The position numbers and the translations under genes were made by a program. Positions 1 through 64,000 of a stretch of 64,000 nucleotides of DNA are shown here, piece after piece. The notes under the pieces are model-generated. The model did no database searches. It was given only the letters and a program-made list of their open reading frames with translations, and was not told the origin of the DNA. The DNA is from Sphagnum magellanicum (lineage: Eukaryota > Streptophyta > Sphagnopsida > Sphagnales > Sphagnaceae), in assembly GCA_021904315.1 (NCBI GenBank), contig CM038910.1:18166001-18230000 (forward strand), in the 5' to 3' direction. The first letter of the stretch is position 1. Each line of letters opens with the position of its first letter.

Positions 1-107
1 TATTTTTTATATGTCTTATAACATCATGACTTGAAATTAGAAATGGGAAAAAATGTTATTTTCAATATAATCTAAATATTCATATTTTAAGCTAGTTTTC
101 AATTACA

Positions 108-416
108 TTAGAAAAGGATTTTGAAAAGGGACTTTGATCCGCCAAAACTTAGCGACCTTAATGTGTTTTCACCCATAAGTAGCCCAGATCTATGGTTAGC
201 CATATGTTGAAGTAGGTAATAGCTATTTAACACTATTTGCCATTGTAATCTACCTAAGTCTTTACAAAATAGACCTCCTTGTGTCCATTTTTTAATAAAT
301 TTTGCAACTATTTGTTCTTGCTTTCTATCTAATATCTTGAACCTATGTAATTCCTTCCAAGTGGCCATGCCTACTTGAATCGTGGTTTGCCAAGATTTAA
401 ATAAAGTTATTCCCAA
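108..416 (-). pseudogene. LINE C-terminal tail fragment
   Basis: A 102-codon open stretch on the minus strand, rich in Trp, Lys and Gln. It lies just downstream of the zf-RVT-like Cys/His pattern at about 715-610 in the same element. Order and orientation make it the C-terminal end of the LINE polyprotein. It has no independent promoter or start context. Confidence 0.6.
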
Positions 417-2954
417 ATGAAAATGCCCTTATCTAATATCCTATTCACATTTTTGGCACCAAATAAATCGTGCATCATCTCAATGAAGACCCCATGGGAT
501 AACACCCCATTCCATTTTTTCATCCACGAACTCATTATGAGGTTGGTGGAGTTCCCCCAACAAAATTTCTTCCCAAAAATTATATCTTGGCACCAAAAAA
601 CTTTTAACCCTAAGATCTCTAAAGTTGTTCCATGCCTCCTGAACTACTGAACATTACATTAGTCCATGTTCTGTAGTCTCCAATGTACCTTTAATACATA
701 AATTACATATGCCCTCTTATCCTATTTTCATATGCCATGCCCTAATCGGAAGGCCTTCAACCATAGTGAGGCACACCATAATTGAAATTTTCCTAGGAAG
801 CCATGGATGCCACACCCGTGGGAAGATCTTGCTTCTTTCCTTTTATGCAAAACCCTTTTCCTACAATGTGATATCCATTTTCATAGGTTTGAATTGCTTT
901 TTAATTACAACTCAAAATCCCCTTTTTGTAGTGTAGTTGAAGAAGATTTCCGAGTTCATTTTCCCTTGCCTTGTCCAAGTCCACTCCATTGGATCCCATT
1001 GCAACTTTTGTGTGACCCCTAATTGAACTACCCACAAAGATTGCCCATCCTCTAGCTATTTCTTGGGATTGAATTCCACACATGTGCCACTTCCCCAATT
1101 TCTTATCACCATTCTGGCTTCCTGAGTCCTCCAATTAAATATATTTATTGGCATTTGAGAGACATTTTTCGTATTGTTTACTTTTCTATACACTATGGCG
1201 ATCGTCCTCCCATTTTTTTCATTATGTACATGGTAGAATTCTTGGGTTTGGATATCAGCTTATGGCAAGGCTGAATCCTTCCACTATCTTGCTAGAAGTT
1301 TAAGAAGAACATTAAGTCTTGATAGATTCCAAGACACACTACCAATTAGTGAAACTCTTTTTTCTATTGTATTCCTTAAGCGTGTGATCCTCTTGAGATG
1401 ATTGATGGTTTGCCATGCATTCTCCTCTTCATTCCAAAAATCCTCAAGACGTTGAATCCCTTTTGTAGCCCATAAAAAAAATTTGGACTTAGGCTTTGTA
1501 CCCCATGGATGCCCTATTGGTTACACAATTTTGCATTCCCATACAAGGGTTGGCTTAAAATCTCCTTTTTATTCAATGGTTTTTTTTGAACTAGCCCTTT
1601 TCAGACCTTACACCAAGCAAACCAAATTCCATTCCACAATGGGGAGCCCTACAATACCAACTTATTTTTCTTGTCATGAGCCATCCTATTGTGGCATGCC
1701 ACCTCCTTTTATATGATTGTTTCAAATTATGTACTTGATGACATAAGAAAACCTTCCAAGGTTTTGGCCCTACGGTGAAGCCCCTTACTAACATCTTTGC
1801 TAAAAGAGCTAATATTTGGGCTTATGGGTCAAGAATCTTAATCCCGCCCCTTAGCTAAAGGCAATATTGCGGTGTCCCATGCCACCTTTGCCATTGCCTT
1901 TCCATCTACTTAACTTGACCAAACAAAATTCTTGATCAAGTTTTTCACTTTCTTCATAGCAAAAAGTGATAGGTCTACGCAGGAAACTTCATACCATACA
2001 GATGCAGGGATCACTTGGTTTGCCACCAAAATTCTTGCAACAAGTGACAATTTATTAAACATCCATACAACCAGTTTTCTTTTCACTGATTACAAAACCT
2101 TGTTATCCTTTTCTTTTTGTGGCATATTGTAATTGATGGGAAAACCCAAGTATTTATTTATTTTGCTTGCTACCAACCAAACTAGGCCTTTGTCCTTTCC
2201 CCAAGACCATTCTCTTGGTTTCTTAGATGCCCATATGGCACATGATTTATGTTAGTTGAACTTTCCTCCAAATGCATGACAAAAAGTTTGAAAAACTTGA
2301 AATGATTTTTCTAAATTGTTTATTGTGCCTTTCAAAAACAAAATTGTATCATTTGCAAACATCTAATCCCAAACTTGCCTCCCATTCAGAAAAATTAATC
2401 CTTCAATTTCATATGAAGGATCCAAAACCATGTAGCCCATAACATCTGTTATAAACAAATACAAGTATGGTGTTAGAAGGCATCCTTGATGAATTGCCCT
2501 TTCCATTGTGAAAGCTTCTCCTCTCTCTCCATTCACAACCATTGAAGTCTAAGCCTCCTTGTACAAGGATGTTATCCAGTTGATCCATTTATATGAAAAA
2601 CCAAGTTTTCTCGTGCTCTCTTAAAGAAACGTCCAATTTAACTTTGTCATATGCTTTTTCAAAATCTAGGAAAAGCATGACTAAGTCGTGGTCACTTTCT
2701 CTAACCCACTCCATAACTTCAAAAGCCATAAACATGATGTCCAAAATACACCTCCTTTAGACAAAACCTATTTGTGTTGGCCATATCCATGAAGGCAAGA
2801 ACAACTACAACCTATTAGCCAGAGTTTTGGTAATTATTTTGTATGTGGACCCTAAGACCAAGATTGGTTTGTAGTTTGCAATAAAATTGTGTTCCCCTAG
2901 TTTTGGTATGAATGTTTGTAAGCCTACATTAAGGTCCCTATGCATAAGTCCTTT

Positions 2955-3140
2955 CTAAAAGGTTTCTTGCAACAAGTTCTTAATGTCATCCCTTACTTCA
3001 CACCATGCTTCTTGGAAAAATTCCACTGAAATTCCATCTACGCTTGTAGCCTTATGTTTAGCTAGGTCAGAAGTTGTTTTCTTCACTTCTCCTCCTATGA
3101 ATTGTTGTAGCAAAATCTTATTATGTTTTTCAATTACCAT
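2955..3140 (-). pseudogene. LINE reverse transcriptase, N-terminal fragment
   Basis: This is the longest clear open piece of the LINE reverse transcriptase, 61 codons. It carries the conserved segment ATSVDGISVEFFQEAW followed by DDIKNLLQ, typical of the start of plant L1-type reverse transcriptases. It is read from the minus strand and is continuous in order with the linker fragment at 3460-3194 and the FLDFEKAYDKV motif downstream. It is not a separate gene. Confidence 0.8.
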
Positions 3141-5820
3141 AGTGGATACATTTTTTAAGCACTACTGCCTAGCTTGAACATTGTTCTCCACTTTTAAATC
3201 CTTAGTGTATAGATGATGGTAGAAGGATTGTACATTTTGACTATGTCATCATTTTCAATGAGCGTTTGCCCTCCATGAAGCAACTCATTTATTATGGTAC
3301 ACGGCCTATGACCCTTGTGGAATCCAAAAAACTCCCTTGAACATTTATCCCCCACCAAGGTCCATTTGGCTACCATAGAGTTCTTTGTGGAGTCCAATTT
3401 ATCCATTCTATGTTTCTCCAAGAGCTCTTGTGCCTTATTAAGCTTATCCCAAGCTTGCACACTTTCCTAATCCAACATGAACTCCTCCTCAATTGCTTCT
3501 ATGTCTACAAATTGCTTTCAATTTTCCTCCTCTTTGCCTTGCAATTTGAGTTGCTTAATGATTGCATCACTTTCCTTCTTAGTGAGTAGAATAGCTCTAG
3601 CCACCTGAGAACCAACTCCTTGATTCTCTCCTTCTACCATCCCTTGCTTCTACGCATCCAATAGTTGTTGCTTGGTATCTTCAATTTGTAGAAGTTGAAG
3701 GTTGAACTCCACCTAAACTGAATTTTTATGAGTCTTCAAGAAATTTATAAAAACATTGGAGAATGGTTAGAGATGTGCACCATTCTTTTTACTAATTATT
3801 TTATATTCATTAAGATCAAAATCTCTAATTGTAGATTTAGATTGCAAATGCAAAAAAAATAATCATGCAAAAAACATGTTTTGTTGATTCTTAAAACTTG
3901 TTTTGGTTTTTTTTTTTTTTTTTTGCTTGTAAACCTAAGACTTAAGTTAGGGGATTTTTAAAGACTATTTAAAGAACTAAATAAGTTCTACATCTAGGGG
4001 ATTATGAATCAACCCTAGGTAGATCATGTTAAGTAATTCGTAAGTAGCCCTTAAGTCTTGAAAATCCAAGTTCACTTAGTTAATCTTAATTAGTTACTAA
4101 ATTTAAAAAAGTAAATTGGTTAATTTGGTGATTATTTCCTTATCTTGTTGAGTTTAATTTTTTTTCAGCCTTGGCATTTTGGTTAAGTTTCTTGGTGTTT
4201 GGATCATTTTTTTCATTGTTACAAATTTGTTTGTCTTGGGTGTGACAAAAACCTTGGTGTGTTCTTGAATTTATGCTCCATGTTTGTGAACATATTATTT
4301 TGATGTCTTTAGTTTTCTTGCAAAAAAATCATTTATATTTTGCATTTGAGTTTTTATGTGTTAATATCATATCAAATCTTTTAAGTTGTTTGGTGAAAAG
4401 TTTGAAAGAAATCTAGGGTTGAAAAGTCTTTCTAATTAGATTGTTTGAAAGTATTTCATTATTTCATAAAAAAATTTCAATTGTAAAAGAGAAAAGAAGG
4501 AAAGAAGTAATGTGAAGGAAAATAAAAGAAAAAGTTACAAGATCAAAGGTTATGAAGGTTAAATTGTTTAAATCCAAACCTTGATTTAATTTCAAAGAAT
4601 GTTGAAGTGGAACTTGGAGAGATTATTAAAAAATATGAATCCTTTTTAAGTTCAAAATTTCAAAGAAAATGGATTTGTTTTGTGAGAGATATCATTACAA
4701 GGATTTCTTTCCTTTGCAATCAAGAAATCAATGATTAAATGTTCTAAACAACTACATAATTAACTATAATAATATAATATTATTTCAAATCCTATGTAAA
4801 AAAAGTTGTAATCATATATTAATGGTGCATTTGATTAGTAAATGATGATGTATGAACATGAAGAATGACATTGTTTTTTTATTATAAGTTTTCATCCATA
4901 TGGCATTGATGATTGATAACAAAGTAAGCGGATGTGTAAAATATCATTTGAAAACGTGATTAGAATAAACTCATTTCAAATGTGATTAAATGATGACTAT
5001 GCAAATGATGTGGACAAAATGATGTGTCATTGCATAAACAATGTGGTCATAAATTAATTTTACAATGATTAAAAAAGGACTAGTAGTAATTTAATATGAG
5101 CACAAACATACATAAACTATGACATGGATAGAATTGATTTTGATTAATCTTATACATATAAGTAATATAAAAACCTTTCTTGCATTTAAAAAATACATAT
5201 TTGATATATGATCCATTTAAAATATTCAATGTGAATAAATTAAATATTATTAACAAATATATTAAATTATAATGTGTAAAACGAATAAATTTTATAATTT
5301 CCAATAATTAGTTAATATATTTGATTCAAATTTTAATAGTCCAATTATTATCCATATATATATATAATTGATTTATGATCCATTTGTAAATATTCTATGT
5401 CAATAAATTACATGGACTCATATGTCTAAATTAGTAAAATTATGATATATTGGGAAAAAAATGTATAATATAAATTCCTACATCAAATGAAGGTTGAAGA
5501 TATGAAAGATATATTTTTATTGTTTCTTGTATTAGCCAAAAAGATTTTTCCATTTACAAATCATGTGTTTGAATTTATCTTTTCAAAGAATGGTCATTGA
5601 AATGTTATTCAATAACAAAATTAAAATATTTTTTTGAAATGAATTTTTTTTTAAAAAATGTGTATAATTGTGAATATTATTGAAAGAACTTTATGAAATA
5701 ATTTTCAGTTTTTTCATTTGGACAAATTATCAATAAAATATGAATGATCAAATTTGAGGTTTTTCATAATCTTCAAATGAAGTATGATCTAAATAGAATA
5801 AACATTAAATTATTTACACA

Positions 5821-5955
5821 ACAAGTGGGGTAGCTTGGTGGTAAAGGAATTGAATTTCTTCATTGAGGTCCAAGGATCAAATTTCGTAATGACATTGCAT
5901 TGTAATCAAGATTGGAATATTGATTGAATATTTCATATCTACTTAAAGTACCTAG
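5821..5955 (+). mobile_element. SINE-like tRNA-derived element
   Basis: The sequence has a Pol III A-box-like TAGCTTGGTGG at 5831-5841. About 40 bp later it has a weaker B-box-like AGGATCAAATTTC (5873-5885), spaced as in tRNA-derived SINEs. The U2 copy at 50011 preserves a better A box (TGGCCTAGTGG). The sequence does not fold as a tRNA cloverleaf that I can draw. The 3' end and target duplication are not clear. Confidence 0.5.
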
Positions 5956-6397
5956 GTTAGGTGGTGACACATGTCAATAATTGATAAGATAAACAATAAT
6001 GAAATAAAAGAATTTGAAATAAAAACATATTATTCATTATATCATATATAATATATCTATAATAATAAGTATTATAAATTTAAATAATAATGTTCCCCAA
6101 GTTTTTTGGTCTAATTTGTAATAGTAATTGAAATAAAACAATGACTAAACTATTACCAAACTATCATTAATGATTTCCCATATGTCCTTTATGATTGATG
6201 GATGAAATGTGCCACATTGTTGTGCCACATCATGTCTTAAATGACTATTGTCTTAAACAACTTGTTTGTAATGATTTTAGAGTTATTTATCATTTTTGTC
6301 CTTTATGATTGTCCAATACTAATCATAAACTCAATTATCGTTACATGTGAAATAATTTGGTTATGAAAACTACTTTTAAACTTGGAATAGCTAGTGG

Positions 6398-6619
6398 ATG
6401 CTACAATTATCATCTATTATGATAGCATTAGTAACATACTACTTCTTAATAATTCACTCAATTGTTAAGACAAAACACATTAAGGTGCATTATCACTTTG
6501 TGAAAAAGAAGGTTCTCACAAAAGAAATTGACCTTGTTCATGTTAGTACTAAAAATCAAGTTAACATTTTTACAAAGTTTAAGTACATAAAAGTTGTAAA
6601 AATCCAAAAGCATGTTTAG
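6398..6619 (+). pseudogene. Copia RNase H C-terminal remnant
   Basis: The 73-codon open frame ends with KTKHIKVHYHFVKKKVLTKE, followed by DLVHVSTKNQVNIFTK. This is the conserved C-terminal tail of Copia RNase H (TKHID.HYHF..., ...ADIFTK). It sits about 30 bp before the polypurine tract and the 3' LTR, as expected. The catalytic part of RNase H and all upstream domains are missing. Related fragments occur at about 27540-27700 and 51593-51720. Confidence 0.85.
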
Positions 6620-6965
6620 TGTATTAGATGTGAATTTGAGCTTAAGGGGGAGTGTTGAAAATCCAAGCTTGATTAATTAATCTTCATTGTTACTAAAAAG
6701 AAAAAAATAACTTGGTTAATTTAGTGATTATTTCCTTAGCTAGTTTGATTTTATTTTTTAAAATGGCTTTTTGGTTAAACTTCTTAATGTTAATGTTTTC
6801 ATTATTGCAAGTTTGTGTTTTGGGCATGACAAAAACCTTGGTCTGTTTTTTAATCTATGTTCCATATTTGTGAGCATGTTATTTTGATGTCATTAGTTCT
6901 CTTGCAATTGGAAATGCAATTTGTGAATATGACATAAAAACAAGATGCTCACAAATTGCATCCCT

Positions 6966-7440
6966 TTAAGTAGCCCCCTTTTAAACTATGAGTCAACCTT
7001 AAGTAGCACTTCAAGTAACTCTTAAGTATCCTTTAACCTAAGAAATCTAGGTAACTAACCTGAAAGGTGAACTTTATGTAACCCACCAAGTAGCCTCTAG
7101 GTATCCCATAACCTAATTTAAACTCTTAGACATCTCTCTAAATAATCCTTCAATAGTGCTTAGGTAGGCCTTATGTAACTTTTAAATAGACTTTAAATAT
7201 CCTTTAACTTAGGTAGACCCTATGGTGGCTTCCCAAGGTAGGCTTTAAGAAGCTTTCCAAGTAAGCTTTATGTAGGTCCCTTTGTAGGATTTTGATAGCC
7301 ACTAGGTAACCCCTTAAATATTCTTTAAGTAATCCATAACCTAGGTAGGCCCCTAGGTGTCTCCTTAGATGGTCCCTAGCTATCCACATGGGTAGGCTCT
7401 ATTTAACCCCCATAAGTATCCATTTAGTGGACTCCACAAA
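6966..7440. repeat. Degenerate CCTTAGGTA / TAGCCCCTTA repeat, U0
   Basis: The block is built from variations of short words such as CCTTAGGTA, TAGCCCCTT, CATAACCTAGGTAGG and GGCTTTATGTA. Longer words recur (for example CCATAACCTAGGTAGGCCCC), suggesting an old higher-order tandem array with a period of roughly 160-240 bp. The same block is at 28025-28660 (U1) and 52095-53390 (U2, interrupted). The minus strand is partly open (7389-7204) but has no recognisable domain. Confidence 0.65.
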
Positions 7441-7632
7441 ACAATTGCATTTTAGTACTATTTTCTAGCGTAGTTGCATTCAATGTGACAAGCACATTTT
7501 GTTGAATACGTACTCTATAAAGTGTTTTGGCTAATACAAAATAGGTTCAATTGATATACTAACATGAACATTAGTTGAATAGGGGGTGTTGCTAGTTGTC
7601 ATTATAGGTTGATTTGGCCTTGGATAAGGCTA

Positions 7633-7821
7633 TCATGCCATAGAAATTGTAATGGTTCTAGGATTAACAAGTTCAAACATATTCATCTCATTAAAATATC
7701 TTGGATACAAATTTGAATCTAAAAATAAATAAGGTGATATAACATTGTACCACATAAAATAAGAAGGAAAGGTACATTTTTTGTATGACTTGGCACTATT
7801 GGTGGAATAGTTTGTTGCCAA
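7633..7821 (-). pseudogene. Minus-strand coding remnant of unknown family (U0)
   Basis: This open stretch matches in frame the N-terminal half of the longer minus-strand open frame at 53759-53373 in U2 (shared words PYLFLDSNLYPRYFN and FELVNPRT-like). I do not recognise a known domain. The position among retroelement debris suggests an old gag-like or host-derived fragment, but this is inference. Confidence 0.4.
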
Positions 7822-8647
7822 CTTGTTCGTTGAACATTTGGTATTGCTTCAATCCTTGTAACAAGTTGTTTGAAACTCTTTTGCACATGTGCAACAAAGA
7901 AGGTTGTTAGAGCGCTAAAAACAATTCATTATGAAGTGGTCATCTTTTCTTAATCAACAAAAGTTTTTAATCCACAAAAGGACGAAATTTGAAATCATGA
8001 CCAATTTGTTGACACAAACTACAAGGTATGATTTCAAAATTGATATTCTCCCACTAAATTACTTTGTTATTCAAGAGGCTCTTCTCACCAGTTAGAAATC
8101 AAAACTGACCCCCTTTATAGATTAAACTATAAAACAACAAAATCTTAACACACAACAACTTCTGTACACAAATATTTTCAAAATATGACAAAGAATAGAA
8201 ACTTAAGTTTGCATCGATGCGCACATCTAAATGAAAAATAGAAAATAATTTTTACCAAGTAATTCCAAACCACCTACAATTTAGGTGTGATCCAATTTGT
8301 TATCTAAAAATTTCCACCCTAGGTTTGAATCACCTAATGTGAGGTTAAATTAGTTTTAGCTACCTACCACCTAGTGTGAAGGGTGCATGGGTTAGTTTAC
8401 TCTTTAAACTTTAATTGTTAACCCCCCAACCAAGAGAGGGTTAAAAGGAACAATAATACTCCTACTAATTATCCCTTGGTGTGAATTGAGCATAAAGAAG
8501 CTCGACCTTTTAATATTACAATTTACAAATCTGAAACAAGATTCAACAATTTATTTCTTCAAGAATTCTGCATTTGAATCTTTACTCTTCATAAAAAATA
8601 GTAGTTACAATCTGCAATCCCATTAAAATGTGTTGTTGTGCTTCCAA

Positions 8648-8803
8648 AAAATATATAAATAAATAAATAAATAAATAAAATGTTAGACCTGCCATGGTAC
8701 TAAGGCATAAGAGAATAGGCACATTCTACCCATTAATGAGTCACTAAGGTGTGGATTGATGCCCATTCTACACATTAATGAGTTACTAGGGCGAGGATGG
8801 ATA
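8648..8803. repeat. (AAAT)n tract and truncated 42-bp minisatellite, U0
   Basis: A short (AAAT)n microsatellite near 8650-8680 is followed by tandem units of about 42 bp built on CATTCTACCCATTAATGAGT and CACTAAGGCGAGGATGGAT. Only two to three units are present here, against four in U1 (30670-30837). The third unit is cut at the U0/U1 junction. Confidence 0.75.
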
Positions 8804-11800
8804 CCTTTTTTCCAAAATGCATGATGCATTGGAAAAGTGGTTAACCATAAGGATAACAATGATCCAAATGTGACCATTTTTGCATTCACATTATTGGAAT
8901 ATGTAAAGTATGTAAAGAGTTATAAGGATCATTAGCAAAGGGCATCCAGCAATCACAAATGTTGTTAGTCAAAGGGTTTTTTTAACAACCGTAATTACAT
9001 GGATGAGCTTCATTCCATCAAAATTTAATTTTTCATCCATGAAAAATTTGTTTATATTCATATAAAAAATCATCCATTCATCCATTGAAAATTCATAGAT
9101 GAAATTTCCTTGATTCTCATCCACGGAATTGAGATTATTTTAATGCAAAAAACTTGTGGCGTTGGCAACTTGGGAATGCAAGCATGCCAATGTGACGGAA
9201 CTTAGTTCATGACAACAAGAAAAATATCTCTCCAAAATAACAATACTTTTTGCAATCAACATCCTTTTCATATTTTATTTTTACAAAAATAAAATGTGTT
9301 GTTTCAAAAAAAATTTTGACTTCTCTCAATAGATATTCAAATTTTTTTGCAAGGAAGAATGTTTTGAGATGGTCTTAATTGATAGGATACATTTGTATAC
9401 AACACCATTTTATTTCGCCTAAGACTTTTCAAGAAAGAAAAATATTCTAAGGAATAAATTTATATGAAACATATGAAAATCACATGTATGTGTTTGTGCT
9501 AAAATTGAATTGGGATTTTGAGCTTTTAAGATTAGATGTATGTGATTTTAAGAATAACATGTTCATTTTACTTCAATCATGAGTTTGTTGCTAACAAATA
9601 TAATCATAACTTTTAATTGTGTGATTTTTGAATTGACATTAAATAACCTTCCATTAATCCAAAGCTTTTCACCTAGTCATAGGGTTTTAGTCATAATTAT
9701 AGTGGGGAAGAATTGAATTTAATAAAGTAGCAATTTATTTATTTGTACTCCTTGCACTTATTCTAAGCATGTCCTTACCAAGAAGTGTGATAAAAGAGCT
9801 CCAAAATTTCTTAAACAATTTCTGCCCACATTAAGAAAAGCTCTTGTACCTTACAATTTAGCAATAAATTATTGTGAAAATGTTTTTTTGCCACTACCCA
9901 AGGCTAGGGTAATTATAGACACAAAGAATGTACTAAATAAAAATGTTTGTTTCAAATTGACCAAACGTTTAATAATTGGTCCAAGAGGTGAGACTTTAAT
10001 AATCTTTCACTTATATTGTGAGGTCTTTTATTGTATAGAGTGAGGAGGGAAAAATTATGATTGTATCTTGGACATGGAGATATTGGTGTAGGCACAAATA
10101 TGGTGTCACCACTAGAAATGCTTTTAGAAATCTTAGTTTTTAGTGTAATAATATTACTTAAATTAAAAGAATAGAAATCATATTTGAAAGTAGAAGTAGA
10201 AGAACAAGAATTAGATCTAAAAATAGAATATGAATATGATGAGATGGACTTTTTTGGATATACAAGGTTTACGTGTTTAAGAAATTTCTATTGGATCATT
10301 GGGTCTAACAATTTTTAGTCCCACAACCAACAAGGTTTCTAAATCTTCAGTTTTTTCCTTTCTTGTGATCATGTTGCTAACACATTTCCTTGGAACCCAC
10401 ATGTGTAGAAACTAATTATTATTCTCTCTATTTTCCTTCATCCATCACTTCTCATGTTGCCTAACACATAGACCTATTGCAAACCAAACATTGCATTTGA
10501 ATAAGCTCAAGGCTTAATCTTATGGAAAGTCAACTTCATATAGTGGCTTTTCCTAACTAAATTTCAACCTAGAACCTCCATCTTGTTTAGTGGTACCACA
10601 ATCATAATTTCTCTAGTGGTAATCTATTGTATGTGGAGGACAAAAAGATTGCTTGAAGTTATTATCATATAATTATTGGTGGTAGAAAAGGTACCTTACC
10701 AATGTAGGTTTTAAGCTACCATAGAAAATGATTAAAAAGGTGTGTTTTTTCATTCTTCAGTAGTGATGTGTTTATGTAGATTATTCTATTCAATTTTCAA
10801 ATAAACTCAATTTTTAGATAGACCCAATTTTTAAACAATCCCATTGCTAAACCTAAATGTTAATAATAATATTATTATTTCTAATAGTCCCATTACATTG
10901 ACACAATTCTATATGTCATGGTCAAACCTTGGTTAGACTTGGGACAAATAACATCATTGCATTACTTTGAAAATTTTAGTTGAAAAATTGAAATGTAATG
11001 ATTTTGGCTTTCAATAAGAATACAATTTATTTAATTTCTCATTAATTAATTTTATAATTTTATAATTATTATAAATTTTATTTATTTATTTTAAAATGAG
11101 AATGAAATAAAATATTTTTATTATTTTTAGACCATAAATTCAAATTTAATGTCTTTACTATTTTTTAAAAAATAAAATGGAACTAATATCACATTTTTTG
11201 AATTTTTATAATTTTATTTAATTTTTTTATGATTTTAGTTTTTCAAATTTTAAAAATGTTACATCACTTTAGGATATTTATTTCGAAACGTTGAACATAA
11301 TTTTCATAATTTTAAATAGGGATGATGTAATTTCACAACATGTTTAATTATCCTTTAACTTTTTTGATTCAATAATTGGTTAAATGATGACAAGTCCCCA
11401 AAAAAAAACCCACGATTCATGACAAAGTCCTTTATCTTCGTTTTTTGTTTTTAATGCATGTGCACTTGACCAAATTATATATTAACCTTTTAAGGCCTTG
11501 GTATCATTTTATTGGGTCAAAATGTTCATTTATTAGTTTTAAGTTGCCATGTGATAGCCCATAAGTAATCAATAATAATTTTTTTGGGGATAGGTTGCCA
11601 TGTGATAATTCATAAGTGGGTAATTATTTTTTGAACTTAACTTAAGTTACCACATGGTGACAAGAAATCAATAAAAAGAATAATATTAAAAAAATAAATC
11701 TTAATCATTCCATGAATTTTATCTTATTTAATTCAAAAATTGATGACCATGATTTCACAATCATTTGAGATTGTGATCATTTGTTGGTCACTTTCAAATG

Positions 11801-12514
11801 ATATAAATGACTATAATTAGTGTTGTTTAGTTATCCAATTTCCAAACAAAACCCCATATATGAATAAAAAATATTCTCACTTCTCAAAAAATAGATGGAT
11901 GTATGTTTTAAGTCCCACATACTTTCATATATAGATGGTTGTGTAGTCAATTTTTTTTTCCCCCCTTTGCCCAGGTTAAGATTTAATTTTTTTTTTCTAA
12001 GATAATGAAATTGTAGGATTAATAGTCGAATGTGTTGTGACTTGAAGCTTTGTGTTCAAGGTTTCTTCTTTCAAATTCTTAAAGAAGGTCCACTAGCGAG
12101 GATCCCAACATTAATTAATATTGAATGGTGATTGTCTTAAATGAGTTGTAATTTTATAAAAAAATCCTGCTTTGTATGGAAAACTCCATGAATGGAATGT
12201 CTAAATGCAATGACTTTTAATAATTTTCCCTCAAAATATGGCAAATTTTGTTCAATGTGAAGATTTCAACAAATTAAACAATGTTGTCTGGAAAATTTTC
12301 TGACACTTTCAACAAATTGTCCTTGAAATTTCTGAAAAATTGAAACATCTGAGTTTTAATTAAGTGACGTTGAATTTGACAGAAGGGTAGGGACGTAGCC
12401 AGCCAGCCCCACCACTACTCTTCAACTTAGAAGTGTAATGTTAGCTTGCAATACCTCAAGCATGGATCATTCATTCCACCGACCAGCATACTAATTATCC
12501 TATAAATCTGGATG
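8804..12514. other. U1 lead-in, AT-rich, no gene seen
   Basis: 8806-10210 aligns with 38285-39690 in U2. The next part (about 10210-11985) has no match in U2, where a different 650-bp stretch (about 39690-40335) occupies the place. Alignment resumes at about 11990 (U1) and 40340 (U2). I see only short spurious open frames, poly(A/T) runs and AT-rich sequence. Confidence 0.6.
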
Positions 12515-12740
12515 TTAACAAGGCACACTGACCCTGACAATAGATAAGATGTTGGACATATATCTACTGTGTCCACACTCTGAACACCAAAAAAATCCAT
12601 TCCAATCTTAACAGTCTAAACACTTTCACCAAAGGAACCAATTCCCCTAATGTGAAACCAGTTCTCATAAGGTGAAACTTCCGAAAGTTGGATCCAATGC
12701 GATAGTCCCTGTCCCTGTGGGAGCGGGCAGGGCCCAACAA
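12515..12740 (+). repeat. Left inverted-repeat arm flanking protease copy 1
   Basis: The reverse complement of this block matches 17757-17988, about 85% by eye. Shared words include GACTATCGCATTGGATCC, GGACACAGTAG and CCTTGTTA at the outer end. The arms enclose the whole protease gene with its upstream region. The same pair is present in U2 (40881-41108 and 46548-46779), so the arrangement predates the duplication. Confidence 0.8.
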
Positions 12741-15030
12741 AGAAAAAGTGGCACCTGACTCCTAAATGCAGCAGGGCTTCAAAAGTCGGCAATTAACTCT
12801 GATTAGTGATCTCATTCTTTTTGCTGCGTTCAAGTTTTTATTTCTCCACGCATTAAAAGTCTACATTCACTCAAAATTTTCTCCCAAAATATTAAAAAAC
12901 TGTTTTGTTCTCTTCTTCCTTCAAACCCACAAGTGTTTGAAAGAAAAGAAGGACAAAACGCTGCTTGAGAAATTGGAATCGCGTACATCCACTTGACTCC
13001 ATGAAGACAAGTAATTCAAAGTACGATTTTGTTGTGTTCGTCACCAGCTCCGTACCAAATCAGTAGCTTAGGCCACAGTAAACCAGCACACACAAGCTCA
13101 CCAGGAAGGATGATGGATGGTAAGTTGTTAAGAAACAGTTTTCTGTTAGCTTCCAGTTCCCTAGCTAACCATGGTGGTTAGCTCAATTGCGTATTTTTTA
13201 ACCCATGGTGGTTAGCCCAGTTACCTTTTTTTTTACTACCTGTCTACAAGCAATCAACAAGTAGATGTTCATGGGTAGCAGTAAAAGAAGCCCTTTCATA
13301 TGTGTATAAAACCTACTTACCTAGTTGTTATCTATTTTCCTACCTATCTATCTATATATTTGAAACCTATTTCTTACCAAATTGGTTACCAAGGTGAAAG
13401 CATATACAAACTCAGTTGAAGTTCATCCACATCTGAGTCATAACAGGCATCCTCCAGTGGATGGTGTGGTCATGGGTGTTGGTTCATTGTGGCCAGCATG
13501 TTAGACATAAAACACAAGGTATTTGAAGTATATTCTACAGACCACGGTATGAAGCTGAAGTTTCCTTCCGCCCAAAAGGGAACTTTTAGAAAACGCCACC
13601 TCTTTTTTTTTTTTTTTGCCCCCTCAATACCAGCCTCTTTTCGTCTTTATTCCCATGTGGGCCTTAAATTGTCTCAAGAATGTCATGCTCCTGGCTGGGG
13701 ATTTACCACCTCGACATTAGGTGAATCACCCATGGGGAGATTTTTAACAAGGTGGAAATTCTCGCATTATCACCAAATGCAAAATGGTACAAAACTACTC
13801 CTGCATTTCCTTTCTCATGTCTGCCCAGTTTCCCGATAAAATGGGTGTGATGAAATCTCTTGAGTGATGAAATTTTGCCTTAAATTCATTACACACCCAA
13901 CATCTATATTTCAGGAGTCCAGATGTGTTTGGGCATCATCCATATTTTTTTGAAAAAATATGATTCAGAGTAAGGGTAGATAGTGAAAAATAATTTTTGA
14001 TGATGGTTGCTGATGAGATTTTGATGACATAATGTGTGATTCATATTAATTAGATCATGGGTGAGATCACAACTTTTTTGCTTTTTTTTATAGGAGCCAT
14101 ATTGATTGACCAATCAGCAATTTTTTTGGGAGCATTGGGCATGCCCCAATAGAAGCACCTCTTTGGCCCCCAATTGCAAAATAGAAACAAATGTGGACCC
14201 CTAAATTTCACCTTGTCTAGTTTATAGAATGGGAGTTGAACTTTGGGCAAACCATATGGGATAAGACCCAGGTGCAATTGGGAACATCTTGGGGAATGCA
14301 TCTAAGAACACTTTGGGAACTTGGGAACTCTTCTGGAACTTATCCCTGTCCCTGGCCCCTTCAAAAAAAAAGAAAAAGAAACTGGATCATTCATGAGTGC
14401 ATGCTGAGCCTTCTAATTGCCTGCATGAAATTTCTTTTTCCAAAACTGTTGGTCACCATTTTTGGCCTGGGCTAATGGCACGGGCAGAAATTTGGGGACA
14501 TAGTGAAAAAAGAATGCATTTAAGACCCACGCCCTATCTCATGTTGGGGGGGTTCATGTTCTGAAATATTCAAAATTTGAGACTGTCTAACTCCCGTGTT
14601 TTTTTTGTTTTTTTTTCCTTTTTCAGTGAAACAAATTTTTAAGTACTTCGAAAAAATCGACAGATTGTTAGTGGCAAGGTACCTATTAGTGATGTAAATG
14701 ACTAGATATGGTACGCGGGAAAAATTGATCTAGATACGAATTATTACTGTAGGAGACCGCGTGCGTGCTCTTGCCGCGTGCAACAAATTCAAAGAAGTGC
14801 ATAAATTTGGAAAGTGTCAATTTGACGCAACCGCAGCGCTTTGGGTTTTCCAACTCGATTACATGTCTAGATCATGTATGAAAAGCACGACTGAAGAGTT
14901 GCAAATTACTCACCAGCTAGTACAGTTCTAGAGCTCGCAGAAAGCTGTCTACTAGAAAGTGTACTTGACAAGTAGCTAGTTAGTCCTGAAAGGGGTACAG
15001 CAGCATGTCAGATGCAAGCGGTTCAAACTC
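12741..15030. other. Upstream region of protease copy 1
   Basis: This is non-coding as far as I can see, but highly similar to 41109-43820 in U2. It contains the small palindromes at 13163-13215, several poly(T) runs and GA-rich words. Short open frames here (for example 13489-13839) are broken by indels in the other copy and are not genes. Relative to U2 it lacks about 430 bp at 14550. Confidence 0.6.
13163..13215. repeat. Two tandem palindromes
   Basis: AGCTAACC-ATGGT-GGTTAGCT at 13163-13183 is a near-perfect hairpin. A second, slightly shorter copy (TTAACCCATGGTGGTTAG) lies about 35 bp downstream. Both are kept in U2 near 41535-41590, with one base change in the first flank. Confidence 0.6.
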
Positions 15031-15036
15031 ACTCAT

Positions 15037-15058
15037 TATATATAAATTCTTATAAATT
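15037..15058 (+). promoter_or_regulatory. TATA-box candidates, protease copy 1
   Basis: TATATATAAAT at about 15037-15047 and TATAAATT at 15051-15058 lie about 115-135 bp upstream of the ATG at 15174, a plausible distance for a plant core promoter. In U2 the first box is changed to TACATATAGA while the second is kept (43838-43845). Confidence 0.45.
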
Positions 15059-15173
15059 TTGTGAATTTTGCTCTTAAGTTCATGAATTGCAATTCATACG
15101 CAATAACTTCTACTGCAATCAGCTAGTTAAGGAGACAGCAGGCTTATAAGTTTGAGATATATTATTATATCCC

Positions 15174-17419
15174 ATGGAGTCTTTACTGATCAGACGAGCT
15201 CCAGGGGTTTTGGTATTGGTGGTTGCCATCATGCTTCAGGCTAGTACCCAGATTTGTCTAGGGAGGCAAATCCATTCAACAGGAAGCGGGAGACCAAGTG
15301 ATGATGAGACGTCGACCACCCAAGAGGTAAATTATGACAAGGTGCAAACTACATTGAACTCTCTTTTGTTGGTACTGTGGTCCCCCGGCCCTGGGTCTCT
15401 GCGAACTTGTGAACCACTATTGCAGTGACTTGAAGAATCTCTAGATGGTATATGATTCATTCAGGGATTGATATGATTAGTATTAATCTAGAACGTGAAC
15501 CCAGCTCCTACGGAATGAACTCATGACGTGATCTAGATCAAGCTCCTGACCACATCTTTGGTAGCTGCTTAATTTTACAGGTCTTGAAATCGTACTGGAT
15601 ACATAGAGATTATCCGGACTCGCCCGCGTCAGCTGCAAGTACATACAACACTAGCTCGCAATCAGAAAGGATTGCGGCGGCGGCGAGAAGGAGCTTGACA
15701 CGTTCGGAGTATTTCTCACGTAGAGTACTGGACGCCAGCTCTAGCGGAAATTTCGACAGTCCGGTGGAAGCAGTAGTGGTAGGGGGTGAATACGCGATGG
15801 CAGTGTCCGTAGGCACACCTCCGCGACAATTCATTGTCGACGTTGATACTGGAAGTGACCTTGTGTGGCTGAATTGTGAGCCTTGCATCCAATGTATCGT
15901 CAACGCTACTGATAAGCCGTTTGATCCCACCCAGTCCACCTCGTACCAGCAAGCCTCGTGCAACGACCCCGCGTGCACGGTACTATCCCTTTCTGAGGTC
16001 ATTTTTTAAAATTTGAATCATTCTCAAAACTCGCGGAGAGTTCTGAAGGAATTAGTGGCTGACCTACGACTTCATTCCACATATCCCACAAGTTTAAATC
16101 CATGATCGTCGACTCAAATTGTTTGCAGTGCTGTTGTTTGTTTGTATCAGTTATTTCCATATCAACCTACTTCATGTGGCAGCACGGGTGCCTGTGGTTA
16201 CTTCTACCCATACGGAGAAGGCATATACTACAGTTACACCAGCGGTATTTTAGGATATGAGACGTTCACCTTCACGGCCATAGACGAATCCTCCTTTGCT
16301 ATCGGAAATGTCAGGTTTGGATGTGGTCAAAATGAGAGCCTCACAGGATTCACAGTATTTGACGGATTTGCGGGTCTAGGTCAGGGCAGTTTCTCTCTAC
16401 CTAGCCAGTTGTCCTTGCTCGGCTTTACCGACATTTTCTCCTACTGCTTGATCCCCTTTGACGGCACCGCGGCGAATCATAGCACTTTCTACTTCGGAGT
16501 TCCTGAAACCAACATCTCGACCTACACACCCATTTATAGCAACGTAGTCTCTCCACTTGCACCATATTATTACGTGAACGTGACTGGAATCAGCGTAGGA
16601 GGTGTATTGTTGAACATTCCAGCGGACTTTTTTGACATAAGCCCCACTGATGGCAGCGGTGGCGTCATCTTCGACTCCGGCACCACTTACACGCTGTTGA
16701 TAGGCGTTGCCTACGACGCCGTCCTCCAGGTGAGTCATGTCATGATCATCAGGTTCATAGTGTCCACAACAGACATAATTAATTTCCTTGTTGCCATCAG
16801 TAGGCCGTCACACTCTCAACTACAAACTGACTCCAAAAACAATTGAAAATCCCCAAAAAAAGAAACTACCATATGACTAATTTGTGTAGCAATTATCAGA
16901 CCCGCAGTAGGACAGTAACGTTCCCTTTCCATTAGGTTTTTGTGTGCATCACAGTTACACAGTGCGCTGTGATCACAGCAGCCTAATGGAAAACCATTGA
17001 CATGGGGCCTTGATCACAGCAGCCTGATAGAAGGATGTCCTAAGTCTAACGCACGTGTATTGCGCACGGGTGGACTTTCTTGTGTGGGTGGTTGCAGGAA
17101 TTTAAGAATCAGTTCAATTTCCCACCGTATGAAGTAAGTGGTTCACCCGTCGTATGCTTCGATGTTAGTGGCGCCAGTGCGATCTCCATTCCGAATATAG
17201 TATTCCATTTGGAATCTGTCTGGTGGAGAACCTGTCGACTTCGTGCTATCTCTGGACAACGTACTTCTCCCGTACTCGGAAACCGTAAAATGTCTTACGA
17301 TCCTGTCACTTAATCCTCCTGGCGAAATGATCATTGGTAACACAGCACAAGCGAATCACGAGGTGGTTTTCGACCGTGTGAACCGCCAAATTGGTTGGGC
17401 TTCCACAACATGCACCTAG
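15174..17419 (+). pseudogene. Nepenthesin-like aspartic protease, copy 1 (frameshifted)
   Basis: A family A1 (pepsin-like, nepenthesin group) secreted aspartic protease gene with four exons, all joined in phase 0: 15174-15326, 15581-15979, 16151-16729 and 17098 onward. All introns are GT-AG. The product has an N-terminal signal peptide (residues 1 to about 30). The first catalytic Asp is in DTGSDLVW (about residue 140), followed by a Cys-rich insert (CEPCIQC). The second catalytic Asp is in DSGTTYT (about residue 359). Relative to copy 2, exon 4 has lost two bases near 17220 and reaches TAA at 17311-17313. The conserved C-terminal strand (IIGN...IGWAS) is still visible out of frame up to TAG 17417-17419. 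The protein would have about 448 residues with a foreign tail and is probably inactive or misfolded (inference). Confidence 0.88.
16925..16995 (+). repeat. Hairpin within protease intron 3
   Basis: The arm TTTCCATTAGG is mirrored by CCTAATGGAAAA about 45 bp later. An inner ATCACAG pairs with CTGTGAT. A further partial direct copy of GATCACAGCAGCCT follows at about 17012. It may be a tiny foldback insertion. It is identical in U2 because it lies within the 629-bp identical block. Confidence 0.55.
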
Positions 17420-17756
17420 CACCAGCTAGAGTGTAGAAATCTCAATCTATTCTTTCTTTTGATACTGGTATTTATTGTCAAAGTAAAGCTCGCGCAAGTG
17501 TGTGCTTAGTGCCCAGTACTACTAGACTAATTGATCAGGAAGATCACGAATTAGTTACTGTGTAATTTGCTTTCGTTGTACAGTATTGCCACGTCTAGAG
17601 CACTGTAAGTGTGTGTTTACTACTCTAAGACTAATTGATCAGGAATTAGTCCTGATCAAGTAATTGTTGTGTTCACTCTAGTCTGATCAAGTTCTATTTG
17701 CCATCAAGCATGAAAACAGGTGTGCATGCAGCTGGATGGAGTTTTGCACCTACAGC

Positions 17757-17988
17757 TTTATTGGGCGCTGCCCCCACAGGGACAGCGACTATCGCATTGG
17801 ATCCAACTTTTGGAAGTTCTACCTTATTAGAACCAGTTTCACATTAGGTGAACTGGTTTCTTTGGTGAAAGTGTTTGGACTGTTTAGATTGGAAGGGATT
17901 GTTATGGTGTTCAGAGTGTGGACACAGTAGGTAGATGTACAGCATCGTATCTACTGGTAGGGCCAGCGTGTCTGTGATGCCTTGTTAT
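17757..17988 (-). repeat. Right inverted-repeat arm flanking protease copy 1
   Basis: This is the mirror copy of 12515-12740. The two arms encode similar peptide strings when both are read outward in the same sense (shared RIGSNFWKF and FTLGELV), which confirms the inversion. The right arm has about 11 extra bases (TCTGTGATG region) before the outer CCTTGTTA. No target-site duplication was found outside the arms. Confidence 0.8.
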
Positions 17989-18203
17989 TGTTTGCCTCTA
18001 ATCTTCAAACCCACAAACCACTCCCTTTTTATTTTCTATGTGTGTTTTGAGGGATCTCCCCCAACAGAAGAACCCTAGGGGATGTATCCTCGGGGAGCTC
18101 CCCAATTTGCTATGTTCCCATGTTCCCATGGAAATATTTCTTTTCCACAAAACGGGAAAGGAGTGAGGAAGTCAAAAGAGAGTTGTTTACTTAAGGGCCG
18201 GTT

Positions 18204-18657
18204 TGTTGTGTGTGAAGCCTTATCAATTAGTTGCACCGTCAAGCTGATCAATTAGTTGCACCATGAAGCCTGATCAATTAGTTGCACCGTCAAGCTGATG
18301 AATTAGTTGCACTGTGAAGCCTGATCAATTAGTTGCACCGTCAAGCCTATCTATTAGTTGCATTGTTGTCTAAGTTTACTAGGAGTTGGTGAACTTGAAA
18401 CTATATAGTTTTTTCATTGTAAGTATCTATGTGTGGTGTGGAGTGCTAAGTAGAGAAGTGAGAAATTGTGAAAGTTGTGTGATAGTTCTTCATTGTTGTA
18501 TTCATTGATTTCATAGTGTGAGTTGAGTGCGGGTGCGCTCCGTGGATGTAAGCTTTTGTTGAACCACGTAAAATCTTGTGTCCTTGGTTTTTTTTTTTGT
18601 TTGTGTGCATACCCCCTAAGTTGAATAATTTTTTATTTTTTTATTTTTTTTCTAACA
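18204..18657 (+). repeat. Copia 5' LTR
   Basis: It begins TGTTGTGTGTGAAGCC and ends TTCTAACA, followed directly by the primer binding site. It is 454 bp long. The first third is a tandem array of 25-26-bp units. A TATA-like CTATATAG lies near 18401; the 3' LTR has a small deletion at the same place. Confidence 0.95.
18216..18375 (+). repeat. 25-26-bp tandem repeats within the LTR
   Basis: About six units of ATCAATTAGTTGCACCGT followed alternately by CAAGCTG or GAAGCCTG. The same array is in the 3' LTR (about 23270-23420). The alternation makes a roughly 51-bp higher-order unit. The position near the LTR start suggests a U3 enhancer-like array (inference). Confidence 0.8.
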
Positions 18658-18658
18658 A

Positions 18659-18671
18659 TTGGTATTAGAGC
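18659..18671 (+). other. Copia primer binding site
   Basis: TTGGTATTAGAGC lies one base after the 5' LTR end. It matches the initiator-methionine tRNA complement used by plant Copia elements (TGGTATCAGAGC) with one change. Confidence 0.85.
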
Positions 18672-19136
18672 ATAGGTTTCAAGGCTTAGGGTGTATAGGA
18701 TCTAGAGTTGAAGATTCTGTAGCACAAGGTTCTAGGAGTTCGGAACAGCAACTGTGCAACTGATGCACCGCCGGAGCAGCCACCGCCGTCCAGTTGCCGT
18801 CAGCGAGTTGAACGACACCACCACCACCAAAAGAAGCGGAAAGAGACGATCTTCAAGATTGTCTTCTTGGTCGTCATCAATCGAGTACCGGAAAATCCTC
18901 AAAATGGCCGTCAAAGTTTTTGAACCGAACGGTTATTATCAAATCTACGTTGATCCGTCGTGAATCTAAGAAAACCAACACCACCAGTAGACTCAGCGTG
19001 GTGAAATCTTCCAGATCCGGTTCCTTTGACATTGAAACGGAAAGTTTTGGATTTCGGCCGGATTCCATCCAGGTTTGATTTATTTTTTTCGTTAACCAAT
19101 TCAGATTGCTTGCCGTTCTTAGTTTGAGTTAGAGCA

Positions 19137-22100
19137 ATGGGGTCCGAAAAGGATACATACAAGATAGAGAAATTCAACGGGACGAATTTCAGCTTTTGGA
19201 AGATGCAGATGGAGGACTATCTACACCAGAAGGACTTGTATTTGCCGATAGTAGAAAAACCGAAGGACATGTCCGATGAAGAATGGGTTGTCGAACGTAA
19301 ACCAGGAGGTATGACTGACGCGCAGTGGATGGTTTTGGACCGGAAAGCGCTAGGAGCAATTTGACTTAGTTTGTCGAAATCAGTCGCCTTCAACATCAAG
19401 GGTCAAGAGATAGCGACAAATCTCATGAAGGCCCTATCGAATTTATATGAGTAACCTTCTATGGCAAGGAAGGTCCATCTGATAAAGAAATTAGTAAATC
19501 TGAAAATGTCAGAAAATCAGAGCTTCAAGGAGCACCTGAATGTGTTCAATGAGGTAACAGATGGGTTAAATTCGGTTTCTATAGTATTTGATGATGAAGT
19601 GTTGGCAGGCATAATTCTAGGCCAGATGCCAGAGAGTTGGAGCACGACATGCCAATCGATCACCAACTCATTTGGAAAAGAAAAGTTAGCCTTCCAACAG
19701 GTTATAGATATGATTATGACCCAGTAAATCAGGATGCATGAAGAGGGATCAGGGGCATCATCTTTAGCACTAAACATGGAAGGTAGAGAAAGTAGAAACA
19801 TGAATTGGAACAGAAATCAACGAGGTAGATCAAAGTCAAGAGGAAAATCCAAGTCCAGGAATCGTCAAGGCAACAATTCAGGTAATCAGCAGCAAAACAA
19901 GAAAGACATCGAGTGCTGGAATTGTGGCAAGATGGGTCACTACTCTAGTGAGTGTAAATCTGGAAAGAAGGACGATGGCAAGAGCAGTGCAAATTGTGTT
20001 TCAGAGGAGGCAGACGATTACCTTATTTGCGCATTTGAAAGCAAGATGGAATCTTGGGTGTTAGACTTAGGAGCATCATTCCATGTCACCTCACACATGG
20101 ATTTGTTCGAGAACTATATCTCTGGAAATTTCGGTAAGGTGCATCTTGGTGATGATCAAGCATGCGACATTACCGGGAAAGGAGATGTGAAGATCTAGTT
20201 GAATGGCTAAGTTTGGAAACTCGACAATTTGAGACACGTACCGGACTTGAGAAAGAATTTGATCTCCATTGGGCAGTTAGCATCAGACGGCTATGTGACG
20301 ACTTTCACGGGAGATAAGTGGAAGATCTCGAATGGAGCAATGACAATCGCCCAAGGAACTAAGAACGGGACTCTTTACATAACTACCGATGGGTGTGGTT
20401 TGGCCGCAGTGGCCGAAGGTAAAGAGGATCCAAATTTGTGGCACCAAAGGTTTGGGCACATGAGTAGTTAGGGATTGAAGTGTATGCAATCGAGAGGTAA
20501 ACTGCCAGGATTGAAGTCCATTGAGGTTGATTTCTGTGAGAGTTACATTCTTGGGAAGCAGAAACGAATGAGCTTCAAGAAGGTCGGAAAAACACCGGCA
20601 AAGGAGAAGCTGGAACTAGTGCACACCAACGTATGGGGTCCAGCTTCAGTCTCATCAATCGGAGGTAAACACTATTTCGTCACTTTCATCGACGACCATT
20701 CCAGGAAGGTATGGGTTTACTTTTTACAACACAAGTTTGATGTGTTTGAAGTTTTCAAGAAATGGAAAGCTATGGTTGAGAATGAGACAGGTTTGAAGAT
20801 CAAGAAGTTACGTTTAGACAATGGTGGAGAGTACGAAGACAACGAGTTCAAGAAGTTTTGCTACCAGAGCGGGATAAAGCTCATAAGGACGATGCCAGGT
20901 ACACCGCAGCAGAATGGTACTCCAAAACGTATGAACAGGACATTAACTGAGAAAGCTAGAAGCATGCGCCTACAGTCGGGGTTGCTGAAGCAGTTCTGGG
21001 CAGAAGCAGTCAGTACAGCAACATACTTGATCAACAGAGGACCATCAAAGCCTTTGGACCTTGCTATACCAAAAGAGATCTGGACTGGGAAGGAGGTAAA
21101 ACTTTCTCATTTGAAAGTGTTTGGGTGTGTATCTTATGTACATGTAAGTGATCATGCAAGGAGCAAGTTGGACACCAAATCAGTGAAATGCACCTTGGTG
21201 GGTTATGGCGAAGACGAGTTTGGATATAAACTCTGGGACGACCAAAACCGCAAGATGATCAGAAGTAGAGATGATGTCTTCAATGAAAAGGTCATGTACA
21301 AGGACAGAAACACAGAGAAGTCTGAGCAGAGAGAACCAGACTATTTTGGGCTAGAAGATGTATCAGGTGGTAGGATCGTGGAACATGGTAGTCAAAAAGA
21401 TGAAGAACAAAGAGTGCAGCCTCAGGTTGAAGAACTTATACCACAAGATGAAATTCCAACACCACACAGTTCGATTGGTCAGAGAATACTAAATCCATAG
21501 GTTGGGAATGCTTTGAGAAAATCCCCAACGGCCCAAAGTACATTACGAAAATCCACTCGCCCACATGTACCAAACAGGAGGTACTTGCAATACTTGTTAT
21601 TGACAGATGCAGGAGAACCTAAATGCTATGATGAAGCATGTCAGGGAGAAGATGTGAGCAAGTGGGAGCTTACAATGAAGGAAGAGATGAAATCGCTTGT
21701 ATCCAATCAAACTTGGGAGTTAGCCAAGTTGCCTGAAGGAAAGAAAGCCCTACAAAACAAATGGGTGTTTCGAATCAAAGAAGAACATGATGGTTCCAAG
21801 AGATACAAGGCGAGACTAGTGGTCAAAGGCTTTCAGCAAAAGGAAGGTATTGATTACACTGAGATTTTTTCTCCTGTTGTTAAACTAATTACAATCCGAT
21901 TAGTGTTAAGCATTGTCGCAACAAAGGGGTTATATCTTGAGCAGTTGGATGTCAAAACTGCATTTCTTCATGGAGATTTGGAGGAAGAGATATACATGCA
22001 GCAACCAGAGGGGTTTGTGGAAAAGGGCAATGAAGAGATGGTTTGCAGATTGACGAAGAGCTTGTATGGTTTGAAACAAGCTCCCCGACAGTGGTACAAG

Positions 22101-23159
22101 AAGTTCGATGGGTTTATGCAAAGGAATGGGTACTTCAAATGCAATGCTGACCATTGCTGCTACTTTAAGAAAGTTAAATCAAGTTTCATAATATTGTTAC
22201 TTTATGTTGATGACATGTTAGTAGCTGGTGCAAATTTGGAAGAGATTAACAATTTGAAGAAGCAATTGTCAAGTGAATTCGAAATGAAGGATTTGGGTGC
22301 AGCAAAGCAAATACTTGGAATGAGGATTAGCAGAGACGAACATGGAGGTACTTTGTAGCTGTCTCAAGCAGAGTACATTCGTAAGGTGTTACAGAGGTTC
22401 AACATGAGGGATGCAAAGCCAGTCAAAACACCTTTAGCTAGTCACTTTAGATTGTCCAAGGAACAGTGTCCAGAGACAGATGAAGAGAAGGACTTCATGG
22501 CTAGAATACCATATGCCTCAACCATTGGAAGTCTGATGTACGCCATGGTTTGCACGAGACTAGACATTTCCCATGCAGTGGGAGTTGTGAGCAGATACAT
22601 GTCTAATCCAGGCAAGCAACACTGGGAAGCAGTGAAGTGGATCCTAAGGTACTTGCGAGGTACGACAGAGAAATGTCTAACCTTCAGAAAAGATGAGCTC
22701 AAGCTGGAAGGTTATGTGGATTCAGATTTTGCTGGAGAGGTGGATCATAGGAGGAGCACCACAGGATATGTGTTCACATTTGGGAGTACAACTATTAGTT
22801 GGGTTTCTCAGTTGCAAAAGATAGTGACAATATCTACAATTGAAGCGGAATATGTGGCTATGATTGAAGCTAGCAAGGAGCTTATATGGTTACAAGGGTT
22901 ATTAACAGAGTTAGGATTCGAACAAGAGATGAATGTGTTGCACAGTGATAGTCAGAGTGCGATACACTTGGCAAAGAATTCGGCGTTCCATTCTAGGACC
23001 AAGCACATAGACCTGCGTTACCATTTCATTCGGTTGTTAATCGAGGATGGGGTATTGAAGCTTGTGAAGATTGCAGGGAGCAAGAATCCGGCTGACATGT
23101 TAACCAAACCAGTCACTACGGAGAAACTGGAGTTGTGCGCAGCTTCAGTGGGTCTTTAA
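19137..23159 (+). pseudogene. Copia gag-pol polyprotein with eight in-frame stops
   Basis: One frame runs through the entire 4-kb region without a frameshift. It is broken only by stops at 19362, 19452, 19725, 20196, 20208, 20469, 21498 and 22356; the natural end is TAA 23157. Domains in order: gag with the CCHC knuckle CWNCGKMGHYSSEC (about 19914-19955); aspartic protease with DLGA in place of DSGA (20064); integrase zinc finger H-H-C-C with the last Cys changed to Tyr (20544); integrase core with the first Asp changed to Asn (HTNVWGP, 20628) and the catalytic Glu changed to Lys (20925); reverse transcriptase with an intact YVDD (22203-22214); and RNase H ending TKHIDLRYHF. It cannot encode an active element now. 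Confidence 0.95.
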
Positions 23160-23257
23160 GGTTGAAAACAGAGAAGAATGAGTGCGCCGTACCTATCCAC
23201 TAGTCATCGAAGGAAGAGGAAGAAGTCCACCCGAGTTTTAGTCTTCAAGTGGGAGAT

Positions 23258-23696
23258 TATTGTGTGTGAAGCCTTATCAATTAGTTGCACCGTCAAGCTG
23301 ATCAATTAGTTGCACCGTGAAGCCTAATCAATTAGTTGCACCGTCAAGCTGATCAATTAGTTGCACCGTGAAGCCTGATCAAGTAGTTGCACCGTCAAGC
23401 CTATCTATTAGTTGCACTGTTGTCTAAGTTTAGTAGGAGTTTTTTACTTGAAACTAATTGTAAGTATCTATGTGTGGTGTGGAGTGCCAAGTAGAGAAGT
23501 GAGAAATTGTGAGTTGTGTGATAGTTCTTCACTATTGTATTCATTGATTTCATAGTGTGAGTTGAGTGCGGGTGCGCTTCGTGGATGTAAGCTTTTGCTG
23601 AACCACGTCAAATCTTGTGTCCTTCGTTTTTTTTGTTGTTTGTGTACATACCCCTTAAGTCGAATAATTTTTTTTTTTTAAATTTCTTTTCTAACA
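23258..23696 (+). repeat. Copia 3' LTR
   Basis: 439 bp long, starting TATTGTGTG (canonical TG changed to TA) after the purine tract AAGTGGGAGAT and ending TTTTCTAACA. It differs from the 5' LTR by roughly 20-25 substitutions and a few small indels, including loss of the TATA-like word. Confidence 0.95.
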
Positions 23697-23701
23697 CGGT
23701 T

Positions 23702-25290
23702 CCTGTACTTGTGCATTCTCCTGAGGTTTGGGAACACCCTTGCATTGGGCTCACACCCTTGGGTGCCCCTCCCTAAGGAGAAGGCACTGGTAGGGGGAAC
23801 CTCCCGTACAACTAAACCCACATGTCGTGATAAGCATGGTTCCAGTTTGTGTACCCCAAGTTGCTTCAGTTTGTCCTCTCCTGCAATATTATTTCACTAT
23901 TGAGATTCCATTGTCCACTTGCAGCAATATGTTATGATAGTGGTGGACTCATTCCAAGCCTACCGGGCCTGTTTGGAATGGGTCAAGACCACTATGGGCC
24001 TACTAGAGGCTCATTCCACATCGGAATGTGGCAGCTAGCGCATGTCAAGGTCTACATGGGTCCCATTCTACCTAGGAACACAGTGGCACCAGTAACTATT
24101 GCCTTTCCTTTAGGTGGTGAAGGAATTTACCAGGGCCTGTTCCAGAGTATAACTGGTTTTCCCAATCATTAATTCCCATTCCAAGCGTGTTCTCTAAGTG
24201 AATTCAAGTTACCAGTGAAACTTATCGCACCATAAGTGGCACTAGCATATGGCTTCTTGCCCACCTGAATAGGAAACTCAAACCAGCTACACATTAATAA
24301 TAAAAAGATGAACTAAACCAGTAAGTGGCATTACTAAGGTCCACAAAGAGTTACATTATTTGATGATGCATTCCCCCACTAACATACACCATAAGCAGGA
24401 ATTATACATTATTCAAAAAGCAACTTCGCCATCCATGGTCCATACCTAGTTCACCTACTAGTCCTTAAATATCTGAAAATAATTTTAGAAAGCACATTGC
24501 CTATTAAACTTATATCAATAAAGTAATCCTCACATTGGGCTTCATTGTACTCAATCACTCTTCCTTTTTGAGTTATCCATAAGGTTTCGGAAAGTGAGAA
24601 TCATTCCTCAAAAGTAAGGATCAACATTCTCAAGTGGTCATCATAGTTTTTATTCTAATGATTGTACAATCTACTTAGGTTTCCATCCCTAGATTAGGGG
24701 CTGCCTAGAGTAGGGGGCTAACTAGGTTAGGATTTATGTAAGACCAGATTACCTAGGGCACATTTCAAAGCTACATAAGGCCTACTTAAGCATTATCTAA
24801 GATAAGGACAATAAATTTAAGTTTAAATAAAAGGTTACATAGAGATTATTAAAAAGTTAATTCATGGTTGGGTTTCAAAAAGGAGTGTCTAATTGAAAAA
24901 GATTTGAAAAGGATAATTCCAGATTTTCACATTGTTCAAGATATTGCAACTATGATATATTGAGAAAACATTTGATTCCTAGTATTAAAATATTGTGAAA
25001 AAAAGCTTAAAAAAAGGCCGAATAATTATTTGATGTTATATAGAAGTTTTTCTAGGCTTTTGATGAATTTATAGTCAAATGATTGTCCATATTAAAGATT
25101 TATTGTAAAGGAATGTATAAAATGATGCAATTGATTTAAAACTTTTTGTATAGGAAAACCATGTTTCCTTTTATGCAACTACATGTTCATTAGGTCAATT
25201 TGATGAAAAAATAAATCATATGAAAATCTCAAAGTTTTGAAATTTTGAAACAAAGGGCTATAAGGGAAATTATTCTTTTATTAAATCATT
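23702..25290. other. Intergenic block, U1
   Basis: Aligns closely with 46978-48600 in U2. It begins with a GC-richer 480-bp part and then turns AT-rich. Near 24660-24830 there is a short run of AGGTTAGG/CCTAGGG words resembling, in inverted sense, the degenerate repeat at 28025. No gene is seen; short open frames are not conserved. Confidence 0.55.
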
Positions 25291-25554
25291 TGATTAATTA
25301 TTATATATTCATTAGGTTCACAATCTCTAACTCTAGATTTAGATTGCATGTGCAAAAAATAATCATGCAAAAAAACATGTTTAGTTGATTCTAAAAACCC
25401 CTTTTGGCATTTTTTTTGTTTTTACTTGTAAACCTAAAATTTAAGTTAGGGAATTTTTAAAGACTATTAAAAGAACTCAATAAGATTTATGTCTAGGGGC
25501 CTATGAATCAACCCTAAGTAGATCATGTTAAGTTTTTCATAAGTAGCCCTTAAG

Positions 25555-28024
25555 TGTTGAAAATCCACGTTCATTTAGTTAATCTTAGTTAGTTACTAGA
25601 TAAAAAAAGTAAATTGGTTAGTTTGGTGATTATTTCCTTATTTAGTTTAATTAATTTTTTGGCATTGGCTTTTTGGTTAAGTTTATTGGTGTTGGGATCA
25701 CTTTTTTCACTATTACAAATTTGTTTGTTTTGGGTGTGACAAAAACCTTGGTGTGTTCTTCAATCTATGCTCCATGTGTGTGAACATGTTATTTTGATGT
25801 CTTTAGTTTTCTTGCAAAAAAATCATGTATATTTTGCACTTGATTTCTTATTTATTAACATGGCATGAAATCTTTTAAGTTGTTTGGGGAAAAGGTTTAA
25901 AGAAATCTAGAGTTAAAAAGTCTCTTTAATTAACTTATTTGAAAGTATTTCATTATTTCATAGGAATTTTTCAAATGTAAAAGAGAAAAAAAAAAAGGAA
26001 ATAATGTGAAGGAAAAGAAAAGGAAAAAGTTACAAGAATAAAGATTATGTAGGTTAAATTGTTTAAATCTACATAGACTTGACTTATTATCAAAAAACGT
26101 TGAAGTGAAACTTGGAAGATAAAAAAATATGAAGCATTTTTATTTTCAAAATTTGAAAGAAAGTGGATTTGTTTTACGAGAGATATCATTATGAAGAATT
26201 CATAACTTTGCAACCATGAAATGAATGAGTAAATGTTCCAAAAAATTACATAATTGATTATAATCATAGAATATTATATCAAATCCTATGTGAAAAAAGT
26301 TGTGGTTATATATTAGTGGTGCATTTGACTAGTGGATCATGATGTGATAACAAGAAAAATGAAATTGTTTTTTTTATTATAAATTTTCATCCATATGGCA
26401 TCGATGATCCATAACAAAGTACATGGATGTTTAACATGTCATTTGAAAATGTGATTAGAATAAACTTTTTCAAATATGATTAAATAATGACTATGTAAAT
26501 GATTTGGACAAAATGATGTGTCATTGCATAAACAATGTGGTCATAAATTTATTTACAATGATTCAAAATAATAATGGCTATTAATAATTTCATATGAGTA
26601 TAAATGAACATAAGAAACTATGACATGTCTGGAACTGATTTTGATTAATCTTACACACATCGGTAAAATAAGAACCTTTTTTACATTTAAAAAAAAAAAA
26701 CTTGATATATGATCCATTTTAAATATTCAATGTGAATAAATTAGATGTTATACATTAAAATTTTGTCATAAAATTAATTAAATATAAATATAAATAAATA
26801 AATAAATAAATATTATATGTGTGAAATATTATTATAAAAAAATAATATTAAAATATAATGTGTAAAATGAATATTTTTTTAATTTCCAAAAATTAGTTAA
26901 TATATTGGGCCGGAATTTTAATGGTCTGAATATAATCTAAATATATATATTTAGATAAAATTGGTTTATAATCCATTTGTAAATATTCTATGTGAATAAA
27001 TTACATGGATTCATATGTTTAATTTAACCTAGCTTAGGTGATGACATGTGTCAATAGTTGATAAGAAACCAAATAATGAAAAAAAATTGAAATAAAAATA
27101 TCTTATTCATTATATTATATATAATAAATTAATAATAATAAGTATTATAAATTAATAATAATAATGTTCCCCAAGTTTTTGGGTCTAATTTGTAATAATA
27201 ATTTAAGTAAAACAATGATTAAACTATTACCAAATTATCACTAATGACTTCCCATATGCTTTTTATGATTACTGGATGAAACATACCACATCGTTGTGCC
27301 CCATCATGTCTTAAATGACTATTGTTGTAAACAACTTGTCTATAATGACTTTAAAGTTATTAATCATTTTTGTCCTTTTATGGTTGTCCAATATTAATCA
27401 TAAATTTAATTATGACTACAAATGAAATAATTTGGTTACAAAAACTATTTAAAAACTTGGAATAGCTAGCGAATGTTACAATTATCATCTATTATGATAA
27501 CATCAGTAGCATATTACTTGTTAATAATTCAATAAATTGTTAAGACAAAGTACATTAAAGTGCATTATCACTTTGTGAGAAAAAAGGTTCTAACAAAAGA
27601 AATTGACCAATTGTGTCAATAACAAAAATCAAGTTGTTAACATTTTTACAAAGGTTTTAAATACACAAAAGTTGTAAAAATCCAAAAACATGTTTAATGT
27701 ATTAGATGTGAACTTGAGTTTAAGGGGGAGTGTTGAAAATCCAAGCTCAATTAATTAATCTTCATATATAACTTGGTTAGTTTAATGATTATTTCCTTAT
27801 TTAATTTGATTTTTTTAAAAAGTTGACTTTTTGGTTAAATTTTTTAATGTTAATGTTTTTTATTATTGCAAGTTAATGTTTGGGTGTGACAAAAACCTTG
27901 GTGTGATTTTAAAATTATGTTCCATATTGTGAACATGTTATTTTGATGTCATTAGTTCTCTTGCAATTGGAAATGCAGTTTGCAAACATGACATACAAAC
28001 AATATGCTCACAAATTGCATCCCT
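25555..28024 (+). mobile_element. Internally deleted Copia remnant (U1 copy)
   Basis: Same element as at 4056. The 5' LTR block starts TGTTGAAAATCC at 25555 after TTAAG. The 3' LTR is 27731-28024, after TTTAAGGGGGAG. The RNase H tail at about 27540-27700 is more damaged than in U0 and U2. Relative to U0 it lacks about 500 bp, including the SINE-like element. Confidence 0.75.
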
Positions 28025-28660
28025 TTAAATAGCCCCTTATGTAGCCCCCTTTTAAACTATGAGTTAATCTTAAATAGCACCTTAAATAACTCTTAAGTAT
28101 CCTTTAACCTAAGAAATCTAGGTAACTAAACCCAAAGGTAAACTTTATGTAACCCACCAAATAGCCTTTAGGTATCCCATAACCTAATTTAAGCTCTTAG
28201 GTATCTCCTTAGGTAATCCTTGGATAGCCCTTAGGTAGGCTTTATGTAACTTTTAAATAGATTTTAAATATCCCTTAACCTAAGTAGACCTTATGGTGGT
28301 TTCCCGAGGTAGGCTTTAGGAAGCTTTCCAAATAAGCTTTATGTAGCTCCCCTTTGTAGGATTTTGATAGCCACTAGGTAACCCTTTAAATAGTTTTTAG
28401 GTATTCCATAACCTAGGTAGGCCCCTAAATGTCTCCTTAGATAGACCCTAACTAACCCTAAGGTGGCTTATCAAGGTAGGCCATAGGAAGCCTTCTAGGC
28501 AAGCTTTATGTAAGATATGTAGGCATTATGTAGCCTCTAAAATAGTCCTTAAGTATCCCATAACTCAAACAAGGCCCCTAGGTGTCTCCTTAAATGGTCC
28601 TTAGCTAACCACATGGGTAGGTTCTATTTAACCCCCATAGGTATCCATTTAGTGGACTCC
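28025..28660. repeat. Degenerate CCTTAGGTA / TAGCCCCTTA repeat, U1
   Basis: The longest uninterrupted version of this block. The phrase TATCCCATAAC(C/T) or TATTCCATAACC recurs at about 28168, 28402 and 28556, each time followed by AGG(TAGG)CCCCTA-type sequence and TCTCCTTAGAT. This indicates old tandem units of about 155-235 bp. Confidence 0.65.
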
Positions 28661-30005
28661 ACCAACCAGTTGCATTTTAATGTTATTTCCTAGTGTAGTT
28701 GTATTCAATGTGATAGGCACATTTTGTTGAACATGTACTCTATTTTGAGTAATAATAGATGGTTTAGGTTGATACAAAATAGGTTGAATTGGTATAGTAT
28801 CATGAACATTAGCTGAATAAGGGGTGCTGCTTGTTGTCATTACAAGTTGATTTGGCCTTGGATAAGGATATCATGCCATAGAAATTGTAGTGGTTCTAGG
28901 ATTAACAAGTTCAAACATCTTCATCCCATTAAAATATCTTGGATACAAATTTTGAATTTAGAAATAAATAAGGTGGTATAACATTGTACTGGATTGGATA
29001 AGAAGGAAAAGAAAGATTATTTGTATAACCTAGTACTATTGGTGTAATAGTTTGTTGCTAACTTGTTGGTTGGGTAAGTGGTATTGCTTCATTCCTTGTA
29101 AGAAGTTGTGTGAAATTCTTTTGCACATGTGCAACAAAGAACCTTGTTAGAGCACTAAAAAAAATCCATCATGAAGTGATCATTTTAATTTTCTTTGAAT
29201 AATCAACAAAGTTTTTAATCCACAAAAGGACAAAATTTGAAATCATAATCAATCTGTTACAGTAATTACAGGTTATGATTTCAAGATTGATATCCTCCCT
29301 TTGAATTGGTATGTTCTAAAATACATGGTATGGTTCTATTTGATTTGGATAACCAAACATTGTAAGGCAACTAACTTTGACAAACAACAAGAAGCATTGT
29401 ATGTGTTTTAGTCGGTCTAAGATGAGGCAAAACAATTGCTGAGTTTTGAATTTCTTATCCATTTATCAAAGTTATTCCACCCGATTCCAAAATTGAACAC
29501 ATTCCTATTCTGTATCACCAATAACATGTTCATTATTTGGGACATATTCATTGTTTTGAACATCTTTGAATGGTTTTACTAATAATGACAATTCATCCAT
29601 TTTGGGAATGTGATAGTTAGAAGTTGCAAATTGCTAGTGCTGTTGGGTAGATCTAGCTTCCTCAACATTATGAATAGGTTTAGTTTTTTCCATTAGGTTG
29701 CAAATTGATTTCTCGTTGTTGGTTTGAAACTTGTGATATAAGTTGGTGGTTGACAACAAGTACTTGTGATTCCCTATTAACTTTTTGTATCATTAGTATT
29801 TGTTGTTGATTTGTAACTTCCTATTGCTATAGTGCATTTGTGTTTAGAACACCCATAGGTTGTGCTTCTTCAAGTTGATTTATTTATTCTTCTTATGTTG
29901 GTACATTTTTTACTAGAAGTTGTTGGGTAGTTAGTTCTAATTGCCTTTTAACACCTTTCATAAGCACTCTTAACATTTTTTTTCTTTGAACCTTTCTGTT
30001 ACAAA
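28649..30005 (-). pseudogene. Minus-strand coding remnant of unknown family (U1)
   Basis: The minus strand carries the open stretch 28840-28649, which matches the C-terminal half of the U2 open frame (shared QPILYQPKPSIITQNR, QLVGGVH). Upstream on the same strand (up to about 30000) a Gln- and Val-rich stretch is recognisable but broken. Family unknown; possibly a gag-like protein. Confidence 0.4.
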
Positions 30006-30603
30006 AGTAGTGCTACATTACTTTGTCATTCAACAGGCTCTTCTTAGCAGTTAAAAATAAAAAATGACCCCCTTCATAGATTAAACTATAAAATAACAAA
30101 ATCTTAACACAAAACAACTTCTATACACAAATGTTCTCCAAATATGACAAAAACTTAGAAACTTAAGTTTTCATGGATAGGAACATGTAAAGGAAAAGTA
30201 GAAAATAATTTAACCAAGTAATCCCTAACCACCTACAATTTAGGTGTCATCCAATTTGTTATCTAAAAATATCCACCCTAGGTTTGAATCACCTAATCTG
30301 AGGTTAAATTAGTTCTAGCTACTTGCCCCTAGTGTGAAGGGTGCATGGGTTAGTTTACTCCTTAAACTCTAATCATATTAACCCCCCAACCAAGAGAGGG
30401 TTAAATGGAAGAAAAATACTCCTACTCATTATCCCTTTGTGTGAATGGAGCATAAAGAAACTAGACCTTTTAATATTACAATTTAAAAATCTGAAACAAG
30501 ATTCAGCAATTTATTTCTTCAAGAATTCTGCATTTGAATCTTTACTCTTCATAAAAAATAGTTGTTGCAATCTGCTATCCCCTTAAAATGTGCTGTTGTG
30601 TTT

Positions 30604-30837
30604 CCAATAAATAAATAAATAAATAAAAATGTTGGACTTGCCACGGTACTATGGCATAAGAGAATAGGCGCATTCTACCCATTAATGAGTCACTAAGGTG
30701 TGGAGTGATGCCCCTTCTACACATTAATGAGTCACTAAGGCGAGGATGGATACACATTCTACCCATTAATAAGTCACGAAGGCGAGGATCGATGTACATT
30801 CCACCCATTAATGAGTCAGTAAGGCACGAATCGATGA
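30604..30837. repeat. (AAAT)n tract and 42-bp minisatellite, U1
   Basis: Four tandem 42-bp units lie at 30670-30837, each built on CATTCTACCCATTAATGAGT then CACTAAGGCGAGGATCGAT. Because 42 is a multiple of three, the minus strand stays open and encodes a 14-residue repeat close to LSDSLMGRMCIHPR. It lies about 640 bp upstream of the exonuclease exon. Confidence 0.9.
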
Positions 30838-31300
30838 TGGGGGGCAGATTGCCTACCGTAGAGGCTTTTAGTTGCCCTTTCTGCCTTGCAACTGCAGAAT
30901 CAGCACTTGGCAAGACAGTTATATTCTTGGAATGCGTTCCAAACGTGCACTTGCTCCTTCTCCTGCTCTTATTCTTCTTCTTGTTGGTGTGTTGAGAATC
31001 TGTGCGAACCATGAGAAGAATTTCCCAAGCTTCTTTGAGCATTGTCTGCAGAATGCAAGCGTCGAGAAACTACCACAAGAGCACGAAGAAGGTCGCCTCG
31101 CTTTTATGTCGATAGATAACTACTACGTGCGCCCACCCAACAGCTATGTGGAGACACAAGCTCTAATCGAAGATTAATGTTTGAACCTAGAGTTCACAAT
31201 GAAGTCAATCAGGGAGATAGTAAGCAATGGTGGCTATTCTGAGTGTGAGGGAAGTATGGATGTTTACTGAAGTTTCCAAGGCTGGACTATTTTTGTTGCC

Positions 31301-31320
31301 TTAGGGTTTAGGGTTTAGGG
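31301..31320 (+). repeat. Interstitial telomere-like repeat, U1
   Basis: TTAGGGTTTAGGGTTTAGGG, nearly three units of the plant telomere repeat TTTAGGG, about 160 bp upstream of the exonuclease exon. It is conserved at 56341-56360 in U2. As a telo-box it can be a promoter or intron regulatory element in plants. Confidence 0.8.
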
Positions 31321-31480
31321 ACATATGAAACCGGGGGTGATACTTTCTGCATGCTTTCTGGAAGTCATGAATCTTTGAAATGTTTACATTTCAATTCTAG
31401 CTGTAATGTGGGAGGTGGTAGACAGAAGAAAGAAATTGCAGTTTATTAGTTCTTGGGCTTAACCGTAATTGTGATTGCAG

Positions 31481-33768
31481 AGTGCTGACTTCGGTGCTTT
31501 TTGCATCACAGAGAGGATGCAAAGAAACCGTGAGATTGCTAGACGTCGCCTGCATTCTCGAATGTTGCAGCTAGACCTAGGTTATGGAGGGAGCCATAAA
31601 TCTCTGCTTGAATCTCAAGCAAAACTCCATAGGGCAATTTCACCCTCATTGAAGACAGCTCCGGAAGAAAGCAGAAATATTGCCTCACAAATCGTTTGGG
31701 ATGGATTTCAAAATACAAGTCCTCCTGCAAGCTCCATAGATATGACTGGAATGGACAGGTCTGATTCAAGCTTGAGGGTTTCACAGCAAAACACAATGAA
31801 GGAGATTTCTCCACTCAAGAAGCTGGTTCACATTGATCATACACAGCCCACTCTATTATGTTACTCAGGGTTTGTGAAAAGCACTCAAGAAATTGATTAC
31901 CTGGCGGTGACGGATTTCGAGTCAACATGCGATCAGCCAGTAAACCTGCAGCCTACAGAGATAATTGAGTTTCCTGCAGTTTTGGTGAACTTGAACATGC
32001 AAAAATTGGAAGGGAGCTTTCGAACCTATGTGAGACCTGACTGCGATCCACAGCTTTCCCAGTTCTGCAAACTTCTGACAGGAATACAGCAGGCTGAGGT
32101 ATGTGTACAATGAGTTCCATTCAATCTCCGGCCCTACTGTAACCATTTCTGTGTTTTTTTTTTCCATTGGTTTTTACTGAACATATCATGTGATATCACA
32201 GCAGAAATTTCATGTACTATGGAATGTTTCCAGTACTTTGAGGATTGAGGGATTGCTTCACAGAAGCCTGTGTGACATCATGATTTTGTGCAAGAATCAT
32301 GCACTGTGAAGATTTATGTAAGAAATATAATGCCCATCTGTGGGGCCATTACTCTGAGGAGTGTGCAGTCAATTGGTTGCACAAGCCACACCTGTCAAGC
32401 AGAAAGGAGCCCCCTGACAACCATCACTGACTTTCTACCTACGTGTCTGTCTGATTATCACAATAATGTGTTAGATTGGGTATATCCTTCCAATTTTTTG
32501 GTCCTTGATCCTCAGGGCTCTTAGAACTGTCCCCTGCTATTCAAGGGGCAGAATCTCAACCCAGACATAATCTGCGGAGTAAGTATATTGCTTATGGACA
32601 TAATACCAGTTTCCTCTTGCAGTTATTTCATTCAAGGTCGAGTAACTGAGTGACGTTCATCAAAGAATTTTGTTCCATTGTGCAGAAGACTCTGTTCAAC
32701 ATCTGTTCATTACTGTACAGGCCACCAAATATTTACACTCTAGAATGAGTATTTCTTGGGCTAGGGATGCAAACTTGCTGTTCCCCCATCCAAACACATG
32801 TATTCCATTCTGTAAAGATGGTGCAGAGCTTATTGCTTTCTCACTTAGAAACCATCTATATACTGGAATAGATTGTGTATACTATATTGTCTGATGTGCA
32901 GGTGGTGTGCATATGTGCAGGTGGATCATGGTGTGTCCCTTTAGAAAGCTCTAGAGATGCATGACTTGTGGTTGGAGGAGAGTGGTGTGAAAAATACACG
33001 GTTCATGATAGTCACATGGTCAGACTGGGATTGCAAGGTGATGCTTGAGATGGAATGCAAATGGAAGTCTTTGCAAAAGCCCCCTATTTCAACAGGTATG
33101 AAGGGGCCCACATTTTAAAGCTTGGTTGTCATCAGTTTAAGCCATTTTCTGACAATGGGCAGGTGTATAGAAGCAGTCTGTAACAATGGCTGCAGTGCCA
33201 CCACAGTCTGCCAGAGTTGGTGCAACATAAAAACATTTCCATTGCACATTTTCAGATTTATGTTTCCAGTTTCTCAACAGACATTGAGTTTCTGGTTCTG
33301 GAATGGATTGCAGGTGGATCAACTTAAAAGTCCCATTCTGCAAATTTTCTGGACACATGCAGACAAATTTGCAAGGGGCAGTTGAGCTGTTAGGTCTTGT
33401 ATGAGAAGGCCGAGAACACGGTGGCCTTGATGATGCCAGGAACACAGCCTATCTTGCTCTTGAATTAGTGAAAAGTGACAAATTCTTTCAAGACCTATGC
33501 AGATGATGAGTCAAAGCTTTATATTCCAAAGTTGAGGAAGCCAAAAGCTATGCCTAGGCCTTTCAAGAATGCAGAGACAAATGCAGAGGAGGTGGAGACA
33601 ACAATTGATCACAACTTCGCTAACATAATGTGCTTCTGTGGTGTCAAAAGCAAAAAATGGGTAGTGAAAAAGCCTGGCCCCACACAGGGACGAAGCTTTT
33701 TCTCATGTGGGAATTGGAGGATGACGACTGACGGCAAGTGTCTCTTCTTTCTGTGGGCTCCTTCATAG
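31481..33768 (+). pseudogene. ERI-type 3'-5' exonuclease with GRF finger, copy 1 (dead)
   Basis: A DEDDh exoribonuclease related to ERI1/ERI2. Exons are 31481-32098, 32921-33095 and 33314-33768. Exon 1 carries DFESTC and EIIEFPAVLVN. Exon 2 carries VTWSDWDCKVMLEMECKWK. Exon 3 carries WINLK, the H..GLDDARNTA motif and a C-terminal GRF-type zinc finger (CFCG...GRSFFSC...KC). Compared with copy 2 it has a TAG at 32942-32944, a 1-bp loss in the C-run near 33080 and a TGA at 33402-33404 (Trp in copy 2). It also has a 17-bp deletion near 33470. It cannot encode the exonuclease, although its GRF finger is still open in its own frame. It also lacks a 350-bp upstream block that is present in U2 (55792-56138). 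Confidence 0.9.
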
Positions 33769-34164
33769 CCTACTGAAAATTTCAGGTCACTCCATTCCTC
33801 GCAAATGTGGATTCTAAGTTAAAATGCTAAATGGAGTGCTCAGGAGTTCTAAGTGTAAAAGTCACAGGATTTCCTAAGTCACTCTGTATTTCCATTTTCT
33901 GTAGGTTCGTTCCATGACAGACCCAACTCACTCTGTTTACCAAATCTTCTTTTCAATGTCAGAAGACTGTCCAGCAGTGTTTGAACTGTGATCACTGATG
34001 TCTGTTCAGTTCTTTGCACAAGTCAAGGGGCATATCCACTTGACAGAATTTTCCTGTAATATGCAGATATTGGGTAGGCAGTCCCATTCTTCAGTTTTCA
34101 AGAATGGCCCAGTTCCAGTTCTCCAACAATTGGTGAAAATTAGACAAGTGACAAAGAAGGAAAT

Positions 34165-34250
34165 TGTTTTTGTTGTAAACCCTCAACTGTAAACCCTAAA
34201 GTTACAACCAAAGATCTGTAGTTTAGGGTTTGTAAAACCCTAAATCCCTA
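34165..34250 (+). repeat. Telo-box cluster and hairpin, U1
   Basis: Several AAACCCT / AGGGTTT words lie downstream of the exonuclease copy. TTTAGGGTTT-GT-AAAACCCTAAA (34222-34244) is a near-perfect inverted pair able to form a hairpin. The same hairpin is at 59325-59347. Confidence 0.7.
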
Positions 34251-34442
34251 TGGCTCTAGTTTACTCATCCAATCCAGCTCCCACGACCACCTTCAACTTG
34301 TTTAGGGTTTGCCTCTGTCATGACACCATTCAGATGTTCTCATCCATGTTCTTGTTCATTGACTTTTAGATTTGGAGTTCGGAGTCTGAATTGTCTGTCC
34401 TTTTGAGGAGGAATCATCTATCTGAAACCCTAAATAAGAAGT

Positions 34443-37400
34443 TGAGTATTGCATTTAATGTTTATGAAAAGATTTCTTTGTAAAATAAGTATTGCATGAT
34501 TTTTTCTCATTACAATTCTTTGTTGCAAATAGCAGAAACTGCACCTTATCCAACAACTGAAGTGAGTCATAATAGACATTGTAATTATTGCTAAGTATGG
34601 GTACGTAAACGGCTAACGAATCATTTGCCTATTAGATATTGAACAGTGAAAACAATGAAAATGATAAACTTAAATACGACACACAACTGTTTCACTTTCC
34701 CCATGTTTTGCCATTGGTAAGCAAATAATTTCCTTAACTTTTTGATGTTTCAAATAAATAATTTCTAGAAAATTCAGCATCAAGTCAAAAATAATAATAA
34801 ATTTTACCAACAAACTTGAAATTTTACTATAGTATATACCATACCCATGGCTAATATTAATTCACATATCTTTGCTGAAATAATTAAGAAAAATTCTGAT
34901 AACCCCAATTTGAATCTTTCAAAATTGTGACATTATTTAACAAAATACACTAAGTCTCCTATTTGTTATTGTTGTTATTGAGATATCTCAATGGTTTAAA
35001 TTGTCCCCCATATGGGCAATTTAATTCAGTAGTGTAGGATGAATACATATATATTCACAAGCCCTTTTGAGAATGAATTAGTGTCGAACATCAGTTAGAC
35101 CTACCATACCTATGATATAAAGATGTTATGTTTGTTTGCAAATTGCAGCCTTCATTATTTCAAGCAATTTCAAAGCCATAGGTGTTGTATATAAAGAATT
35201 CATGCCATGGGTGTTCATTGTTGACATGTAAGCTACTCAACAAGCTCGTCATTGAATATAGGCTTAAGACTAACCGCCTCCATAGTGTAGAAGGGAACTT
35301 GTTAATGAACACACTTGCTTAATTGCCACCATTCCAACCAAAAACCATGTGATTTTGACATATTGTTTTTGGCTTTTTGTTCAACATCTAGCTAAGATTT
35401 GTATATTTTGTGTTCAGTTACGGGTGTGAATTAAGGCACATATAGTTCTTTTGGCCCACCCTTATGGTAAGGTAGTGTTTGGTAAATGGAGGTGAATTGT
35501 TACATTCTAATGCATACATCCAACTATAAACTTGCTAAAATGTAATGGGCTTGTACTTTTAGTGTTTAGTTCTGAATGCAACCTAAGACAATTTTAAAGA
35601 GGTCGCACCTATTATGTAAAGGTATCTTTGATGATGAGGTTTGGTTTTTCACATTAAACAACATCAAATTAACTAAGTGTGCTGAAACCTTAACAATATT
35701 AGGTTGTACAAATATGACTCAAAACAAAGGATAAAATGTTAAGTTTGGAGACTACAAATGAACATATTTATGAACAACCTAAAGAGAACCATGCAAATTC
35801 CCCCAATACAAGCACATTGTAATCCCACCAAAACAAAATGTTTTTTGGATTTATCCAATGTCTATGGCTTCAAGCCATGTATATTTTTGCACCATAACTT
35901 TTTTAGATAAAAAAAGGACACATCTTGGACTAAATTACAAATGAAAACAAACATTGTTTGAATTTTTTTTCCTCCAAAATGTTTTTGGTTGTTGCATGTT
36001 CATCTTCCCTACATTGGTGAGGAGGATAAGATGAGAACTTAAACTTTTGTGGATTTAGACATTCATGTTGTGATTTTTGTTGCAGATTTGAACAAGGGGA
36101 AGGAACCTTCATCCCCCAACAATGAAAAACCTCAAACTTGTTGATTTTCAAACCAAATGAACTCAACTTTCTTGTAGTAATTACCATTCAAAGTTAAAGC
36201 AACATAACCAACCTCTAATGAGCAATACAACATGATCATTTGGTGCAAATTATATGCATTAAAATCAAGCAAGAAATTCATGCATGGTATTTTGGACCAC
36301 AAATGAAAAAAATCAAAAGCACACAAATGCATCAAAATGGCATTAGGAATTACCTCCACATCTTTGACTTCATGTCATGAGCCATTGATGGAATTTCTAA
36401 ATAACACATTGAGGTGAAAGCAAACCATCTATATTGATTTGTAATTAGTTTTGTAATCTTGTGAATGTCATTCATAATAATGGCATTAATACACGTCCAC
36501 CATGTCATTTGACATTATTAAACATTTCACCATTTCCTATACACCCAAATTCAATAACAAATTTAATGACAATATTGAAATATGTGACACCCATAAGTCA
36601 TGTTCATCACCACCTCTTCAATAAACATTCTATTGTTGTAGTTCTTATTATATCTAAAAAAAAAACGTTAATGACATTGGCAACATAAAACTTTTTGAAT
36701 TAAGCTTTATAACTTGCTAGTTTGGGTTTGAATGGCACTTGTATTGTAATTCATAAAATAGTTTGCACCAATTGAGTTTTTAAATATTTTCTTAGTTGAG
36801 ATGTTACTACAACCATGGAGTTTGCTTTCATGTAATTCTTTATCATTTTCATGCTTATTAAAACTAATCAACATGATGAAATTATCATCATGATAGTTAT
36901 AATTTTTTCATTCTTGTGTATTAACACCATCGACTTGGCCTCATCATCATCATCGTTGTCTTCATGGTCCTTTTCATTGTTTTCCATGCAATTTTCATTG
37001 TCTACATCATCTACCTCCTCGAAAGTCATTATCATATTCATCTTCATTAGTTTCATCATCAACATTCATAATCACCAATGCAATCTTACAAACTTTCACA
37101 ATGATAACATTGACATTGGCATCATAAGACTTTTTCCATTGATTTACATAGCCTTCCAAATTAAGTGGTTGGAATGGCATTTGTATTTATACCAATCAAA
37201 GTTGATATACTTTCATAGTTGAAATGTTGTTGCAATCATAAAGTTTGGGTCTTGAGTAATTGTTCATCATCTTCATTTTTGTTAAAATTAATTAGCACTC
37301 TACATTCATCATCATAATAATGCTCCAAACAAGCTCATGCATATTTTATTACTTGAGGTAAGGTTATTCCTTTTTTTTTCATTATTCAAGATTCATCATT

Positions 37401-38280
37401 ATCATTACCAATATTATCTTGATTGTATAAATTGTTCTTGTTTTGATAATTTTGTTAGAACAAAGCTTATAATTGACCCACAATGACTTGTTTAAAAAGT
37501 GAAAAGGACCAAAAAATCAAATGGAAATTCCCATGTTCAACATGTATATTGATCTCAATGGGCTACCAATTTATTGATTTTTCCCTTAAAGTTCATGTAT
37601 GTTCAAGTATGGAAAAGGCCTTTAAAATTTAAATAATTAATAATTTTCTCGTGAAATATTTTATAACAATCATCTTTCTTTTTGAAATATGACTATTTAT
37701 CCTTTTATGATAATGAGTATTTAATAGTTCAAATGTGAGCAAAACTTCAAAATGGGTGGTGGAAATTTTAAATAATCTTTATGATTCATGACAAGTCATT
37801 TGTCCAAAAAAAGACCATTGATGTAATGTTTAATTTCATTCCATTGATATAGTCAATTGGTGAAAATGGCCTCATTGTCCAAATTGGGTCTATGTTTTCA
37901 TTTTTATTTTGAATTCAAAATTTAAAAGAATTCTTTGTCACAAAATCTTTTTTTTTTTTCAAAAACAATTGCCAAGATTTTAAGAAAAACATTTTGGGCC
38001 AAAACTTTTGTTAGATTTTAACAATTTTTATAGTGATGGACCTCAATGTAGTCTTTCGTCTTTGATGCTATACAATTTGGGTTTTTAAAAAAAATGCATT
38101 GCCAATTCATGTTAAATATTTTTTGCATTTATCATTAATGATGAACTACATTAGGATATTGGATAAATAAATAAATTTCATGGGAGATAGTCCTTAAAGA
38201 ATCACATTTGAAATTTCAATTTTTCTGATTATTGAAAGGAAAAAAAATTTGCTAAAAAAAATATTGTTTGAAATATTTTT
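34443..38280. other. Spacer between U1 and U2, no gene seen
   Basis: AT-rich sequence without recognisable coding potential. The open frame 36851-37222 is low complexity (Ile, Ser, Phe-rich) and is not supported as a gene. Two diverged direct copies of about 190 bp lie at about 36665-36860 and 37103-37290. No counterpart was recognised after 59566 in U2. Confidence 0.55.
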
Positions 38281-40880
38281 GTTAACCTTTTGCAAAATGC
38301 ATTAGAAAAGTGGTTAACCATAGGGATAACAATCATCCAAATGTGACCATTTTTGCATTCACATTATTGGAATATGTAAAGTATGTAAAAAGTTATAAGG
38401 ATCATTAGCAAAGGGCATCCAACAATCACAAATGTTGTTAGTCAAAGGGTTTTTTTAACAACTGTAATTACATTGGTGAGCTTCATTCCATCAAATTTAA
38501 TTTTTCATCCATGAAAAATTTGTCCATATTCATATAAAAATCATCCATTCATCCACTGAAAATTCATAGATGAAATTATTTCAATACTCATCCATGGAAT
38601 TGAGATTATTTTAATGCTAAAAACTTGTGGAGTTGGCAACCTGGGAATGCAAGCATGCCAATGTGACAGAACTTAGTTCATGACAACAAGAAAAATATCT
38701 CTTCAAAATAACAATACTTTTCACAACCAACATCCTTTTCATATTTATTTTTACAAAAACAAAATGGGTTTTTTCAAAAAGAAATTTGACTTCTCTCAAT
38801 AGATATTCAAATTTTTTTGCAAGGAAGAATGTTTTGAGATGGTCCTAATGGGAAGGATACACATTTGTATGTAGCACCATTTTATTTCTCCTAAGACTTA
38901 TTAAGAAAGAAAAATATTTTAAAGAATAAATTTATATGAAACATATGAAAATCACATGTATGTGTCTGTGCTAAAATTGAATTGGGATTTTGAGGTTTTA
39001 ATATCAGATTTATGTAATTTTAAGGATAAAATATTTTTTTTACTTCAATCATGAGTTTTTTTGTTAACAAATAGAATCATTACTTTTAATTGTGAGATTT
39101 TTGAATTGACATTAATAACCTTTGATTAATTCAAAGCTTTTCCCCTAGTCATAGGGTTCTAATCATAATTATAATGGGGAAAATTTTAATTTAATAAAAT
39201 AGAAATTTATTTATTTGTACTCCTTACATTTATTCTAAGCATGTCCTCACCAAGAAGTGTGATAAAAGAGCTCCAAAATTTCTTAAACAATTTGTGCCCA
39301 CATTAAGAAAAGCTCTCTTACCCTACAATTTAACAATAAATTATTGTGAAAATGTTTTTTCGCCACTACCCAAGGCTAGTAATGATAGACACAAGGAATG
39401 CACTAAATAAAAATGTTTGTTTGAAATTGACCAAATGTTTAATAATTGGTCCAAGAGGTGAGACTTTAATAATCTTTCACTTGTATTGTGAGGTCTTTTA
39501 TTGTATAAAGTGAGGAGGAAAAAATTATGATTGTATCTTGGACATGGAGATATTGGTGTAGGCACAAATATGGTGTCACCACTAGAAATGCTTCTAGAAA
39601 TCTTAGTTTTTAGTGTAATAATATTAAGAATTAAATTAAAAGAATAGAAATCATATTTGAAAGTAGAAGTAGAAGAGCAAGAATAAATTTTTGGTTATGT
39701 ATAGCTCCCATACATAGATAGTGTTTTTTTTCCAAAACTTTCACAACCTGGCAAAACAAAGGGGTTGGTGATTGCAACAAAGGGTTTTTAAAAAAAAGTA
39801 CACAAAATTCACAATGTTTTGAGGGAAAAAATCCAAAAGTCCCTCGATTTAGACAATGTGTTCTTGAAGGTCATTAGAATTCGGTAGGATTCTCAAAACA
39901 TTTAATGTCATTCCAAGACGATTGTCATTTATTGCTAATTAATGCTTGGGATCCTAGCCTAGCCATTGCACCTACTTGAGGAATTTGAAAAAAACACTAT
40001 ACATAACTAGACATATGTCTAGATATCCCAAATATAGATATGCATCCAGTTAATTGAAGTGTCTTCCATGAATGGATATGAATAATTAAAAATCAGTGAT
40101 CAATTTATATCTAGAGGATATGTATAAATTTTTTTTGTGAAATTGATGCAATTTTAGGATATGCATTTATGCATAAACATAACTAGCCAACCTTGTATAA
40201 CTTGACAACACTGATAACAACTAGATGACATAAGCCATAGATTTGAATAATCATTTAGTTGCCAAAGCATATATGATTAAAGTTTTAATCATGAATGAAG
40301 TTATAAATTTCATTTTTTGACATAAGGGTTGAAAATCAAGGTTAAATTTTTTTTCAAAGATAATGAAATTGTAGGATTAATAGTCGAATGTGTTGTGGCT
40401 TGAAGCTTTGTGTTCAAGGTTTCTTCTTTCAAATTCTTAAAAAAGGTCCACTAGTGAGGATCCCAACATTAATTAATATTGAACGGTGATTGTCTTAAAT
40501 GAGTTGTAATTTTATAAAAAATCCTGCTTTGTATGGAAAACTCCATGAATGGAATGTCTAAATGCAATGACTTTAAATAATTTTCCCTCAAAATATGGCA
40601 AATTTTGTTCAATGTGAAGATTTCAACAAATTAAACAATGTTGTCTGGAAAATTTTCTGACACTTTCAACAAATTGTACTTGAAATTTCTGAAAGATTGA
40701 AACACCTGAGTTTTTAATTAATTGATGTTGAATCTGACGAAAGGGTAGGGACGTAGCCAGCCAGCCAGCCAGCCCCACCACTCCTCTTCAACTTAGAACT
40801 GTAATGTTAGCCTGCAATACCTCAAGCTTGGATCATTCATTCCACCGACCAGCATACTGGTTATCCTGTAAATCTGGATG
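38281..40880. other. U2 lead-in, AT-rich, no gene seen
   Basis: 38285-39690 matches 8806-10210. About 39690-40335 is U2-specific. 40340-40880 matches 11990-12514. A (CAGC)n stretch near 40757 is longer than in U1, consistent with slippage. No supported gene. Confidence 0.6.
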
Positions 40881-41108
40881 TTAACAAGGCACACTGGCCC
40901 TGCCAATAGATAAGATGTTGGACATCTATCTACTGTGTCCGCACTCTGAACACAAAAACAATCCCTTCCAATCTTAACAGTCTAAACACTTTCACCAAAG
41001 GAACCAATTCCCCTAATGTGAAACGAGTTCTAATAAGGTCAAACTTCCAAAAGTTGGATCCAATGCGATAGTCCCTGTCCCTGTGGGGGCGGGCAGGGCC
41101 CAACAAGG
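40881..41108 (+). repeat. Left inverted-repeat arm flanking protease copy 2
   Basis: The reverse complement matches 46548-46779, better conserved than in U1 (shared GGACACAGTAG, TAGATGT.CAACA and AGGGCCAG). This is the same arrangement as around protease copy 1. Confidence 0.8.
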
Positions 41109-43820
41109 AAAAAGTGGCACCCGACACCTAAATGCAGCAGGGCTTCAAAAGTCAGCAATTAACTCTGATTCGTGGTCTCATTCTTTTTGCTGCGTTCAAG
41201 TTTTTATTCCTCCACGCATTAAAAGTCTACATTCACTCAAAATTTTCTCCTAAAATATTAAAAAACTGTTTTATTTTCTTCTTCCTTCAAACCCACAAGT
41301 GTTTGAAAGAAAAGAAAAGAAGGACAAAACGCTGCTTGAGAAATTGGAATCGCGTACATCCACTTGACTCCATGAAGACAAGTAATTCAAAGTACGATTT
41401 TGTTGTGTTCGTCACCAGCTCCGTACCAAATCAGTAGCTTAGGCCACAGTAAACCAGCACACACAAGCTCACCAGGAAGGATGATGGATGGTAAGTTGTT
41501 AAGAAACAGTTTTCAGTTAGCTTCCAGTTCCCTAGCTAACCATGGTGGTTAGCTGAGTTGCGTATTTTTTAACCCATGGTGGTTAGCCCAGTTACCTTTT
41601 TTTTTACTACCTATCTACAAGCAATCAACAAGTAGGTGTTCATGGGTAGGTAGTAAAAGAAGCCCTTTCATATGTGTATAAAACCTACTTACCTAGTTGT
41701 TATCTATTTTCCTACCTATCTATCTATATATTTGAGACCTATTTCTTACCAAATTGGTTACCAAGGTGAAAGCATATACAAACTCAGTTGAAGTTCATCC
41801 ACAACTGAGTAATAACAGGCATCCTCCAGTGGATGGTGTGGTCATGGGTGTTTCGTTCATTGTGGCCAGCATCTTAGACATAAAACACACGGTATTTCAA
41901 GTATATTCTACAGACCGCTGTATGAAGCTGAAGTTTCCTTCCGCCCAAAAGGGAACTTTTAGAAAACGCCACCTCTTTTTTTTTTTTGTGCCCCCTCAAT
42001 ACCAGCCTCTTTTCGTCTTTATTCCCGCGTGGGCCTTAAATTGTCTCAAGAATGTCATGCTCCTGGCTGGGGATTTACCACCTCGACATTAGGTGAATCA
42101 CCCATGGGGAGATTTTCAACAGGGTGGAAATTCTCGCATTATCACCCATGCAAAATGGTACAAAACTACTCCTGCATTTCCTTTCTCATGTCTGCCCAGT
42201 TTCCCGATAAAATGGGTGTGATGAAATCTCTTGAGTGATGAAATTTTGCCTTAAATTCATTACACACCCAACATCTATATTTCAGGGGTCCAGATGTGCT
42301 TGGGCATCATCCATATTTTTTTGAAAAAATATGATTCAGGGTAAGGGCAGATAGTGAATTTTTTTTTTTGATGATGATTGATGATGAGATTTTGAGGACA
42401 TAGTGTGTGATTCATATTAATTAGATCATGGGTGAGCTCAAAACTTTTTTGCTTTTTTTTATAGGAGCCATATTGATTGACCAATCAGCAATTTTTTTGG
42501 GAACATTGGGCATGCCCCAATAGAAGCACCTCTTTGGACCCCCAATTGCAAAATAGAAGCAAATGTGCACCCCTAAATTTCACCTTGTCTAGTTTATATA
42601 ATGGGAGTTGAACTTTGGGCAAACCATATGGGATAAGACCTAGGTGCAATTGGGAACATCTTGGGGAATGCATCTAAGAACACTTTGGGAACTTGGGAAC
42701 TCTTCCGGAACTTATCCCTGTCCCTGGCCCCTTCGAAAGAAAAGAAAAAGAAACTGGATCATTCATGAGTGCATATTGAGCCTTCTCATTGCCTGCATGA
42801 AATTTCTTTTTCCAAAACTGTTGGTCACCATTTTTGGCCTGGGCTAATGGCACGGGCAGAAATTTGGGGACATAGTGAAAAAAGAATGCATTTAAGACCC
42901 ACGCCCTATCTCATGTTGGGGGCCGATGGCGGGAGAGGGGGTTTTACCCCACTCTATATTTTGCCGTCTAAAACAGAGAATCCCCATATTACGTGGAAAT
43001 ATATGCAAATGTGGGCCACAGCGAGGTCCAGAACTTTGGGCCGGGCCCTTCAAACGCTGGCTTGCTTGTTGACTTTTATGTTCTTTGTTGCCCTGAGATG
43101 GCGGAGCTCTCCTTTCTCTTTAGCTTAATCGGTACCGATGACCACCCATGGCCTAGTCACTAAGCAAGGATGTAAGTCGCCATGGCTATGGACAATCAAC
43201 TTATGACTGATGGATATGACTTAATTAATTCTCAAAAGGGTTAGGGAGAAAAGAGAAATCTCTTGAGTGATAATTTGCAAAAAAACAATCCTAGAGAGCT
43301 GTAGAGAGTAAATGTATTTTGCCAAAACGAAAAGTGCAGAGCTTGGTAATTATGTTCTGAAATATTCAAAATTTGAGACTCCCGTGCTTTTTTTGTTTTT
43401 TTTCCTTTTTCAGTGAAACAAATTTTTAAGTACTTCGAAAAAACCGACAGATTGTTAGTGGCAAGTTACCTATTGGTGATGTAAATGACTAGATATGGTA
43501 CCCGGGAACAATTGATCTAGATACGAATTATTACGGTAGGAGACCGCGTGCGTGCTCTTGCCGCGTGCAACAAATTCTAAGAAGTGCATAAATTTGGAAA
43601 GTGTCAATTTGACGCAACCGCAGCGCTTTGGGTTTTCCAACTCTATTACATGTCTAGATCATGTATGAAAAGCACGAGTGAAGAGTTGCAAATTACTCAC
43701 AAGCTAGTACAGTTCTAGAGCTCCCAGAGAGCTGTCTACTAGAAAGTCTACTTGACAAGTACCTAGTTAGTCCTGAAAGGGGTGCAGCAGCATGTCAGAT
43801 GCAAGCGGTTCAAACTCACT
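41109..43820. other. Upstream region of protease copy 2
   Basis: Matches 12741-15030 in U1. About 430 bp (about 42920-43349) are absent from U1. That block is GC-richer and holds TTTACCCCACTC, GGGCCGGGCCC and a GGTACCGATGACC word. It shows no convincing gene and could be either a U2 insertion or a U1 deletion. Confidence 0.6.
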
Positions 43821-43837
43821 CATTACATATAGATTCC

Positions 43838-43845
43838 TATAAATT
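43838..43845 (+). promoter_or_regulatory. TATA-box candidate, protease copy 2
   Basis: TATAAATT about 116 bp upstream of the ATG at 43961, in the same position as the second box of copy 1. The stronger upstream box of copy 1 is degraded here. Confidence 0.4.
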
Positions 43846-43960
43846 TTGTCAATTTTGCTCTGAAGTTCATGAATTGCAGTGCATAGGCAATAACTTCTAC
43901 TGCAATCAACTAGTTAAGGAGACAGCAGGCTTATTAGCTTGAGATATATTATTATATCCC

Positions 43961-46205
43961 ATGGAGTCTTTAATGATCAGACGAGCTCCAGGGGTTTCGG
44001 TATTGGTGGTTGCCATCATGCTTCAGGCTAGTACCCAGATTTGTCTAGGGAGGCAAATCCTTTCAACAGGAAGCGGGAGACCAAGTGATGATGAGACGTC
44101 GACCACCCAAGAGGTAAATTATGACAAGGTGCAAACTACATTGAACTCTCTTTTGTTGGTACTGCGGTCCCCCGGCCCTGGGTCTCTGCGAACTTGTGGA
44201 CCACTTTTGCAATGACTTGAAGAATCTCTAGATGGTATATGATTCATTCAGGGATTGATATGATTAGTATTAATCTAGAACGTGAACCCAGCTCCTACGG
44301 AATGAACTCATGACGTGATCTAGATCAAGCTCCTGACCACATCTTTGGTAGCTGCTTAATTTTACAGGTCGTGAAATCGTACTGGATACATAGAGATCAT
44401 CCGGACTCGCCCGCGTCAGCTGCAAGTACATACAACACTAGCTCGCAATCAGAAAGGATTGCGGCGGCGGCGAGAAGGAGCTTGACACGTGCGGAGTATT
44501 TCTCACGTAGAGTACTGGACGACAGCTCTAGCGGAAATTTCGACAGTCCGGTGGAAGCAGTAGGGGGTGACTACGCGATGGCAGTGTCCATAGGCACACC
44601 TCCGCGACAATTCATTGTAAACATTGATACTGGAAGTGACCTAGTGTGGCTGAATTGTGAGCCTTGCATCCAATGTATCGTCAACGCTACTGATAACCCG
44701 TTTGATCCCACCCAGTCCACCTCCTACCAGCAAGCCTCGTGCACCGACCCCGCGTGCAAGGTACTGTGCAAAATCCCTTTCTGAGGTCAATTTTTTTATT
44801 TGAATCATTCTCAAAACTCGCGGAGAGTTCTGAAGGAATTAGTGGCTGACTTACGACTTCATTCCACATATCCCACAGGTTTAAATCCATGATCATCGAC
44901 TCAAATTCTTTGCTGTGCTGTTGTTTGTTTGTATCAGGGATTTCCAAATAACCGTACTTCATGTGACAGCACGGGTGCCTGTGGTTACTTCTACCCATAT
45001 GGAGAAGGCGTATACTCCAGTTACACCAGCGGTATTTTAGGATATGAGACGTTCACCTTCACGGCCATAGACGGATCCTCCTTTGCTATCGGAAATATCA
45101 CGTTTGGATGTGGTCAAAATGAAAGCCTCACAGGATTCACAGGATTTGACGGATTTACGGGTCTAGCTCAAGGCAGTTTCTCTCTACCTAGCCAGTTGTC
45201 CTTGGTCTCAGGCTTTACCGACATTTTCTCCTACTGCTTGATCCCCTTTGACGGGACCGCGGCAAATCATAGCACTTTCTACTTCGGAGTTCCTGAAACC
45301 AACATCTCGACCTACACACCCATTTATAGCAACGTAGTCTCTCCACTTGCACCATATTATTACGTGAACGTGACTGGAATCAGCGTAGGAGGTGTATTGT
45401 TGAACATTCCAGCGGACTTTTTTGACATAAGCCCCACTGATGGCAGCGGTGGCGTCATCTTCGACTCCGGCACCACTTACACGCTGTTGATAGGCGTTGC
45501 CTACGACGCCGTCCTCCAGGTGAGTCATGTCATGATCATCAGGTTCATAGTGTCCACAACAGACATAATTAATTTCCTTGTTGCCATCAGTAGGCCGTCA
45601 CACTCTCAACTACAAACTGACTCCAAAAACAATTGAAAATCCCCAAAAAAAGAAACTACCATATGACTAATTTGTGTAGCAATTATCAGACCCGCAGTAG
45701 GACAGTAACGTTCCCTTTCCATTAGGTTTTTGTGTGCATCACAGTTACACAGTGCGCTGTGATCACAGCAGCCTAATGGAAAACCATTGACATGGGGCCT
45801 TGATCACAGCAGCCTGATAGAAGGATGTCCTAAGTCTAACGCACGTGTATTGCGCACGGGTGGACTTTCTTGTGTGGGTGGTTGCAGGAATTTGAGAATC
45901 AGTTCAATTTCCCTGTAGTAAGAAGTTCACCCACCGTATGCTTCGATGTAAGTGGCGCCAGTGCGAACTCCGTTCCGAATATAGTATTCCATTTGCAATC
46001 TGTGTCTGGCGCAGAATCTGTCGACTTCGTGCTATCTCTGGAAAACGTACTTCTCCCGTCTTCGGAAACCGTAGCATGTCTTTCGATCCAATCACTTAAT
46101 CCTCCTGGCGTAATGATCATTGGTAACACAGCACAAGCGAATCACGAGGTGGTTTTCGACCGTGTGAACCGCCAAATTGGTTGGGCTTCCACAACATGCA
46201 CCTAG
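43961..46205 (+). CDS. Nepenthesin-like aspartic protease, copy 2 (intact)
   Basis: A secreted family A1 aspartic protease, predicted at 481 residues. Exons 43961-44113, 44368-44760, 44938-45519 and 45888-46205 (with stop) all join in phase 0 across GT-AG introns. Residues 1 to about 30 form a signal peptide, with a hydrophobic core around APGVSVLVVAIM. Residues up to about 115 look like a propeptide (Ala/Ser-rich, RIAAAARRS). The mature core has catalytic Asp138 in DTGSDLVW, a Cys-rich nepenthesin-type insert (CEPCIQC...CTDPAC) and a flap region SGILGYETFTF. Catalytic Asp358 is in DSGTTYT, and the core ends with IIGNTAQANHEVVFD and IGWAS. Such enzymes act in the apoplast or vacuole. Several NxS/T sites suggest glycosylation. 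The first ATG was chosen because the signal peptide follows at once. Substrate unknown. Confidence 0.9.
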
Positions 46206-46547
46206 CACCAGCTAGAGTGTAGAAATCTCAATCTATTCTTTCTTTTGATACTGGTGTTTATTGTCAAAGTAAAGCTCGCGCAAGTGTGTGCGTAGTGCCC
46301 AGTACTACGAGACTAATTGATCAGGAGGTTCTGATCATGAATTAGTTAATGTGTAATTTGCTTTCGTTGTACAGTGTTGCCACGTCTAGAGCACTGTAAG
46401 TGTGTGTTTACTACTCTAAGACTAATTGATCAGGAATTAGTCCTGATGAAGTAATTGTTGTGTTCGCTCTAGTCTGATCAAGTTCTATTTGCCATCAAGC
46501 ATGAAACCAGGTGTGCATGCAGCTGGGTGGAGTTTTGCACCTACAGC

Positions 46548-46779
46548 TTTATTGGGCGCTGCCCCCACAGGGACAGCGACAATCGCATTGGATCCAACTT
46601 TTGGAAGTTTTACCTTATTAGAACCCGTTTCACATTAGGTGAACTGGTTTCTTTGGTGAAAGTGTTTAGACTGTTTAGATTGGAAGGGATTGTTTTGGTG
46701 TTCAGAGTGTGGACACAGTAGGTAGATGTACAACACCTTATCTACTGGTAGGGCCAGCGTGTCTGTGATGCCTTGTTAT
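46548..46779 (-). repeat. Right inverted-repeat arm flanking protease copy 2
   Basis: Mirror of 40881-41108 and homologous to 17757-17988. Both arms read as the same peptide string in opposite orientation (RIGSNFWKF, TRFTLGELV, FRLEGIV-like), supporting an inverted pair of about 225 bp. No target duplication was found outside. Confidence 0.8.
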
Positions 46780-46959
46780 TGTGTGCCTCTAGTCTTCAAA
46801 CCCACAAACAACTCCCTTTTTGTTTTCTATGTGTGTTCAGAAGAACCCTAGGGGATGTATGCTTGGGGAGCTACCCCAATTTTCGATGTTCCCATGTTCC
46901 CATGGAAATATTTGTTGTCCACAAAATGGAAAAGAAGTGAGGAAATCAAAAGAAAGTTG

Positions 46960-48680
46960 TTGAGTTAAGGGCCGGTTCTTGTACTTGTGCATTCTCCTGA
47001 GGTTTGGGAACACCCTTGCATTGGGCTCACACCCTTGGGTGCCCCTCCCTAAGGAGAATGCACTGGTAGGGGGAACCTCCCGTACAACTAAACCCACATG
47101 TGGTGAGAAGCATGGTTCCAGTTTGTGTACCCCAAGTTGGTTCAGTTTGTCCTCTCCTGCAATATTATTTCACTATTGAGATTCCATTGTCCACTTGCAG
47201 CAATATGTTATGATAGTGGTGGACCCATGCCAAGCCTACTGGGCCTCTTTGGAATGGGTCAAGACCACTATGGGCCTACTAGAGGCTCATTCCACATCGG
47301 AATGTGGCAGCTAGCGCATGTCAAGGTCTACATGGGTCCCATTCTACCTAGGACACAGTGGCACCAGTAACTATTGCCTTTCCTTTAGGTGGTGAAGGGA
47401 TTTACCAGGGCCTGTTCCAGATTGTAACTGGTTTTCCCAACCATTAATTCACATTCCAAGCGTGTTTTCTAAGTCAATTCAAGTTACAAGTGAAACTTAC
47501 CGCACCAAAAGTGGCACTAGCATATGGGTTCTTGCCCACCTGAATAGGAAACTCAAACCGGCTACATATTAATAATAAAAAGATGAACTAAACCAGTACG
47601 TGGCATTCCTAAGGTCCACAAAGAGTTACATATATTTGATGATGCATTCCCCCACTAACATACACCATAAGCAGGAATTATACATTATTCAAAAAGCAAG
47701 TTAGCCATCCATGGTCCATAGTAGTCCATACCTAGTTCACCTACTAGTCCTTAAATATCTGAAAATAATTTTAGAAAGCACATTGCCTATTAAACTTATA
47801 TCAATAAAGTAATCCTCACATTGGGCTTCATTGTACTCAATCACTCTTCCTTTTTGAGTAATCTATAAGGTTTCGGAAAGTGAGACTCACTCCTTGAAAG
47901 TAAGGATAAACATCCTCAAGTGGTCATCATAGTTTTTACTTTAATCACAGTACAAGCTACTTAGGTTTCCATCCCTAGATTAGGGGCTGCCTAGAGTAGG
48001 GAGCTAACTAGGTTAGGATTTATCTAAGGCCGGGTTACCTAGGGCACATTTAAAAGCTACCTAAGGCCCACTTAAGCACTATCTAAGATAAGGACAATAA
48101 ATTTAAGTTTATATAAAAGGTTAGATAGAGATTATTTAAAAAGTTCACTCATGGTTGGGGTTCCAAAAAGGAGTGTCTAATTGAAAAAGGATTGGAAAAG
48201 ATAATTTCAGATTTTCAGAGTGTTCAAGATATTGTAACTATGATATATTGAGAAAACATTGTGTTCCTATTATTAAAATATTAAGAAAAAAAGCTTAAGA
48301 AAAGGTCCAATAATTATTGGATGTTATATAGAAGTATTTTTGGCCTTTGACTAATTTATAGTCAAATTAGTGTCCATATTATAGTTTTTTTTATGAAGGA
48401 ATGTATAAATTGATGTAATTGATTTCAAACTTTTTGTATAAGAAAACCATGTTTCCGTTTATGCAACTACATGTTCATTAGGTCAATTTGATGAAAAATA
48501 AATCATATGAAAGTTTCAAAGTTTTGAAATTTTAAAACAAAGGGCTACAAGGGAAGTTATTCTTTTATTAAATCATTTGACTGATTATTTTATATTCATT
48601 AGATTCAAAAATCTTTAACTTTAGATTTAAATTGCATGTGCAAAAAATTATCATGCAAAAAAACATGTTTAGTTGATACT
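46960..48680. other. Intergenic block, U2, with empty Copia site
   Basis: Matches the sequences on both sides of the U1 Copia element without the element, including GGGCCGGTTCTTGTAC at about 46970-46985. The rest matches 23702-25390. No gene is seen. Confidence 0.65.
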
Positions 48681-49378
48681 AAAATGCCATTTGTGAGGGA
48701 TATCATTACAAGGAATATTTTTTTTGCAACCAAGAAATCAATGACTAAATTTTTTAAACAACTACATAATTAATTATAATCATGGGATATTATTTTAAAT
48801 CCTATGTGAAAAAAGTTGTAATTATATATTTGTAGGGCATTTGACTAGCAGATAATGACATGATAATAAGAAAGATAACATTCCTTTTTATTATAAATTG
48901 TCATCCATATGGCATCAATGATCAATAACAAAATATGGGGATGTTTAAAATATCATTTGAAAATGTGATTAAATTAAACTCATTTCAAATATGACTAAAT
49001 AATGACTATGCAAATGATGTGGACAAAATGATGTGTCACTACATAAACAATGTGGTCATAAATTTATTTTACAATGATTCAAAATGACTATTAATAATTT
49101 AACATGAGTACAAATGAACATAAGAAACTACAACATGTATGGAACTAATTTTGATTAATCTTACACATATAGGTAATATAAGAACCTTTTTTACATTTTA
49201 AGAAAAAAAACTTGATATATGATCCATTTTAAATATTCAATGTGAATAAATTAGATATTATACATTGAAATAATTGGTAAAATTATGATATATTATAAAT
49301 TTCTATATTTTAATTTAGAAATAAAATAAAAGTGTAAGATGTGCAAAATATATAATTTATTTGTACATTAAAATTTTA

Positions 49379-49380
<2 letters not shown>

Positions 49381-49420
<40 letters not shown>
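49381..49420. repeat. (TA)n microsatellite
   Basis: Twenty uninterrupted AT dinucleotides inside the U2 Copia remnant. The corresponding U0 sequence has only a short run. Confidence 0.95.
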
Positions 49421-49423
<3 letters not shown>

Positions 49424-50010
49424 AAAAAACTATTATTACAAAATTATAATGTGTAAACTAATAGAATTTTATAATTTCCAAAAATTAGTTAATATATTGG
49501 GTTTGAATTTTAATGGTCCAAATATAATTCGAATATACAAATTTAGATATAATTGATTTATGATCCATATGTAAGTATTTTATGTGGATAAATTACATGG
49601 ACTCATATGTCTAAATTAAAAGTTATTAATAAAATTATGATATATTGGAAATAAAAAATTATAATTTAAATTCCTACATGAAATGAAGGTTTAAGATATG
49701 AAATATATATGTTTTTTGTTTCTTGTATCAACCAAAAAGATTTTTCCATTTACAAATCATGTGTTTGAATTTATGTTTTCAAAGAATGGTCATTGAAATG
49801 TTATTCAATAACAAAATTCAAATATTTTTTTGAAATGATTTTTTTTAAACCATATAATTGTGCATATTATTGAAGGAACTTTATGAAATAATTTTCAGTT
49901 TTTTCATTTGGACAAATTATCAATAAGATATGAATGATCAAATCTGAAGTTTTATATAATGTTCAAATGAAGTATGATGTAAATAGAATAAACATTAGAT
50001 TATTTACACA

Positions 50011-50150
50011 ACAAGTGGGGTGGCCTAGTGGTAAAGGGATTGAACTTCATCATTACAATCCAAAAATCAAATTTCACAAATGACATTTCGTTGTAATCAA
50101 GATTAGAATATTAACCAAATATTTTGTACTTACTTAAATTACCTAGGTTA
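50011..50150 (+). mobile_element. SINE-like tRNA-derived element (U2)
   Basis: Counterpart of 5821-5955. The A box reads TGGCCTAGTGG (50021-50031), close to the Pol III consensus. The B-box region (50064-50075) is degraded. It is followed by a U2-specific stretch of about 70 bp rich in CCTA/TAGG words. Confidence 0.5.
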
Positions 50151-50679
50151 GGTGGTTATTAAGGAGCCTAAATAGGTAAATTAAGCGATCTATTTAACCA
50201 ATTAAACTAGGTTTTAAACCTAATTTAGGTGGTGACATGTGTCAATAATTGATAAGATAAACAATAATGAAATAAAAATATTTTATTCCTTATATTATAA
50301 ATAATAAATTTATAATAATAAATATTATAATTTTAAAATAATAATGTTCCCCAAGTTTTTGGGTCTAATTTGTAATAATAATTTAAATAAAACAATGATT
50401 AAACTATTACCAAACTATCACTAATGATTTCCAGTACACCTTTTATGATTGATGGATGAAATGCGCCACATCATGTCCTAAACAACTGTTGTCTTGTAAC
50501 GATTTTAGAGTTATTAATCTTTTTTGTCCTTTATGATTGTCCAATATTAATCATAAATTCAATTATGGCTATAGGTGAAATAATTTGGTTATAAAAACTA
50601 CTTTTAAACTTGGAATGCCCAATGGATGGTACAATTATCATCTATTTTGATAACATTAGTAACATATTACTTGTTAATA

Positions 50680-51571
50680 GGGTGCATTCACAATAAAAGG
50701 AGCCAACGGGCCCCAAGTGTAACTCCTTTTTAAGGACTATGTTTTTTCAAGTTTGAAACATGGCCTCCGTGTTTTGGATAGGGCCCATTATTGGATGATA
50801 ATGTCAACTTCAAAAGTTAAATTCACATGTGTTTCCATGAATTTTTGAACAATATGTAAATAAATCTATTTTTTTAATGATAAAATTTTAAGTAAATCAA
50901 ATGTGTAGATTTCAACAAAAGTAAACATATCAATATTTTTTAAATAATATGTGTTTCAAACATTCAATGATACAATATACATTGAATTTATCAAACATAT
51001 TTTTCTTTAATATCATTCCAAATGGAATAGAACATATTCACAAAAAAAACAAGTAATGTTACATAACACATTTATTATTCATGAAAATGCAACCTTGCCT
51101 TCACTTATACCAGAATATATGTTTTTTGTTTGAAAAAGTTTTTCAAATTATGTAATTTTAATGATCAAAAGCACATTTAAACATTAAAAAATGACCATCA
51201 TGGATAATTAAAATGAAACATACATTCAAATTTTTAATGATACCATGCCTTCATAATCATCAATATATGGTCATCCACAAATTTTCAAAATTAATGGTTT
51301 GGTTTTACGTAAGATAAAAGACATTGAAAATTGGAACACCTTATACACATCGAATTTTTCATTCCTTACTATACATTTTATGACCAATGAAACATATCAA
51401 AATCGCACAAAATTCATTTTGATGAAAATTCATAAGTATACAAACATTTTGAAAGTGATTTCATTAAATTATAATCCTTACAACTCACGTAATCATTTTT
51501 CAAAGTCATGGGGGTGCAAGATTTTATGCATGTACACGAAGTCCTTGGCTCCTTTTATTGTGAATGCACTC
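50680..51571. mobile_element. Non-autonomous inverted-repeat DNA transposon, 892 bp
   Basis: The left end GGGTGCATTCACAATAAAAG-GAGCCAA matches the reverse complement of the right end (GAGTGCATTCAC...) over about 27 bp with one difference. The element interrupts the U2 Copia remnant. The uninterrupted sequence is present in U0 (about 6440) and U1 (about 27520). AATA flanks both sides (50676-50679 and 51572-51575), indicating a 4-bp target duplication. No transposase is seen. Confidence 0.85.
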
Positions 51572-52094
51572 AATAATTCAATCAATTATTAAGACAAAAC
51601 ACATTAAAATGCATTATCACTTTGTGAGAAAGATGGTTCTAACAAAGGAAATTGACCTTGTTCATGTTAGTGCTAAAAATCAAATTGTTAACATTTTTAC
51701 AAAGGTTTTAAGTACATAAAAGTTGCAAAAATCCAAAAACATGTTTAATGTATAAAATGTGAACTTGAATTTAAGGGGGAATGTTGAGAATCCAAGTTCA
51801 ATTAGTTAATCTTCATCATTATTATATATGAAAAAAAACTTGATTAGCTTAGTGATTATTTCCTTATTTAGTTTGATTTTTTGTTAAAAAATTAGCTTTT
51901 TGGTTAAATTTTTTAATGTTAATTTTTTCATTATTGCAAGTTTGTGTTTTGGGCGTGACAAAAACCCTGGTGTGTTTTTGAATCTATGTTCCATATTTGT
52001 GAGCATGTTATCTTGATGTCATTATTTATCTTGCAATTGGAAATGTAGTTTGTGAACATGACATAAAAACAATATGTTCACAAATTGCATCCCT

Positions 52095-53390
52095 TTAAGT
52101 AGCCCCTTATGTAGCCCCCTTTTAAACTATGAGAACCTTAAGTAGCATTTCAAATAATTCTTCGGTATCCCTTAACCTAAGAAATCTAAGTAAGTAACCC
52201 CAACAGTAAACTTTATGTAACCCACCAAGTAACCTTTAGGTATCCCATAACCTAATTTAAGTTTTTAGATATCTCCCTAGGTAATCCCTCAATACCCTTA
52301 GGTAGGCTTTATGTAACTTTTAAATAGACTTTAAATATCCTTTAACCTAGGTAAACCCTATGGTGGTTTCCCAAGGTAGGCTTTAGGAAGCCTTCCAAAT
52401 AAGTTTTATGTAGTTCCCCTTTGTAGGATTTTGATCGCCATTAGGTAACCCCTTAGGGTGAAAGTAGGAAAAAAAGAGTCAAGTAATGTGTGGATAGTCC
52501 TTAAAAATTGTTTTTTGAAATTTGAAAAATCACCATGGGAACATTATATATCAAATATATATGTGTGTATATATATATGTAATAAGTTTTTATACTTTCA
52601 AAGTTGTAACTACAAAATTTTCATAAAAATTCACCTTGTTTCAAGAGTCTTTTAAAATGTTTAAAGCACTAAAAAAAAATGTGAACATGTGGTTTTTTGT
52701 ATCAAAAGCCCTTTCCCTTATCAAATGTTTAGCAAATCATTTCAATTTTTTTGGGAACTTTAATATATTCCACATGAAGAGATCCATGTGATATACCTTT
52801 TTAGATTTTAATACTTGAATGTCTTTTTACACTATTATAGTTTTGAATTTGTAATCATGGTTCAAAATAAAATTATAAATTTGACTATAATTTAAGGCTT
52901 GATGCAAAAAAATTGAACTTTTATCATGTTATATGTCATATTTGGCTTCAAATTTGATATTTAGTAAAAGAAATTGTGTGAAAAATGCAATATAAATAAT
53001 TAGCAAATTGCCATGTAAAAAATGCAGTCCTTGGAACAGACTTTAACCTTGGTGCAACTAGTTTTTTTCTTCATACTTTCACCCCTTAAATATGCTCTAT
53101 ATAACCCCTTAAATAATCTTTAGGTATTCCATAACCTAGGTAGGCCCCTAGGTATCTTCTTAAATAAATCCTAACTAACCCTAAGGTGGCTTCTCAAGGT
53201 AGTCCATAGGAAGCCCTCTAGGTAAGCCTTATGTAACCCCATATGTAGCTTTATGTAGCCCCTTAAATAGTCCTTAAGTATCCCATAACTCAAACAAGCC
53301 TCTAGGTGTCTCCTTAGATGGTCCCTACTTAACCACATGGGTAGGCTCTATTTAACCCCCATAAGTATCCATTTAATGGACTCCACCAAC
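52095..53390. repeat. Degenerate CCTTAGGTA / TAGCCCCTTA repeat, U2
   Basis: Same block as 6966-7440 and 28025-28660, split by the transposon at 52456-53084. After the insertion it resumes with CTTAAATATGCTCTATATAA and continues to the minus-strand remnant. Confidence 0.65.
52456..53084. mobile_element. Non-autonomous inverted-repeat DNA transposon, 629 bp
   Basis: Ends GGGTGAAAGTAGGAAAAAAA and, reversed, GGGTGAAAGTATGAAGAAAA. It is absent from U0 and U1, where the flanking words are continuous (GGTAACCCCTTAAATA). CTTA occurs at both borders (52452-52455 and 53085-53088), again a 4-bp duplication. The interior is AT-rich with no transposase. Confidence 0.82.
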
Positions 53391-54720
53391 TAGTTGCATT
53401 TTAGTATTATTTCCTAACATAGTTGCATTCAATGTGACAGGCACATTTTTTTGAACATGTATTCTATTTTGAGTAATAATAGATGGTTTAAGCTGATACA
53501 AAATAGGTTCAATTGGTATAGTAACATGAACACTAGCTGAGTAGGAGGTGTTGCCTATTGTCAATACAGGTTGATTTGGCCTTGGATAAGGGTACCATGC
53601 CGTAGAAATTGTAGCGATTTTCAGATTAACAAATTCAAACATCTTCATCCCATTAAAATATCTTGGATACAAATTTGAATCTAGGAATAAATAAGGTGGT
53701 ATAACATTGTACCACATAGGATAAGAAGGAAAAGGTACATTATTTGTATGACTTCGCATTATTGGTGTAATCGATTGTTGTCAACCTATTGGTTGGGTAA
53801 TGGGTATTGCTTCATTCCTTGTAACAACTTGTGTGAAATTTTGTTGCACAGGTGCAAACAAAAAACCTTTTTGGAATACTAAAAACAATCCATCATGAAG
53901 TGGTCAACTTTTCTTTGAAAATTTGACAAAAACTTTAATCCACAAAAGGACAAAATTTGAAATCATGACCAATTTGTTGACACTAACCACATGTTATGAT
54001 TTCAAGATCAATATTTTCCCTCTGAATTGGTATGTTCTGAAATACATGACATGGTTTTGTTTGCTTTGGATGACCAAACATTGTAAAGCAACTAACTTTG
54101 ACAAACAACAACAGGTACTATATGTGCCTTAGTTAGTCCAAAATGAAGTAAAAACAATTGGTTGGTTTGTGAGTCTCCTATCAAGATGTTGAAGTTATTC
54201 CACCTGATTCAAATATTGAACATGTTCCTATTCTAAATCACCAATAACATGTTCATTGTTTCGAACATCTTCGAATGGTTATATTGATAATGACAATTCA
54301 TTCATTTTTTGGGAATATGATAGTTATGAATTGTAAATTGCTAGTGCTGTTGGGTAGATCTAGCTTCCTGAACATTACAAACAAGTTTAGTTGTTTTTCC
54401 ATTAGGTTGCAAGTTGATTTCTTGTTGTTGGTTTGAAACTTGCAGTGTAAGTTGATGGTTGACAACAGGTACTTGTGATTCCATATTAACTTTTTGTTTC
54501 ATTAGTATTTGTTGTTGATTTGTAACTTCCTTTTGCTAGAATGCATTTGTGTTTGGAACACCCACAAGTTGTGCTTCTTCAAGTTGATTAATTTATTCTT
54601 CCTGTGTTGCTACATTTTCTACTACAAGTTGTTGGGTAGTTAGTTCTAATTGCCTTTTAACACCTTTCATAAGCACCACCCTTGACATTTTTTTCTGTGA
54701 ACCTATTTGTTACAAAAGCA
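53373..54720 (-). pseudogene. Minus-strand coding remnant of unknown family (U2, longest copy)
   Basis: The best preserved part is the 128-codon open frame 53759-53373, with a Pro/Tyr-rich N-terminal part (PFPSYPMWYNVIPPYLF) and a Thr/Asn/Gln-rich C-terminal part ending QLVGGVH. Further upstream on the same strand, to about 54720, a Gln/Val-rich stretch is readable with interruptions (KRQLELTTQQLVVENVATQEE-like). Related copies lie in U0 and U1. No known domain is recognised; gag-like origin is only a guess. Confidence 0.45.
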
Positions 54721-55309
54721 GTGCTACATTACTTTGTTATTCAACAAGCTTTTCTTAGTAGTTAAAAATCGAAATTGACCCCCTTTGTAGATTAAACTAT
54801 AAAATAACAAAACCAACATAGAACAACTTCTATACACAAATATTCTCCAAATATGACAAAACTTAGAAGCTTAAGTTTGCATGGATAGGCACATGTAAAT
54901 GAAAAGTAAAAAAAAATTAAACCAAGTAATTCCTAACCACCTACAATTTAGGTGTCATCCAATTTGTTATCTAAAAATTTCCACCTTAAGTTTGATTCAC
55001 CTAATGTGAGGTTAAATTAATTTTAGCTACCTACCCCCTAGTGTGAAGGGTGCATGGGTTAGTTTACTGGTTAAACTTTAATTGTATTAACCCCCCAACC
55101 AAGGGAGGGTTAAAAGGAACAATAATACTCCTACTAATTATCCCTTGGTGTGAATTGAGCATAAAGAAGCTAGACCTTTTAATATTACAATTTACAAATC
55201 TGAAACAAGATTCAACAATTTATTTCTTCAAGAATTCTGCATTTCAATCTTTACGCCTCATAAAAAATAGTAGTTGCAATCTGCAATCCCATTTAAATGT
55301 GCTGTTGTG

Positions 55310-55545
55310 CTTCCAATAAATAAATAAATAAATAAAAATGTTGGACTTGCCACAGCACTATGGCATAGGCCCATTCTACCCATTAATGAGTCACTAAGGT
55401 GTGGATTGATGCCCATTCTACACATTAATGAGTAACTAAGGCGAGGATGGGTACGCATTCTACCCATTAATAAGTCACGAGGGCGAGGATCGATGCACAG
55501 TCCACCCGTTAATGAGTCAGTAAGGCGAGAATCAATGATTGGTGA
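55310..55545. repeat. (AAAT)n tract and 42-bp minisatellite, U2
   Basis: Four 42-bp units as in U1, with private substitutions. The minus strand is again open across the array (DSLTGG, RDLLMGRM, SLMCRMG, DSLMGRM). Confidence 0.9.
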
Positions 55546-55791
55546 CGGATTGCCTACCGTAGAGGCTTTTAGTTGCCCTTTCTGCCTTGCAACTGCAGAA
55601 TCAGCACTTGGCAAGACAGTTATATTCTTGGAATGCGTTCCAAACGTGCTCTTGCTCCTTCTCCTCTTATTCTTCTTCTTCTTCTTGGTGTGTTGAGAAT
55701 CAGTGCAAACCATGAGAAGAATTTCCCAAGCTTCTTTGAGCATTGTCGGCTGAATGCAAGCGCCAAGAAACTACTACAAGAGCACGAAGAA

Positions 55792-55837
55792 CATAGACGC
55801 GGAGAAGATGATTTGCAAGAGGAGAGATGGTTACACC

Positions 55838-55885
<48 letters not shown>

Positions 55886-56138
55886 TGATCAACAAGAGAA
55901 AACGGAATCTGTAAATTAGGTGTCTGGAAAGATTCGGAGCAGATTTTCTTTCACACATTTACCGCTCTGGAATATATCATCATCATCGTCCGCCATGAAG
56001 TAACGAATCCAGAAAGCATCGCGATACTGTGTAACCCTATCTCACGCGGCGGGAAAGGGTGGAGAGAGAGAGTGCCATGAACGACGTCCAAAGAGGTGAG
56101 ATAGTCTACATGTTTCACGTTCTCTTGTTCTCTCTCTC
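55792..56138. other. Block with (GA)n and possible 5' UTR exon, absent in U1
   Basis: About 347 bp with no U1 counterpart; U1 jumps from GCACGAAGAA to GGTCGCCTCGCTTT. It contains a (GA)n run at 55842-55882 and a second GA-rich stretch. It also holds a possible splice donor AGAG/GTGAGA at 56096, preceded by ATG at 56077. Splicing that ATG to the exon at 56506 gives an immediate stop, so the donor could only serve a non-coding 5' exon. Confidence 0.4.
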
Positions 56139-56340
56139 GCCTCGCTTTTATGTCGTTAGATAACTACTACATGCGCCCAACAGCTATGTAGAGACACAAG
56201 CTCTAATCGAAGATTACTTTTTGAACCTAGAGTTCACAATGAAGTCAATCAGGGAGATAGTAAGCAATGGTGGCTGTTCTGAGTGTGAGGGAAGTATGGA
56301 TGTTTGCTGAAGTTTCCAACGCGGGACTATTTTTGTTGCC

Positions 56341-56360
56341 TTAGGGTTTAGGGTTTAGGG
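56341..56360 (+). repeat. Interstitial telomere-like repeat, U2
   Basis: TTAGGGTTTAGGGTTTAGGG, identical to 31301-31320, about 145 bp upstream of the exonuclease exon start. Confidence 0.8.
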
Positions 56361-56541
56361 CCATATCAAACCGGGGGCGATATTTTCTGCATGCTTTCTG
56401 GAATTCATGAATCTTTCAACTCTAGCTGTAATGCGGGAGGTGGTAGACAGAAGAAAGAAACTGCAATTTATTAGTTCTTGGGCTTAACCCAAATCGTGAT
56501 TGCAGAGTGCTGACTTTGGTGATTTTTGCATCACAGAGAGG

Positions 56542-58833
56542 ATGCACAGAAACCGTGAGATTGCTAGACGTCGCCTTCATTCTCGAATGTTGCAGCTAGA
56601 CCTAGGTTATGGAGGGAGCCATAAATCTCTCCTTGAATCTCAAGCAAAACTCCATAGGGCAATTTCACCCTCATTGGAGACAGCTCTGGAAGAAAGCAGA
56701 AATATTGCCTCACAAATTGTTTGGGATGGATTTCAAAATACAAGTCCTCCTGCAAGCTCCATAGATATGACTGGAATTGACAGGTCTGATTCAAGCTTGA
56801 GGGTTTCACAACAAGACACAATGAAGGAGATTTCTCCACTCAAGAAGCCGCTTCACATTGATCATACACAGCCCACTCTATTATGTTACTCAGGGTTTGT
56901 GAAAAGCACTCAAGAATTTGATTACCTGGTGGTGATAGATTTCGAGTCAACATGTGATCAGCCAGTAAACCTGCAGCCTGCAGAGATAATTGAGTTTCCT
57001 GCAGTTTTGGTGAACTTGAACATGCAAAAATTGGAAGGGAGCTTTCGAACCTATGTGAGACCTGACTGCCATCCACAGCTTTCCCAGTTCTGCAAACTTC
57101 TGACAGGAATACAGCAGGCTGAGGTATGTGTACAATGAGTTCCATTCAATCTCCGGCCCTACTGTAACCATTTCTCTGCTCTTTTTTTCCATTGGTTTTT
57201 ACTGAACATATCATGTGATATCACAGCAGAAATTTCATGTACTATGGAATGTTTCCAGTACTTTGAGGATTGAGAGATTGCTTCACAGAAATCTGTGTGA
57301 CATCATGATTTTGTGCGAGAATCATGCACTGTGAAGATTTATGTGAGAAATATAATGCCCATCTGTGGGGCCATTACTCTGAGGAGTGTGCAGTCAATTG
57401 GGTGCACACGCCACACCTGTCAAGCAGAAAGGAGCCCCCTGACAACCATCACTGACTTTCTACCTATGTGTCTGTCTGATTATCACAATAATGTATTAGA
57501 TTGGGTGTATCCTTCCAATTTTTTGGTCCTTGATCCTCTGGGCTCTGAGAACTGTCTCCTGCTATTCAAGGTGCAGAATCTCAACCGAGACATAATCTGC
57601 GGAGTAAGTATATATCTTATGTACATAATACCAGTTTCCTCTTGCAGTTATTTCATTCAAGGTCGAGTAACTGAGTGATGTTCATCAAAGAATTATGTTC
57701 CATTGTGCAGAAGACCCTGTTCAACATCTGTTCATTACTGTACAGGCCACCAAATATTTACACTCTACAATGAGTATTTCTTGGGCTAGGGATGCAAACT
57801 TGCTGTTCCCCCATCCAAACACATGTATTCCATTCTGTAAAGATAATCTCTGCAGAGTCTCAACCAAGACATAATCTCTGCAGAATCTCAACCGAGACAT
57901 AATCTGCAGAGCTTATTGCTTTCTCACTTTTGACACCATCTATATACTGGAATAGATTGTGTGTACTATATTGTCTGATGTGCAGGTGGTGTGCATATGT
58001 GCAGGTGGATCATGGTGTGTCCCTCAAGAAAGCTCTAGAGATGCATGACTTGTGGTTGGAGGAGAGTGGTGTGAAAAATACACGCTTTGTGATAGTCACA
58101 TGGTCAGACTGGGATTGCAAGGTCATGCTTGAGATGGAATGCAAATGGAAGTCTTTGCAAAAGCCCCCCTATTTCAACAGGTATGAAGGGGCCCACATTT
58201 TAAAGCTTGGTTGTCATCAGTTTAAGCCATTTTCTGACAATGTGCAGGTGTATAGAAGCAGTCTGTAACAATGGCTGCAGTGTCACCACAGTCTGCCAGA
58301 GTTGCTGCAACAGAAAACATTTCTATTGCACATTTTCAAATTTATGTTTCCAGTTTCTCAACAGATATTGAGTTTCTGGTTCTGGAATGGATGGCAGGTG
58401 GATCAACTTAAAAGTCCCATTCCGCAAATTTTCTGGACACATGCAGACAAATTTGCAAGGGGCAGTTGAGCTGTTAGGTCTTGTATGGGAAGGCCGAGAA
58501 CACTGTGGCCTTGATGATGCCAGGAACACAGCCTATCTTGCTCTTGAATTAGTGAAGAAGGGGATCATCTTAAAAGTGACAAATTCTTTCAAGACCTATG
58601 CAGATGATGGGACAAAGCTTTATATTCCAAAGTTGAGGAAGCCAAAAGCTATGCCTAGGCCTTTCAAGAATGCAGAGACAAATGTTGAGGTGGTGGAGAC
58701 AACAATTGATCACAACTCTGCTAACTTAATGTGCTTCTGTGGTGTTCAAAAGCAGAAAACGGGTAGTGAAAAAGCCTGGCCCTACACAGGGACGAAGCTT
58801 CTTCTCATGTGGGAAATGGACGATGACGACTGA
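56542..58833 (+). CDS. ERI-type 3'-5' exonuclease, copy 2, GRF finger frameshifted
   Basis: A DEDDh exoribonuclease of the ERI1/ERI2 type, a family that trims RNA 3' ends (rRNA, histone mRNA or small RNAs). Exons are 56506-57123, 58005-58180 and 58398-58833. Phases fit (0, then 2), with AG/G rebuilding Arg before WINLK. Active-site residues are all visible: Asp and Glu in IDFESTC, Asp in VTWSDWDCKVM, and His and Asp in EHCGLDDARNTA. A linker with KLRKPKAMPRPFKN follows. The family's C-terminal GRF zinc finger starts (MCFCGV), but one inserted T near 58744 shifts the frame to TGA 58831-58833. The unshifted frame would end at 58868-58870. I chose the internal ATG at 56542; an upstream exon cannot be excluded. 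Predicted about 397 residues. It may be a functional nuclease without its finger, or an early pseudogene. Confidence 0.75.
57841..57912 (+). repeat. Short templated duplication in exonuclease intron 1
   Basis: About 2.5 copies of ATAATCTCTGCAGAATCTCA and CCGAGAC are inserted here. U1 has only GATGGTGCAGAGC at the same place. The motif's source (GCAGAATCTCAACCGAGAC, AATCTGCGG) lies about 270 bp upstream at 57573-57603. Confidence 0.75.
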
Positions 58834-59269
58834 CAGCAAATGTCTCTTCTTTCTGTGGGCTCCTTCATAGCCTACTGAAAAATTCAGGTCACTCCATTCC
58901 TCACAAATGTGGATTCTAAGTTAAAACGGTAAATTGAGTGCTCAGGAGTTCTAAGTGTAAAAGTCACAGGATTTCCCAAGTCACTCTGTATTTCCATTTT
59001 CCATAGGTTTGTTCCATGCCAACCCAACTCACTCTGTACACTGAACCTTCATTTCAATGTCAGAAGACTGTCCACCACAGTGTTTGAACTGTGATCACTG
59101 ATGTCTGTTCAGTTCTTCGCACAAGTGAAAGGGAATATCCACTTGACAGAATTTTCCTGTAATATACAGATATTGGGCAGGCAGTCCCATTCTTCAGTTT
59201 TCAAGAATGGCCGGGTTCCAGTTCTCCAACAATTGGTGAAAACTAGACAAGTGAGAAAGAACGAAATTG

Positions 59270-59735
59270 TTTTTGTTGTAAACCCTCAGCTGCAAACCCT
59301 AAGGTTACAACCGAACAACTATAGTTTAGGGTTTGTAAAACCCTAAATCCCTGTGGCTCTAATATGATGGGTGTCTAGTTTAGCCATCCAATCCAGCTCC
59401 CACGGCCACCTTCAACTTGTTTAGGATTTGCCTACATCATGACACCATTCAGATGTTCTCATCCATGTTCTTGTTCATCAACTTTTAGATTTGGAGTTCG
59501 GAGTCTCAATTGTGTGTCCTTTCAAGAAGGAATCATCCATCTGAAACCCTAAATAAGAAGTTGAAAATCCATGTGAAACCCTAAATGAAGATATTGTCCA
59601 TTCAAAACCCTAAGTGGAGTCCCATCCATCTGAACCCCTAAATAAGGCATCATCCATCTGAAATCCTAAATGGAGGTCTCATCCAACTTAAATGGTAAAT
59701 CAAGGTATCATTGAACTGGAATGCTCCATGAAGGT
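59270..59735. repeat. Telo-box hairpin and telo-box minisatellite, U2
   Basis: The hairpin TTTAGGGTTT-GT-AAAACCCTAAA is at 59325-59347. From about 59540 to 59735 follows a degenerate array with a spacing of about 25-35 bp, each unit resembling CATCCATCTGAAACCCTAAA. Five units keep most of AAACCCTAA; later ones decay. U1 has a single unit at about 34418-34440, so the array expanded in U2 or was lost in U1. Confidence 0.75.
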
Positions 59736-59739
59736 CTCA

Positions 59740-62700
59740 TGTTATTTTAGAAGTAATAGAGAAAGCATAATGGTTTGGACTATATATGATCACTTTGACT
59801 TCACATACATCACATTTTTGTTTCAAGTGTTTTAAAACATATTGTTTAAGGTAATGGTAAGAAGAAAATATATAGTGAGAAATATTTTTTCTGCATTTTA
59901 TTTTCAGAATGTAGGAGAGAATGTACCTCCTATTGCACTTGGGCAATGAAGGCAATGATCTCAATGCTTCAATTAATGACTCAACAAGGCATGAATATAA
60001 AGAAAAAGAACCTACAACAAAGGTTACAAACCATGAAGTTAAATGATGGGAACTAAAAGTGTGAATCCAAAGGAGAAGACAACATGAGGAAATGCTACAC
60101 TTTGAAAGAATATCAAAACTAGATGAAGGAGCAAAGTTGCAAACATAGATGGAGCCATTTTCAACAATAAAGCTTTTCCGAAGGCATTGCTAGAAAAAAC
60201 ACTAGAGGCATCCTTGTTCACCTCATGGCCCTTGTTGGTGTTTATGACTTTAAATGTGCACACATTTAATGGTTTGTTTGCATGCCCCAATATTTCTTCT
60301 TTCCTTTCTTTCACGTGTATTGCAGACTTGGCTTGAGAGATAAGTTGAAGTGGTGAAGCCCCTTGGGTGAATAAAATTTAGCATTCAAATGGTTGATTAG
60401 GAAGCTTCATGGGGGAACCCAAAACCTTCAACACAAACCTTAAGCCTTGAAGAACAAGAAACCCCAAACCTTGGAATATAACAACTTTTGCATGCACCTA
60501 TGTCATATGGAAGAGGTTTTTGATCAATTAGCTTTGTCTAGTGCCAAATCAATTTTTTTCATTAAAGAGAATTGATGCACAAGTCATTTAGGTTGCACTT
60601 TACTTTGCATTTTTTTTTATTGTCATGAATTTTTATTTGGTCATGTACTTTTAAGGATTATGTTTGTAGAGAAAAGTGATTTGGATGCATAAGAAGGAAA
60701 ATTCTTCACAATTTACCATGGCACATGATGAAGTAAATAATTAAATTATATGTTCTTGGTATTAATGGGCGTGTTTACATAATAAAAGTCTAGTGTTGGA
60801 TAATTAGTTCTTTGATTGTGATCCATTTGTTAGTGTGGTGTCAATCCAATTACTAGTAGCATTTGTGTAGGTAAACAATAATGTAAAACCCTAAATCTTG
60901 AAGTTTCTAATTTTCTTAGTGGGAATCTTTTACATACAATAATGGATAGGGCACTATTGACTGGAGTTTCATTGTTCATGGGAAAATGAACACTTTAAAC
61001 ATGAAAAATGATATTCAAATCCTAGTGTACACAAATACATGAAGTATCACACCCTAAACCTTTACATAGGCTTCCTTGAAATGAAAGTCATATGATTATA
61101 AGAATCTTCATGAACATCAATAAAATCGTAACATGATTATTGAAAGAATTTATTATGCAAAATATTGTTGTATATTGAAGACATAATCAATATCAATATG
61201 AAGTTATCAACCAATAATTATACCAATTTACATCAATAGTTTTATTGCTCACATACAATTGGAAGTATGAACAATTGTGCATGTTTGATCATTTTTGGTT
61301 TATGTGTTTCAAGCTTGATGGTTGGAAGTGAATAATGTTCATCACTAATATAATTAAATTGGTTCAAACCATGTTATTGGTTTGTGGAATACTTTAAGTC
61401 GATTATAATATTTGTACATTCTTCCATTTGTCCTCCATATGTGCGAATATTGGCATCCAAGGAGTTGAATATTCTAGAACTCTTTACCACTTAGTGTTGT
61501 TCATAATATTCTTCCCTTCCATCATGTTATAGCTTTTGTTAAGCTTGCATCTCAAATTATTCCAATAGATTGTATTTCTTATAATGATTATTAACTTGAT
61601 GTTTTTCTCAAGTATAGTTTATTGGGAACATTACCATTCTCATTCAAGTACTTAAGACTAGAAAAAAAATCCAAAAGTGATTCAAAACAAAAACTCAAAC
61701 CATTTTTTTCCAAATACAATTAAATGCATTTTTAATTACGAACTAGTATAGGTAATTCTACAAGTTATGTCCATGTTTTTACTAGTTTATAATTGTTATA
61801 TTTCAAAGTAATATTGTTGATGTTTTCATGAACACAAAAAACATTGAAAGACTTTTAACATTGTATGAGAGACTTTTGCCATGTCTTTAATCAAGGGCAA
61901 AGTCATAGAAAACAAAACTACAATGAATTAACACATATTTCATTTGAAATTTCCTATATGGATTGAGTAAAAATTTGGGGTTATTTAATTACATGAAATG
62001 TTTATGATTTTCCATATCAATGGTGATTAAAATTTTAAATGGCAACGAAATGGGTGTTCCCCTAGACATCTTGTTCTATTAACATAGGTGTTAAGAGCTT
62101 TAAGTTTTGGACATTCATATAGTAGGGTTAAGGTGCTTCTTCAAATGTTGGAACAAGCATAAATTTTGTGATGTAATGTCCTTAGTAAAGTGTGATGGTA
62201 AGTACTTAGTTGTCAACCTTGTTGCAACATTAAGGAAAATGAGACAATTAGAGTACTAACATTGAAGCCAAATTGGTGTCCTAATTAAGGAAATTTTAAA
62301 ATTAAAGTCTTGATAATTTCTTGTGATTGTAGCTTGGAACCTAGTATATTGTAGTACCATGGCAAGGTCAACATTGTAATGTGGACTAACTATATTATTT
62401 TGAAGATTGCACATCTTAAAATATAATAACCTAAAAAAAGTTATAATATTCCCTGTTTTCTTTCACAAATTTTTGTTCTTTGAAAAAAAAAAATTCGAAA
62501 ATTTCAAATTTCTTGAAAATGATCTAATTAATTCACATCTGATATTACAAACAATTGTAAGTTTGCTTAAACTTGCAATTATTAGTGAATTTTTTTTAAT
62601 CTGTTCATTTAATTGCATTATAATATTTCATTCAATTCAGAAACCTAACCAAATGTGAAGGTGTGTCATATGCCATTTTGCCAAAGGGCATTTTGTATAG

Positions 62701-63382
62701 GTATAAGATTTGGGGTTTAGGGTCCCATAAAATAAGACCATAGCCCTAGGGAATATTGGACCTTCCCTAATTTTCGGGCCTAAACCCTCGACCTATGGTG
62801 CTCAATGCTATGACTCTCAAATTAGGGGAGGTCTTGGTGAGTAGGCGTTTCCTTATATGTAAAGCATTTGGAGAAATCGTTTAGAGGAGAGTGTGGAAAA
62901 CACTAAATACCCCCTAACGAGCTATCTTTAAACATCCTTGCAATATCTCAAGCGATTTTGTGCAAGAAACCCATAGTGTGCCCCTTATTTCCCCATCCCC
63001 CTCCATAAACAAGAAATGTTTACCTACTCTTAGTCTTTGGCTCTTTCTTTCCTCATGGTCTCTTTTTCTCAGGAGACAACCTTGATTCTTTGAGCAACTC
63101 TTCTCTCCTAAATTTGCCCTATCTTTCTTTCCCTAAAGTGGGCACACCTTGGTGCAATAATTGGCACCAAAAGTGCACTCCTTGGCCAACCTCCAATCCT
63201 CCTTTTAATTTCTATTTTTGTTACCATGGGTACAAAAGTTTGTGTGACTAAGTCTTTCAATACCTTTAGGTCTTTAAAAAAATTTAAATGAATCACTTTG
63301 TACTTGTTTCCTCTTTGCAATGGAGTTGGTCCATTTGTGTCAAATTTTTACAAAATTTTTTAAAATTTTTAAAAATTAAAAA

Positions 63383-63413
<31 letters not shown>

Positions 63414-64000
63414 ACTTTGGATTGTGCAAATGTGGACTACAAGAATCTATTTTAGAATTTCCAGACTAACTTGGGTTCCAGGGTCTGCCTTTTGTTCTGG
63501 GGAGTAGGAACACACAAGGTACAACCATTGAACAAAAATAAAAACAAAACGTGATGTTTGGCAACCTGCTATGTTGCCAAAGGTGTGTGTCAAGTTTTTG
63601 TGTACAAATATATGTAAATATAAGGCAAGGTTAGTTAGTTGACCTTCACAAAGGGAGATATGTTGTTCTTATGTAGGTGAGTCTTTTTGTCCTCCATATT
63701 TATTAGGCTCATCCAAAGGTTTTTTGGTTTAGAGTTTTTTTCACACAAGGATCATAAAATGATATCATGAACTCAAAAAGTGGGATTTTTTTCATTATTT
63801 GACTCACATCAAAACCTAGTTAAAGCTAATTTATAAGCAAATTTGGAGATTTTTTTGTATGCAAATTGGATTACTTTCCATTTGCTAAATTGCATAAGCT
63901 TTTCTACTATATAAGTTGCAAGTTGTATGATCGATTGTGGAAACCTTCCATATGGCTTCACAATCTATTGGAAGTAGGGCCTTTTTTTGTCAACAAATTT
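59740..64000. other. AT-rich spacer, no gene seen
   Basis: No conserved coding region was recognised. Short open frames (60314-60039 minus, 62407-62658 plus, 63320-63108 minus) show no domain and have no second copy to support them. A (TA)n run is at 63389-63413. GC is slightly higher at 62690-63330. I could not match this stretch to 34443-38280. Confidence 0.5.

Follow-up and report, generated by a model that had tools for sequence, protein, structure and literature searches.

Two copies of an aspartic protease gene lie in the 64,000-nucleotide stretch of the Sphagnum magellanicum genome analyzed here (contig CM038910.1, positions 18,166,001 to 18,230,000), which we refer to as the window. 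The copies belong to duplicated arms that have diverged by several percent, and yet both carry one block of exon and intron sequence that is the same in every letter. The locus thus raises a simple question: how can a silent intron be more alike between two gene copies than the coding exons on either side of it? The features that bear on this question are listed in Table 1.

Table 1. Coordinates of the duplication, the protease genes, and the identical block in the window
Feature	Positions	Strand	Basis or detail
Segmental duplication arm, unit 1 (background)	11980..18203	+	alignment
Segmental duplication arm, unit 2 (background)	40338..46977	+	alignment
Aspartic protease gene, copy 1	15174..17419	+	exons 15174-15326, 15581-15979, 16151-16729, 17098-17419
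Aspartic protease gene, copy 2	43961..46205	+	exons 43961-44113, 44368-44760, 44938-45519, 45888-46205
Identical block, copy 1 (inferred conversion tract)	16475..17103	+	0/629 differences to 45265-45893
Identical block, copy 2	45265..45893	+	0/629 differences to 16475-17103
Second catalytic motif, DSGTT codons	16673..16687	+	inside block
Intron 3 of copy 1	16730..17097	+	whole intron within block
Most diverged stretch beside block, exon 4	17104..17325	+	22 substitutions in 216 aligned columns
Ty1/copia-type LTR element, unit 1 only	18204..23696	+	5-bp TSD CGGTT; empty site in unit 2; RVT_2 and rve Pfam

Two protease genes in a segmental duplication

Alignment of the two duplication arms (11980-18203 against 40338-46977) yields 235 substitutions and 21 indels, one of them 424 bp long, over 6181 columns including the block. 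With the block removed, the substitutions number 235/5552, which places the arms ~4% apart. Both protease copies comprise four exons separated by GT-AG introns of 254, 171 or 177, and 368 bp, with exon ends picked by eye from the splice signals and the reading frame. Copy 2 has an intact frame of 481 amino acids. A Pfam scan of copy 2 only identified TAXi_N (5.3e-45; 154.2 bits against a curated cut-off of 30), TAXi_C (1.6e-30; 106.5 bits against 23.9), and Asp (4.3e-18). By sequence, the closest solved chains are the aspartic proteases chymosin and beta-secretase 2, with E values of ~1e-7. DTGS codons begin at 15845 and 44626 and DSGT codons at 16673 and 45463, and we take these to be the catalytic Asp motifs. 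The N-terminus appears signal-like by eye. We presume that the genes encode plant A1-type proteases of the nepenthesin-like/CND41-like kind, with which they share both Pfam halves, the two catalytic motifs, and the signal-like N-terminus.

At 17217, copy 1 is missing 2 bp that copy 2 has, and its exon 4 is thereby out of frame. If this difference is real, copy 1 is probably a pseudogene, judging from its reading frame. The rest of exon 4 is open in the shifted frame, suggesting that the lesion is either young or an assembly error. The first-pass annotation had described exon 4 as shifted and substituted, and the alignment agrees, with this 2-bp indel accompanied by 22 substitutions in the 216 aligned columns of 17104-17325.

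Unit 1 alone contains a Ty1/copia-type element, whose LTRs differ at 26/440 positions (5.9%). The empty site in unit 2 and this LTR divergence independently indicate that the two units have been separate for several percent of change. The LTR divergence does not differ significantly from that of the duplicated flank with the block excluded (26/440 versus 235/5552; P = 0.11), and we reject the idea that it contradicts the age of the duplication. As it is as large as the flank divergence, the element seemingly inserted not long after the duplication.

The window holds further repeats. Three-copy repeat blocks, 81-90% alike in blastn pieces of >500 bp, lie on either side of the protease units (3784-8804, 25286-30753, and 48573-55454), giving the region the look of an array built from large units. 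A 212-amino-acid open frame is duplicated at 31475-32113 and 56500-57138; the end of the first copy, the one scanned, aligns with the initial 66 of the 164 positions in the RNase_T exonuclease family (PF00929, 1.2e-9). A repeat of ~220 bp, 86-90% alike among its copies, bounds the protease part of each unit as an inverted pair (12521-12742 and 17756-17973 in unit 1; 40887-41106 and 46547-46764 in unit 2).

An identical block of exon and intron

Comparison of the two copies confirms the initial observation of 629 bp without a single difference or indel: 16475-17103 and 45265-45893 are the same letter for letter. The unit alignment also reproduces the reported edges, G/A at 16474/45264 and A/G at 17104/45894. 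The block consists of 255 bp of exon 3, the whole of intron 3, and 6 bp of exon 4, and the intronic share had been correctly given as 368 bp, which is the length of intron 3 in both copies. It is the longest of the 12 exact direct repeats of at least 100 bp in the window, followed by repeats of 204, 158, and 144 bp. Its two copies run colinearly in the same orientation at a spacing of 28.8 kb. The block includes the second catalytic motif, as had been noted, with the DSGT codons starting at 16673; nothing shows that this motif is the reason for the tract. Chance may supply some identical bases at either edge, so the true ends of any tract would fall inside 16475..17103.

We evaluated the identity against the divergence of the duplication as a whole. 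We scattered the 256 differences at random in 20,000 trials: the longest stretch free of differences spanned 327 columns and the mean maximum was 144, so that no trial reached 629; the analytic expectation for a clean run of this length is 7e-10. Sliding windows give the same picture: 430 overlapping windows of 629 columns outside the block (step of 10) contain 13 to 40 events each, with a median of 26, versus 0 inside. Both the runs test and the sliding-window alignment had been proposed by the first-pass annotation as checks on its reading, and the block stands out in each, as it does in the rate comparisons. The differences are overdispersed, with a variance of 7.2 and a mean of 4.4 per 100 columns. 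Under overdispersed, gamma-distributed rates with a single rate for the whole block, the probability of zero differences is 1.6e-5.

The contrast is also evident for noncoding sequence taken separately, with 0/368 in intron 3 versus 175/4372 in all other noncoding columns (Fisher P = 9e-7). The earlier statement that a silent intron is more conserved than its coding flanks is likewise upheld, as the 5' part of exon 3 differs by 6.5% and exon 4 by 7.1%. These values bear out the claim of flanks several percent apart for the sequence next to the block, and the claim that exons 1-3 differ at many sites holds for exon 2 and the 5' part of exon 3. Neither claim extends to the gene start, where exon 1 (3/153) and intron 1 (4/254) are little diverged, so that exon 2, intron 2, and the 5' part of exon 3 account for most of the upstream differences within the gene. 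The low divergence of exon 1 and intron 1 together (7/407) weakens the local contrast. Intron 3 contrasts only weakly with intron 1 alone (P = 0.027) and more strongly with introns 1 and 2 pooled (P = 6e-4), while the whole block differs from exon 1 plus intron 1 with P = 0.0014.

Clean runs were also assessed in six other aligned segments of units 1 and 2, with 5000 permutations each. Four show no excess (P = 0.13 to 0.61). The remaining two have runs beyond chance, 136 bp at 24438-24574 (segment S3; P = 0.0044) and 102 bp at 30846-30949 (segment S5b; P = 0.0008), both P values being uncorrected for six tests or for rate variation. A further segment, S4, was left out of these tests and its 20% divergence was discarded, as its ends are poorly matched.

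Probable gene conversion and its alternatives

We consider one recent interlocus gene conversion between the protease copies to be the best explanation of the block, with a probability of roughly 0.83 on the sequence comparison. The identical run of 629 bp exceeds the permutation maximum of 327 for a pair of this divergence, and it spans silent positions, namely intron 3 and synonymous sites (0 differences over 61 sites). The first-pass annotation had regarded local gene conversion as the simplest explanation, which the clean block, its sharp edges, and an intron more alike than the adjoining exons all support. The segmental duplication would first have accumulated its ~4% divergence. One protease copy would then have suffered a break and been repaired with the other as template, so that ~0.6 kb running from exon 3 through intron 3 into the first few bases of exon 4 was overwritten without crossover. 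We infer the break repair, its occurrence as a single event, and its recency. About 27 substitutions would be expected in 629 bp and none is seen, suggesting that the tract is recent; if rates are even, its age would be at most about 11% of that of the duplication (95% upper bound).

Strong constraint could in principle produce the same identity if the block combined a catalytic core with a functional intronic RNA or an enhancer. The second catalytic motif does sit in the block, and intron 3 contains an imperfect inverted repeat of 19 nt (16926-16944/16974-16992, 84% complementary), possibly the remnant of a MITE from its appearance. A self-blastn search of the window (E of 1e-5) matched intron 3 only between units 1 and 2. 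A functional RNA or an unusual fold in intron 3 was considered and rejected, since no Rfam family reaches its gathering score anywhere in the window and the folding z score is -0.29, with 31 of 100 shuffled sequences folding as well. The unchanged synonymous sites likewise argue against constraint, as do the other exons, which give no sign of purifying selection between the copies. With the copy 2 frame applied to both copies, coding differences outside the block comprise 48 nonsynonymous and 12 synonymous changes (dN = 0.056, dS = 0.045), and coding columns outside the block (60/1180) do not differ at a significantly higher rate than noncoding columns (175/4372; P = 0.10). Because dN is close to dS there and the coding columns have not diverged more slowly than the noncoding ones, we regard constraint as a very improbable cause of the block.

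The sole serious rival to conversion is an assembly or polishing artefact, in which the sequence of one copy was written over the other or reads mapped to the wrong copy made the two alike. Near-identical duplicates are a usual place for assembly errors; the identity is perfect, and the 2-bp difference at 17217 could itself be such an error. Yet the window contains no runs of N, and the assembly kept the flanks distinct at 235 substitutions and 21 indels. Homogenization would moreover be expected where the copies are most alike, whereas the densest 222-column window of substitutions, counted without the columns of the block, extends to both sides of it (16449-17305, 23 substitutions); this is an argument rather than a test. 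The window was found by a scan with 5000 permutations (P = 0.013), its width having been picked after the exon 4 cluster was seen. On balance, we consider an artefact unlikely.

The raised divergence beside the block bears on a further alternative, that a third paralogue donated to both copies, or that the flanks received patches from a diverged paralogue and the block retained an earlier state. Divergence in exon 4 and the 5' part of exon 3, taken together, exceeds the noncoding rate of 4.0% (43/634 versus 175/4372; Fisher P = 0.002), and the first part of exon 4 (22/216) differs at 2.5 times the noncoding rate and is followed by 144 identical bases. Replacement of the flanks, or selection, would fit these counts, which come from partitions chosen post hoc. 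Flank replacement alone would not explain why the block, at 0%, falls under the 4% background, and the scheme needs more events than a single conversion. A tblastn search of the window with the copy 2 protein found no third protease copy, returning the two known copies and one chance-level match (E of 5.1). We consider a contribution from a third paralogue very improbable.

We do not claim diversifying selection from these data. The 48 nonsynonymous changes among 60 fit neutrality (P = 0.32) and are incompatible with a ratio of 0.55 (P = 0.006), a value that we picked to represent a constrained copy paired with a free one. It is conceivable, if rather doubtful, that conversion and diversification alternate within one protease, with exchange keeping the core around the second Asp identical while the adjoining exon stretches outpace noncoding sequence. 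The divergence at the edges would then stem either from diversifying selection or from error-prone repair at the borders of the tract. If this edge divergence is real and recurs in other copies, mutagenic borders of conversion would become testable.

Comparison with known systems

Interlocus (ectopic, non-allelic) gene conversion typically leaves what we observe here: a short, fully identical, sharp-edged tract over exon and intron in diverged, colinear duplicates. Nothing distinguishes the protease pair from this pattern except the length of the tract. One report concludes that conversion tracts average on the order of 10^1 to 10^2 bp (PMC3924818). Against that mean, 629 bp is long and counts against conversion, but a single longer tract is still compatible with it.

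If conversion is the correct reading, the block suggests a recent exchange of sequence between a probable pseudogene and its intact neighbor, and any age or phylogeny of these duplicates that was estimated from intron 3 or the 3' part of exon 3 would be wrong. Our literature search on tandem duplication of aspartic protease or nepenthesin genes with gene conversion returned no title on such a tract. A related case is the GOT1Sd/GOT1Sr pair of Tigriopus californicus, in which conversion is reported to link a largely intact copy with a pseudogene-like one, with islands of divergence (PMC3728101). The protease pair resembles it in the proposed exchange between an intact and a pseudogene-like copy. 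It differs in that the GOT1S conversion largely concerns exons and leaves the third intron divergent, while the protease tract holds a whole intron. For Arabidopsis RPP8, one report describes intergenic exchange among paralogues with a low level between tandem duplicates (PMC6771003), indicating that closeness alone is no guarantee of conversion. Set beside these systems, the protease tract is an ordinary, textbook-type case of a well-known process, and nothing about it departs from that kind.
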